Assembly (NCBI RefSeq): GCF_001039475.1
Contig: NZ_LELK01000004.1
Location: 898,330-962,329, forward strand
DNA length: 64,000 bases
Source: Guptibacillus hwajinpoensis
GTDB taxonomy: Bacteria; Bacillota; Bacilli; Bacillales; Guptibacillaceae
Direction: 5' to 3'
Position numbers and translations under genes: made by a program. This document shows, piece after piece, positions 1 to 64,000 of this stretch (within the stretch, counting starts at the first letter, position 1; each line of letters opens with the position of its first letter). A model generated the notes under the pieces. The model was not told the DNA's origin, ran no database searches, and worked only from the letters and a program-made list of their open reading frames with translations.

Positions 1-63
1 CGGAAAGCGACTGGAGCGGAAATTAACCCACTCATATAGCAACAAGGTATACGAAAAAAGCCT
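1..63. repeat. Right end of a family-1 intergenic repeat (copy A, cut by the window edge)
   Basis: The first bases carry the GGAGCGGAAATTAACCCAC segment, then AGCAACAA and a terminal GAAAAAAGCCT. The same order is seen at the right ends of the copies ending at 27741 and 35032. The left part lies outside the window. Confidence 0.75.
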
Positions 64-277
64 TTTAGAGTTGGTATTTAAGGGTATGGTTATGTATGAT
101 CGTCATTATTTAACAAAATTAATTCAAGAGAAAATCTATCATATATAGACCTATTGATAGCATAACATGGTAGAATAGCATTGAAGGCGAAATATGGCGG
201 TTTTTGGGTTTATATGCCGTTTTTCTCCACTATATATTTTTATAACGCGATGTATGCGTTTTCACGGAGGGGTTATG

Positions 278-1192
278 ATGGAACAAGTAATGCGTAATTT
301 CTTTTTATACATGGGGAAGAACAGGGTAGCCACTAAAGTAGCCAAACGATACGGTATGCGTTTTGGGGCAAGCCGTTTTGTAGCGGGGGCTTCTCTTGAT
401 AGCTCAGTTCATGCGATTAAGAAGTTAAATCAAAAAGGTTTATCTGTCACTATAGATCACCTTGGCGAATTTGTTGATAATGCAGCAGAAGCTGACGAAA
501 TGACAAAACACTGCATTGAAGCTATTGAACGAATTGCAAAAGAGAACCTAGATTCGCAGCTTTCACTTAAATTAACGTCAATGGGGCTAGACATTGATTA
601 TGATATGACAGTAAAGAATATGCGCAGAATTCTTAAAGCTGCCGATCAGCACGACGTATTTGTTACGATCGATATGGAAGATTTTGAAAGATGTGACAAG
701 ACAATTGAGATATTTACTGAGCTGAAGAAGGAGTTTGAGAACATTGGTACAGTGCTTCAAGCTTATCTCTATCGAGTAGCTGATGATGTAGCCAATTTGA
801 ACGATCTTTCTCCTAACTTAAGACTTGTAAAAGGCGCTTATAAAGAATCACCTAAAGTTGCCTTTCCAGACAAAAAAGATGTTGATCAGAACTTTAAGAA
901 AATCATAAGAATGCATTTATTGAATGGAAATTATACTGCGGTCGCAACGCATGATGACCAAATTATTGAATACACGAAGGAGCTTGTTAAGGAATATAAT
1001 ATTCCCCGAAGTCAATTCGAGTTTCAAATGTTATACGGCATATGTGTCGATCGTCAGGAAGCTCTTCTTAAAGACGGCTATAAGATGAGGGTTTATGTTC
1101 CTTATGGGAAAGATTGGTACGGTTACTTTATGAGACGTCTTGCTGAACGTCCAGCAAACGTAGCCTTTGTTCTAAAAGGAATGATGAAATAA
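278..1192 (+). CDS. fadM: Proline dehydrogenase FadM
   Basis: This FAD-dependent proline dehydrogenase (304 aa) would oxidise proline to pyrroline-5-carboxylate and pass electrons to the respiratory chain. The C-terminal half has the family motif RLVKGAYKE, and the last third (YGKDWYGYFMRRLAERPAN) is also characteristic of the single-domain bacterial enzyme. The reading frame is open upstream to 194, but GGAGGGG at 266-272 is best spaced for the ATG at 278, which also gives the usual length. It precedes the fadN-fadA-fadE genes, as B. subtilis fadM (yusM) neighbours fadNAE. There is about 180 bp and a promoter before fadN, so the two are probably transcribed separately. The family assignment is firm; the fadM name rests on gene order. 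Confidence 0.9.
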   Translation: MEQVMRNFFLYMGKNRVATKVAKRYGMRFGASRFVAGASLDSSVHAIKKLNQKGLSVTIDHLGEFVDNAAEADEMTKHCIEAIERIAKENLDSQLSLKLTSMGLDIDYDMTVKNMRRILKAADQHDVFVTIDMEDFERCDKTIEIFTELKKEFENIGTVLQAYLYRVADDVANLNDLSPNLRLVKGAYKESPKVAFPDKKDVDQNFKKIIRMHLLNGNYTAVATHDDQIIEYTKELVKEYNIPRSQFEFQMLYGICVDRQEALLKDGYKMRVYVPYGKDWYGYFMRRLAERPANVAFVLKGMMK

Positions 1193-1193
1193 A

Positions 1194-1222
1194 AGAGAGC
1201 GGGCCAATGTCCGCTTTCAACC
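1194..1222 (+). terminator. Possible weak terminator after fadM
   Basis: An imperfect hairpin (AGCGGG/TCCGCT around an 8-base loop) follows the fadM stop. The downstream T-tract is interrupted, so function is uncertain. Confidence 0.3.
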
Positions 1223-1268
1223 ATTTTTGAAAAAGAATGAATTTTGTCAAAAAAATCCTCGCATTATA

Positions 1269-1297
1269 TTGCTAAATTTCAGAATATATTTTATAGT
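1269..1297 (+). promoter_or_regulatory. Candidate SigA promoter of fadN
   Basis: TTGCTA at 1269-1274 is followed after 17 bp by TATAGT at 1292-1297, placing the start point about 75 bp before fadN. A sequence with three mismatches to the CodY consensus, AAATTTCAGAATATA at 1274-1288, lies across this promoter. Confidence 0.5.
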
Positions 1298-1340
1298 ATA
1301 AACAGAGGAAATAATCTCGCTCTTTTTTTTGAACTAAAAA

Positions 1341-1358
1341 TGAATGAGCATTCATTCA
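1341..1358 (+). promoter_or_regulatory. FadR-type operator upstream of fadN
   Basis: TGAATGA-GCAT-TCATTCA is an inverted repeat with perfect 7-bp arms and a 4-bp spacer. It matches the known Bacillus FadR (YsiA) operator pattern TGAATGANTANTCATTCA. It sits between the promoter and the fadN ribosome binding site, so binding would block transcription until long-chain acyl-CoA relieves it. Confidence 0.85.
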
Positions 1359-1374
1359 ACAGGGGAGGTTCGCT

Positions 1375-3771
1375 ATGACACGTAGCATTCATAAAGTCGC
1401 TGTATTAGGAGCAGGAGTAATGGGATCAGGCATTGCCGCCCACCTGGCGAATGTAGGAATACCAAGTCTTTTATTAGATATTGCACCAAAAGAACCGAAT
1501 GAAAAAGAAAAAGCAAAGGGCCTGACGCTTGAAGATCGGGCAGTTCGAAACCGCCTCGCAGCTGATGCGATTGAGAAGCTGAAGAAGCAAAAGCCAGCAC
1601 CACTTTCTAAGAAAGACCATATTCAATTAATTGAAGCAGGGAATATGGAAGATGACATGGAGCGACTCAAAGAAGTTGATTGGATTATTGAAGTTGTAGT
1701 TGAAAATCTAGAAATCAAAAAGAAAGTATATAAAAAAGTAGATGAATGCAGACGTCCTGGAACGATTGTTAGCTCAAACACCTCAGGTATTTCCGTTGAG
1801 GCAATGGCTGAAGGGCGATCCGAAGACTTTAGAAAGCATTTTCTAGGCACACACTTTTTTAATCCGCCTCGTTATTTAAAGCTTCTTGAAGTGATCCCAA
1901 CGAAGGACACTAATCCTGAAGTGCTTTCATATATGAAAACATTTGGTGAGGATGTTCTTGGTAAAGGGGTAGTAGAAGCCAAGGATACGCCAAACTTTAT
2001 TGCCAATCGAATTGGAACATACGGTCTTCTCGTAACAGTTAGGGAGATGTTAGCTCGTAATTTCTCAGTTGGAGAAGTTGACTCGATAACAGGTCCAGCT
2101 ATAGGGAGACCAAAAAGTGCAACATTTAGGACGCTTGATGTTGTAGGACTTGATACATTTATCCACGTTGCGAATAATGTTTACGATCAAGTTGAAGGTG
2201 ATGAGAAAGAAGTTTTCCGCATTCCTGACTTTATGCAACAAATGAAGGAACAAGGATGGATTGGAGCTAAAGCAGGGCAAGGCTTCTTTGTAAAGAAAAA
2301 AGGAGCAAAAGGAAGCGAAATTCTCGAATTAAACCCTTCTACTATGGAATATGAACAGAGACAGAAGTTGAAGACGGCGTCTGTAGAGGCAAGTAAGCAG
2401 GCCAAATCTAAAGCAGATAAACTGAAAGCGCTTGCGTATGCGAATGACCGTGCCGGTGAGTTAATCTGGAACATTATGAAACCTGTATTGCTTTATTCTG
2501 CTGAGAAGGTATATGAAATTGCAGATGATATCGACGCAGTCGACCGTGCCATGAAATGGGGCTTTGGCTGGGAGATGGGTCCTTTTGAAACATGGGATGC
2601 ACTCGGAGTTGAAAAGTCAGTTGCACGTATGAAGGATGAGGGCGAAACGATTCCTACCTGGGTAGACGAGATGCTCGCTTCAGGTATTACATCCTTCTAC
2701 AAGCAGGAAGGTGGAAGTCAATCATTCTACCATAAAGGTGATCAAAAGAACGTTGTAGAGAGTAAGAAAATTATTCACCTTAAAGGGCTAAAAGCTCAGG
2801 ATCGGGTGATTAAAAAGAACACAGGTGCCACGCTTCTTGATCTTGGAGATGGCGTAGCTGGACTTGAATTCCACTCACCAAACAATGCGATTGGAATGGA
2901 TATTCTCCAAATGATTAACGAGGCAGTTGATGAAACGGAGAAAAATTTCGAAGGTCTTGTAATTGGTAACCAAGGGAAAAACTTCTGCGTTGGAGCTAAC
3001 GTTGCTTATATGTTGATGGAGGCTCAGGATGATAACTTCTTCGAAATCGAAATGGTTGCAAGGAAGTTCCAACAGTCAATGGGACGTATTCGTTACTCGA
3101 AGAAACCAGTCGTTGCTGCACCTTTTCAGATGGCACTTGGTGGCGGGGCAGAAGTTTGTATGCCTGCTGCATCCATTCAAGCATCACTTGAAACCTATAT
3201 GGGACTTGTCGAAGTAGGCGTTGGAATAATTCCTGGCGGAGGCGGTAATAAAGAGCTTTACTTGCGCCAGCTTGAACAAATTCCTTCTGGCGTAAATGTG
3301 AACCTAACCGATATTGCAGCAAATGTGTTTGAAACAATTGCAATGGCGAAGGTTTCAACTTCGGCACATGAAGCACAGGAACGAGGGTTTATTCGTCCTC
3401 AAGACGGCATTAGTGCAAATGCAGATCATGTTCTCCATGATGCGAAAGAAAAGGTGCTTTTCCTTGCTGAGCAGGGATATCAGCCACCGGTAGCTAAGAA
3501 GATTCCTGTTGCTGGAGAAGCTGGATACGCAGCTATGTTAATGGGAGCGAAAACGATGAAGTGGAGCGGCTACTTATCAGATCATGATTTGAAAATCGCA
3601 GAAAAGCTTGCGTACGTCATTGCGGGCGGAAAAGTTAAAGAAGGCACTTATGTAGATGAGCAATATCTTCTAGATCTCGAGCGTGAAGCGTTCCTCAGCC
3701 TGCTAGGAGAGCCAAAAACGCAAGCAAGAATGCAGCACATGTTAGTAAAAGGAAAACCGCTGCGCAACTAG
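1375..3771 (+). CDS. fadN: 3-hydroxyacyl-CoA dehydrogenase / enoyl-CoA hydratase FadN
   Basis: This 798-aa multifunctional beta-oxidation protein hydrates enoyl-CoA and oxidises 3-hydroxyacyl-CoA with NAD. The N-terminus has the Rossmann motif VLGAGVMGSGIAAHLANVG (residues 9-27), followed by the 3HCDH signature region ending FFNPPRYLKLLEV. The C-terminal half (about 470-690) is a crotonase fold with GNFCVGAN-like and ALGGGAEVCM segments forming the oxyanion hole. GGGGAGG at 1362-1368 sets the ATG at 1375. It is first in the fadN-fadA-fadE operon, with fadA starting 19 bp after its stop. Repression by FadR is expected from the operator at 1341-1358. Confidence 0.95.
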   Translation: MTRSIHKVAVLGAGVMGSGIAAHLANVGIPSLLLDIAPKEPNEKEKAKGLTLEDRAVRNRLAADAIEKLKKQKPAPLSKKDHIQLIEAGNMEDDMERLKEVDWIIEVVVENLEIKKKVYKKVDECRRPGTIVSSNTSGISVEAMAEGRSEDFRKHFLGTHFFNPPRYLKLLEVIPTKDTNPEVLSYMKTFGEDVLGKGVVEAKDTPNFIANRIGTYGLLVTVREMLARNFSVGEVDSITGPAIGRPKSATFRTLDVVGLDTFIHVANNVYDQVEGDEKEVFRIPDFMQQMKEQGWIGAKAGQGFFVKKKGAKGSEILELNPSTMEYEQRQKLKTASVEASKQAKSKADKLKALAYANDRAGELIWNIMKPVLLYSAEKVYEIADDIDAVDRAMKWGFGWEMGPFETWDALGVEKSVARMKDEGETIPTWVDEMLASGITSFYKQEGGSQSFYHKGDQKNVVESKKIIHLKGLKAQDRVIKKNTGATLLDLGDGVAGLEFHSPNNAIGMDILQMINEAVDETEKNFEGLVIGNQGKNFCVGANVAYMLMEAQDDNFFEIEMVARKFQQSMGRIRYSKKPVVAAPFQMALGGGAEVCMPAASIQASLETYMGLVEVGVGIIPGGGGNKELYLRQLEQIPSGVNVNLTDIAANVFETIAMAKVSTSAHEAQERGFIRPQDGISANADHVLHDAKEKVLFLAEQGYQPPVAKKIPVAGEAGYAAMLMGAKTMKWSGYLSDHDLKIAEKLAYVIAGGKVKEGTYVDEQYLLDLEREAFLSLLGEPKTQARMQHMLVKGKPLRN

Positions 3772-3790
3772 TATGGAGGAGGGAAGTTTG

Positions 3791-4966
3791 ATGAAAGAAG
3801 CAGTTATTGTATCTGGTGCTAGAACACCTGTTGGAAAAGCAAATCGTGGAACCCTTGCTGAAATGCGTCCCGACGACCTAGGAGCGATTACGGTTGCCGA
3901 AACGTTGAAGCGTGCGGGTGGATATGATGGTGAGATAGATGATGTCATTATGGGATGTGCCATTCCGGAAGCAGAACAAGGGCTAAATGTAGCTCGAATG
4001 ATCAGTGCACGAGCAGGGCTTGCTGAGACTGTTCCTGCTATTACAATCAATCGCTATTGTTCATCTGGACTTCAAAGCATTGCATATGCTTCAGAGCGAA
4101 TTATGCTTGGTCAATCGGCAACGATCCTTGCCGGTGGTGTAGAAACTATGAGTCTTATCCCAATGGGTGGGCATGTGATTAAACCAAATCCTACTCTTGT
4201 ACAAGAAAAGCCAGAGTACATTATGGGTATGGGACATACGGCAGAAGAAGTAGCAAGACGCTTTGAAATTAGCAGAGAAGATCAGGATGCCTTTGCTCTA
4301 AGAAGTCACCAACGTGCAGCACAGGCAATCAAAGACGGTAAATTTAATGATGAAATCGTACCTGTTGAAGTAACGAAACGATGGGTTGATGAGCAGAACA
4401 AACTTCAGGAAAAGAAATTCCTTTTCTCTCAGGATGAAGGCGTTCGTGCAGATACTTCATTAGATGTGCTTGCGAAGTTACGACCTGCTTTTAACGTAAG
4501 AGGATCTGTGACTGCCGGGAATTCATCACAAACGAGTGATGGCGCTGCAAGCGTTCTTGTCATGGATCGTGAGAAAGCAGAAAGTGAAGGATTAGCACCA
4601 ATGGCAAAATTCCGTTCCTTCGCAGTCGCTGGTGTAGCACCAGAAATCATGGGTGTTGGACCTATCGAAGCGATCCCGAAGGCACTGCGACTTGCGGGTC
4701 TTGAGCTATCTGATATTGGCCTTTTTGAATTAAATGAAGCATTCGCCTCACAGTCACTTCAAGTGATCCGGAAACTTGGTCTTGATGAAGACAAAGTGAA
4801 TGTTAACGGAGGTGCAATTGCACTCGGTCATCCACTAGGATGTACGGGTACGAAGCTTACTCTTAGCCTGATTCATGAGATGAAGAGACGAGGAGAACAG
4901 TTCGGTGTCGTGACGATGTGTATTGGTGGCGGAATGGGTGCTGCCGGTGTGTTTGAAATTCTTTAA
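3791..4966 (+). CDS. fadA: Acetyl-CoA C-acyltransferase (thiolase) FadA
   Basis: This 391-aa thiolase catalyses the last beta-oxidation step, cleaving 3-ketoacyl-CoA with CoA. The nucleophilic cysteine lies in NRYCSSGLQSIAYA, and the C-terminal motifs GGAIALGHPLGCTGTK and CIGGGMGAAG carry the His and second Cys of the active site. An ATG at 3773 is in frame but overlaps the GGAGGAGGG ribosome binding site at 3776-3784. The ATG at 3791 is correctly spaced and gives the usual family length. It is co-transcribed with fadN and fadE. Confidence 0.95.
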   Translation: MKEAVIVSGARTPVGKANRGTLAEMRPDDLGAITVAETLKRAGGYDGEIDDVIMGCAIPEAEQGLNVARMISARAGLAETVPAITINRYCSSGLQSIAYASERIMLGQSATILAGGVETMSLIPMGGHVIKPNPTLVQEKPEYIMGMGHTAEEVARRFEISREDQDAFALRSHQRAAQAIKDGKFNDEIVPVEVTKRWVDEQNKLQEKKFLFSQDEGVRADTSLDVLAKLRPAFNVRGSVTAGNSSQTSDGAASVLVMDREKAESEGLAPMAKFRSFAVAGVAPEIMGVGPIEAIPKALRLAGLELSDIGLFELNEAFASQSLQVIRKLGLDEDKVNVNGGAIALGHPLGCTGTKLTLSLIHEMKRRGEQFGVVTMCIGGGMGAAGVFEIL

Positions 4967-5005
4967 AGTGAGTATTCATAACGATGAAAAGGGAGGAACA
5001 CAAGC

Positions 5006-6790
5006 ATGTCTAATACAATGAACAAAATTATTAAAGGTGCGAGCTTTCTAGTTGAGGACCCAACTGCTGAGGATATTTTCACACCGGAGGATTTCTCTGA
5101 TGAGCATGTGATGATGGGGAAAACAACAGAAGACTTTGTTATTAAAGAAGTTGTTCCAGAGCTTGATAAGATTGAAGAACATGAGTTTGAGATCTCTCGT
5201 AAGCTTCTCGAAAAAGCAGGAGATATTGGATTACTAGGAGCTGACGTACCTGAAGAATACGGTGGTCTTGGGCTTGATAAAATAAGTTCTTCTGTTATTA
5301 CAGAAAAGTTTGCTCGCGCTCGTTCGTTCTCATTAAGTTATGGTGCGCATGTTGGTATTGGTTCTCTTCCAATCGTATTCTTTGGTAATGAAGAGCAAAA
5401 GCAAAAGTATCTTCCTGGTCTTGCTTCAGGAGCATTGATTGCGGCGTATGCTTTAACTGAGCCAGGTTCTGGATCTGATGCACTTGGTGCGAAAACGACT
5501 GCTAAGCTAAATGAAGAAGGAACTCATTACCTTCTAAGTGGTGAAAAGCAATGGATTACAAACTCAGCATTTGCCGATGTTTTTATCGTCTATGCAAAAA
5601 TTGATGGAGAGCACTTCTCTGCATTCATCGTCGAACGCGATTCGAAAGGACTTTCAACAGGTCCAGAAGAGAAGAAAATGGGTATTAAAGGTTCTTCTAC
5701 AAGAACACTAATCCTAGATGACGTAGCTGTACCAAAAGAAAATCTTCTTGGTGAAGCTGGCAAAGGTCACGTTATTGCATTTAACATCCTGAATGTTGGT
5801 CGTTATAAGCTTGCAGTAGGTACAATTGGTGGGATGAAGCGTGGCATCGAGCTTTCTGCTAAATACGCAACTGAGCGTAAACAATTTAACACACCAATTG
5901 CAAAGTTCTCTCTAATCCAAGAGAAGCTTGCGAACATGGCTGTTGCAACTTACGCAACAGAAAGTTCCACTTACCGTACTGGTGGTCTTTTTGAACAGAA
6001 GCTAGGGAAGCTTTCTGATGAAGAACAAAAAGATGGCGCGAAAGTGGCTGAAGCTATTGCTGAATATGCCATCGAGTGTTCACTAAATAAAGTATTTGCT
6101 TCTGAGGCGCTTGACTACGTAGTAGACGAAGCTGTTCAAATTCACGGTGGATACGGATTTATGTCCGAGTATGAAGTAGAGAAGATGTATCGTGATTCAC
6201 GAATCAATCGTATTTTTGAAGGAACAAATGAGATTAATCGTCTTCTCGTTCCAGGAACACTAATCCGTAAAACGATGAAAGGTGAACTTCCATTACTTGA
6301 GAAAGCAAAAGCACTTCAAGAAGAGTTGATGATGCTAACTCCACAAGAGATTGGCGATGCGCCGCTTGAGCAAGAGAAGTACCTTGTTGCTATGGCTAAG
6401 AAGGTTATGCTAATGGCGGCAGGAACAGCTGTACAGAAATATGGTAAAGCACTTGATAAAGAGCAAGAAGTTCTATCAAACATTGCTGATATCGTGAGCG
6501 AAATCTATTCTATGGAATCTGCTGTATTGCGTACGGAAAAAGCATTGAACAAATCAACTGCTGAAAAGCAACAGAATAAGCTACTTCTTACCCAAGTATT
6601 CTGTCAAGAATCTTTCAACAGAATTGAAGCACATGCGAAGGAAACATTACTTGCTGTTGAAACGGGTGATACTCTTCGAATGATGATTTCTGCTCTTCGT
6701 AAGCTAACACGTTATACTCCAATTAACGTTATTGCTAAGAAGCGAGAAATTGCTGCTACTATTCTTAATAACCAGCGTTACACAGTGTAA
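5006..6790 (+). CDS. fadE: Acyl-CoA dehydrogenase FadE
   Basis: This 594-aa FAD enzyme introduces the first double bond in beta-oxidation. The acyl-CoA dehydrogenase core covers about residues 35-415, with signature segments ALTEPGSGSDA, QWITNSAFADVF and QIHGGYGFMSEYEVEKMYRD. A helical C-terminal extension of about 170 residues follows, as in the long YusJ/FadE type. GGGAGG upstream sets the ATG at 5006. The gap to fadA is 39 bp, and the gene ends in a strong terminator, so it closes the fad operon. Confidence 0.95.
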   Translation: MSNTMNKIIKGASFLVEDPTAEDIFTPEDFSDEHVMMGKTTEDFVIKEVVPELDKIEEHEFEISRKLLEKAGDIGLLGADVPEEYGGLGLDKISSSVITEKFARARSFSLSYGAHVGIGSLPIVFFGNEEQKQKYLPGLASGALIAAYALTEPGSGSDALGAKTTAKLNEEGTHYLLSGEKQWITNSAFADVFIVYAKIDGEHFSAFIVERDSKGLSTGPEEKKMGIKGSSTRTLILDDVAVPKENLLGEAGKGHVIAFNILNVGRYKLAVGTIGGMKRGIELSAKYATERKQFNTPIAKFSLIQEKLANMAVATYATESSTYRTGGLFEQKLGKLSDEEQKDGAKVAEAIAEYAIECSLNKVFASEALDYVVDEAVQIHGGYGFMSEYEVEKMYRDSRINRIFEGTNEINRLLVPGTLIRKTMKGELPLLEKAKALQEELMMLTPQEIGDAPLEQEKYLVAMAKKVMLMAAGTAVQKYGKALDKEQEVLSNIADIVSEIYSMESAVLRTEKALNKSTAEKQQNKLLLTQVFCQESFNRIEAHAKETLLAVETGDTLRMMISALRKLTRYTPINVIAKKREIAATILNNQRYTV

Positions 6791-6818
6791 ATAACCTCCA
6801 AACCATATTCTCTCTTAT

Positions 6819-6848
6819 TCCCTCCAAGAATTTGGAGGGATTTTTTTA
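6819..6848 (+). terminator. Rho-independent terminator of the fad operon
   Basis: CCCTCCA and TGGAGGG arms pair around AGAATT and are followed by seven T. It ends the fadNAE transcript. Confidence 0.9.
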
Positions 6849-6931
6849 TCTCGTTAAGGAAATATAAAGATTGGGGTAAAAAGAGGATTTTTTGTTTGAA
6901 TGACGAAAGCTACTTTTAGGTGCGTCTGAAT

Positions 6932-6959
6932 TTGTCGAACTCATCACATATGGTAAACT
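6932..6959 (+). promoter_or_regulatory. Candidate promoter of yusI
   Basis: TTGTCG at 6932-6937 is followed after 16 bp by TAAACT at 6954-6959, about 40 bp before the yusI start. It is only a moderate match. Confidence 0.35.
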
Positions 6960-7000
6960 AACGACATCATCACATTGATGTGTTTTAAGGAGGAACAGAT

Positions 7001-7357
7001 TTGGCCATCACATTTTATGCGTATCCAAAATGCGGGACTTGTCGTAAAGCAAAAAAATGGTTCGCTGACAATAATGTAGAAGTAAATGAAATTCATATCG
7101 TAGAAAATCCACCATCTAAAGAGGAATTAGCACAGTTGGTTGATCATAGTGGATTGCCAATTAAAAAGTTCTTTAATACTAGCGGTCAAAAGTATCGCGA
7201 ACTAGGTTTAAAAGATCGCGTTGCTACGTCTACACAAGATGAGTTACTTGAACTATTGGCATCAGATGGTATGTTAATAAAACGTCCAATCGTAACGAAT
7301 GGACACGAAGTAACAGTAGGGTTTAAAGAAGATACGTTTGAGGAAACATGGAAATGA
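7001..7357 (+). CDS. yusI: ArsC/Spx-superfamily protein YusI
   Basis: This 118-aa protein has the thioredoxin-like ArsC fold. The N-terminus AYPKCGTCRKAKKW carries a CxxC pair (C11 and C14), and the C-terminal LIKRPIV segment is typical of the family. Members are reductases or, like Spx, RNA polymerase-binding regulators; which applies here cannot be told. The start is TTG at 7001, set by AAGGAGGA at 6987-6994. Its position before gcvH matches B. subtilis yusI-gcvH. Confidence 0.85.
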   Translation: MAITFYAYPKCGTCRKAKKWFADNNVEVNEIHIVENPPSKEELAQLVDHSGLPIKKFFNTSGQKYRELGLKDRVATSTQDELLELLASDGMLIKRPIVTNGHEVTVGFKEDTFEETWK

Positions 7358-7378
7358 TAAAATGGTTGCTTATTTAAT

Positions 7379-7402
7379 AATAACTATTATACGATAGTTA
7401 TT
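7379..7402. promoter_or_regulatory. Perfect inverted repeat between yusI and gcvH
   Basis: AATAACTAT and ATAGTTATT (9-bp perfect arms) flank a 6-bp spacer, 53 bp before gcvH. The AT-rich arms and lack of a T-run argue against a terminator. It may be an operator for an unidentified regulator or part of an AT-rich promoter. Confidence 0.4.
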
Positions 7403-7455
7403 GTAAATAATATTAATACCTTAACTAGAGAAACTATTTCAGGGAGGAATTACAA

Positions 7456-7842
7456 ATGAATTTACCAAAAGATTTTCGTTACTCAGAAGAACACGAATGG
7501 GTACAAGTACAAGAGGACGGAAACATCCGCATTGGAATTACTGATTTCGCACAATCAGAATTAGGAGACATTGTTTTCGTGGAGCTACCAGAAGAAGGCG
7601 ATACAATTGAATCGGACGAGCCTTTCGGTAGTGTTGAGTCAGTGAAAACTGTTTCCGAACTATATGCACCAATCTCAGGAAAAGTTCTCTCTGTAAATGA
7701 AGAATTAGAAGATAGCCCTGAATTCGTTAACGAATCTCCATACGAAAAAGCATGGATGGTTGTAGTTGAACCAACTGAGCCTTCTCAAGTTGAGGAGCTT
7801 ATGACAGCTGAAGCTTACGAGAAGATGGTAAGCGAAGACTAA
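7456..7842 (+). CDS. gcvH: Glycine cleavage system H protein
   Basis: This 128-aa lipoyl carrier shuttles the aminomethyl group in glycine cleavage. In Bacillus GcvH is also the route by which octanoyl or lipoyl groups reach the 2-oxoacid dehydrogenases. The lipoylated lysine is K64 in [17 protein letters not shown]. The start has AGGGAGGA upstream. The other gcv genes are absent, as is usual for this isolated gcvH. The lipoyl synthase gene lipA at 55.4 kb would complete the lipoyl group on this protein. Confidence 0.97.
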
Positions 7843-7964
7843 GACAGTTACAGGATAACAATCTTTCATCGGTAACCTTAAAACGTTCATGTATTTAAAG
7901 TTCTGTCATCTATTCGTTAGGTAATGGCGGTTTGAAATACACTATAACTAAGGGGATGATGTGG

Positions 7965-8213
7965 ATGAATGATCAATCTCTTCCTATGGAACGAATTGAT
8001 ATTACGAGTAAAGTATATGGTAAGTTCGATCAGAACTCGATGAACCTTTTCTTAAACAAGGAACAAATCGGCCGTATCTTATTTACAAATGAGGGTAATC
8101 GTTATGAATTCTCCGATGGATTTGAATTCGATCAGGACAGAGTCTTCCGTTATGAACGTGTAATGGAGAAAAACGGAAGGTATGTAGAAGATTGTGACCT
8201 TGGATGGTGTTAG
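7965..8213 (+). CDS. yusG: YusG-like protein (DUF2553 family)
   Basis: This 82-aa soluble protein is recognised from its position after gcvH and the GKFDQNSMNLFLNKEQIGRI-type sequence. No function is known. In-frame starts exist at 7932 (TTG), 7956 and 7959, but the ribosome binding site AAGGGG ends at 7955 and best serves the ATG at 7965. The gene ends directly in a terminator. Confidence 0.75.
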   Translation: MNDQSLPMERIDITSKVYGKFDQNSMNLFLNKEQIGRILFTNEGNRYEFSDGFEFDQDRVFRYERVMEKNGRYVEDCDLGWC

Positions 8214-8242
8214 AAAACCCGGCCTTAACGGCCGGGTTTTTC
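8214..8242. terminator. Bidirectional terminator
   Basis: AAAACCCGGCC and GGCCGGGTTTTT arms are separated by TTAAC. The A-tract on the left makes it serve both yusG (+) and the peroxiredoxin gene (-). Confidence 0.9.
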
Positions 8243-8745
8243 TATGCTTTATTTTTTCTAATGTACTTGATTGTTGTAATTAAGCCATCAGGTGATGGTC
8301 TACCAAATGGGCTTGACTGTAGGTACTGTGCCATCAGTTTTCCGTTCTCATCAATGAGGAAGATAGCGGGTTCACCGTGTTCACCATGGTCTTCGTAAGG
8401 ATCATCTTCACTGTGCATCATAACGCCATAAGCATCAATTGCAGCATTTTCATTGTCACTTAATACCGGGAATTCTAAGCTGTGTTTTTCTTTCATCTTT
8501 CTGAGAGATTCTAAACTGTCTTTTGCAATTGCGATCGGATGAACGTCTAATTTCTGGAATGCACCAAGATGCTCTTGAAGTTCTTCCATTTGTTCGTTAC
8601 ATACTGGACACCATTCGCCTCTGAAAAAGACGAGCATATGCCAGCGATTATCGCTTTTTTGGTGCTCTTCGAATTGGAATAATTCACCTTCAGTGTTAAT
8701 GAGAGAAAAAGATGGTGCAACTTGTCCAAGGTTTAACTTTGTCAT
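8242..8745 (-). CDS. Peroxiredoxin-like thiol protein (AhpC/TSA family)
   Basis: This 167-aa cytoplasmic protein has a thioredoxin fold with VFFRGEWCPVCNEQME, a CxxC (CPVC) motif like that of PrxQ/BCP-related or AhpC/TSA-like proteins. It has no signal peptide. A role in peroxide reduction or thiol exchange is likely, but the substrate is unknown. The upstream GTG and Leu codons belong to the ribosome binding site GGAGTG, so the ATG at 8745 is preferred. It converges with yusG. Confidence 0.8.
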   Translation of the reverse strand: MTKLNLGQVAPSFSLINTEGELFQFEEHQKSDNRWHMLVFFRGEWCPVCNEQMEELQEHLGAFQKLDVHPIAIAKDSLESLRKMKEKHSLEFPVLSDNENAAIDAYGVMMHSEDDPYEDHGEHGEPAIFLIDENGKLMAQYLQSSPFGRPSPDGLITTIKYIRKNKA

Positions 8746-8816
8746 TAATAACACTCCAATCTCTATTCTTAACTTCCTATTTCCACCATCTGAGCCTATT
8801 AAAACATAATTGTATG

Positions 8817-8843
8817 GTTTAACTGGAACAGTGTTAAGGGAAA
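8817..8843 (+). promoter_or_regulatory. SigB-type general-stress promoter
   Basis: GTTTAA at 8817-8822, a 15-bp spacer and GGGAAA at 8838-8843 fit the SigB consensus GTTTWW-N12-15-GGGWAW. The site lies 41 bp before the start of the DksA-like gene. Confidence 0.65.
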
Positions 8844-8884
8844 ATAGGTAGAAGAAAAGAAATTGACTAATGGAGGGAACGATA

Positions 8885-9412
8885 ATGGCTTTGTCGAAAG
8901 AAGAACTACAGAACTTTAAAAAACAGCTTCTTGATTTAAAGAAGGACCTTTTGGATAGTGGAGCAACAACACATGATGAAAATATAGCATTAACTGATGA
9001 AACAGGTGAACTGACTTCATACGATAATCATTTCGCTGACATGGCATCAGAATTGGATCAACGTGAGAAGGATATTACGTTAGAGGATGCTGCAAGAGAA
9101 CGTTTAAGCGCAATTAATACGGCGCTTGATCGAATTCGTGAAGGTACCTATGGTATATGTATTGATACAGGAGAAGAGATTAATAAAGAACGTTTAGAAG
9201 CGATTCCCTATGCTATTCGAACAAAAGAGGCTCAGGATGACTTAGAAGCAGCAAAAGAAGATAGTAGACCGGATGATGAGGCGACATTTGAAACACCTGG
9301 TAATCGGGTAGATGATCGAATTCGCACAGCGGACGATCTGCAAAATGAGCACGGTAATTCGACTTCAGAAACATACTTGGAAGAGGATAACCCCGACAAT
9401 AAGGAAGAGTAA
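8885..9412 (+). CDS. DksA/TraR-like general stress protein (YocK/YteA type)
   Basis: This 175-aa acidic protein begins with a coiled-coil segment (KEELQNFKKQLLDLKKDLL). It continues with the family region YDNHFADMASELDQREKDI and YGICIDTGEEINKERLEAIPYA. That last region is the DksA zinc-finger fold with only one of the four cysteines kept, so zinc is probably not bound. Bacillus members include general stress protein 16O (YocK) and the YteA group. The start at 8885 is set by GGAGGG at 8873-8878. The SigB-type promoter upstream fits a YocK-like role. Confidence 0.8.
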   Translation: MALSKEELQNFKKQLLDLKKDLLDSGATTHDENIALTDETGELTSYDNHFADMASELDQREKDITLEDAARERLSAINTALDRIREGTYGICIDTGEEINKERLEAIPYAIRTKEAQDDLEAAKEDSRPDDEATFETPGNRVDDRIRTADDLQNEHGNSTSETYLEEDNPDNKEE

Positions 9413-9551
9413 TCCTCAAAGCTCTACTGAATAGCTGTTGCTAAGGTCGCTACTCAACCAAACAAACTATTTAGCTAGAAACGATCTGCCTCAACATCCA
9501 TATACTATAGTAAAAGCATTGTTACGACAGCTTGAAATGGAGCGTTGTGCC

Positions 9552-9881
9552 ATGAATGATAAAGTTATTATTGTAGAAGGAAAGACAGATAAAGAGCAGT
9601 TAATGAGGGTTTTAGATGAGCCTGTAAGTATTATCTGTACGTATGGTACGATTAGTTTTGAAAGACTCGAAGAACTTAGTGAAGAGCTTGAAGAAATGGA
9701 CGTCTACGTATTAGTAGATGCAGATGATGCTGGTGAGAAACTACGGAGGCAATTATCGCGAGAAATTCCTCATGCAGAACACCTTTATATTACAATGCTT
9801 CATCGAGAGGTGGCGGAAACACCACTGAATTATTTAACTCGAATATTAAGAGCAGCTAAATTTAAAGTCATGACCATCTAA
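9552..9881 (+). CDS. yusF: Toprim-domain protein YusF
   Basis: This protein of about 110 aa is essentially one Toprim domain. VIIVEGKTDKEQL carries the catalytic Glu, and VYVLVDADDAGEKLRRQL the DxD metal-binding pair. Such small Toprim proteins resemble the ribonuclease M5 type, but the substrate is unknown. The frame is open from a TTG at 9438 with no ribosome binding site. The ATG at 9552, with GGAG at 9539-9542, is preferred. The order yusG-yusF-yusE agrees with B. subtilis. A terminator follows. Confidence 0.8.
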   Translation: MNDKVIIVEGKTDKEQLMRVLDEPVSIICTYGTISFERLEELSEELEEMDVYVLVDADDAGEKLRRQLSREIPHAEHLYITMLHREVAETPLNYLTRILRAAKFKVMTI

Positions 9882-9901
9882 TGGATGGAATGAACATATT
9901 A

Positions 9902-9936
9902 CCTCAGAAAAGCTGAATTCAGCTTTTCTGAGGTTT
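9902..9936 (+). terminator. Terminator after yusF
   Basis: CCTCAGAAAAGCTGAA and TTCAGCTTTTCTGAGG form a near-perfect 16-bp hairpin followed by TTTT. Confidence 0.85.
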
Positions 9937-9956
9937 TATCTAGTTAGGAGATAGGA

Positions 9957-10265
9957 ATGAAAGAAATTACTGAACAGAATGAGTTACGAGAGTTGATGAA
10001 CCAACCTTATTGTATTTTCTTTTTTTATACCCCATTTTGTCGAACGTGTAAAATTGCCCAGAGAATGCTTCAAGTTGTGATTGAGTCAAAAGATCTGCAA
10101 GAGAAGGTTTACGTTTGTAATTTAAATTACTTCCCATCGTTAGCTGAAGATCTTAAAATACAAAGTGTACCTGCACTGACGATTTATCGAGAAGGTAGTC
10201 CAGGTGACATCCTTTTTGCTTTTGAATCGGTTATTAAGGTAGATACTTTTTTAAGTAATGAATAA
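9957..10265 (+). CDS. yusE: Thioredoxin-like protein YusE
   Basis: This 102-aa cytoplasmic thioredoxin-fold protein has the redox motif FFYTPFCRTCKIAQRM (CRTC) and the conserved cis-proline in VPALTIYREG. It probably performs thiol-disulfide exchange; the partner is unknown. TAGGAG upstream sets the ATG at 9957. It is placed as in the yusF-yusE pair of B. subtilis. Confidence 0.85.
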   Translation: MKEITEQNELRELMNQPYCIFFFYTPFCRTCKIAQRMLQVVIESKDLQEKVYVCNLNYFPSLAEDLKIQSVPALTIYREGSPGDILFAFESVIKVDTFLSNE

Positions 10266-10606
10266 TTCATCTGATTATAGTTGACCATTTGTTTGTTATT
10301 TTTCAAATCTGATGAATGCCGGTATAGAGGGATTTTGTAGATCGTTAATATCCTGAAAATTTCGTTATATTAACAATGATAAATTAATATAACAGCCAGT
10401 AAAGAAACAGTAACATTGTCATATAATTGTATTTTCGTTAATGCTGATTGAATGGTATAACTGAATATAGAGTCACCATTCGTCTCGAACGGTGGCACAT
10501 TTCATTTTCATAGCTTTGATTTACTAATCCAGCTAAATAACATCTAAGAATCCAACCCGTATAAGCAATCGATTAGAAATTGATTGCAAAATGAGAGGTG
10601 TAAAAC
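10266..10606. other. Intergenic region upstream of sigI with two inverted repeats
   Basis: No gene is seen in this 341-bp AT-rich stretch. CACCATTCG/CGAACGGTG at 10474-10494 (one mismatch, 3-base loop) could fold into a hairpin. GCAATCGAT/ATTGATTGC at 10565-10587 lies in the leader just before the sigI ribosome binding site. It presumably holds the sigI promoter, but I cannot identify a convincing SigI-type or SigA-type sequence. Confidence 0.5.
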
Positions 10607-11362
10607 ATGACAACCATTTCAATCAGCACGAAAATGGGAAATTTCGCGAATAAAAAAGATAGCATTACATTAGAAGATAAAATCGACAGTATCCAAAATG
10701 GAAATCAACTATTAAGAAACCAGTTACTAGAAGACTACCAGCCGTTTATAAAGAAAATCACATCCAAAGTTTGCAATCGTTATATTAACCATACGATGGA
10801 CGAATTTAGTATCGGCCTGTCTGCTTTTAATGAAGCCATGGATCAATATAGAAGAGGGCAGGGTAGCCGTTTTCTGACCTTTGCAGATATGGTTATTAGA
10901 AGAAGAGTGATTGACTACATTCGTAAGGAAGCAAGACAAAACAAATACATCTATCTTGAACCTGAAGAACTTGATGAAGAAGGTCGTCTTGAAGATAGTT
11001 ATGCAGAACAAAAAGCAGCGCTTGATGTCTATGAAATGGACAAGCAAAGCGAGATGCGTATGTTTGAGATTGAAGAATATGAACAATTGTTGAAGAAATT
11101 CAGTATTACGTTTAAAGTGCTTAGCAAAAATTGTCCGAAACATATTGATGCTAGAGAGAACGCTAAGATGATTGCAAAGTTAATCGCAGACGATCACGTA
11201 TTATCAAGCTATTTGTTGGAAAAGAAACAGCTCCCAATAAAAGATTTGTTAGCACTCGTTACATGCAGTCGCAAAACAATCGAACGTAATCGAAAGTATA
11301 TAATAGCAGTTGCGTTAATCCATCTCGGTGGTTTTAATGCTCTGAAATCGTATATACAGTAG
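10607..11362 (+). CDS. sigI: RNA polymerase sigma factor SigI
   Basis: This 251-aa sigma-70-family factor equals the usual SigI length. The N-terminal half contains the region-2-like segment DEFSIGLSAFNEAMDQYRRG and FADMVIRRRVIDYIRKEAR. The C-terminal half ends in the SigI-specific LVTCSRKTIERNRKYIIA segment. SigI directs heat-shock and cell-wall-stress genes in B. subtilis. The start has GAGAGGTG upstream. rsgI, its anti-sigma partner, follows after 21 bp, the standard arrangement. Confidence 0.95.
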   Translation: MTTISISTKMGNFANKKDSITLEDKIDSIQNGNQLLRNQLLEDYQPFIKKITSKVCNRYINHTMDEFSIGLSAFNEAMDQYRRGQGSRFLTFADMVIRRRVIDYIRKEARQNKYIYLEPEELDEEGRLEDSYAEQKAALDVYEMDKQSEMRMFEIEEYEQLLKKFSITFKVLSKNCPKHIDARENAKMIAKLIADDHVLSSYLLEKKQLPIKDLLALVTCSRKTIERNRKYIIAVALIHLGGFNALKSYIQ

Positions 11363-11383
11363 TTGAATTAAGGGGGCCAGGGG

Positions 11384-12742
11384 ATGAAACAAGGGGTCAT
11401 TATGGATATTCGTGGGAGAAAAGCTGTTGTTTTAACGCCTGATGGTGAATTTACAACAATTAATCTTAAGCGAAATCATACGTTAACAATAGGCTCTGAA
11501 ATTAAACTTACACCAAAACCACTGAAACAGAAAAAGGGATATTTTACCCCTTCTATGCCCACCCTGGCCGGAATGACGGCGCTTTTGCTATTAGTTGTTC
11601 TTGTTACAGGCGTTATTCCTGTAACTCAGAACGATGCAGTTGCAGCCTATATCAGCTTTGATATTAATCCTAGTATTGAGGTTGGAGTGAATTCTGATCT
11701 TGAGGTTGTTCATTATCAAGCCTGGAATTCAGACGGTGAAGGGTTGAATTTAAGCAAGGAAACGAAGAATATGCCACTTAGTGAATTTGGTGGTCTCCTT
11801 GTATCACGTTTAGATAAAGATGGGTACCTTTCGGACGGGGGACAGCTGTTAATTGTCGCCTCAGATGTAGAGAAAAAAGAACGCTCTGAACACATCAAAG
11901 CTGCCCTAGAAAAAGCAATTCGTAACATTGAACAAAGTGAAGCGTTAAAAAGCCAGTCTATAGCCATCACAACGGTTCTAAATTCAGATCATAGTACCCG
12001 TCAAGAAGCTTTGGAGAAGGGTGTTTCACCTGGTAAATATGTAACATATTTAAGTGCTTTAGATCGAGGCGTTTCTCTTACCTTAAGTGACGTGCGCGAT
12101 TTATCAGTAAAGAAAATTGAAGCGCTAGAATCCCAAAACATGACAGCTCATGAAACAGATGCAGCTGATCCAATTAAAAGCTCATCAGAAATAGAAGATT
12201 CAGTTGTTCAACTGAATGACAAAAAGGCAGCTTCGGATGATGAAACTGGCGATAACGAATTGATTTTACAAGAACCAGCTGAACGTAAAACTGAAGATAA
12301 CGTGAAGAAGGATCGTTCAGAAGAGTCGGACCCAAAAGTGAAAGATGAAACCCCAGAAATAAACAAGGAGTCTGTTAAATCAGCAGAAAAAAACCTTGAC
12401 GATAACAGTTCAAATGAAGTCGTAAATACCGAAAAAAAAACTGAAAATCGAGTAAATAAAGCAGACAAAAAGATTGATAAGCAGATCGAGAATAGTCAAA
12501 AGAAACAAAATAAAGCAGATGAAAAAGCTGACAAGAAAGACAAAAAAAAAGAAAATAAAGAAAACAAGGAAAACGTTAAAATAGATAAACAGCAGGAAAA
12601 GAAAAAGAAGCAGCAAGAGAAAGAAAATCGCAAAAAGGCTAAGGAAGCAAAGAAACAGAAAGACAATGATGACGAAGACGAAGACGAAGATGAAGATGAA
12701 GATGAAGATGAAGATGAAGATGATGAAGAACAAGACGACTAA
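11384..12742 (+). CDS. rsgI: Anti-sigma-I factor RsgI
   Basis: This 452-aa single-pass membrane protein holds SigI inactive. Residues 1-50 form the cytoplasmic RsgI_N domain (GVIMDIRGRKAVVLTPDGEF). A membrane helix spans about 62-85 (AGMTALLLLVVLVTGVIP). An extracytoplasmic domain with YISFDINPSIEVGVNS follows to about residue 250. The last 200 residues are low complexity, first Lys/Glu/Asn-rich and then an almost pure Asp/Glu tail. B. subtilis RsgI is shorter (about 380 aa), so the tail is expanded. Regulated proteolysis is expected to release SigI. Confidence 0.93.
   Translation: MKQGVIMDIRGRKAVVLTPDGEFTTINLKRNHTLTIGSEIKLTPKPLKQKKGYFTPSMPTLAGMTALLLLVVLVTGVIPVTQNDAVAAYISFDINPSIEVGVNSDLEVVHYQAWNSDGEGLNLSKETKNMPLSEFGGLLVSRLDKDGYLSDGGQLLIVASDVEKKERSEHIKAALEKAIRNIEQSEALKSQSIAITTVLNSDHSTRQEALEKGVSPGKYVTYLSALDRGVSLTLSDVRDLSVKKIEALESQNMTAHETDAADPIKSSSEIEDSVVQLNDKKAASDDETGDNELILQEPAERKTEDNVKKDRSEESDPKVKDETPEINKESVKSAEKNLDDNSSNEVVNTEKKTENRVNKADKKIDKQIENSQKKQNKADEKADKKDKKKENKENKENVKIDKQQEKKKKQQEKENRKKAKEAKKQKDNDDEDEDEDEDEDEDEDEDDEEQDD
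12668..12733 (+). repeat. GAYGAA hexamer tandem repeat in the rsgI tail
   Basis: About ten consecutive copies of GAYGAA encode the alternating Asp-Glu tail of RsgI. The repeat preserves reading frame, so copy number could vary without frameshift. Confidence 0.85.
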
Positions 12743-12776
12743 AGTTTAACGCTATTATCTTATATTATTTAATAGA

Positions 12777-12807
12777 AAAGCCAGAGGGGATTCCCTCTGG
12801 CTTTTTA
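12777..12807. terminator. Bidirectional terminator between rsgI and the TlpA-like gene
   Basis: AAAAGCCAGAGGG and CCCTCTGGCTTTTT pair perfectly around GATT. It serves the converging genes on both strands. Confidence 0.92.
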
Positions 12808-12812
12808 TGATT

Positions 12813-13232
12813 CTAGAGCATAATTTGTGGAAGTGCTCCTACAACATCTACAAAGGACGATTGATCATCAAATACTTTGAAAATACGATGCTCTTTATCA
12901 AGTAAGACCGTTGTAGGTACGCCTGTGCAGTTATACATGTCGTAAGTGGTACGACCGTTATCTTTTAAGACAGGGAAGGGGAGTTGATGTTTAGTGGTAA
13001 ATTCTTTTCCCGCTTCTTGAGATCGCTCTCTCCCGGTCACGTTAATTGTAATAAAACCAAGTTTATTTAGATCGGCATGCTGATAGAATTGCTCCTTCAT
13101 TGGTAAATCTCTCATGCAATCTGGACACCAGGAAGCCCAGAATGTAATCATAACTGGCTTGCCTGCAAAGTCTGATAGACGAATGATCTCACCGCTTCTC
13201 ATTTCTTCTAATTCAAAATATGGTGCATCCAA
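12813..13232 (-). CDS. TlpA/ResA-like thioredoxin-family protein, cytoplasmic
   Basis: This 139-aa protein has the thioredoxin motif FWASWCPDCMRDLPM (CPDC) and the cis-proline GVPTTVLLDKE. It has no signal or membrane segment, unlike ResA or StoA, so it works in the cytoplasm. A thiol-disulfide role is likely; the partner is unknown. The start has AGGTGAG upstream. It converges with rsgI and is divergent from the S-box/metX unit. Confidence 0.8.
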   Translation of the reverse strand: MDAPYFELEEMRSGEIIRLSDFAGKPVMITFWASWCPDCMRDLPMKEQFYQHADLNKLGFITINVTGRERSQEAGKEFTTKHQLPFPVLKDNGRTTYDMYNCTGVPTTVLLDKEHRIFKVFDDQSSFVDVVGALPQIML

Positions 13233-13322
13233 CGTTTCTCACCTCACCGGTTTATATTACCATCACTTTAACAAAATTCTAGTTCTAATCAAAATATTAC
13301 TACCGTACAATGATTCTATATT

Positions 13323-13337
13323 AAATTTCAGAAATTG
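13323..13337 (+). promoter_or_regulatory. CodY-box-like sequence before the metX promoter
   Basis: AAATTTCAGAAATTG matches AATTTTCWGAAAATT with three mismatches and lies one base before the -35 element. CodY control of methionine genes is known in several Firmicutes; here it is an inference. Confidence 0.4.
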
Positions 13338-13338
13338 T

Positions 13339-13367
13339 TTGACACTGATACGGTACCTTGCTAAAAT
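13339..13367 (+). promoter_or_regulatory. SigA promoter of the metX S-box unit
   Basis: TTGACA at 13339-13344 is followed after 17 bp by TAAAAT at 13362-13367, 43 bp before the riboswitch. It is a near-consensus promoter. Confidence 0.85.
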
Positions 13368-13410
13368 GAACACAATTAAATGAAAATTAAATGAAAACGA
13401 AATATTCTTT

Positions 13411-13517
13411 CTTATCTAGAGAGGCGGAGGGACTGGCCCTATGAAGCCCGGCAACCGTCAAACCATTCGTGGTTTGAAAAGGTGCCAATTCCTGCAGGAG
13501 AAATCCTGGAAGATAAG
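13411..13517 (+). ncRNA. SAM-I (S-box) riboswitch 1, upstream of metX
   Basis: P1 is formed by CTTATCT (13411-13417) and AGATAAG (13511-13517). The S-box core GAGGGACTGGCCCTATGAAG, CCCGGCAACC and AAGGTGCCAATTCC is complete. S-adenosylmethionine binding would favour the terminator at 13538-13571 and turn off metX-metY. Confidence 0.97.
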
Positions 13518-13537
13518 CGGAGCTGATGATTAAATCA

Positions 13538-13571
13538 AGCCTCTCTGTCTTTCAGAGAGGCTTTTTATTTT
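13538..13571 (+). terminator. Riboswitch-controlled terminator before metX
   Basis: AGCCTCTCTG and CAGAGAGGCT arms are followed by TTTTTATTTTT. It is the expression platform of S-box 1. Confidence 0.92.
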
Positions 13572-13572
13572 T

Positions 13573-13728
13573 GGATCTTTTCTATGACATTGTTGCTATA
13601 AGAGTGGGTGAATTTCCGCTCCAGGATGCTCGCTTTCCGCGGGGCGAGCATCTTTCCGCTCCAATTAGCTAAGTGTGGTATTCACAAAAAAATTCTTTTC
13701 AAAGCAACAACCTAATAGAAAACAGACT
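13573..13728. repeat. Family-1 intergenic repeat, short copy B
   Basis: The ends GGATCTTTTCTATGACATTG and AGCAACAACCTAATAGAAAAC match the terminal inverted repeats of the full copy at 34812-35032. The GC-rich core is shortened to a GATGCTCGC/GCGAGCATC hairpin flanked by TTTCCGCTCC boxes. It lies between the S-box terminator and metX. Confidence 0.75.
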
Positions 13729-13789
13729 TATACCATGATTAATTGAGTTTTGCGAAGCATGTTAATTGTTTGAAAGGAGTGATAAGGGT

Positions 13790-14866
13790 TTGGAGAGAGA
13801 GAAGAGATACGAGGACCGTAACGTATCTATTGGGCCTTTTGTGCTCGAGTCTGGTGAGGAGCTTCCAAGTGTAGAACTTGCTTATGAGCGAGTTGGGCCA
13901 ACTGAAGCACCAGTCATCCTAGTGTGTCATGCCTTAACAGGGAATCAGTATACAGTAGGGGAATCGGAACCAGGGTGGTGGAAAGGATTAATTGGTCACG
14001 GTAAGTACGTTGATACTTCTGAGTTTCAAGTTATTACGTTTAACGTTCTTGGCGGATGTAATGGATCAACCGGTCCACTGTCCATTAACCCTGAAACAGG
14101 TCATGCGTATCAGTCGGATTTTCCATTCGTCACCGTACGAGATATCGTTCATTCTCAGAACAAAGCATTACAGGAGTTAGGCATTCATCATCTCCATGCG
14201 GTCATCGGTGGTTCACTTGGAGGAATGCAAGTATTGGAATGGGGTATTCTTTATCCAGATTGGATGGACCATCTCGTTCCGTTAGCTGTGACGCCGTCTC
14301 TAAGCGCATATGGTATTGCTTATAATTCTATTTCTAGGTTTGCAATTACGAAAGATCCAGCATGGAAAGATGGGTATTACAACCCCGATCATCCACCTAC
14401 TGCAGGACTTGCGACAGCAAGAATGGTTGGCATGATTTCTTATCGCACCGATGACATGTTTCAAAAGAAATTTGGTCGAAATGGGAATAGACGTTCAGAT
14501 GAGAGTCATACGGAAGCCTCGTATGATGTGGAATCCTACCTTCATTATCAAGGAAATAAGCTTACTCACCGCTTCGATGCAAATAGTTACTTATACTTAC
14601 TTAAAGCTATGGATATGCACGACATTGGTAGGGGCCGAGGTGACATAGCTAGTGCAGCTAAACAAATTCAATCCAATGTACTTGCCATAAGCTTCAAAGG
14701 AGATTTAATTTATCCTCCACGTGACTTAGATAGCATGTTCACACTCGAAAGCTTAGCGAAATTCTATATTGTTGATACCAAATTTGGTCATGATGGATTT
14801 CTCGTCGAATTTGATAAATGGGGTCCATTGATTAAAGAACAGCTGAAGGAAACATTAAAAATTTAA
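13790..14866 (+). CDS. metX: Homoserine O-acetyltransferase MetX
   Basis: This 358-aa alpha/beta-hydrolase-fold enzyme transfers acetyl from acetyl-CoA to homoserine, committing it to methionine. The nucleophile elbow is GGSLGGMQVLEW. The upstream GGCNGSTGP is typical of MetX, and the C-terminal GHDGFLVEFDKW carries the His-Asp pair. The start is TTG at 13790 with AAAGGAGTG at 13773-13781. An upstream in-frame TTG at 13766 precedes the ribosome binding site and is excluded. Acetyl rather than succinyl specificity is inferred from the acetylhomoserine sulfhydrylase gene that follows. Expression is controlled by S-box 1. Confidence 0.93.
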   Translation: MEREKRYEDRNVSIGPFVLESGEELPSVELAYERVGPTEAPVILVCHALTGNQYTVGESEPGWWKGLIGHGKYVDTSEFQVITFNVLGGCNGSTGPLSINPETGHAYQSDFPFVTVRDIVHSQNKALQELGIHHLHAVIGGSLGGMQVLEWGILYPDWMDHLVPLAVTPSLSAYGIAYNSISRFAITKDPAWKDGYYNPDHPPTAGLATARMVGMISYRTDDMFQKKFGRNGNRRSDESHTEASYDVESYLHYQGNKLTHRFDANSYLYLLKAMDMHDIGRGRGDIASAAKQIQSNVLAISFKGDLIYPPRDLDSMFTLESLAKFYIVDTKFGHDGFLVEFDKWGPLIKEQLKETLKI

Positions 14867-14881
14867 AGGAGTGAATGGAGA

Positions 14882-16180
14882 ATGGCAGAGAAACGTTACA
14901 ATTTAGAAACGATTGGTATTCATGGAGGACTACAGGCAGATCCTGCAACAGGAGCAAGAGCATTGCCGATTTATCAATCTAATGCTTACCGATTTAATAA
15001 TACGGATCATGCCGCAGACTTGTTTGCGTTAAAAGAAGAAGGGTTCATTTATTCTCGTATTGGTAACCCAACTGTCGGTACACTTGAAGAACGAATTGCT
15101 CAGCTTGAAGGTGGAATTGGAGCGCTTGGATTTGCGAGTGGCATGGCTGCCATTACGGCTTCGATTCTTAACATCGCGAATAGTGGTGATGAAATTGTAT
15201 CTGCCTCAACACTTTATGGTGGAACATATAACCTTTTTGCATCGACGCTTCCTAAATACGGTATAAAAACCAACTTTGTAGATCCGGAAAATCCGGAATC
15301 GTTTAGAAGTGCGATTACACCGAATACAAAAGCGATTTTCGCAGAGACAATTGGAAATCCGGGGCTTCACGTACTAGATATTGAGAAGGTAGCAGAAATT
15401 GCTCATGAAGCAGGAATTCCGTTAATTATAGACAATACATTTGCTACTCCTTACTTGTGTAGACCAATTGAACATGGAGCAGACATTGTCGTTCACTCCG
15501 CAACGAAATGGCTTGGTGGAAATGGTTCTACAATGGGCGGACTAATTGTAGACGGCGGTAAATTTGACTGGAACTCTTCCAAGTTTCCAGGGTTCATAGA
15601 GCCTGATCATTCCTATCATGGTATTGTATTTGCCGAAGCACTTCCCGAAGCAGCATACATTGTTAAGGCCCGCGTACAACTGTTGAGGGATACAGGCGCT
15701 TCATTGAGTCCTTTTAATGCATTTCAAATTGCACTTGGTGTTGAAACACTTCACGTTCGTATGAAGGAACATGTGGCTAACACTCGCAAAATTGTTTCAC
15801 ATCTTAAGAATCATGATGCAGTTGAATGGGTGAGCTATCCTGAAGAAGAAGATCACGCGTCCAATCATCTTGTGAGGAAATATCTTCCTAAGGGAGCTGG
15901 CGCTGTCGTTGTTTTCGGTATTAAAGGCGGTCGAGAAACAGGAGCCAAAATTATTAATGCAGTTGATCTCTGGTCGCATGTAGCGAATGTTGGAGATGCC
16001 AAAAGTTTAATTATCCACCCAGCAAGCACGACGCATCAGCAGCTAAGCGCAGATGAATTAAAAGCTTCAGGCGTACGAGATGATTTAATTCGACTTTCTG
16101 TTGGAATTGAACACATCGATGATCTTATTGAAGATCTTGATCAGGCAATTGCAAAGGCCAAAATTGAAGCGAACGCGTAA
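14882..16180 (+). CDS. metY: O-acetylhomoserine sulfhydrylase MetY (single-domain copy)
   Basis: This 432-aa PLP enzyme replaces the acetate of O-acetylhomoserine with sulfide to give homocysteine and free acetate. The PLP lysine lies in [15 protein letters not shown]. Family segments [20 protein letters not shown] and the C-terminal [13 protein letters not shown] are present. GGAGTG and GGAG precede the ATG at 14882, 15 bp after metX. It is the first of two paralogous sulfhydrylases; the second has an extra domain and its own S-box. Confidence 0.95.
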   Translation: MAEKRYNLETIGIHGGLQADPATGARALPIYQSNAYRFNNTDHAADLFALKEEGFIYSRIGNPTVGTLEERIAQLEGGIGALGFASGMAAITASILNIANSGDEIVSASTLYGGTYNLFASTLPKYGIKTNFVDPENPESFRSAITPNTKAIFAETIGNPGLHVLDIEKVAEIAHEAGIPLIIDNTFATPYLCRPIEHGADIVVHSATKWLGGNGSTMGGLIVDGGKFDWNSSKFPGFIEPDHSYHGIVFAEALPEAAYIVKARVQLLRDTGASLSPFNAFQIALGVETLHVRMKEHVANTRKIVSHLKNHDAVEWVSYPEEEDHASNHLVRKYLPKGAGAVVVFGIKGGRETGAKIINAVDLWSHVANVGDAKSLIIHPASTTHQQLSADELKASGVRDDLIRLSVGIEHIDDLIEDLDQAIAKAKIEANA

Positions 16181-16210
16181 GTAGGAACGAAAAACAAACT
16201 AAATAATTCA

Positions 16211-16321
16211 CTCTTATCCAGAGAGGCAGAGGGACTGGCCCGATGAAGCCCGGCAACCATTAAGCAATGCTTAATAAGGTGCTAACTCCAGCAGAATAGC
16301 TACTATTCTGAGAGATAAGGG
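16211..16321 (+). ncRNA. SAM-I (S-box) riboswitch 2, between the two metY genes
   Basis: P1 pairs CTTATC (16213-16218) with GATAAG (16314-16319). The core GAGGGACTGGCCCGATGAAG, CCCGGCAACC and AAGGTGCTAACTCC is conserved. No good promoter is seen between metY and the aptamer, so it may be transcribed by read-through and act as a second attenuator for the downstream genes. Confidence 0.96.
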
Positions 16322-16328
16322 GAGGCTG

Positions 16329-16358
16329 ATGCCCTCTTCTTATTGAAGAGGGCATTTT
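16329..16358 (+). terminator. Riboswitch-controlled terminator before the fused metY
   Basis: ATGCCCTCTTC and GAAGAGGGCAT pair perfectly around TTATT and are followed by a T-tract. It is the expression platform of S-box 2. Confidence 0.93.
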
Positions 16359-16393
16359 TGAATTATTTTTGACTAAAAATTGGAGGAATACCG

Positions 16394-18172
16394 ATGACAC
16401 AATCATATCAATTCGACACGCTTTCCCTACATGGTGGACAGTCACCAGATCCAACAACAGGCTCTAGAGCAGTACCGATCTATCAAACGAGTTCTTATGT
16501 ATTTCACGATAGTGAGCATGCAGAAAGGCTATTTTCACTCGATGAACCTGGAAACATTTATTCAAGAATAGGAAATCCAACTGTAGATGTTTTTGAAAAG
16601 CGGATGGCTCTTCTCGAAGAAGGTGTTGCAGCTGTCGCGACGTCATCAGGGCAAGCAGCCATTGCCCTTTCAATTATGAACATAGCAAGCGCAGGCGACG
16701 AAATCGTGGCAGCTTCGAATTTATACGGCGGTACTTATAACTTATTTGCCGTTACGCTTCCGAGATATGGAATAAACGTTACGTTTGTTGATCCTACAGA
16801 TCCTGAAAATTTCAGAGATGCTATTACAGACAAAACAAAAGCTGTATTTGCAGAGATTATTGGTAATCCAAGCTTATCCGTTCTTCATGTGGAAAAAGTT
16901 TCAGATATTGCCCATGAAGCAGGAGTGCCGCTAATCGTTGACAATACATTTGCAACGCCATATGCATGTAAGCCACTAACGCTAGGAGCTGATATTGTTG
17001 TTCACTCTGCTACAAAGTGGATTGGAGGACACGGCACATCAATTGGTGGCGTCGTGATTGACGGTGGGCGCTTTAATTGGAACTCATCCAAATATCCAGC
17101 ATTCATTGAACCGGATGAAAGTTACAACGGCATTCGCTATGCGATCGACTTTGCAACGCTAGCTTTCAGCACAAAGCTTCGTGTTCAATTGCTACGTGAT
17201 TTCGGATCATGTCTTAGTCCGTTTAATGCTTTTCTACTTCTACAGGGACTTGAAACACTTCACCTTCGAGCAGAAAAACACAATCAAAATGCATTGAAAC
17301 TAGCAGAATACTTGCAGAACCATCCTGCTGTCGAGTGGGTAAGCTACCCTGGATTGCCTTCTCACCCATCTCACCAAGATGCCCTGGAGATTCTTTCAAA
17401 TGGATTTGGTGCAGTTGTGAACTTTGGAATTAAAGGTGGAAAATCCGCAGGTAGAGAGCTCATAGATAATGTATCGCTCTGGTCTCACCTTGCGAACGTA
17501 GGAGATGCGAAAAGCTTAATTATTCATCCCGCAAGTACAACTCATCAACAGCTTAAGAAGGAGCAGTTGGAACGAGCCGGCGTCAAAGAGGAACTTATTC
17601 GTCTATCTGTTGGAGTGGAAGGTTCGGATGATTTGATCTTTGATCTGGATCAGGCGCTTCGAAAAGCAACAGGATTGGAGAACGACAGTCGAATTGTCAT
17701 AAATGATGAAGGCGAGATTAGGTGGGCGTTGCAAAGTCCTTACGTGAAAGAAAGTATCGATGGGAAAGAAAGTCAAAGACAAAAAACACTTGCCGTTGTA
17801 GGTCTCAGTGGCAATGAAGCCCGTCCAAGTCATCGTCTAGCAAGGAAAATGCAGAGACTCGGTTACAAAATCATTCCGGTCAATCCAAAGGCTCATACGA
17901 TTCTCGGAGAAAAAGCATACCCAGATCTACGAAGTATTCCAAATCAAATTGATGTTGTTCAAGTATTTAGAAGCCCTGAAGCAGCCATTGAAGTAGCGAA
18001 AGAAGCAGCAGAAGTTAAACCGCGCTTGTTCTGGCTTCAGGAAGGTGTCGTTTCAGAGAAAGCAGCACAAATAGCAGCGGATGCTGGATTACAGGTTGTT
18101 CATAACCGCTGCACTTATAAAGAAGCCCAGAGGCTCAGAGGAACGATATCAACGTATGCGTGTGAGATCTAA
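16394..18172 (+). CDS. O-acetylhomoserine sulfhydrylase fused to a C-terminal CoA-binding domain
   Basis: This 592-aa protein has two parts. Residues 1 to about 428 are a PLP-dependent MetY paralogue ([28 protein letters not shown]). After a linker of about 35 residues, residues 464-592 form a CoA_binding (YccU-like) Rossmann domain with [46 protein letters not shown] and NRCTYKEA. Ordinary MetY proteins stop near 430 residues. The domain may sense or bind CoA or acetyl-CoA, linking sulfhydrylation to acetyl-CoA supply; this is inference. A ribosome binding site TTGGAGGA sets the ATG at 16394. It starts the operon that continues through hom. Confidence 0.9.
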
Positions 18173-18194
18173 ATAAGGAGAGGGAGAAACCATT

Positions 18195-19196
18195 ATGAGA
18201 AAAATTCAATGGATTGATGTTAGAAGGTTAAGTGTACTCTTGCTAGCGGTTGTCGTTCTAATTAGTGCAGGTTGCTCTTCGTCAGAAGCTAATTCAAGTG
18301 CACCAGAGGAAATTCGAGTTGACTATGCTTATTACTCACCAACTAGTCTAGTTGTAAAGAAATTTGGGTTCCTTGAAGAAGAATTTAAGGACGACAACAT
18401 TCAAATCGAATATGTGCTCAGTCAAGGAAGTAATAAGGCATTGGAATTTCTAACGAGTAACAGCGTTGACTTTGGTTCGACTGCAGGCGCAGCTGCTTTA
18501 ATGGCAAAAGCAAAAGGAGCGCCGGTTAAGAACGTTTATATTTATTCAAAGCCTGAGTGGACAGCGCTCGTCACTAATAAAGATTCCGAGATTAGTAGTG
18601 TAGAAGATTTAAAAGGAAAAAAAGTAGCTGCGACGCTAGGAACAGATCCATACATTTTCTTACTTCGTTCTTTAAATGAAGCTGGATTATCTCAGGATGA
18701 CATTGAGCTGGTAAACCTTCAGCACGGAGATGGGGCTTCGGCACTAAGCACCGGTCAAGTTGATGCATGGGCTGGTCTTGATCCTCATATGGCAAGGGTA
18801 GAACTTGAGACAGATGCTGAACTTTTCTATCGAAATGCAGATTTGAACACGTACGGGTTTTTGAATACGCGCACAGAGTTTGCTGAAAAATATCCTGAAC
18901 ATGTGAAACGCGTGATTAACGTCTACGAGAAAGCTAGACAGTGGATCCTTGATCATCCAGAAGAAGCAGCTGAGCTACTAGCTGAAGAAGCGGACATTCA
19001 GTTAGATGTAGCCAAGAAACAGTTAGAACGTAATGATTTCTCAAATCCGATTCCAGGAGAAGAGCAGAAAGAAGCGATTATAGCAGCAGGTAACGTTCTG
19101 CAAGAAAGTGAGATTATTGACGCTGAAGCAGATGTTGAAGAATTAACGAATGAGTTAATTGATCCAACCTTCGCAGAAGAAGTTATTACGAAATAG
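18195..19196 (+). CDS. NitT/TauT-family ABC transporter substrate-binding lipoprotein
   Basis: This 333-aa lipoprotein has an N-terminal signal segment (LSVLLLAVVVLISAG) and lipobox SAGC, so it would be anchored outside the membrane. The mature part resembles SsuA/TauA-type binding proteins (NMT1/THI5-like fold): VDYAYYSPTSLVVKKFG, FGSTAGAAALMAKAKG and GQVDAWAGLDPHMA. The usual ligands are sulfonates or related compounds. The S-box setting suggests a sulfur compound or methionine precursor. No sulfonate monooxygenase gene (ssuD or tauD) is in this window. Confidence 0.85.
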   Translation: MRKIQWIDVRRLSVLLLAVVVLISAGCSSSEANSSAPEEIRVDYAYYSPTSLVVKKFGFLEEEFKDDNIQIEYVLSQGSNKALEFLTSNSVDFGSTAGAAALMAKAKGAPVKNVYIYSKPEWTALVTNKDSEISSVEDLKGKKVAATLGTDPYIFLLRSLNEAGLSQDDIELVNLQHGDGASALSTGQVDAWAGLDPHMARVELETDAELFYRNADLNTYGFLNTRTEFAEKYPEHVKRVINVYEKARQWILDHPEEAAELLAEEADIQLDVAKKQLERNDFSNPIPGEEQKEAIIAAGNVLQESEIIDAEADVEELTNELIDPTFAEEVITK

Positions 19197-19211
19197 AAAG
19201 GAGCGGTTGAT

Positions 19212-20045
19212 ATGGCGAGACAAGGGCATTCGGAAGCCTTACCGCTTAGAAGTCTAGAGAAGGCGCCTAATAAAAAGAAACTAACAGTACACCCTGCCAT
19301 TATCGGGAGTATCCTTCCTATTCTATTGCTTTTGATCTGGGAAGCACTAAGTCGATTAGCCATCCTCCCCACCTATTTGCTACCAGCACCAACAGTTATT
19401 GTAAACACGATAATCGAGCTGGGTGCTGATGGCTCGCTTTGGGGGCATATCGGAATTACACTTTATCGTATATTTATTGGATTTCTTTTAGGCGCTTTTG
19501 CTGCCTTAATACTAGGTTCATTTGTAGGCTTTTATCGAAAAGCGGAACAGCTTTTTGATCCTATTATTCAGGCGTTCCGCTCCATACCATCTCTAGCGTG
19601 GGTTCCCCTCTTTATTCTTTGGATGGGCATTGCTGAAGCATCGAAAGTGACGTTAATTGCCGTTGGTGTTTTCTTCCCAGTCTATCTAAATGTTGTGAGC
19701 GGAATCTTGAGCGTTGATCGTCAATTAATTGAGGTAGGAAAAATGTACGGACTAAGCAGTTTTCAACTTGTTAAAAGAATTATTCTTCCTGCATCACTTC
19801 CTTCTTTTCTAGTAGGCCTGAGAAGCGGACTGGGACTTGGTTGGATGTTTGTTGTAGCGGCAGAATTAATGGGAGCAAGTCAGGGACTTGGCTACTTGCT
19901 TGTTCTTGGACAGAACACGTACTCTCCTGAACTTATTATTGCAAGCATTGTTCTGTTTGCGGTGCTCGGCAAAGCGACTGATGCATTATTGAAAAAGATA
20001 GAAAATAGATCACTCCATTGGCAAGATCGGATGGAACAACGGTGA
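19212..20045 (+). CDS. NitT/TauT-family ABC transporter permease (SsuC-like)
   Basis: This 277-aa membrane protein has about six hydrophobic helices. The first lies near residues 30-50 (IIGSILPILLLLIWEALS). The cytoplasmic EAA-type loop is in SVDRQLIEVGKMYGLSSFQL. It belongs to the BPD_transp_1 family of sulfonate or taurine permeases. GGAGCGG precedes the ATG at 19212. It forms an importer with the flanking lipoprotein and ATPase genes, spaced 15 and 9 bp away. Confidence 0.9.
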   Translation: MARQGHSEALPLRSLEKAPNKKKLTVHPAIIGSILPILLLLIWEALSRLAILPTYLLPAPTVIVNTIIELGADGSLWGHIGITLYRIFIGFLLGAFAALILGSFVGFYRKAEQLFDPIIQAFRSIPSLAWVPLFILWMGIAEASKVTLIAVGVFFPVYLNVVSGILSVDRQLIEVGKMYGLSSFQLVKRIILPASLPSFLVGLRSGLGLGWMFVVAAELMGASQGLGYLLVLGQNTYSPELIIASIVLFAVLGKATDALLKKIENRSLHWQDRMEQR

Positions 20046-20054
20046 GGAGGGTCC

Positions 20055-20792
20055 ATGATGAGTCTAAAAGTTCGGAACGTTAGTAAGGAATTTGAGAATA
20101 GAAAAGCGATTGAAAACATCTCATTTAGTACTGAGCGCGGAGAAATCATCGGCATTCTAGGAACGAGCGGCTGTGGAAAAAGTACGCTGTTACGAGCGGT
20201 ATCAGGGTTAGATACGTCTTACAGTGGTGATGTTCTTCTAGATGGTCAGGTTTGCAGACATGTTGATGAACGACTCGGCTTTATTTTTCAACAGCCAAGA
20301 CTTATGCCGTGGTTATCGGTAATAGAGAATGTCTCGTTTGGCTTAAGTGGAAGAAAAGATGAGAAGCAAAAGAACGCAGCAAGATACTTGGATCTTGTAG
20401 GGCTTAAGGGAAACGAAAGTGACTATCCTAAACAACTTTCAGGGGGGATGGCGCAGCGCGTTGCGATTGCACGTGCTCTTGTCACCTCACCTGAATACTT
20501 GTTGCTTGATGAGCCGTTTAGTGCCCTTGATGCTTTTACGAAGATGAAGCTACAAGACTTATTATTAGAGATTTGGGAAGCTTACCAAACTACGATTCTA
20601 CTTGTAACACACGATGTTGAAGAGGCGCTCTATTTATGTGACCGACTTATCATCTTGAAAGGACAGCCTGGAACAATAGATGAAGAGCTACTAATTGATG
20701 AACCACGACCTCGCTCCCGTGGAAGCGCAAAGCTAGCCGCGTATAAAGAACATATTCTAAACAGGTTGGAATTAACGACACCTGTAAACTAG
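20055..20792 (+). CDS. NitT/TauT-family ABC transporter ATP-binding protein (SsuB-like)
   Basis: This 245-aa ATPase has Walker A GTSGCGKST, the signature LSGGMAQRVAIARAL, Walker B YLLLDEPFSALD and the H-loop LLVTHDVEEAL. It would energise the permease at 19212. GAGGAGGG is upstream; ATG codons at 20055 and 20058 are alternatives. The family is clear; the ligand is not. Confidence 0.92.
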   Translation: MMSLKVRNVSKEFENRKAIENISFSTERGEIIGILGTSGCGKSTLLRAVSGLDTSYSGDVLLDGQVCRHVDERLGFIFQQPRLMPWLSVIENVSFGLSGRKDEKQKNAARYLDLVGLKGNESDYPKQLSGGMAQRVAIARALVTSPEYLLLDEPFSALDAFTKMKLQDLLLEIWEAYQTTILLVTHDVEEALYLCDRLIILKGQPGTIDEELLIDEPRPRSRGSAKLAAYKEHILNRLELTTPVN

Positions 20793-20809
20793 CCAGGAGG
20801 GATCAGCAT

Positions 20810-22462
20810 ATGACCACGACGACAAACCAACTTCCTTCACAAGCTTTAGAAACAAATCTAGGGAGCTATAAGGAAATCTACTCTACATTTGAATGGCAAA
20901 ATCAAGAGAATCGATTGATTAATCATTCTACTGGAAAAATGAATGCCGCTTACGAATGCATTGATCGGCATGTCGCAAATGGGTACGGAAATAAAACAGC
21001 TTTACATTATGTTAATGGAGACACAAAACAATCGCTTACGTTTAGTGAAATAAAAGAAAAAACAGATCACTATGCTGCTGTATTAAAGAAGCACGGAGTT
21101 GAACGAGGAGAAAGAGTTTTTATCTTTCTACCGAAAAATCCTGAATGCTACATTGCCATTCTTGCTGTTATTAAAGTCGGTGCTATTGCCGCACCACTCT
21201 TTGAAGCTTTTATGGAAGAAGCCGTGAAGGATCGTATCAATGACTGTGAGGGAACCGTTCTCCTTACAGATGAGGAGCTTTGGAAACGTGTTCCTGTGAA
21301 AGACATTCCTTCATTAAATCTTATTCTTACAGCAACGGAAATAGAGAACACCATTGTTGGGAGTAAATCTCCGATTGAATGGGTTGATCCAGAAGATGGT
21401 TTAATTCTTCATTATACGAGCGGATCGACAGGCAAACCTAAAGGAGTACTACACGCTCATCGTTCTATTATTCATCATTATCAGACTGGACATTGGGTTC
21501 TTGACATAAAGGAAACAGATGTATACTGGTGTACTTCTCATCCAGGATGGGTGACGGGAAGTGTGTACGGACTTTTTGCACCATGGTTGAATCGAGCAAC
21601 TATTGTTATTTCAGGTGGACGATTTGATGCAGATCAATGGTATAGCCTAATTGATCAATTGAATGTCACAATTTGGTATAGTGCACCTACTGCATTTCGG
21701 ATGTTAATGGCAAATGAAGATATCGTACAAAACTATAATCTGAATTCGCTTCGCCACATTTTGAGTGTAGGCGAACCACTGAATCCAGAAGTAATTGATT
21801 GGGCATTCCGAGTGTGGGGGCAGCGAATTCACGACACATGGTGGATGACAGAAACGGGAGGGCATCTCATTGTTAATTTTCCGGGTGAAGTTATTAAGCC
21901 AGGATCAATGGGGCGTCCCTTTCCAGGTGTAAAGGTAGGGATCCTTGATGAAGATGGAAATAAGTTGCCGGCAGGGCAAACGGGTCAGCTTGCAATTGAA
22001 GCTCCGTGGCCAGGCTTGATGAAAACCGTGTGGAATAACTTGGAGAAATTCGAAAGTTACTTTCCATACAAAGGATGGTATGTCTCAGGAGACCTTGCTT
22101 ATCAAGATGAGGAAGGATATGTTTTCTTTCAGGGACGTGACGACGATATGATTAATTCTTCTGGGGAGCGAATTGGACCGTTTGAAGTCGAAAGTGGGCT
22201 GATTACCCACCCAGCAGTAGCAGAAGCAGGTGTTGTGGGGAAACCGGATAAAGTAAGGGGAGAAATCGTTAAAGCATACATCACCTTACGTACAGGCTAT
22301 GAACAAACGGATGAACTTATCCAAGATATTCGACTTCACGTAAGAAAGAATCTCGCTGCACATGCTGCTCCTAGAGAAATAGAAGTACTAGATGAGCTTC
22401 CGAAAACAAAAATCAGCGGGAAAATTTTACGTAGAGTATTGAAAGAGCGGTCAATACAATAA
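20810..22462 (+). CDS. AMP-forming acyl-CoA ligase, acetyl-CoA-synthetase-like
   Basis: This 550-aa ANL-superfamily enzyme has the P-loop HYTSGSTGKPKGVLHAH, the motif DTWWMTETGG and the hinge region WYVSGDLAYQDEEGYVFFQG. The catalytic lysine is in PKTKISGKILRR. The second Trp of DTWWMTETG aligns with the Trp that restricts true acetyl-CoA synthetases to acetate or propionate. The protein is a little shorter than B. subtilis AcsA. In this S-box operon it could recycle the acetate released by MetY into the acetyl-CoA used by MetX. That role is my inference; a different short-chain acid is possible. Confidence 0.85.
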   Translation: MTTTTNQLPSQALETNLGSYKEIYSTFEWQNQENRLINHSTGKMNAAYECIDRHVANGYGNKTALHYVNGDTKQSLTFSEIKEKTDHYAAVLKKHGVERGERVFIFLPKNPECYIAILAVIKVGAIAAPLFEAFMEEAVKDRINDCEGTVLLTDEELWKRVPVKDIPSLNLILTATEIENTIVGSKSPIEWVDPEDGLILHYTSGSTGKPKGVLHAHRSIIHHYQTGHWVLDIKETDVYWCTSHPGWVTGSVYGLFAPWLNRATIVISGGRFDADQWYSLIDQLNVTIWYSAPTAFRMLMANEDIVQNYNLNSLRHILSVGEPLNPEVIDWAFRVWGQRIHDTWWMTETGGHLIVNFPGEVIKPGSMGRPFPGVKVGILDEDGNKLPAGQTGQLAIEAPWPGLMKTVWNNLEKFESYFPYKGWYVSGDLAYQDEEGYVFFQGRDDDMINSSGERIGPFEVESGLITHPAVAEAGVVGKPDKVRGEIVKAYITLRTGYEQTDELIQDIRLHVRKNLAAHAAPREIEVLDELPKTKISGKILRRVLKERSIQ

Positions 22463-22476
22463 TGGGGGTGATGTCA

Positions 22477-23682
22477 GTGGAAACACTTCATGTAGCACTG
22501 ATTGGTTTCGGGACAGTCGGTAAAGGGATATACGAAAGCATTGAAGAACAGCGAGAGCAGTTAGAGAGTTTGCTTGGTAAGACAATTTCAATAGATGCCA
22601 TATTAATTAAAGATGGAGACATCAATAGAGAAGTAGACAATAATGTACTACTAACGACTAATGTCGAAGATCTACTGAGTCTACCTCAGCTTGATGTCGT
22701 TTTTGAAGCGATTATTGGTGTTGAACCTGCTCGAACGTATTTAGCTAAATTTATCGAAAAAGGCTGTCATATTGTTAGTGCTAATAAAGAGTTATTAGCA
22801 CATAAAGGCAAAGAGCTAAGGAGCCTTGCGACCAAATACAAGGTTGGATTAAGGTACGAAGCGGCAGTGGCAGCGTCTATCCCAATCTTAAGCACATTGA
22901 GAGAAGGATTAAAGAGCAATCAAATTCAAGAAATCAGCGGAATCTTAAACGGAACATCGAATTTCATTCTTAGTGAACTACAGCAAAAAGAGCTCTCATT
23001 TGAACAAGCGCTTAATGAAGCTAAAGAGAAAGGCTATGCGGAAGCTGATCCGACGAATGACATTAAGGGATGGGATGCTTTCTATAAAATTCTCATTCTC
23101 TCAGACCTTGTCTATGGCGAGCAGCCCGAATGGGACAGAATTATAAGAAAGGGAATTGACGAAGTGACGTCTGCAGACATCAAAAAAGCGGAATCAATTG
23201 GCTTTCGAATAAAACACATCGCATCGCTCAAGCCAAGTGCTGATGGACCTGTCATTTCAGTAGAGCCAGTCGCGGTCACATCATCTCATCCATTTTTCCA
23301 TGTAGCGGGTGTCAACAACGCACTCCAAGTAACTGGTAACTTAGCAGGTAGTATTACACTAAATGGACCTGGTGCAGGTGCTTATCCAACTGCTAGCGCT
23401 ATGATTGAGGATTTACTTAGCCTCTACCGCAACAGTTCCGAAAGTGTCTTTTATTCTCCATCTAAGGAGAATGGAGCTGAAGTACCTGACTGGTTATTGT
23501 TAGGTGAGATCTCAGAAGTGATGTCGATTGAACTTCTCCCTTTATCAGAAAATGGTGCATATTATGCTAGTGGTAATAGAAGCGATATCGAAACGTATCT
23601 CGAGCAAAACCCTTTCCTCAAGCTATATCCGCTCAAGGGTTTGATTAAGGAGCATGATAGGTCTAATCTGGCTCTTGTATAA
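22477..23682 (+). CDS. Homoserine dehydrogenase, methionine-operon copy
   Basis: This 401-aa enzyme reduces aspartate semialdehyde to homoserine. The NAD(P)-binding motif is LIGFGTVGKGIYESI. NGTSNFILSEL and EADPTNDIKGWDAFYKI are typical catalytic-domain sequences. A frame-open ATG at 22462 overlaps the ligase stop. GGGGGTGAT at 22464-22472 instead points to GTG at 22477. It is shorter than the usual 430-aa Hom, and its last 60 residues do not look like a standard ACT domain, so threonine feedback may be altered. It supplies homoserine to MetX and ends the S-box operon. Confidence 0.88.
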   Translation: METLHVALIGFGTVGKGIYESIEEQREQLESLLGKTISIDAILIKDGDINREVDNNVLLTTNVEDLLSLPQLDVVFEAIIGVEPARTYLAKFIEKGCHIVSANKELLAHKGKELRSLATKYKVGLRYEAAVAASIPILSTLREGLKSNQIQEISGILNGTSNFILSELQQKELSFEQALNEAKEKGYAEADPTNDIKGWDAFYKILILSDLVYGEQPEWDRIIRKGIDEVTSADIKKAESIGFRIKHIASLKPSADGPVISVEPVAVTSSHPFFHVAGVNNALQVTGNLAGSITLNGPGAGAYPTASAMIEDLLSLYRNSSESVFYSPSKENGAEVPDWLLLGEISEVMSIELLPLSENGAYYASGNRSDIETYLEQNPFLKLYPLKGLIKEHDRSNLALV

Positions 23683-23690
23683 GTATTCAT

Positions 23691-23717
23691 TCCCCTCAAA
23701 AATAGAGGGGTTTTTTC
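23691..23717 (+). terminator. Terminator of the methionine operon
   Basis: CCCCTC and GAGGGG arms with an AAAAATA loop are followed by six T, directly after hom. Confidence 0.9.
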
Positions 23718-23728
23718 AATTCTATTTA

Positions 23729-23742
23729 TGTAAGCGCTTTAT
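23729..23742. promoter_or_regulatory. cre-like sequence 1 upstream of ilvE
   Basis: TGTAAGCGCTTTAT keeps the TGTAANCGNT core of the CcpA consensus but not its last bases. It lies 113 bp before the -35 element. Confidence 0.4.
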
Positions 23743-23794
23743 TAAAATTTACAATAAAAAATATTGTGTTATGAAATCTCACGCTTGGCAATGA

Positions 23795-23808
23795 TGTAAG
23801 CGGTTCCA
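23795..23808. promoter_or_regulatory. cre-like sequence 2 upstream of ilvE
   Basis: TGTAAGCGGTTCCA matches the CcpA consensus TGWNANCGNTNWCA at all but one position. It is 47 bp upstream of the -35 box, a place compatible with CcpA activation as described for the B. subtilis ilv-leu operon. Confidence 0.55.
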
Positions 23809-23854
23809 AAAAGACTGATATATCTAAATTATCAAAAAACTTTCAAAAGGGGTG

Positions 23855-23883
23855 TTGACCTACACTTCAAACCGGCGTAATAT
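23855..23883 (+). promoter_or_regulatory. SigA promoter of ilvE
   Basis: TTGACC at 23855-23860, a 17-bp spacer and TAATAT at 23878-23883 lie within an overlapping TATAAT (23881-23886). About 130 bp of leader separate it from ilvE. Confidence 0.75.
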
Positions 23884-24016
23884 AATCCTCAATTAAACAA
23901 AGTATTCAAACAACTCACACTAAACAAGCGAAGGGCCGAACTTAAAAGAAATGGTCCTTAAATAACATCTTGATGCTTTACTGCGTCTATCTAATAAACA
24001 GAAAGGAGTGAACAAG

Positions 24017-24922
24017 GTGAGTGAACAGTGGATCTACCTTAATAAAGAATTTGTAAAAAAAGAAGATGCCAAAGTATCGGTATACGATCATGGCTTCCTC
24101 TATGGCGATGGGGTGTTCGAAGGAATTAGAATGTACGACGGCAACGTCTTCAGACTAGAGCACCATCTAGAGAGGCTTTATGATTCAGCTCATTCGATCA
24201 TGCTGAAAATAAAGCAGACCAAGGAGGAAATGACTGACATTATTGTTGAGACGCTGAAGAAGAACAAACTTCAAGATGCGTACATTCGTATCGTAGTGTC
24301 ACGCGGTGTTGGTAATCTAGGGCTTGATCCATTCACATGTAAGGAGCCTCAAGTGATTGTTATTGCAGAATCACTGGCCTTGTTCCCTAAGCATCTATAT
24401 GAATCGGGAATTGATATCGTAACGGTGGCGAGTCGAAGGAACCGGTCGGATGTACTTAGTCCAAAGGTTAAATCATTGAACTACCTCAATAACATTCTAG
24501 TTAAAATCGAAGCCAACCTTGCTGGTGTAAGCGAAGCTCTAATGTTAAATGATCAAGGATATGTTGCTGAAGGATCGGCTGATAACATCTTTATTGTAAA
24601 AGGCAACGTTATTAAAACACCGCCTGGCTACGTTGGGGCGCTTGAAGGTATTACGAGAAATGCCATCATGGAGATCGCAAGAAAGAAAGGTTATGACATG
24701 AGGGAAGAAACATTTACGCGACATGATGTCTATGTTGCAGATGAAGTGTTTCTGACTGGTACAGCTGCCGAGGTTATTGCTGTCGTGAAAGTAGACGGTC
24801 GAGTAATCGGCGAAGGAAAACCTGGTAAAACAACAAATGAACTTCTTGGAGCATTTCGTAACATTGTCACTGTAGATGGCGTAAGTGTTTACCCGTCTAA
24901 GCGTGATGTGCAAGCAGGATAA
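24017..24922 (+). CDS. ilvE: Branched-chain amino acid aminotransferase
   Basis: This 301-aa fold-type IV PLP enzyme makes valine, leucine and isoleucine from their keto acids using glutamate. GVFEGIRMYDG, the lysine region VKSLNYLNNILVKIEA and GYVAEGSADNIFIVKG are family signatures. The GTG at 24008 is part of the ribosome binding site AAAGGAGTG (24002-24010), so the GTG at 24017 is the start. It precedes the T-box that controls the rest of the pathway. Confidence 0.93.
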   Translation: MSEQWIYLNKEFVKKEDAKVSVYDHGFLYGDGVFEGIRMYDGNVFRLEHHLERLYDSAHSIMLKIKQTKEEMTDIIVETLKKNKLQDAYIRIVVSRGVGNLGLDPFTCKEPQVIVIAESLALFPKHLYESGIDIVTVASRRNRSDVLSPKVKSLNYLNNILVKIEANLAGVSEALMLNDQGYVAEGSADNIFIVKGNVIKTPPGYVGALEGITRNAIMEIARKKGYDMREETFTRHDVYVADEVFLTGTAAEVIAVVKVDGRVIGEGKPGKTTNELLGAFRNIVTVDGVSVYPSKRDVQAG

Positions 24923-24945
24923 GGATAACAAATAAATATTCATAA

Positions 24946-25166
24946 TCGATGACGAGGCAAAAGAATCAGGATTTGGTATTAACCAGAGAGCCGGTAGTGG
25001 TGGAAGCCGGTATTACCCCCTGAATCGACATCCCCTCCGAGTGTTGATCTGAAATGAGTAAGCTAGGATCAACCAAGTGTCCTTTGACACTTGTTATCAA
25101 AGCGAGCAGCATAGCTGTTCATGAGGCGACTAGTTCAAATAGGTCGCAAAATAGGGTGGTACCGTG
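24946..25166 (+). ncRNA. T-box leader RNA upstream of ilvB
   Basis: The leader ends in the T-box motif AGGGTGGTACCGTG (25153-25166). Upstream is a long stem I with an apical region around CAGAGAGCCGG. Candidate specifier codons on the 3' side of stem I are ATC (25024 or 25030, Ile) and CTC (25035, Leu). I cannot decide between them without folding. Uncharged tRNA would allow read-through into ilvB. Confidence 0.93.
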
Positions 25167-25167
25167 A

Positions 25168-25224
25168 AGTCTTTTCACCCCTATGGACCGTAAGATGCGG
25201 CGTAGGGATGAGAAGGCTTTTTTA
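25168..25224 (+). terminator. T-box-controlled terminator before ilvB
   Basis: AGTCTTTTCACCCCTATG pairs with CGTAGGGATGAGAAGGCT, including G-U pairs, and is followed by TTTTTT. The T-box motif bases just upstream form the alternative antiterminator. Confidence 0.9.
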
Positions 25225-25281
25225 TAGTTATAAGGTAGGAAAGTTAGTCTGTTAGACAATAAAGCATTGGAGGGTATGAGT

Positions 25282-26997
25282 ATGCGGGCGAAGGCGAAAC
25301 CAGAAGCCGAAGCGATAACAACTGAAATGACCGGGGCAGAAGTGTTGATTCATTCGTTAAAAAAGGAAAATGTAGAAGTGCTCTTTGGATATCCAGGAGG
25401 TGCGGTTCTTCCAATCTATGACGCATTGTATCGATCACCAATTAAGCACATTCTCTCAAAACATGAACAGGGTTCCATTCATGCAGCGGAAGGTTATGCA
25501 AGAGTTAGTGGTAAGCCTGGTGTTGTCATTGCAACTTCAGGACCAGGAGCTACTAATCTAGTAACAGGCATTACAGATGCCATGATGGATTCGTTGCCAC
25601 TCGTTATTTTCACAGGTCAGGTTGCTAGTACTGTCATTGGCACAGATGCTTTTCAGGAAGCAGACATTATGGGGATAACGGCACCAATTACAAAGCATAA
25701 CTATCAGGTTAGAGACGTTCAAGATCTACCTAGAATCATTAAAGAAGCGTTTCACATTGCGTCAACAGGACGTCCCGGTCCTGTTCTCGTTGATATCCCT
25801 AAGGATGTGGCAAACAAAACCATTTCACCCGACTACGACTCAACTATTCATTTACCTGGCTATCAACCAACGTTTTCACCGAATATCTTGCAGATTAAGA
25901 AGCTTGCAGATGCGGTTGGTCAGGCAAAGAAACCAGTTATTCTAGCCGGTGCTGGTATCCTCCATGCCAATGCTGGTAAAGAGCTTTTAACATTTACTGA
26001 GAAAAATAAGATTCCAGTGGTCAACACACTTCTCGGTTTAGGAAGCTATCCAGGACAGCATCCTCTCTTCCTAGGAATGGGAGGAATGCATGGAACGTAT
26101 ACAGCGAATATGGCCTTATATGAATGTGATCTGCTCATTAGCATCGGCGCACGATTCGACGATCGATTAACAGGAAACCTTGCTCATTTTGCGAAGAATG
26201 CAGTCGTTGCCCACATTGATGTAGATCCAGCTGAGATCGGAAAGAACGTACCAACGCAAATACCGATCGTATCGGATGCAAGAGAAGCTCTTAGGAAACT
26301 AGTAGATGTTGATTCAGAAACACCAGATACAGAGGAATGGCGAAGTCAATTAACAGAGAACAGTAAGAATTATCCTCTCTGGAAAAAAACGAATACAGAT
26401 GAGTTTCTACCACAGCAGGTCGTTGAACTTGTCCATGAGTATACGAAAGGCGACGCAATCATAACGACAGACGTTGGACAGCATCAAATGTGGGCCGCTC
26501 AATATTACGCCTTTACAGATGCCAATCGATGGGTCACATCAGGTGGATTAGGAACGATGGGCTTCGGTTTCCCAGCAGCAGTTGGCGCACAGCTAGCATT
26601 TCCAGATCAAACGGTAGTTGCGCTAACAGGTGACGGTGGTTTCCAAATGACTCTGCAAGAATTATCAACACTTCAAGAACTGAACCTACCTGTTAAGGTC
26701 GTTATCATGAATAACCACACACTTGGTATGGTAAGGCAATGGCAAGAAGCGTTCTACGAAAAGCGTTATTCTCATTCGTTGCTTCCTGTTCAACCGGATT
26801 TTGTGAAGCTAGGTGAAGCATATGGGATTAAGTCTTATAAAGTAACAACACAAGAAGAAGCTAGAGGTGTTTTTGAAGAAGCCTTTTCACACCGAGATCC
26901 CGTATTGATCGATTGTCGAGTGAGTGGAAAGGAAAATGTATATCCAATGATTGCGCCTGGTAAAGGGCTTCATCAGATGATTGGGGTGAAACCATGA
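25282..26997 (+). CDS. ilvB: Acetolactate synthase, large (catalytic) subunit
   Basis: This 571-aa thiamine diphosphate enzyme condenses pyruvate with pyruvate or 2-oxobutyrate. The catalytic Glu is in [19 protein letters not shown]. The ThDP-binding motif is [21 protein letters not shown]. The TTG at 25267 and ATG at 25276 overlap GGAGGG at 25269-25274; the ATG at 25282 is well spaced. It is the first gene after the T-box, and ilvN overlaps its end by 4 bp, suggesting translational coupling of the two subunits. Confidence 0.95.
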
Positions 26998-27515
26998 AAC
27001 GAATCGTTACCGCAACAGTCATTAATCAAAGCGGTGTTCTAAATCGTATTACAGGCTTGATGACGAAGAGGCAGTTTAATATCGAAAGCATCACGGTAGG
27101 TCATACAGAAACAGAAGGCGTTTCGAAGATGACATTCGTTGTAAACGTAGACGGAGATGGGAAAATTGAGCAGCTTATCAAGCAGTTGAATAAGCAAATC
27201 GATGTCTTAAAGGTCTCGGACATAACAGATCAGGCAATCGTAGTCCGAGAGCTCGCTTTAATCAAAGTCATTAGTAACGCGCAGATCAGAAGTGAAATAT
27301 CAGGAATTATCGAACCATTCCGTGCATCCATTATCGATGTAAGTCGCGAGAGCATTACAGTACAGGTGACCGGAGACTCAGAGAAAATCGAAGCCATTAT
27401 CGATCTCCTAAGACCATACGGAATCAAAGAAATGGTCCGAACTGGAATCACAGCCTTCCCACGAGGAAGTCAAAAATCAGTAACAGATATAAAGCAATTT
27501 TCTATATTAAATTAG
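26994..27515 (+). CDS. ilvN: Acetolactate synthase, small (regulatory) subunit
   Basis: This 173-aa subunit has an N-terminal ACT domain ([30 protein letters not shown]) that binds valine for feedback inhibition. A C-terminal domain starts near residue 80. The ATG overlaps the ilvB stop in ATGA. It is often named ilvH or ilvN. Confidence 0.95.
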
Positions 27516-27569
27516 CTACCTAAGATTTGATTATGGAAGAGATAGTGTAAACCTATTCACATTTCAAAG

Positions 27570-27741
27570 TTGATTGGAGCGGAAGGGTGCTCGACTCCTG
27601 CGGGATTAGCGGGACAGGTGAGACCCCACAGGCGCGCCTTTAAGCGCCGAGGAGGCTCACCGCCCGCCCCGCGGAAAGCGAGCATCCTGGAGCGGAAATC
27701 AACCACTACTCTCAAGGCAACAATATCTACGAAAACAGCCT
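27570..27741. repeat. Family-1 intergenic repeat, copy C, inside the ilv-leu operon
   Basis: It contains the GC-rich core (CTCGACTCCTGCGGGATTAG, GGGACAGGTGAGACCCCACA, GAGGAGGCTCACCGCCCGC) bounded by GGAGCGGAA boxes. It has the right end GGCAACAATATCTACGAAAACAGCCT. A clear left terminal repeat is not visible. It fills most of the 266-bp ilvN-ilvC gap; no terminator T-run or promoter is apparent there. Confidence 0.8.
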
Positions 27742-27775
27742 AAATTAACCAAAAAACCTAATCGAGAAGGGATGA

Positions 27776-30335
<2,560 letters not shown>

Positions 30336-30351
30336 CAAGGAGGTTTGATGG

Positions 30352-31458
30352 ATGAAGAGAAAAGTTGCGGTATTACCCGGTGATGGTATTGGTAAAGAAG
30401 TAATGGAAGGTACGATGAAAGTTCTGAGTGCCGTAGCAGATCGATTTGGCCATACGTTTGAATTTCACAAAGGAAGGATCGGTGGGGACGCTATTGATCA
30501 AGATGGCATGCCCTTACCAGATGAAACACTTCGCATCTGTAAAGAAAGCGATGCTGCTCTTTTAGGTGCTGTAGGCGGTCCAAAGTGGGAGAGCCTTCCT
30601 GGTCATCTTCGTCCTGAACGTGGTCTACTTGGTATTCGTAAAGAGCTTGGATTATTTGCAAATCTTCGACCAGTTACAGCGTTCGACAGTTTACTGCATG
30701 CTTCTCCACTAAAGCCTGATCGAATTAAAGGTGTTGATATGTTAATTGTTCGAGAATTAACAGGAGGTCTTTATTTCGGTACTCCAAGTGAACGTCGAAA
30801 CGGTGGGGACGAAGTTGTTGATACCCTTCACTATACAAGATCTGAAATTGAACGAATTGTTGAGCAAGGATTTGAAGCTGCAAGTAAACGACGACAGAAG
30901 CTAACAAGTGTGGATAAAGCAAATGTTCTTGAATCAAGCCGAATGTGGAGAGAAGTTGTGGAGGAGAAAGCAAAAGCTTATCCAGACGTTGAAGTAGAGC
31001 ATATGCTTGTCGATGCTGCAGCGATGAAAATGGTTCAAAATCCGTCTCACTTTGATGTCATCGTAACAGAGAATCTATTCGGAGATATCCTTAGTGACGA
31101 AGCTTCTATGATTACTGGATCGTTAGGAATGCTTCCTTCTGCTAGTTTACGAAGTGATGGCTTTGGAATGTATGAACCCGTTCACGGTTCTGCACCAGAC
31201 ATTGCCGGTAAAAACCTTGCGAATCCACTTGCGATGATTTTGTCAGGCGCAATGATGCTAAAGTATTCGTTTGAAATGCACGATGAAGCAGAAGCGATTG
31301 AGAAGGCAGTTAAAGAAGTGCTTGATGCGGGTTACTACACAAGTGATCTAGCGAATGGTTCAACGAAAGCACTTGGGACCGATGCGATGATTAAGAAAGT
31401 TATTTATCAATTAGAAGAAGCTGGTGCAACAGCGGGCATCATGGAAGCATATGCCTGA
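30352..31458 (+). CDS. leuB: 3-isopropylmalate dehydrogenase
   Basis: This 368-aa NAD- and metal-dependent enzyme oxidises and decarboxylates 3-isopropylmalate. [14 protein letters not shown], the substrate-binding [11 protein letters not shown] and the signature [20 protein letters not shown] are all present. AAGGAGGT upstream sets the ATG at 30352. Confidence 0.96.
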
Positions 31459-31484
31459 TGACGAAAGGTAAGAGGAGGATGGGT

Positions 31485-32897
31485 GTGGAGCCAAAAACAA
31501 TTATTGAGAAGATTTGGGATAAACACGTTGTTCATCAAGAAGAAGGTAGTCCGGATCTTTTATATATCGATTTACATCTTGTGCACGAGGTTACTTCTCC
31601 GCAGGCTTTTGAAGGTCTGCGGATGAATAAACGCCGAGTTAGACGACCTGATTTAACCTTTGCAACGATGGATCATAATGTACCAACTATAGCGCGTCAT
31701 ATTATCAATGACCCTGTATCTAAAGTTCAAATGGAGAAACTTGAAGAGAACTGTAATGAATTCGGAGTGGAAATTGCGGATATAAATCATCCCGATCAAG
31801 GAATTGTTCATGTTATTGGACCTGAACTTGGGTTGACTCAACCAGGAAAAACGATTGTTTGTGGCGATAGTCATACCTCCACACACGGTGCGTTCGGTGC
31901 ACTTGCTTTTGGAATAGGTACAAGTGAAGTTGAGCATGTGCTCTCGACACAAACTCTGTGGCAATCAAGACCAAAAACAATTGAAATACGAGTGAATGGT
32001 CATTTAGGATCAGGTGTTACGGCCAAAGACTTAATTCTTGCTGTCATCGCGAAGTTTGGTGTGAATGCTGGTACAGGCGCTGTTGTTGAATACACCGGAG
32101 AAGCGATTCGTAACATGACGATGGAAGAACGTATGACGGTTTGTAATATGTCTATTGAAGCGGGTGCGAAAGCGGGGCTAATCAGTCCTGATGAAACAAC
32201 CTTTTTATACTTGAAAGGAAAACGGCATACTCCTTCAGGGGAAGCATTTGACGACGCAATTGCTGAATGGAAAAAGCTTGCAACAGATCCTGGAGCAGAA
32301 TATGACGAAGTGCTTGAAATTGGTGCTGAAGAAATTGAACCCCAAGTAACGTGGGGAACGAATCCTTCAATGGGATCTTCTGTTTATGCAAGAGTTCCAT
32401 TTCCGGAAGATTATGAAGACCCGGGAGATCAAAAATCAATTAAACAAGCACTAGCTTATATGGATCTTCAACCAGGTACACCGATACAAAACATTGATAT
32501 CCAATATGTATTCATAGGTTCTTGCACTAACTCTCGTTTGAGTGACCTTCGCTCAGCTGCTGAGATCGTACGAGGACGAAAAGTTCACGAAGGTGTAACA
32601 GCACTAGTTGTACCGGGTTCGAAATCTGTTAAAAATGCTGCTGAAGCAGAAGGTCTTGATACAGTGTTCAAGGACGCAGGTTTTGAGTGGCGAGAAGCTG
32701 GTTGTAGTATGTGCCTTGCAATGAACGATGATATTGTACCTCCAGGTGAGCGCTGTGCCTCAACGTCAAATCGTAATTTTGAAGGTCGACAGGGTAATGG
32801 AGCAAGAACACACCTCGTTAGTCCCGCAATGGCCGCTGCCGCTGCGATTGAAGGAAGATTTACGGATGCAAGGAAAGTAAAACCGTTAGTAGTGTAA
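31485..32897 (+). CDS. leuC: 3-isopropylmalate dehydratase, large subunit
   Basis: This 470-aa aconitase-family subunit binds a [4Fe-4S] cluster through cysteines in FIGSCTNSR and [30 protein letters not shown] is the substrate region. The frame is open from an ATG at 31458 overlapping the leuB stop. AGGAGG at 31473-31478 instead points to GTG at 31485, which gives the usual length. It functions with LeuD. Confidence 0.94.
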
Positions 32898-32912
32898 AAG
32901 GAGTGAGCAGTC

Positions 32913-33503
32913 CTGGAACCAATTAATGAATACAAAGGTGTTGTTTACCCTCTTGAAAAGGTAAACGTTGATACAGATCAAATTATTCCAAAACAGTTCT
33001 TGAAGCGGATCGAGCGACAGGGCTTCGGTCAGTTCCTTTTCTATAACTGGCGATTTGATGATGATGGTCATCCTAGAGACGATTTCAACTTAAACGAAGA
33101 CCAGTATAGAAACGCATCGATCTTAGTAGCCGGCAAGAATTTCGGTTGCGGATCGTCGAGAGAACATGCGCCATGGGCGCTTCTAGATTATGGGTTCAAA
33201 GTTGTTATCGCTCCAAGCTTCGCCGACATTTTTTATAATAATTGTGTGAAGAACGGTATTCTACCGATCGCATTGAATCAAGATACTGTCTCAGAACTTT
33301 TCTCTAAATCAAAGAACGGATATGAACTCTTCGTTGAACTTGATAAGCAGCAAGTGAGTGATGCTAGTGGTGCAGTCGCTACTTTTAATATCGATCCGTA
33401 CTGGAAAGAGATGTTATTAAATGGATGGGATGAAGTCTCACGAACACTTTCATTAGAAGATCAAATTAAACAGTACGAAGAAAAACAATTAGTAGGAGAG
33501 TGA
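32913..33503 (+). CDS. leuD: 3-isopropylmalate dehydratase, small subunit, with CTG start
   Basis: This 196-aa subunit swings into the active site of LeuC. FGCGSSREHAPWALLDYG and APSFADIFYNNCVKNG are family signatures. An ORF called with common start codons would begin at TTG 33000 and lose the conserved N-terminus. The codons before it encode EPINEYKGVVYPLEKVNVDT and then DQIIPKQFLKR, the normal LeuD start. An in-frame stop at 32904 and absence of ATG, GTG or TTG leave CTG at 32913 as the only sensible start. AAAAGGAGTGA at 32896-32906 is correctly spaced for it. Confidence 0.9.
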   Translation: MEPINEYKGVVYPLEKVNVDTDQIIPKQFLKRIERQGFGQFLFYNWRFDDDGHPRDDFNLNEDQYRNASILVAGKNFGCGSSREHAPWALLDYGFKVVIAPSFADIFYNNCVKNGILPIALNQDTVSELFSKSKNGYELFVELDKQQVSDASGAVATFNIDPYWKEMLLNGWDEVSRTLSLEDQIKQYEEKQLVGE

Positions 33504-34510
33504 ATGATGTTGGGAATTACCAGGAGAAATATGGCGTACATGTCGTAAATGCAATGGAAAATCTGCTGCAAGCAGTTCATCGAACACCCTTACAGCAGTC
33601 GACTACACTTAATGAAGTCACACACAAAGATGTTTTTCTGAAAATGGAGAATTTGCAGCGAACCGGTTCCTTCAAAATTAGGGGTGCCTATAATAAGGTA
33701 TCGATGCTGACGGACATTGAAGCAGCAAGAGGGATTGTTGCAGCATCTGCTGGAAATCACGCTCAGGGAGTCGCTCTTGCAGCAAGTGAGCGAGGAATTA
33801 AAGCTAAGATTTTCATGCCTGTTCATACTCCGACTAGTAAAATCGACGCAACTCGTTCGTACGGTGCAGAAATTGTGCTTGAAGGTGAATCGTACAACGA
33901 GGCTTTCAAAGGAGCAGAGCGAGAGCAGCAGGAGCGTGGAGCTACATTTGTTCATGCTTTTGATGACCCTGATGTAATGGCAGGCCAGGGAACGGTTGCG
34001 CTCGAAATGATGCAGCAGTGCCCAGATCTAGATACCATCCTTGTTCCGGTTGGAGGAGGTGGTTTGCTCGCTGGTATGGCATTAGCCGTTAAGACGTACT
34101 TTCCACACGTGAACATCATTGGTGTGCAAGCTTCAGAGGCATCTGCGACGTGGAATCGCTTTAAAGGTACTGGACCTAAAGTCCTTCACTCCTGTAAATC
34201 GATTGCAGATGGAATTTCTGTTAAAGAAGCTGGTAAATTAACTTACCCTATTATTGAGCAGCTAGTAGACGATATGGTGACAGTATCAGAAGAGGAAATT
34301 GCTACTGCAATCATTTTTATGCTTGAGCGGCACAAAACACTTGTCGAAGGTGCGGGGGCAGCTTCCTTAGCAGCTATTCTTTGCAAATCAAATCATTTGA
34401 AAAGCCGTAGAATTGGCGCAGTTATTAGTGGAGGAAATGCCGATATCGAGAAATTCTCCACGTATAAGAAACTTTCTGAGCGTGCCAAAACCATCAGAAG
34501 AATAAGCTGA
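33500..34510 (+). CDS. ilvA: Threonine dehydratase, short form without a regulatory domain
   Basis: This 336-aa PLP enzyme deaminates threonine to 2-oxobutyrate, the isoleucine precursor. The PLP lysine is in RTGSFKIRGAYNK and the phosphate loop is VPVGGGGLLAGMA. It ends after the catalytic domain, so the C-terminal ACT-like domain that lets isoleucine inhibit the 420-aa B. subtilis IlvA is missing; it resembles catabolic TdcB in length. The GTG at 33500 overlaps the leuD stop and keeps the N-terminal helix, but its ribosome binding site is very close. ATG 33554 is the only other common start. Confidence 0.85.
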   Translation: MNDVGNYQEKYGVHVVNAMENLLQAVHRTPLQQSTTLNEVTHKDVFLKMENLQRTGSFKIRGAYNKVSMLTDIEAARGIVAASAGNHAQGVALAASERGIKAKIFMPVHTPTSKIDATRSYGAEIVLEGESYNEAFKGAEREQQERGATFVHAFDDPDVMAGQGTVALEMMQQCPDLDTILVPVGGGGLLAGMALAVKTYFPHVNIIGVQASEASATWNRFKGTGPKVLHSCKSIADGISVKEAGKLTYPIIEQLVDDMVTVSEEEIATAIIFMLERHKTLVEGAGAASLAAILCKSNHLKSRRIGAVISGGNADIEKFSTYKKLSERAKTIRRIS

Positions 34511-34572
34511 TGGTTTTCTCAATGCCTTTATAAACCAAATGTTTTAGATTATTGCGACTTTTTGCTCAGTAA

Positions 34573-34601
34573 TTGACAGTCACATAGTCCCATGCTAAAA
34601 T
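34573..34601 (+). promoter_or_regulatory. SigA promoter of the metNPQ S-box unit
   Basis: TTGACA at 34573-34578 is followed after 17 bp by TAAAAT at 34596-34601. The aptamer begins about 44 bp downstream, the same geometry as at the metX S-box. Confidence 0.87.
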
Positions 34602-34644
34602 TCAGTTTAGTACTTAACCACAGTAAAGTAATTAGAATTTTATA

Positions 34645-34755
34645 TCTCTTATTCAGAGAGGTGGAGGGACTGGCCCTATGAAGCCCGGCAACCGTCAAAC
34701 AACTGTTTGAAAAGGTGCCAATTCCTGCAAAGCGTATGCTTTGAGAAATGAGAGG
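34645..34755 (+). ncRNA. SAM-I (S-box) riboswitch 3, upstream of metNPQ
   Basis: The core GAGGGACTGGCCCTATGAAG, CCCGGCAACC and AAGGTGCCAATTCC is present. P1 pairs CTCTTATT (34646-34653) with AATGAGAG (34747-34754). It would lower methionine import when S-adenosylmethionine is abundant. Confidence 0.96.
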
Positions 34756-34772
34756 AAGACATTGTTTATTCC

Positions 34773-34806
34773 ATGCCTTTCTGCTCATAGCAGAAGGGCA
34801 TTTATT
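34773..34806 (+). terminator. Riboswitch-controlled terminator before metNPQ
   Basis: ATGCCTTTCTGC and GCAGAAGGGCAT arms pair (one G-T type mismatch) around TCATA and are followed by TTATTATTTT. Confidence 0.88.
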
Positions 34807-34811
34807 ATTTT

Positions 34812-35032
34812 AGGCTCTTTTCTAAAAGATTGTTGTTTTTGAAATTATTTTCGTAAAAGAACCTGACTACGCTAATTGGAGCGGAAGGATGCTCGACTCC
34901 TGCGGGACTAGCGGGACAGGTGAGACCCCACAGGCGAAGCCGAGGAGGCTCACCGCCCGCCCCGCGGAAAGCGAGCATCCTGCAGCGGAAATTAACCCAC
35001 GCTTATAGCAACAATGTATACGAAAAGAGCCT
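34812..35032. repeat. Family-1 intergenic repeat, full copy D with terminal inverted repeats
   Basis: The best complete copy, 221 bp. Left end AGGCTCTTTTCTAAAAGATT and right end ATGTATACGAAAAGAGCCT form terminal inverted repeats that also share TTGTTG/CAACAA. Inside, GGAGCGGAA boxes flank a GC-rich core with inverted GGATGCTCG and CGAGCATCC. TATTTT directly flanks both ends and could be a target duplication, though the region is AT-rich. Confidence 0.85.
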
Positions 35033-35107
35033 TATTTTATAAGTGCTAATGCTAAATAAGGAAGATATCCGTAGTGATGATCTTTTAATATAAGGGAAGT
35101 GAGACAT

Positions 35108-36130
35108 GTGATTGAGCTAAAAGGCATTAACAAAACATTTTTTTCGAAATCTGGAAAAGTGGAAGCCGTAAAGAACGTTAACCTTTCAATTGAGAAGGGC
35201 GAAATCTTTGGAGTCATTGGATACAGTGGCGCTGGGAAGAGTACACTCATTCGGATGCTAAATCTACTGGAAAGACCAACGGATGGTACTGTCACGGTAG
35301 CTGGCAATAACTTATCCTCTCTAAATGAGAAGAAGCTCCGATCAGCAAGACAGGAAATTGGAATGATCTTTCAACACTTTAATATATTATGGTCTCGTAC
35401 AGTAAGAGATAACATTGCGTTTCCGCTTGAAATATCAGGTATTTCGAAAGAAGACCGTAAAAAGCGTGTCGACGAGCTGATTCAGCTTGTTGGACTTGAA
35501 GGTCGTGAGAATGCTTATCCCTCACAGCTAAGCGGTGGTCAAAAGCAGCGGGTTGGTATCGCAAGAGCACTTGCGAACAATCCTAAAGTACTACTTTGTG
35601 ATGAGGCTACATCTGCGCTTGATCCTAAGACAACAGATAGCATTCTCGAACTACTGACGGAAATCAACAAAAAATTAGGTCTTACTATCGTTTTAATTAC
35701 ACATGAAATGCACGTGATTCGAAAAATTTGTCATGGTGTTGCTGTAATGGAGAATGGCAATGTTGTGGAAGAAGGTTCTGTCTTAGAGGTCTTTCATCAT
35801 CCAAAGGAACCGATCACAAAAGATTTTGTTAACCAATTGAGCGAACCAGAAGAAATGAAGGAATCGATTGCACATCTGGCAGCAAGTAACGATGGAGAAC
35901 TTGTCCAGTTTACATTCATTAAAGGAAAAACAGGTTCACCTCTCGTGACAGACTTAATACGGAGATATGATGTTGAAGTAAACATTATTCAAGGGAAGAT
36001 CTCCCATACGCAAGACGGACCATACGGGAAGCTTTCTGTGTTCATTAAAGGATCGCAACCTGTTATAGATGAGGCGCTTGCATATGTTCGCGGGCAAGGT
36101 GTTGAAGCGGAGGTGATTTTGAATGACTGA
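35108..36130 (+). CDS. metN: Methionine ABC transporter ATP-binding protein MetN
   Basis: This 340-aa ATPase has Walker A GYSGAGKST, signature LSGGQKQRVGIARAL, Walker B LLCDEATSALD and the C-terminal NIL domain (about 260-340) that senses methionine. AAGGGAAG at 35092-35099 sets GTG at 35108; the GTG at 35099 lies in the ribosome binding site. metP overlaps its end by 8 bp. S-box 3 controls the unit. Confidence 0.95.
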   Translation: MIELKGINKTFFSKSGKVEAVKNVNLSIEKGEIFGVIGYSGAGKSTLIRMLNLLERPTDGTVTVAGNNLSSLNEKKLRSARQEIGMIFQHFNILWSRTVRDNIAFPLEISGISKEDRKKRVDELIQLVGLEGRENAYPSQLSGGQKQRVGIARALANNPKVLLCDEATSALDPKTTDSILELLTEINKKLGLTIVLITHEMHVIRKICHGVAVMENGNVVEEGSVLEVFHHPKEPITKDFVNQLSEPEEMKESIAHLAASNDGELVQFTFIKGKTGSPLVTDLIRRYDVEVNIIQGKISHTQDGPYGKLSVFIKGSQPVIDEALAYVRGQGVEAEVILND

Positions 36131-36791
36131 GTCACTATTTCCGAACGTTAATTGGGAAAACATGTGGGAAGCGACCCTACAAACAATGTATATGACGGCC
36201 ATTTCTGTCCTAGCAACGTTTATCTTAGGTATTGCCCTTGGTCTACTGCTATTCCTAACAGCTAAAGGTAATATTTGGGAGAATAAGTTTGTGAATGGTA
36301 TCATCGCTGGAATTGTTAACTTGTTCCGTTCCATTCCGTTTATCATTTTGATCATTTTGCTTATCCCATTGTCCGTTTATATTATCGGTACAATGCTAGG
36401 AGCAAATGCCGCACTTCCAGCACTAATTGCAGGGGCAGCCCCATTCTATGCAAGAATGGTTGAAATTGCGTTAAGAGAAGTTGATAAGGGAGTTATTGAA
36501 GCGTCTCAATCTATGGGTGCATCAAACGGAGCTATTGTTTTTAAAGTCCTACTTCCTGAGGCGATGCCAGCGCTTATTTCTGGTATTACAGTAACTGCAA
36601 TTGCGCTTGTCAGCTATACGGCGATGGCAGGTGTCGTTGGTGCAGGTGGTCTTGGAAACCTTGCCTATCTAGAAGGTTTTCAACGAAATAATCCTGATGT
36701 TACGTTAGTTGCTACGGTCTTAATATTAGTTATTGTTGCTATTCTTCAAGTTAGTGGAGACTTAACAACAAGAGCAATAGATAAAAGATAA
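36123..36791 (+). CDS. metP: Methionine ABC transporter permease MetP (MetI-like)
   Basis: This 222-aa membrane protein has five or six helices. Its coupling loop is ALREVDKGVIEASQSMGASN, and GVVGAGGLGNLAYLEGFQR is typical of MetI/MetP. GGAGGTGA lies in the end of metN. It forms the channel of the MetNPQ importer. Confidence 0.95.
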   Translation: MTESLFPNVNWENMWEATLQTMYMTAISVLATFILGIALGLLLFLTAKGNIWENKFVNGIIAGIVNLFRSIPFIILIILLIPLSVYIIGTMLGANAALPALIAGAAPFYARMVEIALREVDKGVIEASQSMGASNGAIVFKVLLPEAMPALISGITVTAIALVSYTAMAGVVGAGGLGNLAYLEGFQRNNPDVTLVATVLILVIVAILQVSGDLTTRAIDKR

Positions 36792-36816
36792 AGAGGAGAA
36801 AAGGAGAGATTCAGTT

Positions 36817-37659
36817 ATGAAGAAATTGTTGTCAATCTTAGCTGTCCTTGCTTTGGCTGTACTTGCAGCATGTGGAGCAAACAACAGCAACAGTGAAGGT
36901 TCATCAGGCGAGGGAGAAGATTCGAACAAGCTTGTAGTAGGTGCATCAAACATTCCACACGCTGAAATTCTTGAAGAAGCAAAGCCGGTTCTGAAAGAAA
37001 AAGGCGTAGAGCTTGAAATTAAGACGTTCCAAGATTACATTCTTCCAAATAAGACGCTTGCTAATGGCGAGTTAGATGCAAACTACTTCCAAACAATTCC
37101 TTACATGGATCTTCAGATGGAAGAGAACGAGAACTATGACTTTGTTAACGCTGGTGGCATTCACATTGAACCAATCGGTGTATATTCAGAGGATTATGAA
37201 AGCCTAGAAGAGCTTCCAGAAGGCGCACAAATCATAATGAGTAACTCTGTATCTGACCACGGGCGTATGCTTTCTCTTCTTGAAGCACAAGGGCTAATCA
37301 CTCTTGAAGAGGGTGTGAAAGCAGCAGATGCTACTGTAGAAAATATAGCAGAGAACCCTAAAAACATTGAGTTCAAAACAGATGTTGAAGCATCACTTCT
37401 TCCTCAGATCTATCAGCAGGGTGAAGGCGATGCAGTTATGATCAACACAAACTATGCAATTGACGCTGGTTTGAATCCGCAAGAAGATGCCATTGCACTT
37501 GAAGATTCAAATTCACCATACGTGAACGTCATTACTGTTAATAAAGGTGACGAAGACAACGAAGCTGTTAAAACACTAGTTGAAGTTCTTCGTTCTGAAG
37601 ACATTCAAAACTTTATTAAAGAAGAATATAACGGTGCTGTTGTGCCAGTAAACGAATAA
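36817..37659 (+). CDS. metQ: Methionine-binding lipoprotein MetQ
   Basis: This 280-aa NlpA-family lipoprotein has signal segment LLSILAVLALAVLAACGANN with lipobox LAAC. Its mature fold includes NIPHAEILEEAKPVLKEKG, ANYFQTIPYMD and QIYQQGEGDAVMINTNYA. It captures methionine outside the membrane and delivers it to MetNP. A strong terminator follows. Confidence 0.95.
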   Translation: MKKLLSILAVLALAVLAACGANNSNSEGSSGEGEDSNKLVVGASNIPHAEILEEAKPVLKEKGVELEIKTFQDYILPNKTLANGELDANYFQTIPYMDLQMEENENYDFVNAGGIHIEPIGVYSEDYESLEELPEGAQIIMSNSVSDHGRMLSLLEAQGLITLEEGVKAADATVENIAENPKNIEFKTDVEASLLPQIYQQGEGDAVMINTNYAIDAGLNPQEDAIALEDSNSPYVNVITVNKGDEDNEAVKTLVEVLRSEDIQNFIKEEYNGAVVPVNE

Positions 37660-37664
37660 GTCAC

Positions 37665-37701
37665 ACAAAAGGTTCTCCACAGTTGTGGAGAACCTTTTGT
37701 T
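37665..37701. terminator. Terminator after metQ, probably bidirectional
   Basis: ACAAAAGGTTCTCCAC and GTGGAGAACCTTTTGT pair perfectly around AGTT. It lies between the converging metQ and ldh genes. Confidence 0.9.
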
Positions 37702-37708
37702 ATAGTAA

Positions 37709-38674
<966 letters not shown>

Positions 38675-38772
38675 TTAGGTTTAGTACCAAGGTTATTTAA
38701 GGTTATAAGTAATACTCTACCCATTAATTGGGCGTCGCTCACATGGGAACACTCGCTAGTTCTTTTTCTGGA

Positions 38773-38879
38773 AGGCTCTTTCTGAAAGTAAGTTGTTTTT
38801 GAAAGAAGTTTTGTGAGAAAACCACATTTCGCTGATTGGAGCGGAAATCGACCACTACCTCTCTATAAAACAAACTCCT
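38773..38879. repeat. Family-1 intergenic repeat, deleted copy E
   Basis: It has the left end AGGCTCTTTCTGAAAG and the GATTGGAGCGGAAATCGACCAC box but lacks the whole GC-rich core. It looks like an internal deletion between the two GGAGCGGAA boxes. It lies between ldh and yurZ. Confidence 0.65.
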
Positions 38880-38951
38880 TGAAAATTTCATGGATAGCAT
38901 AGTTCTTGTCTTCTCATACTAACATGGAATAACTAGAAGGAGGAATGCGTC

Positions 38952-39323
38952 TTGAAGCAAGAACAAGAATTCAACAATTTCTCAGAAGCGGCGCTGCATG
39001 ATTATAAAGAAGGACTTGGCATGTTTACTGAGAAAATGCCTCAGCTTGCGAAGAAGTATAATGCATTTACAGAAGCCTGTTTTAAAGAAGGGGCAATAAG
39101 TCAGAAAGAGAAACAAATGATTGCGCTTGGTATTTCGATTTTCTCACAAGACGAGTATTGTATTATCTACCATACAAAGGGGTGCCTTGATCAAGGATGT
39201 TCTGAACAAGAAATTCTTGAAACTGTTGGAGTGACAGCTGCTTTCGGCGGTGGAGCTGCAATGAGTCAAGCGGTTACCTTAGTTCAAGAATGCATCAAAG
39301 ATCTTGATCAAATGGCGCATTAA
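38952..39323 (+). CDS. yurZ: Carboxymuconolactone decarboxylase-family protein YurZ
   Basis: This 123-aa alpha-helical CMD/AhpD-like protein has [11 protein letters not shown] where AhpD proteins have ExxCxxCH, so only the first Cys and the His are kept. Peroxidase-type activity is therefore uncertain. The start is TTG at 38952, with AAGGAGGA upstream; a nearby ATG at 38945 is out of frame. Its place before the suf operon matches B. subtilis yurZ-sufC. Confidence 0.82.
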
Positions 39324-39550
39324 TAAATCGACTTTCTTCTATTATAAATGTAGTTCATACGGGAGCTAATGAAATAGGGTGGATATGGGAGAGAAAATAA
39401 GAGAAAGAGTTTTTTGTTTATTCAGAACTCTACTCATCCTTCCATAGACTTCCTCAATCCTTTAAATGCTGTTTGTAGCTACTAATTCAACGTGGTAAAG
39501 TATCTGTGTAAGCAAAAAGATATCGAAAGGATTGATTCATTATTAGTTCG

Positions 39551-39727
39551 ATGCGGTTAAACCACACACCTGAAATGGAAAAGGCGATGTACCAGTCTCA
39601 CGGAGTAGGTTATGCAGAGTATAGCCGGAATTTCAATAAACGAATGGAAATCGAAAGAGACCGTGAGATGAATCACCGTCGAAGTCTTAAAATGGTAAGT
39701 GAATTCGACCGTAGACTCTCAAAATGA
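39551..39727 (+). CDS. Small hypothetical protein, 58 aa
   Basis: An unbroken 58-codon frame encodes a basic, charged peptide with EMEKAMYQSHGVGYAEYSRN and KRMEIERDREMNHRRSLKMV. The nearest ribosome binding site, GAAAGG at 39525-39530, is 20 bases before the ATG, so a rare ATT start at 39539 or 39542 is also possible. A terminator stands 30 bp after its stop, supporting a real transcription unit. I do not recognise the family. Confidence 0.6.
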   Translation: MRLNHTPEMEKAMYQSHGVGYAEYSRNFNKRMEIERDREMNHRRSLKMVSEFDRRLSK

Positions 39728-39757
39728 ATCAGCATCCAGAAAGAACATAACACTTTA

Positions 39758-39783
39758 AACCAGTCGCCAGACTGGTTTTTTGT
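39758..39783 (+). terminator. Terminator after the 58-codon ORF
   Basis: AACCAGTC and GACTGGTT arms with a GCCA loop are followed by six T. Confidence 0.88.
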
Positions 39784-39999
39784 ATTGAACTAATGTTGTG
39801 TGTTCATTGAATGGTCTACTATTAAATGGTAGTCTTAACTAGGGATAAACGAAAAAATCATCTTTCATTCTCATTGAGGAATAGTGGTAGTTCTTGTGGA
39901 GAACGCTAAAAGGTATGATCTTTCGGTTCCTTGATATTAGTTTGGATTTGTTATAAAATTAGAATGAAAATAGATTGAGAATGACTCAGCACACATTCC
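39784..39999. other. Intergenic region before the suf promoter
   Basis: No gene or convincing RNA element is seen. The AT-rich TAGATTGAGAATGACTCAGC at 39971-39990 has only weak likeness to a Fur box. Confidence 0.4.
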
Positions 40000-40027
40000 T
40001 TGACATACACCTTATAGATACTACAAT
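40000..40027 (+). promoter_or_regulatory. SigA promoter of the suf operon
   Basis: TTGACA at 40000-40005 is followed after 16 bp by TACAAT at 40022-40027, about 40 bp before sufC. Confidence 0.8.
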
Positions 40028-40067
40028 AAGGAAGGAATAGTATAAACGTTATTGGAGGTATTCACAA

Positions 40068-40853
40068 ATGGCAGCATCAACTCTTAAGATTGAAAATCTT
40101 CATGTTTCCATTGAGGGAAAAGAGATTCTTAAAGGATTAAACCTTGAAATAAATGGTGGAGAAATCCACGCAGTAATGGGACCGAACGGTACAGGTAAAT
40201 CTACCCTCGCGTCAGCTATTATGGGGCATCCTAAATACGAAATCACTGAAGGCAGTGTCTTCCTTGATAATGAAGATGTACTTGAAATGGAAGTTGATGA
40301 GCGTGCAAAAGCTGGACTCTTCCTTGCTATGCAATATCCAAGTGAAGTAAGTGGCGTAACAAACGCTGATTTCCTTCGTTCTGCAATTAATGCTCGTCGT
40401 GAAGAAGGCGATGAAATTTCATTAATGAAATTCATCAAGAAGCTAGACAAGAAAATGGCAGAGCTTGATATGGGTGAAGAATTCGCTCAGCGTTACCTGA
40501 ATGAAGGTTTCTCTGGCGGTGAGAAGAAGCGTAACGAAATTCTTCAACTTATGATGCTTGAACCAAAAATCGCTGTTCTAGATGAGATTGACTCTGGTCT
40601 TGATATCGATGCACTTAAAGTTGTATCAAAAGGCGTTAACGCTATGCGTAGCGATGACTTTGGTTGCCTAATCATTACACACTATCAGCGTCTATTGAAC
40701 TACATTACGCCTGATAAAGTACACGTAATGATGCAAGGTCGTATTGTGAAATCTGGCGGCGCAGAACTAGCTCAGCGTCTTGAGTCAGAAGGCTATGATT
40801 GGATTAAACAAGAACTTGGAATTAAAGACGAAACAGTTGGTCAAGAAGCGTAA
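40068..40853 (+). CDS. sufC: Fe-S cluster assembly ATPase SufC
   Basis: This 261-aa ABC-type ATPase powers the SufBCD scaffold. Walker A is GPNGTGKST, the signature is [14 protein letters not shown] and Walker B is [16 protein letters not shown]. It has no membrane partner, as expected. TTGGAGGT upstream sets the ATG. It leads the sufCDSUB operon, the standard Firmicute order. Confidence 0.97.
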
Positions 40854-40871
40854 GCGGTAAGGAGGATGACA

Positions 40872-43835
<2,964 letters not shown>

Positions 43836-43936
43836 CTCGCTTCCAGGTGTTGTCATCGTTTCTTTTTCATACTAGAATGGTTGAAAGAGAACAACAGCCA
43901 AACACTGACATGTGTAATGTCAAGGAGGGAAATATA

Positions 43937-45334
43937 ATGGCTAAAAAAATGCCTGAAGTTGGCGAATACCAGTATGGTTTTAGTGATAAAGACGTTTCAA
44001 TTTTCCGCTCAGAGCGTGGGTTAACTCCTGAAATCGTTAAAGAAATTTCTCGTATGAAGGAAGAGCCTAAATGGATGCTTGATTTTCGTTTGAAATCGCT
44101 AGAGCATTTCTACAGCATGCCAATGCCTCAGTGGGGCGGTAATCTTGCTGATCTTGATTTCGATGAAATTACGTACTACGTAAAGCCTTCTGAAAAGTCT
44201 GAGCGATCATGGGATGAAGTACCAGAAGAAATCAAAGCAACATTTGATAAGCTTGGTATCCCTGAAGCAGAACAAAAATACCTTGCAGGTGTTTCTGCAC
44301 AGTATGAATCTGAAGTTGTTTACCACAACATGCAAGAAGATCTTGAGAATATGGGTATTATTTTCAAAGATACAGATACTGCTCTTAAAGAAAACGAAGA
44401 CCTTTTCAAAGAGTACTTTGCTAAAACAATCCCTGCAACGGACAATAAGTTCTCAGCGCTAAACTCTGCTGTATGGTCTGGTGGATCGTTCATCTACGTC
44501 CCTAAAGGTGTTAAAGTAGATACGCCTCTTCAAGCGTATTTCCGTATTAACTCTGAAAACATGGGACAGTTTGAGCGTACGCTTATCATTGCAGACGAAG
44601 GTTCTTCTGTTCATTACGTTGAAGGGTGTACTGCACCTGTTTACACAACAAACTCTCTACACAGTGCTGTTGTTGAAATCATCGTTAAGAAAGACGCATA
44701 CTGCCGTTATACAACCATTCAGAACTGGGCTAACAACGTGTTTAACCTTGTTACGAAGCGTGCAGTTGCGGAAGAAAATGCAACGATGGAATGGATCGAT
44801 GGTAACATTGGTTCAAAACTTACGATGAAGTATCCAGCTGTTATCTTGAAAGGTGAAGGCGCACGAGGCATGACCCTTTCAATCGCTCTTGCGGGTAAAG
44901 GACAGCACCAGGATGCAGGAGCTAAGATGATTCACTTAGCACCAAACACATCTTCAACAATCGTATCGAAATCCATTTCGAAGCAAGGCGGTAAAGTAAC
45001 ATACCGTGGTATTGTACACTTTGGCCGTAAAGCTGAAGGCGCTCGTTCTAACGTTGAGTGTGATACGCTCATCATGGATAACGAGTCAACTTCTGATACA
45101 ATTCCTTACAACGAAATTCTTAACGATAACATTTCACTTGAACACGAAGCGAAAGTATCGAAGGTTTCGGAAGAACAGCTCTTCTACTTGATGAGCCGTG
45201 GTGTATCTGAAGAAGAAGCTACTGAAATGATCGTAATGGGCTTTATCGAGCCATTTACGAAAGAACTTCCTATGGAGTATGCGGTTGAAATGAACCGTCT
45301 CATTAAATTTGAGATGGAAGGTTCAATCGGTTAA
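43937..45334 (+). CDS. sufB: Fe-S cluster assembly protein SufB
   Basis: This 465-aa scaffold subunit has [29 protein letters not shown] and the C-terminal [21 protein letters not shown]. The reading frame begins at 43847, but AAGGAGGG just before 43937 and the [16 protein letters not shown]-terminus fix the real start. A 100-bp gap separates it from sufU with no terminator, so it is probably in the same operon. Confidence 0.96.
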
Positions 45335-45346
45335 GCACTATTATGA

Positions 45347-45377
45347 AACGAACCGGATTTTCCGGTTCGTTTTTTTA
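45347..45377 (+). terminator. Terminator of the suf operon
   Basis: ACGAACCGGA and TCCGGTTCGT pair around TTT and are followed by seven T. Confidence 0.92.
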
Positions 45378-45379
45378 TT

Positions 45380-45611
45380 GTGCTGTTTTCGTAAACATTC
45401 TTGCTTTTGCCATAAGAGTGGTAGTTGATCTGCGCTCCTACCCGCTTTCCGGGGGGCGGGCGGTGAGCCTCCTCGTCGCTAACGCTCCTGTGGGGTCTCA
45501 CCTGTCCCGCTAGTCCCGCAGGAGTCGAGCACCTTCCGCTCCAATCAACTATGAAATGGGGTTCTCTATAGAAAAATTTTTTAAAAGCAACAATCTTTTA
45601 GAAAAGAGCCT
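45380..45611. repeat. Family-1 intergenic repeat, copy F in inverse orientation
   Basis: The GC-rich core lies reversed (GGTGAGCCTCCTCG, GGGGTCTCACCTGTCCCGCT, AGGAGTCGAGCACCTTCCGC) relative to copies C and D. The right end AGCAACAATCTTTTAGAAAA then GAGCCT is intact; the left end is degenerate. The stretch 45612-45791 holds nothing recognisable except the yunF ribosome binding site. Confidence 0.8.
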
Positions 45612-45791
45612 TTTAATATAGGGAATAGATTATTTAAAATGAAGCCTAGAGCAAAGAACTCTTATGCTTCTTCCTTGCTATTTTTTCGCCTTCACATGAA
45701 AATAGAAGAAGAATCATTTTAATTATAACTTTACTATTACTAACGATATAATTATTTCGGATGTTCCATCGAAGATGAAAGGAAGGATTGC

Positions 45792-46646
45792 ATGATATAC
45801 ATAGGCGTTACAGGATGGGGCGATCATGATGATTTATATCCACCCGATGTCAAAAGCAATGAGAAGCTTTCACTCTACGCATCGCATTTTCCAATTGTTG
45901 AAGTAGATTCATCTTTTTATGCGGTTCAGCCTACGAGGAATTTTCAGAAGTGGGCGGATGAAACGCCTGAAGATTTTCGCTTTGTAGTCAAGGCTTATCA
46001 AGGCATGACGGGTCATCAAAGAGGAGACGTACCGTTTGAAACAAGAGAAGAGATGTTCCAGGCGTTTATAAATTCCCTTGGTCCCATTCAGAAAGCTGGT
46101 AAGCTTTCGATGGTGCTTTTTCAGTTTCCACCATGGTTTGATGTGAATAAAGAGAACGTGGACATATTAAGAGACTGTAAGCAACGAATGGGCGATATTC
46201 CTTGTGCAGTCGAATTTCGTCATCAATCCTGGTATCATGAAGCTTTTCGCGATAAGACGCTACATTTTCTTGAAGAGCAGGGATATATCCACACGATTTG
46301 TGATGAGCCACAGGCAGGAGAAGGGTCCGTTCCTCTCGTTATGGAAACAGTCCATTCGAAGCAAGTTCTTGTGCGTCTTCACGGACGAAATGTGAATGGT
46401 TGGACAAACCCTGGCAATCGTCATAATTGGAGAGATGTTCGTTATTTGTATGATTATAACGAGGAAGAGTTAATGGAATGGAAAGAGCGGATTCATCAAT
46501 TGGCAAATGAATGTGAGCATGTGTCTATTTTATTTAACAACAACTCAGGTGGTCATGCTTCAGGAAATGCGAAGAAGATGATTCAAATGCTTGATATTGA
46601 GTATACAAATTTAAATCCGAAACAGCTGGATCTTTTTGAAGAATAA
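45792..46646 (+). CDS. yunF: DUF72-family protein YunF
   Basis: This 284-aa TIM-barrel-type protein of the DUF72 family has the N-terminal YIGVTGWGDHDDLYPP, VEVDSSFYAVQP and VEFRHQSWYHEAF, all typical. The biochemical role of the family is unresolved. GAAAGGAAGG precedes the ATG. The run yunF-E-D-C-B has the same neighbours as in B. subtilis. Confidence 0.88.
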   Translation: MIYIGVTGWGDHDDLYPPDVKSNEKLSLYASHFPIVEVDSSFYAVQPTRNFQKWADETPEDFRFVVKAYQGMTGHQRGDVPFETREEMFQAFINSLGPIQKAGKLSMVLFQFPPWFDVNKENVDILRDCKQRMGDIPCAVEFRHQSWYHEAFRDKTLHFLEEQGYIHTICDEPQAGEGSVPLVMETVHSKQVLVRLHGRNVNGWTNPGNRHNWRDVRYLYDYNEEELMEWKERIHQLANECEHVSILFNNNSGGHASGNAKKMIQMLDIEYTNLNPKQLDLFEE

Positions 46647-46658
46647 GGAGTTTGACTC

Positions 46659-47480
46659 ATGATAACTTGGATTCTGTTAGTACTTATTGGTCTTGCTGCT
46701 GGGACAATCGGTAGTCTTGTTGGTCTTGGTGGCGGGATCATCATCGTTCCTGTTCTTCTTATTATTGATCAATATACAAATTGGCTACCGCCATTATCTC
46801 CTCAATTAATTGTCGGAAGTTCGATCGTCGTCCTTGTTGCAATTGGTCTTTCATCTACATTAGCTTATATGAAGAAGAAAAGTGTGGATTATAAAAGTGG
46901 TGCGCTCTTCTTTCTAGGAAGTGGTCCTGGAGCCGTTTTGGGAGCCTGGTTAAATAAATTTATTGAAGTAGATTATTTTTCTATCTATTTTGGGTTATTT
47001 ATGGTGCTTGTTTCCATATTATTAATGATAAGGAATCGTTTACGCCCAATGAAGTTGAATGGACAATTCACTCGTTCGTTCACTAATTCTGATGGAAAGA
47101 AAGTAACCTATCAATTTTCAGCTCCAGCAGCAGTTGCGGTTTCATTTGTTGTAGGAGTTATCTCAGGGTTGTTTGGAATTGGTGGGGGTTCCTTAATGGT
47201 TCCTGCGATGATCTTGCTATTTGGCTTTCCGATGTCAGTTGCAGTTGCAACTTCGATGTTTATGATCTTCCTCTCAAGCATAACAGGTACACTGACCCAT
47301 TTAGTACTCGGAAACGTGGGAGGCTTTCTCTTAATCGGATTAGTTCCAGGAGCATGGGTCGGAGCCAAGTTAGGCGCATTTATTAATCAAAAACTATCAG
47401 ACCAGACCGTTGTAGTTATTTTGCGATGGATGTTAATCATTGTTGGAATTCGACTGATCTGGCAGGGAACTATGGGGTAG
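46659..47480 (+). CDS. yunE: TauE/SafE-family membrane permease YunE
   Basis: This 273-aa protein has about eight hydrophobic helices, starting with ITWILLVLIGLAAGTIGSLV. The duplicated family motif GLGGGIIIVPVLL and GIGGGSLMVPAMILLFG is present. Members export or import small sulfur or organic anions; the substrate here is unknown. It follows yunF by 12 bp. Confidence 0.88.
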   Translation: MITWILLVLIGLAAGTIGSLVGLGGGIIIVPVLLIIDQYTNWLPPLSPQLIVGSSIVVLVAIGLSSTLAYMKKKSVDYKSGALFFLGSGPGAVLGAWLNKFIEVDYFSIYFGLFMVLVSILLMIRNRLRPMKLNGQFTRSFTNSDGKKVTYQFSAPAAVAVSFVVGVISGLFGIGGGSLMVPAMILLFGFPMSVAVATSMFMIFLSSITGTLTHLVLGNVGGFLLIGLVPGAWVGAKLGAFINQKLSDQTVVVILRWMLIIVGIRLIWQGTMG

Positions 47481-47495
47481 GAAAGGAAGATTGAC

Positions 47496-48884
47496 TTGAC
47501 TTGTAAAACACTAAATATCTATTATACAAATGATCTTCATAGTCACTTTGAGAACTGGTCTAAAGTGTCTTCTTTTCTCAAAGAGAAAAAGAAAATGCAT
47601 GAACTCCAGGGAACACCTTACTTACTTCTGGATCTTGGTGACCATTCTGATAAAGTTCATCCAATCACGGAAGGAACGGTTGGAAAAGGGAATGTGCAGT
47701 TACTAAATGAACTTCAATATGACTATGCTACGATCGGAAACAATGAAGGAATTACGTTCTCTAAGAAGGAGCTTGAGGAATTATACACAGAAGCAACGTT
47801 CGAAGTGATTGTATCCAATCTCTATCATCAAGATGGTACAAGACCCTCCTTTGCAATCCCATATAAGATTCATGAACTAAATGGTGTGAAAGTAGGTATC
47901 ATTGGGATTACGATACCATATGAGCAGTTCTATTCTCTCCTAGGGTGGACAATCCATTCCCCATACAACTACCTTCAGGAGCTTGTGAATGACGTTCGCT
48001 CACAATCTGACGTTGTTATCCTCATGTCTCATATGGGGCTAGGAAATGACGAGCAATTAGCAAGAGAGATGACAGGAATTGATGTGATCATTGGCGCTCA
48101 TACTCATCATGTTCTAAAGCACGGAGTAATTGTAGAGGACACGCTCATAACGCAGTCAGGAAAAAACGGCAACTATGTAGGAGAAGTGACGATTTGTTTC
48201 GATTTGGAAAACGACCATGTTCTTGAAAAAGAAGCCTATGCCGTTTCTGTCCGTAATCGTAAGGAAGACGACCTTACAAGAGAGAGCATAAAACAATTGG
48301 GTTTAAAAGCACAGGCTTTGTTAGACGAAGTCATTTGTCGACTAGAACAACCGTTAGAAGCAGAGTGGTTTAAACCGTCTGTATTACCTGATGAATTAGC
48401 CGCAGCGTTAAGGGAGTGGTGTCATGCTGATATCGGTATGATTAACTCTGGTATGCTGCTTGATGGGCTTTCTGAAGGGAACGTTTCTCGTGAGAACATT
48501 CACCGTATTTGCCCGCATCCGGTAAACCCTTGCAAAGTCATCTTAAAAGGCAGTGAACTTCGAGAAATCATTTCTTACGCTATGACAGATGAGATTGTGA
48601 ACTTAAGTTTTAAGGGACTTGGCTTTCGCGGAGAAGTGATGGGGATTATGGCGTTTGATGGCTTAGAAGTAAAAACTGTTTTAATGGAAGATGGTCTTCA
48701 CCATGTAACTGACATTCTTCATAATGGACAGCAGTTGATATCTGATGAAGAATATGCTGTTGCCACAGCTGATATGTTTACGTTTGGGAAATTCTATCCT
48801 CAAATGAAACATGCGAAAAAGAAATATTATTTACCTGAGATGTTAAGGGATCTTCTTGAATGGAGACTTGAGAACAGATACTAG
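47496..48884 (+). CDS. yunD: UshA-like metallophosphoesterase / 5'-nucleotidase-family protein YunD
   Basis: This 462-aa protein has an N-terminal calcineurin-like domain (YYTNDLHSHFENW, LDLGDHSD, GNNEG, SHMG, GAHTHH) coordinating two metals, and a C-terminal 5'-nucleotidase domain (about 290-450). There is no signal peptide, so it acts in the cytoplasm. The start is TTG at 47496 with GAAAGGAAG upstream. Confidence 0.88.
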   Translation: MTCKTLNIYYTNDLHSHFENWSKVSSFLKEKKKMHELQGTPYLLLDLGDHSDKVHPITEGTVGKGNVQLLNELQYDYATIGNNEGITFSKKELEELYTEATFEVIVSNLYHQDGTRPSFAIPYKIHELNGVKVGIIGITIPYEQFYSLLGWTIHSPYNYLQELVNDVRSQSDVVILMSHMGLGNDEQLAREMTGIDVIIGAHTHHVLKHGVIVEDTLITQSGKNGNYVGEVTICFDLENDHVLEKEAYAVSVRNRKEDDLTRESIKQLGLKAQALLDEVICRLEQPLEAEWFKPSVLPDELAAALREWCHADIGMINSGMLLDGLSEGNVSRENIHRICPHPVNPCKVILKGSELREIISYAMTDEIVNLSFKGLGFRGEVMGIMAFDGLEVKTVLMEDGLHHVTDILHNGQQLISDEEYAVATADMFTFGKFYPQMKHAKKKYYLPEMLRDLLEWRLENRY

Positions 48885-48937
48885 AAACTTTCATATAGAT
48901 ATAGTGTTAATCATTCAAGTCAGGAGGCGAGAATGAA

Positions 48938-49240
48938 TTGATTACTATGTCACCTATTATGATTGACGGTCATCCTTTTACGGCTGTGAGCATGCAACTT
49001 CCGAAAACGAATTTTCTTGCAGTAATGAATGAGAATGGGTATATCATGTGTGGAGCACTTGATATAGCTTTACTTAACGAGAAATTAAGTGAGCGGAAGA
49101 TTATTGCAGGCAGAGCTGTAGGCGTGAGGACGATCGAACAGCTGCTGGATGCTCCCCTTGAATCTGTTACACATGAAGCAGTAGCAAGGGGCATTACAGT
49201 CGGCACAATAGGCAGAGATGCCATGCTTAAAATGATGTGA
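48938..49240 (+). CDS. yunC: DUF1805-family protein YunC
   Basis: This 100-aa protein resembles YunC (PKTNFLAVMNENGYIMCGAL, AGRAVGVRTIEQLLDAPLES). The function is unknown. The start is TTG at 48938, with AGGAGGCGA at 48922-48930. Its stop lies on the edge of a terminator. Confidence 0.82.
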   Translation: MITMSPIMIDGHPFTAVSMQLPKTNFLAVMNENGYIMCGALDIALLNEKLSERKIIAGRAVGVRTIEQLLDAPLESVTHEAVARGITVGTIGRDAMLKMM

Positions 49241-49271
49241 AAGAAGCCGTAGCAATGCTGCGGCTTCTTTT
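49240..49271 (+). terminator. Terminator of the yunFEDC group
   Basis: AAAGAAGCCGTAGC and GCTGCGGCTTCTTTT arms pair around AAT. It directly follows the yunC stop. Confidence 0.85.
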
Positions 49272-49285
49272 GCTTTTCGGATACA

Positions 49286-49440
49286 GTCTACCGAGCGCTT
49301 TCGCTTTTCGTGATCCAGCTACAGCGCTCAGACCCTCGAGATGCTTCACCTTTTTGGTTGAACACAAAGAACGTGTTCATCCAAAAAGGTTCCAGCCCTT
49401 GTCGGGTCTACCTAGCGCTTTCGCTTTTCGTGATAATTTT
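49286..49440. repeat. Family-2 hairpin repeat, unit 1
   Basis: The unit is framed by CGCTTTCGCTTTTCGTGAT at 49299-49317 and again at 49414-49432. Its centre is CCTTTTTGGTTGAACAC, loop AAAGAAC, GTGTTCATCCAAAAAGG (49349-49389). Outer segments AGCGCTCAGACCC and GGGTCTACCTAGCGCT also pair. Two related units lie at 62310-62574. Confidence 0.8.
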
Positions 49441-49497
49441 GTCCATACTTCCTTACTTCATAGCATATACATGTTGGAGAGAAGGGAGGGTTCATGT

Positions 49498-50274
49498 TTG
49501 TTTCGAACTCGTAGAAGATTCTTTAGAAAGGGTCCACTTCCCTTTCGTTATGTATTTATCATCTCCTTCATCCTTTTCATATTCATGACAGTGCAGGGGT
49601 TATGGATCGTTGAAAAGGGAATCAAGCCGACGCTTATTGAGATTGCTAGAACAGAGACAAATCGTATTGCAACACTTGCGATTAACCAGGCGATCAATCA
49701 AAAGATTGTAGAAGAAGTAGACAATTACCAGGAAACGCTAATAACCGAAGTGAAAGATGATCAGGGAAAAGTTGTGCTTGTTCAGATTAATCAGCGAGCT
49801 GTTAGTCAAGTTCTCGCTCAATCCACGGATAAAGTTCAAAAGTTCTTAAAAAGCATTGAAGATGGTAAGATCGATTATTGGGCAGAGCAAAATGGTGTTG
49901 ATCTTAAAGTGGATGAAGATACGCCTGTCAATACAGGTATTATACATTATATTCCAATCGGTCAGGCTTTCAACAATACGCTACTTGCGAACTTTGGACC
50001 AAAAGTTCCAGTGCGTTTTACTGCGATTGGAGAAGTGAAATCAGATATTAAACATAAGATTGAGCCAGTAGGAATTAACAATATATGGGTCGATATTCGC
50101 GTTCACATCGAAGTGAATGTTAAAATCGTTATTCCATTTGCGAGCGATTCGGACGTTGTTACGACGGATATTCCTGTTATCGCAACGATTATTAAGGGAG
50201 ATGTTCCGAACTTTTATAACAGTGGAGGCGATGATGCGCCAAATCCATCTATTGATATGAAAGACATGCAATAA
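49498..50274 (+). CDS. yunB: Sporulation protein YunB
   Basis: This 258-aa membrane-anchored protein has a basic N-terminus (FRTRRRFFRKGPLPFRYVF) and one helix (IISFILFIFMTVQGLWIV). An extracytoplasmic domain with ARTETNRIATLAINQAINQK follows, the YunB/SpoIIR-neighbour type required for efficient sporulation in B. subtilis. The frame is open to 49237, but the extra 87 residues translate the family-2 repeat. GGGAGGG at 49484-49490 and TTG at 49498 give the right start and length. Confidence 0.85.
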   Translation: MFRTRRRFFRKGPLPFRYVFIISFILFIFMTVQGLWIVEKGIKPTLIEIARTETNRIATLAINQAINQKIVEEVDNYQETLITEVKDDQGKVVLVQINQRAVSQVLAQSTDKVQKFLKSIEDGKIDYWAEQNGVDLKVDEDTPVNTGIIHYIPIGQAFNNTLLANFGPKVPVRFTAIGEVKSDIKHKIEPVGINNIWVDIRVHIEVNVKIVIPFASDSDVVTTDIPVIATIIKGDVPNFYNSGGDDAPNPSIDMKDMQ

Positions 50275-50281
50275 TTTCTAA

Positions 50282-50310
50282 TTGCAGAAAGGAGTAAGAT
50301 AAGGTATACT
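50282..50310 (+). promoter_or_regulatory. SigA promoter of the L-box transcript
   Basis: TTGCAG at 50282-50287, a 17-bp spacer and TATACT at 50305-50310 lie about 30 bp before the L-box. Confidence 0.7.
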
Positions 50311-50339
50311 TTTAAACTGAACTTAATATCGTTCCTTAT

Positions 50340-50500
50340 CTTTTACGATGAGGTAGAGGAGCAGATCCTCATTAGTACGTGTTGGGAGAATGACACCAAT
50401 GATCAGCATCGAAAGGGAGATCTGCCGAAGCAAGAATAATTGTCACGTTATTTTTGTTGGGGCGGCATTGAATAAATGTCGAACTGTCATTATAAGTCTA
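50340..50500 (+). ncRNA. Lysine riboswitch (L-box)
   Basis: Characteristic conserved blocks appear in order: GATGAGGTAGAGGAGC, ATTAGTA, GGGAGAATGACACC, GAAAGGGAGATCTGCCGAAG, TTGGGGCGGCATT and GTCGAACTGTCAT. It precedes a terminator and an NhaC-family carrier, so lysine would stop carrier expression. Confidence 0.93.
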
Positions 50501-50555
50501 ACTTGTAATGGTGAACTACTGATCGGGGTGGACACTTAACATTGACTCGGTGAAA

Positions 50556-50597
50556 CGAGCAATGATAGGACCAATCCTATCATTGCTCGTTTTTTTT
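50556..50597 (+). terminator. L-box-controlled terminator
   Basis: CGAGCAATGATAGG and CCTATCATTGCTCG pair perfectly, followed by eight T. The segment 50501-50555 would provide the alternative antiterminator. Confidence 0.92.
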
Positions 50598-50703
50598 GTG
50601 CTTGTAAATCGAAATTTCGATTTACATTATGCAAAATTTGAAGAGTAATGTTGGATGAGCTTACCCCTGTCGCAATCTACTATTAAATATAAGGAGGGTT
50701 TCC

Positions 50704-52281
50704 GTGGAAAACTCGTTTTTATCTATTATTCCGCCGCTTGTTGCATTACTTATGGTCGTTGTGACAAGGAAAGTGCTGCCATCTCTAGGAGTAGGGATCA
50801 TTCTCGGTGCACTTATGATCAATAATTGGAGTGTAACAGGTTCCATTCAGGAAATTTATACAATCGTAAAAGGAATTTTTATTGATTCTGAAAGCGGTGG
50901 GCTAAATACCTGGAACATGTACATTATCTTCTTCTTACTATTACTTGGTATGATGACCGCATTTATCTCCATATCTGGTGGTAGCCGTGCATTTGGTGAG
51001 TGGGCAATGAAGCGTGTCAAAACAAGAGTTGGAGCTCAAATTGTCACAGCCGTTTTCGGTATTATTATTTTCATTGATGATTACTTTAACTCCCTTGCAG
51101 TAGGGAATGTTAGTAGACCAATTACGGACAGGCATAACGTGTCTAGAGCGAAGCTTGCGTACATTATTGATTCGACTGCTGCACCAATGTGTATCATTTC
51201 TCCAATCTCAAGCTGGGGTGCTTATATTATTGCCATTATTGGTGGCGTCCTCGCTACACATAGTATTACAGGTGTTGGTGCTTTGGAAGCATTCATGAGA
51301 ATGATTCCAATGAATTTATATGCTCTGTTTGCTTTAGTCATGGTTTTCTTTGTAAGTTATTTCGATATAAATCTTAAGGCTATGAAAGTACATGAAGATC
51401 GTGCCCAAAAGACAGGAGAAGTTCTTGATCCAGAAAAGGGCGCGGTTCCTGGGGAAACAACTGGACTACCTGAAAGTGACAAAGGTAGTGTTGCTGATCT
51501 TGCTTGGCCGATTATCATGCTAATTGCGGGAACAGTTACGTTTATGATTGTGACTGGTATCCAGGCTGTAAGTGGGACTGATACAGCAGTTACGGCACTT
51601 ACTATTTTTGAAAACACGGATGTTGCTACTTCACTTCTTTACGGAGGATTGATTGGGCTTGCTACATCACTTATCTTCTTCTTCGTGAAGCGTATGGGAG
51701 GAGCTATCCTAGGCAAAGGAATCTGGGAAGGGATTAAGTCTATGCTCCCAGCAGTTTATATTCTCTTCTTTGCGTGGACATTAATTGAGATTATTGGATC
51801 ACTTGGAACAGGTGAGTACTTAGCTGGACTAGTTAATCAGCATATCGTGATTGGTTTCTTGCCTGCAATTCTATTTCTCCTTGGAGGCGTTATGGCGTTC
51901 GCAACTGGTACATCGTGGGGAACGTTTGGCATCATGCTACCAATTGCAGGAGAGATTGCTGCTGCAACTGATCCAACCTTAATGCTCCCAGTACTTGCAG
52001 CTGTTCTCGCAGGTGCCGTTTTTGGAGATCATTGTTCACCGATCTCAGATACAACGATTCTTTCATCAACAGGTGCGGGAAGCCATCATATTGATCATGT
52101 TATGACTCAGCTACCTTATGCAGTGCTTGTCGCAGGTATATCCTTGCTTGGTTATCTTGTACTTGGATTTACAGGAAGCTCAATACTTGGCTTACTAGCT
52201 ACTGCGGTTCTTTTTGGAATATTGATTTTTATGTTAAAAACAAAATATGCCAATCGACCAGTTGAAGTAGCTAAAAATTAA
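50704..52281 (+). CDS. NhaC-family carrier under lysine riboswitch control, predicted lysine transporter
   Basis: This 525-aa membrane protein has about twelve helices and NhaC-family segments such as FIDDYFNSLAVGNVSRPITD, MCIISPISSWGAYI, and GTSWGTFGIMLP followed by FGDHCSPISDTTILSSTGAG. Sequence alone would say Na+/H+ antiporter. The L-box upstream matches the class that Rodionov and co-workers predicted as lysine transporter LysW. A hydrophilic cytoplasmic loop lies near residues 225-260. GTG at 50704 has AAGGAGGG upstream. Confidence 0.85.
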   Translation: MENSFLSIIPPLVALLMVVVTRKVLPSLGVGIILGALMINNWSVTGSIQEIYTIVKGIFIDSESGGLNTWNMYIIFFLLLLGMMTAFISISGGSRAFGEWAMKRVKTRVGAQIVTAVFGIIIFIDDYFNSLAVGNVSRPITDRHNVSRAKLAYIIDSTAAPMCIISPISSWGAYIIAIIGGVLATHSITGVGALEAFMRMIPMNLYALFALVMVFFVSYFDINLKAMKVHEDRAQKTGEVLDPEKGAVPGETTGLPESDKGSVADLAWPIIMLIAGTVTFMIVTGIQAVSGTDTAVTALTIFENTDVATSLLYGGLIGLATSLIFFFVKRMGGAILGKGIWEGIKSMLPAVYILFFAWTLIEIIGSLGTGEYLAGLVNQHIVIGFLPAILFLLGGVMAFATGTSWGTFGIMLPIAGEIAAATDPTLMLPVLAAVLAGAVFGDHCSPISDTTILSSTGAGSHHIDHVMTQLPYAVLVAGISLLGYLVLGFTGSSILGLLATAVLFGILIFMLKTKYANRPVEVAKN

Positions 52282-52283
52282 TG

Positions 52284-52312
52284 AAGCAGGGGGACATTCC
52301 TCCTGCTTTTTT
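52284..52312 (+). terminator. Terminator after the NhaC-family gene
   Basis: AAGCAGGGGG and CCTCCTGCTT arms, slightly imperfect, are followed by a T-tract. Confidence 0.85.
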
Positions 52313-52386
52313 ATATGAATTCACAAAAAAGTGTAGATTTTTATCAGAAATTGAACGATTTATACTAAAAAAGGTAAAAGATTGTT

Positions 52387-52415
52387 TTGACATGGACATT
52401 CGTACTAGATATACT
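52387..52415 (+). promoter_or_regulatory. SigA promoter of the NSS carrier gene
   Basis: TTGACA at 52387-52392, a 17-bp spacer and TATACT at 52410-52415 give a nearly perfect promoter. About 95 bases of leader follow. Confidence 0.88.
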
Positions 52416-52515
52416 ATAAACAAAATAATCTGAATTTACTTAAAAGTCACAACCTTTTTCTGGGAGGAGGCTTGGAGTTAAAAAAGGATTTAAATTGTCT
52501 AAGGGGGTAATTGAT

Positions 52516-54042
52516 TTGGAGAATCGTGCGCAATGGGGGACAAGGGCTGGTTTTATTCTAGCAGCTGTTGGTTCAGCAATAGGTTTAGGTAATATATGGA
52601 GATTTCCAGCCGTAGCATATGACAACGGTGGTGGGGCATTCTTTATTCCGTATTTATTCGCATTACTTACAGCTGGTATCCCGATTTTAATACTAGAATT
52701 CACAATTGGTCATAAATTTAGAGGATCTGCACCACTTTCATTCTTTAGAATGAACAAAAAGATGGAGTGGCTTGGTTGGTGGGGCGTTATTGTTGCTTTT
52801 GTTATCTCGACATATTACGCAGTTATTATTGCTTGGGCAATCTCTTATAGCTACTTTGCGTTTAATCAAAGTTGGGGTTCTGATACAGAAGCGTTCCTTT
52901 TCAATGATTACTTAAAGCTTACAGTTGATCCAGGACAAACAGGTAGTATTGTCCCAGGCGTATTCCTACCATTGATTGCGGTTTGGATCATTACGCTCGG
53001 TGTTCTTCTTGCAGGTGTCAAAAAAGGAATTGAGCGTGCGAACAAAATTTTCATTCCTACATTGGTTGTTCTTTTCTTAATTATTGTTATTCGTGCAGTG
53101 ACATTACCAGGAGCTGCTGAAGGTCTAAATGCTTTCTTTACACCGAACTTTGACAGCATTACGTCTGGAAGCGTTTGGGTTGCAGCTTACGGACAGATTT
53201 TCTTCAGTTTATCCATTGCTTTTGCTATTATGATTACTTATTCTAGTTATTTACCGAAGAAATCCGATATCACAAATAATGCGTTTATTACTGGTTTCGG
53301 TAACTCGGCGTTTGAGCTTCTAGCAGGTATTGGAGTATTCTCGGCGCTTGGATTTATGGCTCAGCAGCAGGGTCTTACTGTTGGTGAAGTTGTGAGTGGT
53401 GGAGTTGGACTAGCTTTCGTCGTCTTCCCACAAATTATTAATGAGTTCCCAGCCTTGAACGGTTTGTTCGGTTTCTTATTCTTTGCATCACTTGTTCTTG
53501 CTGGTTTATCTTCACTAATCTCTATTTCTGAAACATATGTAGCGGGTGTGTCAGAGAAATTTGGCATATCTCGTACAAAAGCTGTTCTAATTGGTGGAGG
53601 AGTTTCCTCTATTATCTCTATATTGTTTGCAACGCAAGGCGGATTGTTCTTCCTTGATGCAGCAGATTACTTTATTAACCAGTTTGGAATTGCGTTCGTA
53701 GGACTAGTGGAAGTCGTTGTCGTAGCTTGGGTACTTCGTGAACTTAATACGCTTGAATCACACGCAAACGGTATTTCAGACATTTCATTGAAATATTGGT
53801 GGAAAGCTTGTCTTGGAGTCATTACACCGCTTGTCCTTGGCTACATGATGTTCGATCTCTTTAAAACAAACCTACTTCGTCAGTTTGATACACCAACTGG
53901 AAACTATGAAGGCTACTCAAATGGCTTTATTCTTTACAGTGGCTGGGCTGTCGCAGGGTTCGCCATTCTGGTTGGAATTCTATTCAGCCTAAAGAAATGG
54001 GACTCGAAAGTAGAACAGCAAAAGTATAAGGAGGTAAGCTAA
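52516..54042 (+). CDS. Sodium-dependent NSS-family amino acid carrier (MetP-like)
   Basis: This 508-aa membrane protein of the neurotransmitter:sodium symporter family has the sodium-site region AAVGSAIGLGNIWRFPAVAY and NGGGAFFIPYL, and about twelve helices. The small subunit gene next to it is the partner known from the Corynebacterium MetP/MetS importer, so methionine or alanine is the likely substrate. TTG at 52516 follows AAGGGGGT at 52501-52508; the TTG at 52495 precedes that site. The 3' end doubles as the ribosome binding site of the small subunit. Confidence 0.87.
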   Translation: MENRAQWGTRAGFILAAVGSAIGLGNIWRFPAVAYDNGGGAFFIPYLFALLTAGIPILILEFTIGHKFRGSAPLSFFRMNKKMEWLGWWGVIVAFVISTYYAVIIAWAISYSYFAFNQSWGSDTEAFLFNDYLKLTVDPGQTGSIVPGVFLPLIAVWIITLGVLLAGVKKGIERANKIFIPTLVVLFLIIVIRAVTLPGAAEGLNAFFTPNFDSITSGSVWVAAYGQIFFSLSIAFAIMITYSSYLPKKSDITNNAFITGFGNSAFELLAGIGVFSALGFMAQQQGLTVGEVVSGGVGLAFVVFPQIINEFPALNGLFGFLFFASLVLAGLSSLISISETYVAGVSEKFGISRTKAVLIGGGVSSIISILFATQGGLFFLDAADYFINQFGIAFVGLVEVVVVAWVLRELNTLESHANGISDISLKYWWKACLGVITPLVLGYMMFDLFKTNLLRQFDTPTGNYEGYSNGFILYSGWAVAGFAILVGILFSLKKWDSKVEQQKYKEVS

Positions 54043-54043
54043 T

Positions 54044-54148
54044 ATGGGTGGTAGCGCAATTTTTATGATGATTGTTGGTATGGTTATTATATGGGGTGGT
54101 CTTACAGCGAGTATCCTTAATGCTGTGAGAGTATCTAGAAAACAATAA
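54044..54148 (+). CDS. metS: MetS-family small subunit of the NSS carrier, 34 aa
   Basis: This tiny gene starts two bases after the NSS stop and uses GGAGGT at 54030-54035. It encodes MGGSAIFMMIVGMVIIWGG and then LTASILNAVRVSRKQ: a single helix with a basic C-terminus, the pattern of methionine/alanine-import NSS small subunits. In Corynebacterium glutamicum such a MetS is needed for MetP activity. It lies in a gap usually left unannotated. Confidence 0.85.
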   Translation: MGGSAIFMMIVGMVIIWGGLTASILNAVRVSRKQ

Positions 54149-54153
54149 AAAAG

Positions 54154-54187
54154 AAAGAGGGACTAACGAGTTGTTAGTTCCTCTTTT
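54154..54187. terminator. Terminator between metS and lytH, probably bidirectional
   Basis: AAAGAGGGACTAAC and GTTAGTTCCTCTTTT pair around GAGTT. It overlaps the lytH stop by two bases. Confidence 0.88.
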
Positions 54188-55172
54188 ACTTTTTTCTTGA
54201 TCGTTCCTGGCGTTCCCATAAGCGCAAAGAAGGGTAGGGATCGTATGACCACTCTGTTCTTCCATTATCTTTGTAAATACCATAGTGGAGGTGAGGTGGA
54301 AATTTACCTGCGGTTCCTTTAGGACCGTACCCAGAGCTTCCAACATAGCCGATCACTTGACCGGGTTGAACAACGCTATCTTTTTCAATGCCTTTTTCAA
54401 AACCATTTAAATGTGCATAATAATGGTAATTGCCTTGGATATCTCGAATACCGATACGCCAACCACCGTATCGATTCCAACCTTTTGTCTCAACCGTACC
54501 GTAGCTCGTTGACTTCACTGCTACACCGTAGGATGCAAAAATATCTGTTCCCTCATGAATTCGTAGCCCGCCCCAGCCTCTACGGTCTCCCCATGTGCTT
54601 CGATAGCTATAATTCGCATGTAGTGGAACAGGAAAAGCGTGTTTTTCTAGCTTCAGTGTTTCGAAAGTCCGATAAACAGCACTATTGCTAATAATTGTTC
54701 GAACGGCTTGATCACGATGATAATAATCCCACAAACCAATCCGTATATCCTCAATCGTTGTCCCATAAGATTGTAAGAAATGCCCTATCGTATAGAGAAG
54801 GTCTTCATCATCCGTTATAACTGCTTTACCATCACCATTGCCATCAAGCCCAATCCCTCCAAAGAATGAGATGGAATTAGCGGAAGTATCTGCTTTGTTT
54901 GGGTTAGCTCCTCCAGCCCATTTTTCAGGTGGAATATAGATCGCAATAGCGCCCTTTTCACGCGGAATATCTTTTTGAGAACGTCTAATACTTCGTTCAT
55001 ATTGATCAATTCCAGCGTAAATGTACCATGGTACATGTGTCAGGGTTTCCATTTTGTGAAACAACATCATTCGTTCTGCTCTTAATTTATCTTCGTCTAC
55101 TTCTGCAGATAAGCAAATGTTAGTTGGTAAGAGAAAGAAAAGAATAAGGATAAGAAAACTGTATTTTCTCAA
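54186..55172 (-). CDS. lytH: L-Ala-D-Glu endopeptidase LytH, spore cortex maturation
   Basis: This 328-aa secreted M23 metallopeptidase has a signal segment (YSFLILILFFLLPTNICLSA). The C-terminal LytM domain carries zinc ligands in RIHEGTDIFASYG and PPHLHYGIYKD. B. subtilis LytH (326 aa) trims cortex peptides late in sporulation. The frame is open to 55304, but AAAGGAGAAG before TTG at 55172 and the matching length fix the start. The upstream residues are not signal-like. Confidence 0.93.
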   Translation of the reverse strand: MRKYSFLILILFFLLPTNICLSAEVDEDKLRAERMMLFHKMETLTHVPWYIYAGIDQYERSIRRSQKDIPREKGAIAIYIPPEKWAGGANPNKADTSANSISFFGGIGLDGNGDGKAVITDDEDLLYTIGHFLQSYGTTIEDIRIGLWDYYHRDQAVRTIISNSAVYRTFETLKLEKHAFPVPLHANYSYRSTWGDRRGWGGLRIHEGTDIFASYGVAVKSTSYGTVETKGWNRYGGWRIGIRDIQGNYHYYAHLNGFEKGIEKDSVVQPGQVIGYVGSSGYGPKGTAGKFPPHLHYGIYKDNGRTEWSYDPYPSLRLWERQERSRKK

Positions 55173-55355
55173 GCGTTTCTTCTCCTTTCGTAAATTGTCA
55201 TTACTCTTAGTGTGGTTTTCATCTTCTAAAACATTAGATCTAAATAATGGAAGGTAAAAAGCCCTAATCGTCATTAGATTCACACTTTTCCTAGAAATAC
55301 ACATATTGGATATGTTATTCTTTAATACAGAAAAGGAATTGGTGGGGTGATAATA

Positions 55356-56249
55356 GTGAGTAAGAAAGAAGAATATCTACGTAAACCAGAGTGGTTGAAA
55401 ATAAAACTGAATACAAACGAGAACTACAAAGGCCTTAAAAAGATGATGCGTGAGAAAAAGCTACATACTGTATGTGAAGAGGCAAAATGTCCAAACATTC
55501 ATGAGTGTTGGGCTGTTCGAAAAACTGCGACCTTTATGATCCTTGGGGACGTTTGTACTCGTGCGTGCCGATTCTGTGCGGTTAAGACTGGGCTTCCAAC
55601 TGAGCTTGATTGGGCTGAGCCAGAACGTGTAGCAGATTCCGTTGAACAAATGGGCTTAAAACACGTTGTTATTACAGCAGTTGCAAGAGACGATTTAAAA
55701 GACGGAGGCGCAGCAGTTTTTGCTGAGACCGTTCGTGCAATTCGTAGAAAGAATCCATTCTGCTCGATTGAAGTACTTCCTTCCGATATGGGTGGACAAT
55801 ATGAAGCACTTGAAACACTAATGGATGCGAAACCAGACATTATGAACCATAATATTGAAACGGTAGAACGTCTTACTCCAAGAGTTCGCGCACGTGCAAA
55901 ATATCGTCGTACACTTGAGTTTCTTCAACGTGCGAAGGAAATGAATCCAGAAATACCTACAAAATCAAGTATCATGCTGGGACTTGGTGAAACGAAGGAA
56001 GAAATTATCCAAACACTTGACGATCTTCGTGCACATGATGTTGATATTGTGACCCTTGGCCAATACCTTCAGCCTTCTAAAAAGCATCTGAAAGTTGAAA
56101 AATATTGGACTCCACAAGAATTCCTTGAGCTAAAAGATATCGCGCTAGAAAAAGGATTCAAACACTGTGAATCCGGCCCAATGGTACGCTCTTCCTACCA
56201 CGCCGACGAACAAGTAAACGCAGCAAAAAAAGCGGAAATCAGTCAATAA
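55356..56249 (+). CDS. lipA: Lipoyl synthase
   Basis: This 297-aa radical SAM enzyme inserts two sulfurs into octanoyl-protein to make lipoyl. The radical SAM cluster motif is CTRACRFC, and the auxiliary cluster cysteines are in [12 protein letters not shown]. The terminal RSSYHADEQ gives the conserved auxiliary serine. GTG at 55347 lies in the ribosome binding site GGTGGGGTGA, so GTG 55356 is the start. In Bacillus its substrate is GcvH (gene at 7456). Confidence 0.96.
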
Positions 56250-56259
56250 ATATAAGACA

Positions 56260-56290
56260 AAATCGGCCCTTAACCAGGGCCGATTTTTAT
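56260..56290. terminator. Bidirectional terminator between lipA and yutC
   Basis: AAAATCGGCCC and GGGCCGATTTTT arms are separated by TTAACCA. It serves both converging genes and overlaps the yutC stop. Confidence 0.92.
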
Positions 56291-56946
56291 TTCGACATCA
56301 TTTCGTTTCCGTTTGAATCGTTTAACTCATCATTCATTTCGCCCTTCATTTCACCGTTCTCATTCTCGCCTTCACTAACCTTATTCCCTTGTGGTGATTT
56401 TTTCATTTTTGCGATTGTTTGCTCGATGCTTTTATCGAGTTCACCACTTGCAGTAGAACCGTTCTGATAGCGCTCAACTTCAGCGATCATTCCTTGCTCG
56501 TCTGAAACGTAGACATGGTAATAACGTGGAATAACGGAAAGGGCTGTCTTTTTAACTTGGTCTGCAGTGCCATCACGGTCTTTGGTTGTTGATTTATAAC
56601 CAATTAACACTTCTTCATCTGTTACGAGCGTAGCAACATCATTTACGTATGGAAGAACAATGGCCATTGATGTTATCATGTCTGCCAATCGCTCTCGATC
56701 AAGATAGACGACATCTCTCGGTTTTGCCTGTGAATTCATGTTGTTTGTATTTCTAGATTCACGTACGAATCCAAAATTTCCTTTTTTTGCTTTTTCTTGA
56801 GAGTTTGCCATGTTCATTCCGTATTCTTCAGGGTCCGTTTTGACTGGTGTTAGATCTGCATGGTCGAAAGAATCAGTTGCATCTTGCCCCTGGCATGCAG
56901 CAAGTCCTAGTGCAAGTGGCAAAATGAACAGTACTTGTTTTTTCAC
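56287..56946 (-). CDS. yutC: YhcN/YlaJ-family sporulation lipoprotein YutC
   Basis: This 219-aa lipoprotein has signal segment KKQVLFILPLALGLAAC with lipobox LAAC. The central region (REVVYLDRERLADMIT-like, VATLVTDEEVLIGYKS) is the YhcN/YlaJ domain of spore and germination lipoproteins. The C-terminal 25 residues are Asn/Glu/Gly-rich. The start is GTG at 56946 with GGAGGTGA upstream. It lies between lipA and yutD, as yutC does in B. subtilis. Confidence 0.85.
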   Translation of the reverse strand: MKKQVLFILPLALGLAACQGQDATDSFDHADLTPVKTDPEEYGMNMANSQEKAKKGNFGFVRESRNTNNMNSQAKPRDVVYLDRERLADMITSMAIVLPYVNDVATLVTDEEVLIGYKSTTKDRDGTADQVKKTALSVIPRYYHVYVSDEQGMIAEVERYQNGSTASGELDKSIEQTIAKMKKSPQGNKVSEGENENGEMKGEMNDELNDSNGNEMMSK

Positions 56947-57071
56947 TCACATTCACCTCCATACGGTTATCATGACCGATTGTCGTTTCTTTTTTACTGG
57001 TATTACTTGGACAATTCATATAAAAAAGGTATCATAAGACTAATGAGCCCATATGAAATGAGGGAAGTATA

Positions 57072-57404
57072 GTGATAACAGTTAATCAACAAACATTTGA
57101 GCTGGTCAAAGATGAGCGGGAAGGCTGGAACGAAGAAGCGTTCACGGCAAGATACAGCGAAATTCTAGATAAATACGATTACATTGTCGGTGACTGGGGA
57201 TATGGCCAATTGAGGCTAAAGGGGTTTTTCGAGGATCGTAATCAAAAAGCCACGTTTGATACGAAGTTCAGCACTGTGCTGGATTATTTATATGAATACT
57301 GTAATTTTGGATGTCCTTATTTTGTATTAAAGAAACAGAAAAAGGAAAAACCTAAGAAGCAACAGCAACAGGAACAGCAGCAACAACAACAACAACAAGC
57401 ATAA
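57072..57404 (+). CDS. yutD: YutD-family protein with a polyglutamine tail
   Basis: This 110-aa protein has the YutD (DUF1027) core: YDYIVGDWGYGQLRLKGFF, then DYLYEYCNFGCPYFVLKK. The function is unknown. The last 15 residues are almost all glutamine, encoded by a CAA/CAG run that may vary in length. The start is GTG at 57072 with GAGGGA upstream. A hairpin overlaps its stop. Confidence 0.83.
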   Translation: MITVNQQTFELVKDEREGWNEEAFTARYSEILDKYDYIVGDWGYGQLRLKGFFEDRNQKATFDTKFSTVLDYLYEYCNFGCPYFVLKKQKKEKPKKQQQQEQQQQQQQQA

Positions 57405-57422
57405 GCCATTTGGCTTATGCTT
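57398..57422. terminator. Hairpin between yutD and the minus-strand gene
   Basis: AGCATAAGCC and GGCTTATGCT pair perfectly and are followed by TTTATA. It overlaps the end of both genes and may serve as a bidirectional terminator. Confidence 0.65.
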
Positions 57423-57684
57423 TATATGGTTTCTCAGAGTCTTTTTCAGAATCATCATGTGGAGGGTGTGAGGCTGGATCTTGCCTTGGAAGGTTCTGGT
57501 GAAGGTTTTTATTCTCGTAGTTGAACGCACTGTAAGAACGTTGACCTTCACGCCAAGGAGTGGTTTTACCCAATTTTTTATTAACGGGTGAACCATATGG
57601 TCCTTCAGGTGTATCTTCAGGTAACACGTAGTTCCGTCCCTTTTCTACATTAGCAAAATCTGTATAGTTTTCATCATCAAACAT
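57415..57684 (-). CDS. Small hydrophilic hypothetical protein, 89 aa
   Basis: The protein has no membrane segment and is rich in Pro, Asn and charged residues (LPEDTPEGPYGSPVNKKLGK, TTPWREGQRSYSAFNYENKN). AAAGGTGGTG stands seven bases before the ATG, supporting translation. It has the look of a spore or stress-associated disordered protein, but I do not recognise a family with certainty. Confidence 0.7.
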   Translation of the reverse strand: MFDDENYTDFANVEKGRNYVLPEDTPEGPYGSPVNKKLGKTTPWREGQRSYSAFNYENKNLHQNLPRQDPASHPPHDDSEKDSEKPYKA

Positions 57685-57734
57685 GAATAAACACCACCTT
57701 TAACAGGTAGTGTATTCATTGCAGGATGAAAATA

Positions 57735-58007
57735 TTAAGCGCTTAATCTCTCGCGAAGAAAGGTTCGAAGTTCTTCTGCATCTTCTTCATTAAGGGAATA
57801 AGCATGCTCGATGTTACCTGGCTCATTAAGGTCGTCGTGACCAATAATAGCGAATTTACCTCCCTGAATGTCAAGAACGAGTGATTTTCCAAAAAATCGA
57901 TCCGATTTCACAATGCAAAGATCAAACCGATGATTGCTTCCCATGAAGCATACGAACCTTGCTTCAGTTGCTTCCTGTTCGTCATAGATAAGTCTATCGT
58001 CTTCCAT
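57735..58007 (-). CDS. DUF3055-family protein, 90 aa
   Basis: Its sequence (EARFVCFMGSNHRFDLCIVK, DRFFGKSLVLDIQGGKFAII, GHDDLNEPGNIEHAYSL) fits the DUF3055 (SAV0927-like) family of small Firmicute proteins of unknown function. AAGGAGGGTG precedes the ATG at 58007. It is separated from the 89-aa gene by 50 bp on the same strand and could be co-transcribed with it. Confidence 0.75.
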   Translation of the reverse strand: MEDDRLIYDEQEATEARFVCFMGSNHRFDLCIVKSDRFFGKSLVLDIQGGKFAIIGHDDLNEPGNIEHAYSLNEEDAEELRTFLRERLSA

Positions 58008-58200
58008 CTTAACACCCTCCTTTTTCTAGTTACCGTTATCATACCAAATTCTTACGATTTCTCATATAACATCCGTTCTAAATGTAAGCTTTTTCATTTT
58101 AGATTATGATAGAATGAAGCTGTACACTTAGGGTTAAGGTACAACTAGTGTTACATAGGCTCCATGATTGTTAATTTGTTCATTAGGTAGGTGGGTATCC

Positions 58201-58647
58201 ATGTATTTTGTTGATCGAAAGAAAATTGAAGAGCATCTTGTTTATTTAACGAATGGCGTTGATCTTTTCAAAGAGAGTACGTTTCAGAATCCGATTGAGA
58301 AATTGGGCTTGGAGAGAGTTCATCATGTTTTTATTGAAAGTATAATTGATGTTGGTAACAATCTTATTGATGGCTTTATTATGAGAGATCCGGGAAGTTA
58401 CGAAGACATCATTGAAATATTAGCAGATGAGAAAGTCATCCCTACCGACAGCTCTAAAGCTTTGAAAGAAATCGTTTTGATGAGAAAGCCTCTTATGCAA
58501 AGGTATATTGGTCTTGATCATACTGCGCTTGAAAAGAATATAAGAAAGAATATTGAAGCCATTGAAAGCTTCCCTAAATATGTTCGAACCTATTTAAATG
58601 ACGAGCTAGGAGTAGTATCCGCCTTTATACCTGAAGACGATAAATAG
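58201..58647 (+). CDS. yutE: YutE, DUF86/HepT-fold protein with altered active-site motif
   Basis: This 148-aa helical protein belongs to the DUF86 (HepT-like) family. In toxin HepT proteins the RNase motif is R-x4-H-x-Y. Here the equivalent stretch is RKPLMQRY, with Gln in place of His, so nuclease activity is doubtful. No MntA-like antitoxin gene is adjacent. ATG at 58201 follows TAGGTGGG; the reading frame is open from 58168 without a ribosome binding site. Confidence 0.82.
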   Translation: MYFVDRKKIEEHLVYLTNGVDLFKESTFQNPIEKLGLERVHHVFIESIIDVGNNLIDGFIMRDPGSYEDIIEILADEKVIPTDSSKALKEIVLMRKPLMQRYIGLDHTALEKNIRKNIEAIESFPKYVRTYLNDELGVVSAFIPEDDK

Positions 58648-58702
58648 TTGATGAGGGACAGTGATATAAGCTAAACTGTTTGTAGACTGAGAGGTGTTTT
58701 GG

Positions 58703-58777
58703 ATGATGAACAGCTATTTTAAACAGCATACGTTTGTTCATCATGTGACAACACCAATAAATCAACCGCTTTCATAA
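58703..58777 (+). CDS. Candidate small peptide gene, 24 aa
   Basis: GAGGTG at 58691-58696 is spaced six bases from ATG at 58703. The frame encodes MMNSYFKQHTFVHHVTTPIN, then QPLS. Its last codons lie in the left arm of a terminator, so it could also be a leader peptide. No family is recognised. Confidence 0.4.
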   Translation: MMNSYFKQHTFVHHVTTPINQPLS

Positions 58778-58793
58778 TGGGAAGCGGTTTTCT
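58764..58793 (+). terminator. Terminator before yutF
   Basis: AACCGCTTTC and GAAGCGGTTTT arms around ATAATGG are followed by a T-tract. Confidence 0.8.
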
Positions 58794-58816
58794 TATGGTT
58801 AAAAGGAGGAAGTCAA

Positions 58817-59581
58817 TTGAAAAAGTATAAAGGGTATTTAATCGATCTTGACGGTACAATGTATCGTGGTACTGAAAAGATTCTGGAAGCTGTGGAATTC
58901 GTTAAGCGTCTCCAAGAGGCAAATATTCCATATTTATTTGTAACTAACAACTCATCGAAACGGAAAGAGCAGGTTGCTGAGAAGCTCCAGCAATTCGGTG
59001 TTCCATGTACACCAGACCACGTATTTACAACGAGTATGGCGACTGCAAGTTACATTTCAAATGAGAAGAGCGATGCCTCTATTTATGTTATAGGCGAAGA
59101 AGGAATTCGTGATGCCTTAACAGATAAGGGGTTAACATTGAAAGACGAAGGACCTGATTACGTAGTAGTTGGTATTGATCGGACGATTACGTATGAGAAG
59201 TTTGCTACAGCATGTTTAGCTGTTCGGAATGGCGCTACTTTTATCTCAACAAATGGTGATATTGCGATTCCAACTGAACGTGGTTTGCTTCCTGGAAATG
59301 GTTCGTTAACGTCAGTTGTATCTGTATCGACTGAAGTTGATCCTATTTTCATTGGAAAGCCTGAACCGATTATTATGGAACAAGCACTTGCTCAACTCGG
59401 AACTTCGAAAGAAGAGACATTGATGGTTGGGGATAATTATAGAACGGATATTCTCGCTGGGATGAACGCAGGCCTTGATACATTGCTTGTGCATACCGGA
59501 GTTACGACTAGAGAGCATCTTGTATCGGTAGAACGACAACCGACTTATACAGCACTAACGTTGGATGAATGGAAAATATAA
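58817..59581 (+). CDS. yutF: HAD-superfamily NagD-like phosphatase YutF
   Basis: This 254-aa phosphatase has HAD motif I YLIDLDGTMYRG, motif II FVTNNSSK, the motif III lysine in FIGKPEP and motif IV VGDNYRTDILAGMNAG. The C2-type cap places it with NagD/AraL sugar-phosphate phosphatases. The start is TTG at 58817 with AAAGGAGGA upstream. Confidence 0.9.
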   Translation: MKKYKGYLIDLDGTMYRGTEKILEAVEFVKRLQEANIPYLFVTNNSSKRKEQVAEKLQQFGVPCTPDHVFTTSMATASYISNEKSDASIYVIGEEGIRDALTDKGLTLKDEGPDYVVVGIDRTITYEKFATACLAVRNGATFISTNGDIAIPTERGLLPGNGSLTSVVSVSTEVDPIFIGKPEPIIMEQALAQLGTSKEETLMVGDNYRTDILAGMNAGLDTLLVHTGVTTREHLVSVERQPTYTALTLDEWKI

Positions 59582-59604
59582 AAACGCCCATTGGGCGTTT
59601 TTTT
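59581..59604. terminator. Terminator between yutF and yutG
   Basis: AAAACGCCCA and TGGGCGTTTTTTT pair around a two-base turn. The genes converge, and the A-tract suggests bidirectional use. Confidence 0.88.
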
Positions 59605-59612
59605 GTTGTAAG

Positions 59613-60110
59613 CTATTCGAGTTTCTGAGCTCGATGGGCAAGACGACTGGATGCTGCGGCTGCAATAGCTCCGACAATATCGTCAAGATACGTATGACAC
59701 ATACCAGATGATTTGTCGTTCAGTTTCTCGAGAATGCCAGGTTTTTGTTTATCGATGAAACCATAGTTAGTAAATCCGATTGAGCCATAAACGTTCACGA
59801 TGGATAGGGCGATAATTTCATCCACACCATATAACCCTTCGTCTTTCATTAGGATATCCTGCAAAGGTTGATCTAGCATCTTCTTTTCTGTTAGTTCATC
59901 TAATTGAATTCCCGTTAGGATTGCATTTTGAACTTCTCTTTTTGACAGTACTCGTTCTATATTTTCCACGCATGTTTCTATTTTAAGGTTAGGGTGATAT
60001 TTCTCCTGAAGATAGTAGACTAAGTCTGCAATATCGCTAATTTCTACTCCGCGTTCTTTTAATTTTGTTCTAGCTGCTTGCTCCACAAGATCCATAGGTT
60101 TTTCGCCCAT
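59613..60110 (-). CDS. yutG: PgpA-like phosphatidylglycerophosphatase-family protein YutG
   Basis: This 165-aa protein has the YutG/PgpA-related region GLYGVDEIIALSIVNVYGSIG and the C-terminal HTYLDDIVGAIAAAASSRLAH. Long hydrophobic PgpA helices are mostly missing, so enzyme activity is uncertain. The frame is open to 60551, but TTAGGTGGG then ATG at 60110 fixes the start and gives the B. subtilis length. Confidence 0.83.
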   Translation of the reverse strand: MGEKPMDLVEQAARTKLKERGVEISDIADLVYYLQEKYHPNLKIETCVENIERVLSKREVQNAILTGIQLDELTEKKMLDQPLQDILMKDEGLYGVDEIIALSIVNVYGSIGFTNYGFIDKQKPGILEKLNDKSSGMCHTYLDDIVGAIAAAASSRLAHRAQKLE

Positions 60111-60278
60111 TCTTGTCCCACCTAACTTTATAGTAAATTGGTATTGTAGGTTATTGATTTTATTAGTATATGGCAGGAACGCTTCAAATATGACAACGAA
60201 TATTTGATGATCAAATACACCTATTGGGCGTTTAGAGCATATGTTACGAATATAATGACGTAATGTCGGAGGGTCATC

Positions 60279-61277
60279 ATGCTTGAACGGGAGCTTTTTC
60301 ATCAGTATGGCATCGTAGTTGAACAGCAAATTCAGAGAAATGAAGGGTATGAAATTAGAACTGCTGATATGTCCGAATATGTACTCAGACGTACGATCAT
60401 GGAACAAGAAGTAGACTTTCCGTGGTTTGTGATGGTTGCTCAGTATTACAATCAGCAAAATGAACCAACAATGATGCCTATTCAATCTAGACGAGGAAAG
60501 TACATCGAGACGATTAACAATGAAGCTCATACTCTGTACCAAAAACCACACAATCGCGGTTATAGCAGATTAAGTGATGGGCAGCGCCTTGCTCTTCTGC
60601 ATCGTAAAGGAGGAAATCTTCTAGCAGCCTACAGTGATTTACCAGAGATTCAACCGTGGCAAACGAGATGGCAGTTTCGGATGGATCAGCTTGAGGCTTT
60701 TCGTGAGGAATTAAAAAATCAGCAACAAAGCTTAAGAGAATTCGATGTGTGGTTTATCGAAACGTTTCCTTATTACTCAGGTGTATCAGAAAATGCCATT
60801 CAGTATATTGTAGACTCAGGAATGGATACTGGTGAAAATCCTTTTCAGGTGAGAACACTTGCGTTCAATCGATATACATCTACTTCTCAAAGAACATCTG
60901 AAGCACTCTTTCCAAATGAGTTCATTCTCGATCACCCTGCAAGAGACCTTGCCGAGTGGATTAGGAATGAATTAATCCATAGCAACGGTGACTTTACGAA
61001 CATTCGAACCTTTCTATGGGATTACCATGAGCGGCGCACCTTAAATCAGATGGATTGGAATTTACTTTACGCAAGGCTATTGTTTCCACTTCCTTATGTT
61101 GAAGCGGTCGAGCATTATTATAGTGATGGGAACTTAAAGGAAAAGGAAAGAAGTCTTGCTTATATGAAGGAGTTCGTTAGAAGTGAAGGTGAACGTGAAG
61201 GTTTATATCGTATGTTATTTAAAGAATTAGTTGGTGATCGTGGAAGCCAAATGAGAAAAATCGAGTGGTTATCTTAA
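60279..61277 (+). CDS. yutH: Spore coat protein YutH (CotS-family kinase-like fold)
   Basis: This 332-aa protein has the aminoglycoside-phosphotransferase-like fold of the CotS/YutH spore coat proteins (SDGQRLALLHRKGGNLLAAY, IQPWQTRWQFRMDQLEAFR, FLWDYHERRTLNQMDWNLLY). The catalytic HxDxxxxN motif of true kinases is not evident. GGAGGG upstream sets the ATG. It is divergent from yutG. Confidence 0.85.
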   Translation: MLERELFHQYGIVVEQQIQRNEGYEIRTADMSEYVLRRTIMEQEVDFPWFVMVAQYYNQQNEPTMMPIQSRRGKYIETINNEAHTLYQKPHNRGYSRLSDGQRLALLHRKGGNLLAAYSDLPEIQPWQTRWQFRMDQLEAFREELKNQQQSLREFDVWFIETFPYYSGVSENAIQYIVDSGMDTGENPFQVRTLAFNRYTSTSQRTSEALFPNEFILDHPARDLAEWIRNELIHSNGDFTNIRTFLWDYHERRTLNQMDWNLLYARLLFPLPYVEAVEHYYSDGNLKEKERSLAYMKEFVRSEGEREGLYRMLFKELVGDRGSQMRKIEWLS

Positions 61278-61281
61278 TGGA

Positions 61282-61437
61282 AGGCTCTTTTCGTACTCAT
61301 TGTTGCTAGTAGAATAGTGGTTCATTTCCGCTCTTGTGGGGGTCTCACCTGTCCCGCTAGAGTCGAGCATCTTCCGCTCTAATCAGCTAAGTAAGGTCTT
61401 AAACAAAAATTGTTTCAAAAGCAATAATAAAGAGCCT
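61282..61437. repeat. Family-1 intergenic repeat, shortened copy G in inverse orientation
   Basis: The ends AGGCTCTTTTCGTACTCATT and AGCAATAATAAAGAGCCT match the terminal inverted repeats of copy D. The core keeps GGGGTCTCACCTGTCCCGCT and AGTCGAGCATCTTCCGCTC but has lost its GC-rich left half. Confidence 0.78.
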
Positions 61438-61457
61438 AATTGAAAAATGAAATACAT

Positions 61458-61488
61458 TAAAAAATCCCCTCCAGATAACTGGAGGGGA
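61458..61488 (-). terminator. Terminator of yutI
   Basis: Read on the minus strand, CCCCTCCAG and CTGGAGGGG arms around TTAT are followed by ATTTTTT. It lies 15 bp after the yutI stop. Confidence 0.85.
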
Positions 61489-61502
61489 TGAATTTGTTAG
61501 AT

Positions 61503-61727
61503 TTAGAATACCTGTTCAAGTTCGACTACGCCTGGAACTTCTTCAAGAAGTGCGCGCTCGATACCTGCTTTAAGTGTAATAGTGGAACTAGGGCAGCTGC
61601 CGCACGCTCCCATTAAACGTACTTTTACAACGCCTTCTTCGATGTCTACAAGCTCTACGTCTCCGCCGTCGCGCAGTAGGAATGGACGCAGTTTATTCAA
61701 TACATCCTGTACTTGTTCTTGCATCAT
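61503..61727 (-). CDS. yutI: NifU-like Fe-S carrier YutI (Nfu type)
   Basis: This 74-aa protein is a single NifU C-terminal domain with the cluster-binding motif [16 protein letters not shown] (CxxC). It would deliver Fe-S clusters made by the Suf system to target proteins. AAGGGAGT precedes the ATG pair at 61727 and 61724. Confidence 0.92.
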
Positions 61728-61938
61728 TCATCGACTCCCTTCATACTTCCATTATACTGATAATTAACTGAAAAATCTATGTGCTAACGTGGAATGATTA
61801 TAATTATCACTATAACTTTATCACGCAATGATGCCACATTCAAGATTGAAAAAGGAAATAGACGAATGGTTCTTTTCGTCCTAACATGAATAAGGTACAA
61901 TAAAGAAAAGTGACGATACAGAAAGGGCGTATTGCAAC

Positions 61939-62247
61939 ATGGAAGAAGTACTTGTCTATGGAGCGGGAGAACGTTGTGCAAGCTGTGTTAACCTCCCCTC
62001 ATCAGAGGAAACAGCCGAATGGTTGAGAGCTGCACTTGAACGTAAATATCCTGATCGAAAGATAGCTGTTCGGTATATAGATATTCATAGTGAACTTTCA
62101 GGAACGGAAGCTGCATTCGCTGCAAAAGTTATTGATGAAGATTTGTTCTATCCTGTCGTTGTTGTCCGAAATGAGATCGTATCTGAAGGAAATCCGAAAT
62201 TGAAAGACTTATATGCTGTGTTAGAAGATCATTCTGCAACAGCGTGA
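61939..62247 (+). CDS. yuzD: YuzD-family thioredoxin-fold protein (DUF1462)
   Basis: This 102-aa protein has GAGERCASCVNLPSSEETAEWL, a CxxC motif in a thioredoxin-like fold typical of YuzD. GAAAGGGCG upstream serves the ATG. Its neighbours yutI and yutJ match B. subtilis. The function is unknown. Confidence 0.85.
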   Translation: MEEVLVYGAGERCASCVNLPSSEETAEWLRAALERKYPDRKIAVRYIDIHSELSGTEAAFAAKVIDEDLFYPVVVVRNEIVSEGNPKLKDLYAVLEDHSATA

Positions 62248-62253
62248 ATCGTA

Positions 62254-62289
62254 AAAAGCCAGCAAGCGATTTTAGCTTGCTGGCTTTTT
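62254..62289 (+). terminator. Terminator after yuzD
   Basis: AAAAAGCCAGCAAGC and GCTTGCTGGCTTTTT pair perfectly around GATTTTA. Confidence 0.92.
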
Positions 62290-62309
62290 GAGTGGCTCAA
62301 GTGCTGGTC

Positions 62310-62574
62310 ATTCCAATATCTGCGTTTCTAAACGCTCGTCTCCAGCTGCAGTGGGCAGACACTCGGTCACTTCACCTTGCAAAATGAACACAAAGACCGT
62401 GTTCATTTTGCAAGGCTCCAGTGCCTGCCGTGTCTAACCGCCCACTTCCGCTTTTCGTGATCCAGCTACGACTCGCAGAAACTCCGATATTTCACTCTTT
62501 CACCGGAACACAAAGAACGTGTTCCAGTTCAAGAGTTCCAATATCTGCGTTTCTAAACGCTCGTCTCCGCTTTT
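62310..62574. repeat. Family-2 hairpin repeats, units 2 and 3 in tandem
   Basis: Unit 2 has CCTTGCAAAATGAACAC, loop AAAGACC, GTGTTCATTTTGCAAGG (62375-62415), a perfect 17-bp stem. Unit 3 has CTCTTTCACCGGAACAC, loop AAAGAAC, GTGTTCCAGTTCAAGAG (62495-62535). CCAATATCTGCGTTTCTAAA occurs at both borders (62313 and 62538), and CGCTTTTCGTGATCCAGCTA separates the units. It fills the yuzD-yutJ gap up to the yutJ stop. Confidence 0.82.
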
Positions 62575-63639
62575 CTAGCCATTATGATTCTTATACATCC
62601 ATAATATCCCGGATTTCAAAAGTCTTGGAACTCTGCCGGTTAGTGGGCGGTTGGCCATTACTCCGAAGCCGTGTTTGCTTCCGAGGGATCCTAGTGTGCC
62701 TTTGATTTTAATTGGTGGAAGAGCAGGTGGTGCTTCTTGTTTCCATTGTTTTTGTAGAACTAGAGCGATTTGTTCAGCTTGTTCTTCTGCAACCTGTGCA
62801 CTTGGTGCATGTGGTAGGCTTGCGCAGTCTCCTACAACAAATACGTTGTTGTAATCTGACATCGCATGGTAGTCATTAAGGATGATACGCTGTTGTGCGT
62901 CTTTCTCTACATCTAATTCTCTTACAACTTTGTTTGGCTGAATACCGGCTGTCCATACAATCGAGTCACAATGAACGGGTTCGCCATGGTTATAGAGGGT
63001 TTGTGGTTCCACTTTTGTGATATTCGATTCACTTACTACTTCTACATTGCGTTCTTCAAACCAGGATTGAACATATTTACCGAGCCGTTCTGGAAAGGCA
63101 GAAAGAATGGTGTGTCCTCGGTCAAATAATTTAATTTGAAGATCCGGTCGACTTTCGTGAAGCTCACTAGCGAGTTCAACACCGCTTAACCCAGCTCCAA
63201 CAATTCCAACGATCGAGCGAGGGCCGAGATTGTTTAATACTTCATACGTTCGTCTGGACGAATCAATGGTTTGAATGCTGAGGGTATGAACATCTGCCCC
63301 AGGCACGTTATGGTATTTGTCTTCACAGCCTAATCCAATAACGAGTGTATCGTATGGAAGATCGTCATCGTCTTTAAAACTGACTACATTTTGTTCTAAA
63401 TCAATGCCTGAAATTTCTCCGTACTTCATTTCAAGCTTCTCATTGACGGGGAATTGAACACGTATATGGTGATCACTCGCTGTCCCTGCAGCAAGGGCAT
63501 AATATTCTGTTTTCATACTATGATAGGGATTGCGGTCAACAAGCGTAATGGTGAGGTCTTCTGGGAGTTCAGATGCAAATAATTTCTGTAGGATGCGCAT
63601 ACCACCGTACCCGCCGCCTAAAAGCACTAGCCTTTTCAT
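62575..63639 (-). CDS. yutJ: NAD(P)/FAD-dependent oxidoreductase YutJ (NDH-2-like)
   Basis: This 354-aa flavoprotein has two dinucleotide-binding motifs: LLGGGYGGMRILQKL at the N-terminus and IVGAGLSGVELASEL near residue 150. VFVVGDCASLPHAPSAQVAEEQA is the conserved second FAD motif. It belongs to the type II NADH dehydrogenase-like family, probably peripheral to the membrane. AAAGGGG upstream serves the ATG at 63639. It is divergent from yuzB, as in B. subtilis. Confidence 0.9.
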   Translation of the reverse strand: MKRLVLLGGGYGGMRILQKLFASELPEDLTITLVDRNPYHSMKTEYYALAAGTASDHHIRVQFPVNEKLEMKYGEISGIDLEQNVVSFKDDDDLPYDTLVIGLGCEDKYHNVPGADVHTLSIQTIDSSRRTYEVLNNLGPRSIVGIVGAGLSGVELASELHESRPDLQIKLFDRGHTILSAFPERLGKYVQSWFEERNVEVVSESNITKVEPQTLYNHGEPVHCDSIVWTAGIQPNKVVRELDVEKDAQQRIILNDYHAMSDYNNVFVVGDCASLPHAPSAQVAEEQAEQIALVLQKQWKQEAPPALPPIKIKGTLGSLGSKHGFGVMANRPLTGRVPRLLKSGILWMYKNHNG

Positions 63640-63853
63640 GATAAGAGGTCCCCTTTGGTAAAATTCGATAACGCTGTGTCCGTTTAAGATTTGAATAGCA
63701 CGAAGAATTTAGAATTTAATATGAAAAAAGAAAGCGACACGCGCTATAATGATACTAACTATTCTTTCAGTTCTGACAGTTAAAAGTATAGCGAAACTGC
63801 TACATATGTACAATATAATTTCTAAAATGAGTATCAAAAGGAGTTGCTTTCAT

Positions 63854-64000
63854 TTGACTACAATTGAGTTTTGTGCCGGCAACCTTAGAGAAAATATGGT
63901 TGTTTGGAGAGAATTGGAAAAGATACCGAATACGAATTTAGTGGACTATGGATGTCTTGGTTATTGTGGAAATTGTTACTCTGAAGCCTTTGCCATTGTG
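63854..64000 (+). CDS. yuzB: YuzB-family protein (DUF1450), 5' part only
   Basis: The first 49 codons are present and the gene continues past the window. TTIEFCAGNLRENMVVWREL and VDYGCLGYCGNCYSEAFAIV show the YuzB/DUF1450 cysteine pattern. The start is TTG at 63854, with AAAGGAG at 63838-63844. The upstream gap from 63640 is AT-rich and presumably holds promoters for both divergent genes. Confidence 0.85.
   Translation, partial: MTTIEFCAGNLRENMVVWRELEKIPNTNLVDYGCLGYCGNCYSEAFAIV

Follow-up and report, generated by a model that had tools for sequence, protein, structure and literature searches.

The analysed window, a stretch of 64,000 nucleotides from Guptibacillus hwajinpoensis, carries two S-box units. 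The second is an operon at positions 16211–23710, in which an acetate–CoA ligase gene (acs) is the next-to-last gene. The region 20810–23682, on which the preliminary description had focused, corresponds to the last two genes of this larger unit. The following features were identified:

13409–13519, + strand: S-box (SAM-I riboswitch) of unit 1 (RF00162, 92.2 bits)
13537–13563, + strand: terminator-like hairpin in the leader of unit 1 (pattern scan)
13766–14866, + strand: metX, homoserine O-acetyltransferase (open frame of 366 aa, TTG start; NF001209)
14882–16180, + strand: metY1, unfused O-acetylhomoserine sulfhydrylase (TIGR01326, 641.5 bits)
16211–16321, + strand: S-box (SAM-I riboswitch) ahead of the ligase unit (RF00162, 94.8 bits)
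16328–16356, + strand: terminator-like hairpin in the leader of unit 2 (12-pair stem followed by a T run)
16394–18172, + strand: metY2 with a C-terminal CoA_binding_2 domain (TIGR01326, 648.7 bits; PF13380)
17783–18124, + strand: CoA_binding_2 domain of the fusion (PF13380), with the Cys in NRCTYKE
18195–19196, + strand: SsuA-like substrate-binding protein (TIGR01728, 247 bits; cut-off, 163.5)
19212–20045, + strand: SsuC-like permease (PF00528; SsuC is the best NCBIfam model with 193.8 bits, under its cut-off of 347)
20055–20792, + strand: SsuB-like ATPase (PF00005; best NCBIfam model 229.6 bits, below the cut-off of 395)
20810–22462, + strand: acs, acetate–CoA ligase paralogue of the S-box unit (NF003313, 783.8 bits)
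21539–21541, + strand: codon of His244, at AcsA position 255, where ordinary AcsA has Asp
22400–22423, + strand: PKTKISGK, the PX5GK motif, in which the catalytic lysine is preceded by an extra residue
22462–23682, + strand: hom, homoserine dehydrogenase (PF00742 and PF03447)
23692–23710, + strand: terminator-like hairpin after hom, at the operon end (pattern scan)

Both leaders score above the Rfam gathering score for RF00162 (44.4 bits) and have a terminator-like hairpin on their 3' side; SAM-dependent termination is predicted for the ligase unit. Seven terminator-like hairpins were found, compared with a mean of 7.9 in shuffled sequences, so only the positions of the hairpins are informative. 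The product of metX matches NF001209 with 409 bits (cut-off, 331) and TIGR01392 with 392.4 bits, which is under the cut-off of 500 for the latter model. Both MetY proteins exceed the TIGR01326 cut-off (495.1) and miss the narrower model NF006096 (cut-off, 726). The Pfam search of the hom product gave no domain besides the two listed, and the hom ATG shares one base with the acs stop codon. Together with the ligase match described below, these results bear out the two S-box units with hom, metX, two metY genes and an AMP-forming ligase that had been reported in the preliminary description. The fusion on the second MetY and the SsuA/C/B-like importer had been left out there. The CoA_binding_2 domain occupies residues 464–577 of metY2 (129.5 bits; cut-off, 22.8) and is related to the solved CoA-binding proteins 2duw, 2d59 and 1iuk, and the Cys of NRCTYKE is invariant in all 16 of the sequences compared. 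Among the matches listed in the literature search, no paper to the point was found on a CoA-binding domain fused to MetY. The importer genes (18195–20792) sit between metY2 and the ligase; SsuA passes its family model, while SsuB and SsuC miss the equivalog cut-offs.

A survey of related genomes for the ligase beside S-box metY, as suggested in the preliminary description, revealed that the metY–CoA-binding fusion is present in 65 of 397 genomes and that a ligase with the PX5GK motif lies beside it in 53 of the 65 fusion loci, these 53 representing 14 family codes and 23 genus codes. The unit of S-box, metY–CoA-binding fusion, ssuACB and acs recurs in the order seen in the window. An S-box is located within 1.7 kb upstream in 51 of the 53 cassettes, and none was found in the stretch read for the remaining two (G048 and G241). 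The PX5GK ligase is encoded in 61 of the 65 genomes with the fusion versus seven of the 332 without it; among importer-bearing genomes, the corresponding counts are 58 of 59 and 7 of 20. No PX5GK ligase was found in four of the 65 fusion genomes (G029, G030, G102 and G312), so the ligase seems to be dispensable. In 15 of the 68 ligase genomes the gene stands apart from a fused MetY (eight have the fusion elsewhere, seven have no fusion), and units of S-box, ssuACB and acs without an adjoining fused MetY are found at L217–L228. For comparison, 46 fusion-free genomes were inspected, 42 of which have unfused MetY genes (44 in all), with positions matched by eye. None of these 44 genes has an Acs of at least 50% identity within 10 kb, and one (G045) lies near an AMP ligase of 37% identity. 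An association of the ligase with MetY in general was rejected on this basis, and the contrast between 53/65 and 0/44 indicates that the arrangement is not due to chance. The fusions found outside the taxonomic order of the window's source (L202–L206) have neither an S-box nor an Acs adjoining.

The window ligase exceeds the cut-off of the NCBI acetate–CoA ligase model NF003313 (729 bits) and misses the long-Acs models NF001208 (505.2 of 657 bits) and TIGR02188 (500 of 724.95 bits). The DTWWMTETGG motif, from which an acetate-type pocket had been proposed in the preliminary description, is present, and the pocket is kept throughout the cassette ligases: DTWW and SVGEP are found in 53/53, GWVTG in 52/53 and GWITG in the remaining one. 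By analogy with Salmonella Acs, we take the short-chain acid pocket to be formed by the Trp of DTWW, the Val/Thr of GWVTG and the Val of SVGEP. Judged by these residues, the cassette ligases have the pocket of an acetate enzyme. Bulky acids such as methylthiopropionate are not supported as substrates, since the Trp of the pocket and the residues around it are retained.

The cassette ligases group apart from ordinary AcsA, with one branch between them, and share two fixed changes. All 53 have PX5GK where all 20 ordinary AcsA proteins have PX4GK, so that the catalytic lysine, which is the acetylation site, is preceded by an additional residue, and all 53 have His at AcsA position 255, which is Asp in 20/20 ordinary AcsA. 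PX5GK is likewise found in all 69 ligases of the named loci, a set overlapping the 53. Comparison of the window ligase with that of G002 (dN, 0.05; dS, 0.56; dN/dS, about 0.09) indicates purifying selection. Because an ordinary AcsA is also encoded in the window's genome, the cassette ligase is an extra Acs; ordinary AcsA proteins of the order share about 51–60% identity with it. The best solved relative is AcsA of Bacillus subtilis, known with AcuABC (9g79, 721.9 bits; identified as such in PMC11910552). The two enzymes have the same pocket motifs and catalytic lysine, but the cassette ligase belongs to an S-box unit rather than to an acu locus, and has PX5GK instead of PX4GK and His instead of Asp255.

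According to PMC11910552, AcsA residues 253–264 are protected upon AcuA binding, and the K549 loop is the other AcuA contact region. The D255H and PX5GK changes map to these two regions, respectively. The PX4GK acetylation motif of AcuA-regulated AcsA, as defined in PMC11619455, is absent from the cassette ligases. Ordinary AcsA is bound by AcuA, which acetylates its catalytic lysine and switches it off; in the window's genome, acuA adjoins the ordinary acsA (L050). Altered at both contact regions, the cassette ligase is probably active when AcsA is off, although D255H could change substrate or CoA binding rather than the contact with AcuA.

Genes that would spend acetyl-CoA are frequent in the neighborhood: metX is near the cassette in 31 of 53 cases and hom in 32, while 17 have neither. 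In the cassette genomes in which no MetX was found, MetA carries GAP[VI]E without exception (14/14), a motif that we assume to mark the acetyl type. These MetA proteins are thus of apparent acetyl type, and acetate should be released in the MetX-less cassette genomes too.

Reuse of acetate by a SAM-switched ligase is the best explanation of these observations, and we consider its chances to be about even. When SAM is low, the operon would be read via the S-box. Hom would make homoserine, MetX (or, in other genera, acetyl-type MetA) would acetylate it with acetyl-CoA, and MetY would exchange the acetyl group for sulfur, freeing acetate. We infer that in the cell the cassette ligase would act on this acetate, in the direction of acetyl-CoA, so that the methionine precursor would cost ATP and no net acetyl-CoA. 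Through its CoA-binding domain, MetY may retain or sense CoA close to the ligase, and the importer would bring in a sulfur compound. Escape of the ligase from AcuA is a probable corollary of acetate reuse. It is also conceivable, albeit doubtful, that the whole forms a SAM-switched acetyl cycle blind to AcuA and needing no net acetyl-CoA. In such a cycle, the CoA-binding domain would deliver CoA where acetate leaves MetY, a dedicated ligase partner in contact with MetY would recapture it at once, and the single-residue insertion together with the Asp-to-His substitution would free that ligase from AcuA control. The recycling proposed in the preliminary description is partly supported, by the conservation of the ligase in an S-box methionine unit, by its retained acetate pocket, by its being an extra Acs and by the apparent acetyl type of MetA; it had ignored the importer, and some ssuACB–acs units have no fused MetY adjoining. 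An ordinary AcsA is present and Pta–AckA is presumably also encoded in the window's genome, so an acetyl loop is not obviously needed. Given the importer beside the ligase and the ssuACB–acs units apart from a fused MetY, recycling of MetY acetate is the best of several possible readings.

The importer adjoins the PX5GK ligase in 65 of the 68 ligase genomes, and it is possible, though rather unlikely, that the ligase activates an imported small carboxylic acid, perhaps sulfur-bearing, the two forming a SAM-controlled sulfur-scavenging module. The ssuACB–acs units lacking an adjoining fused MetY are consistent with this, as is the single change in ligase presence among 85 fusion loci with an importer. 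However, the importer is absent at 11 of 95 ligase-bearing loci, and its presence changes ten times on the tree (a count in which loss and gain are indistinguishable) with the ligase kept. In the 11 ligase genomes without an importer beside the ligase, no SsuA relative of more than 31% identity was found (E-values up to 1e-15). Moreover, 14 of 79 importer-bearing genomes have no PX5GK ligase, G228 keeps the ligase but has, in place of the importer, an FMN reductase and a gene resembling that of dimethylsulfone monooxygenase, and the pocket resembles that of an acetate enzyme. The view that the ligase serves the importer is therefore weakened, although the importer is still its commonest neighbor. 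Joint loss of ligase and importer, considered as a further explanation, was partly wrong: a second S-box unit elsewhere has both in G186, G211, G374, G337 and G298. SsuD-type sulfonate use was also rejected, as SsuD scored above the cut-off in just one of the 36 genomes searched of the 65 with the fusion, and did not do so in the window's genome.

The same gene evidence that suggests acetate reuse would fit a ligase that supplies MetX or MetA with acetyl-CoA made from external or overflow acetate under methionine shortage, MetY acetate being a small source and the loop not closed. The frequency of metX and hom in the operon agrees with such a supply, but 17 cassettes have neither gene nearby, and across the cassettes the ligase is accompanied more constantly by the fused MetY; we regard this explanation as improbable. 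Still less probable is that the ligase is an ordinary AcsA backup carried along by a sulfur operon and under S-box control of no metabolic significance. The other AcsA in the genome and the four fusion genomes in which no PX5GK ligase was found point in that direction; against it, the cassette ligases form a single group marked by fixed motif changes of its own, and they accompany the fusion in 23 genus codes and are retained where the importer is absent. The conserved Cys of the CoA_binding_2 domain and the SsuA-type importer could also mean that the CoA domain matters more than the ligase and that MetY draws sulfur from a CoA-bound donor made with the help of the ligase or the importer, but the window links no enzyme for such a donor, and this is very improbable.

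If acetate reuse is correct, acetate activation would be coupled to the demand for methionine by a riboswitch. The cassette would also illustrate how a paralogue may evade acetylation by AcuA, a general off-switch, through the insertion of a single residue, for which genomes can be scanned. For metabolic engineering, the cassette suggests a ready-made way of sparing acetyl-CoA in methionine or O-acetylhomoserine production. The enzymes of the window are those of the MetX/MetY direct sulfhydrylation pathway, from which it differs by the CoA-binding domain on one MetY and the ligase in the operon; its importer resembles the SsuABC aliphatic sulfonate importer in SsuA at the family level, with the differences in SsuB, SsuC and SsuD given above. 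Among the matches listed from the open-licence literature, no account of acetate activation tied to methionine demand by a riboswitch was found beyond one table row. The novelty claimed in the preliminary description is therefore restricted to the acetate interpretation, as RNA-seq of Bacillus methanolicus MGA3 had already revealed the operon (SAM)-(PyrR)-BMMGA3_03030-ssuA1-ssuC1-ssuB1-acsA1-thrA, labelled 'sulfonate uptake' in Table 4 of PMC4342826, whose main text nowhere uses the word "acetate". Its gene order and SAM riboswitch are the same as in the window. B. methanolicus PB1 has the cassette (L185), from which we infer that BMMGA3_03030 is a fused MetY.

The methionine genes of the window form two S-box units, the second of which (16211–23710) contains the ligase gene acs (20810–22462):

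13409–13519, S-box of unit 1, followed by metX and metY1
16211–16321, S-box of unit 2, which contains the studied feature, followed by metY2, ssuA, ssuC, ssuB, acs and hom

In total, 14 S-boxes were found in this 4.26 Mb genome. The metX product scores 409 bits with NF001209 (cut-off, 331) and 392.4 bits with TIGR01392, which is under the cut-off of 500. The acs stop codon and the hom ATG share one base, and terminator-like hairpins follow both S-boxes and hom; hairpins are no more numerous than in shuffled sequence, and their evidential weight lies in position rather than number. The preliminary description correctly recognized an S-box methionine unit with a ligase, but overlooked both the C-terminal CoA_binding_2 domain of MetY2, which is related to solved CoA-binding proteins, and the SsuACB-type ABC importer encoded between metY2 and the ligase gene. 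Elsewhere in the window, the region 34646–37659 comprises a further S-box followed, at 35099, by a gene for a MetN-like ABC importer (389.8 bits, under the MetN cut-off of 499.7) and by more importer-like frames, and a lysine riboswitch (115.7 bits) is located at 50346–50526.

The association is genuine and conserved, and narrower than the preliminary description recognized: it concerns one group of acetate ligases tied to SAM-controlled methionine and sulfur units. The survey of related genomes proposed there was performed by using the CoA-binding domain to search the order (397 genomes) and by examining the neighbourhoods of all fusions found. The fusion of MetY with this domain is present in 65 genomes, separated by a wide score gap from lone CoA-binding proteins. 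The ligase gene adjoins it at 53 of the 65 loci (with the importer at 51, without it at two); one locus has the importer only, and 11, including G211 at a contig end, have neither. These 53 cassettes cover 14 family and 23 genus codes, and an S-box lies at most 1.7 kb upstream in 51 of them, while none was found in the stretch read for G048 and G241. A scan of named genomes, which overlap the order-wide set so that the counts are not additive, gave ligase plus ssuA at 60, ligase only at nine and neither at 11 of the best 80 of 135 loci; at least one S-box was present in all of the 50 searched for it. As a control, 46 fusion-free genomes were examined, of which 42 yielded 44 MetY genes: among the Acs matches listed (best shown; compared by eye), none of at least 50% identity lay within 10 kb of these genes, and an AMP ligase of 37% identity was found near the unfused MetY of G045.

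Within the genus of the window, the fusion is patchy (5/14 genomes). At locus L040 (G013, 13110–14878), the fused metY is split in two frames, owing to either a genuine frameshift or misassembly. In L075 (G356), it is followed by genes for acetoacetate–CoA ligase, thiolase-like proteins, an OB-fold protein and an MFS transporter, and in other loci of this genus, g78 (L076, L078, L080–L082), frame sizes suggest the same cluster. Elsewhere in the phylum, L202–L206 carry a MetY–CoA-binding fusion with no S-box or Acs adjoining; in L203, genes resembling those for a biotin carrier and methylmalonyl-CoA decarboxylase alpha follow. Outside the order, L209 (G749, 10127–11927) has metY and a separate CoA-binding gene as an adjacent, unfused pair in an ilv/leu cluster.

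The window ligase passes the curated acetate–CoA ligase model NF003313, and its closest solved relative is 9g79, B. subtilis AcsA (PMC11910552). An ordinary AcsA with 59% identity is encoded in the same genome at C7:1205844, adjoining GNAT, CBS and histone-deacetylase family genes in the acuABC order; these three genes had no match in NCBIfam, and the GNAT-family product aligns with solved AcuA over its full length. In a quick tree with the motif region left out, 42 of the 98 distinct cassette ligases and 24 ordinary enzymes fall on opposite sides of one branch (support, 100). The motif PKTxISGK (PX5GK) occurs in 53/53 cassette ligases, whereas PKTRSGK (PX4GK) occurs in 20/20 ordinary ones and in 5/5 further Acs-like genes of the order. 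Eleven positions split the two groups at ≥90%. At AcsA position 255, His is found in all 53 cassette ligases and Asp in all 20 ordinary enzymes; the five further genes have Asp (three), Asn (one) or were unparsed (one). In the named set, PX5GK is present in 69/69 and His255 in 68/69, with one unparsed. Comparison of the window gene with that of G002 (dN, 0.05; dS, 0.56) indicates purifying selection.

AcuA binds AcsA and acetylates K549 within PX4GK, its C-terminus reaches into the CoA site, and its binding protects residues 253–264 and 301–317 (PMC11910552; PMC11255334). For AcuA acetylation of MenE, the six residues preceding the lysine are necessary, although not sufficient (PMC11619455). 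When position 255 and K549 were placed on the ligase by alignment with 9g79, both cassette changes (His255 and PX5GK) mapped to AcuA-affected places. Because of this, the cassette ligase may escape AcuA, a reading found in no source.

The acid used by the ligase may come from MetY or from the importer. A PX5GK codon search of the 397 genomes, which finds ligases with this motif only, gave 77 places in 74 genomes; matches in G184, G320, G375, G327, G384 and G395 were read, found not to be Acs and dropped, and 68 genomes were counted as true (53 cassettes, 12 read at the locus, G257 and G393 by coordinates only, and G356 only by a 24-base pattern). SsuA relatives were found in 80 genomes at E 1e-80, of which 79 with ≥57% identity were kept and G025 (51%) was set aside. 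Ligase and importer co-occur in 65 genomes, the ligase is alone in three, and the importer in 14, one of them (G236) interrupted by a contig end. Among importer genomes, the ligase is present in 58/59 having the fusion and in 7/20 without it; by genus, the values are 23/24 vs 2/7 (Fisher p 0.0007, uncorrected for shared descent). In a quick tree of fusions (n = 112), which does not distinguish gain from loss, the 95 loci where the ligase adjoins the fusion show 10 changes in importer presence; ligase presence changes only once among 85 loci with the importer, which favours an importer–ligase link.

On balance, the ligase is associated slightly more closely with fused MetY than with the importer, but either link is breakable. 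The importer is absent from 11 of the 95 ligase loci (nine named, G065 and G228), and at E 1e-15 their genomes gave SsuA relatives of at most 31% identity, if any. In G228 (L106, 10538–14366), an S-box, genes for an SfnG-like dimethylsulfone monooxygenase and an FMN reductase, and the ligase gene come right after metX and fused metY; here, another organosulfur system fills the slot of the importer. In L217–L221, the fusion and an S-box ssuACB-acs unit stand apart (a contig end truncates the S-box of L218); L222–L228 also have such a unit, and no fusion was found in their genomes. Seven genomes of g40 (L237–L243) have an S-box, unfused metY, metX, ssuACB and a 285-aa frame, the acetate ligase being absent; a FadD-like AMP ligase (~28% identity) at least 0.4 kb beyond this frame, of uncertain operon membership, could count for the importer reading.

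The suggestion that a link between acetyl-CoA synthetase and methionine synthesis was undescribed stands in part. The operon is already in print for Bacillus methanolicus MGA3, where, in an RNA-seq paper, (SAM)-(PyrR)-BMMGA3_03030-ssuA1-ssuC1-ssuB1-acsA1-thrA is labelled 'sulfonate uptake' (PMC4342826); the word 'acetate' is absent from its main text. Among the matches listed (titles and abstract starts of open-licence papers), this B. methanolicus entry was the only one joining the synthetase to methionine synthesis, and no reading of the operon in terms of acetate was found.

For the proposal that the S-box-controlled ligase recycles acetate freed by MetY, the acyl donor was considered. The 22 cassette genomes with no nearby metX include eight with MetX elsewhere and 14 with none. 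Reportedly (Zubieta 2008), Glu in the GAP[VI]E motif of MetA marks acetyl, not succinyl, transfer. All 14 MetX-less genomes, to which this check was limited, encode MetA, and this Glu is present in 14/14. The proposed reuse of acetate withstands this check and is the best explanation of the ligase, with about an even chance of being correct.
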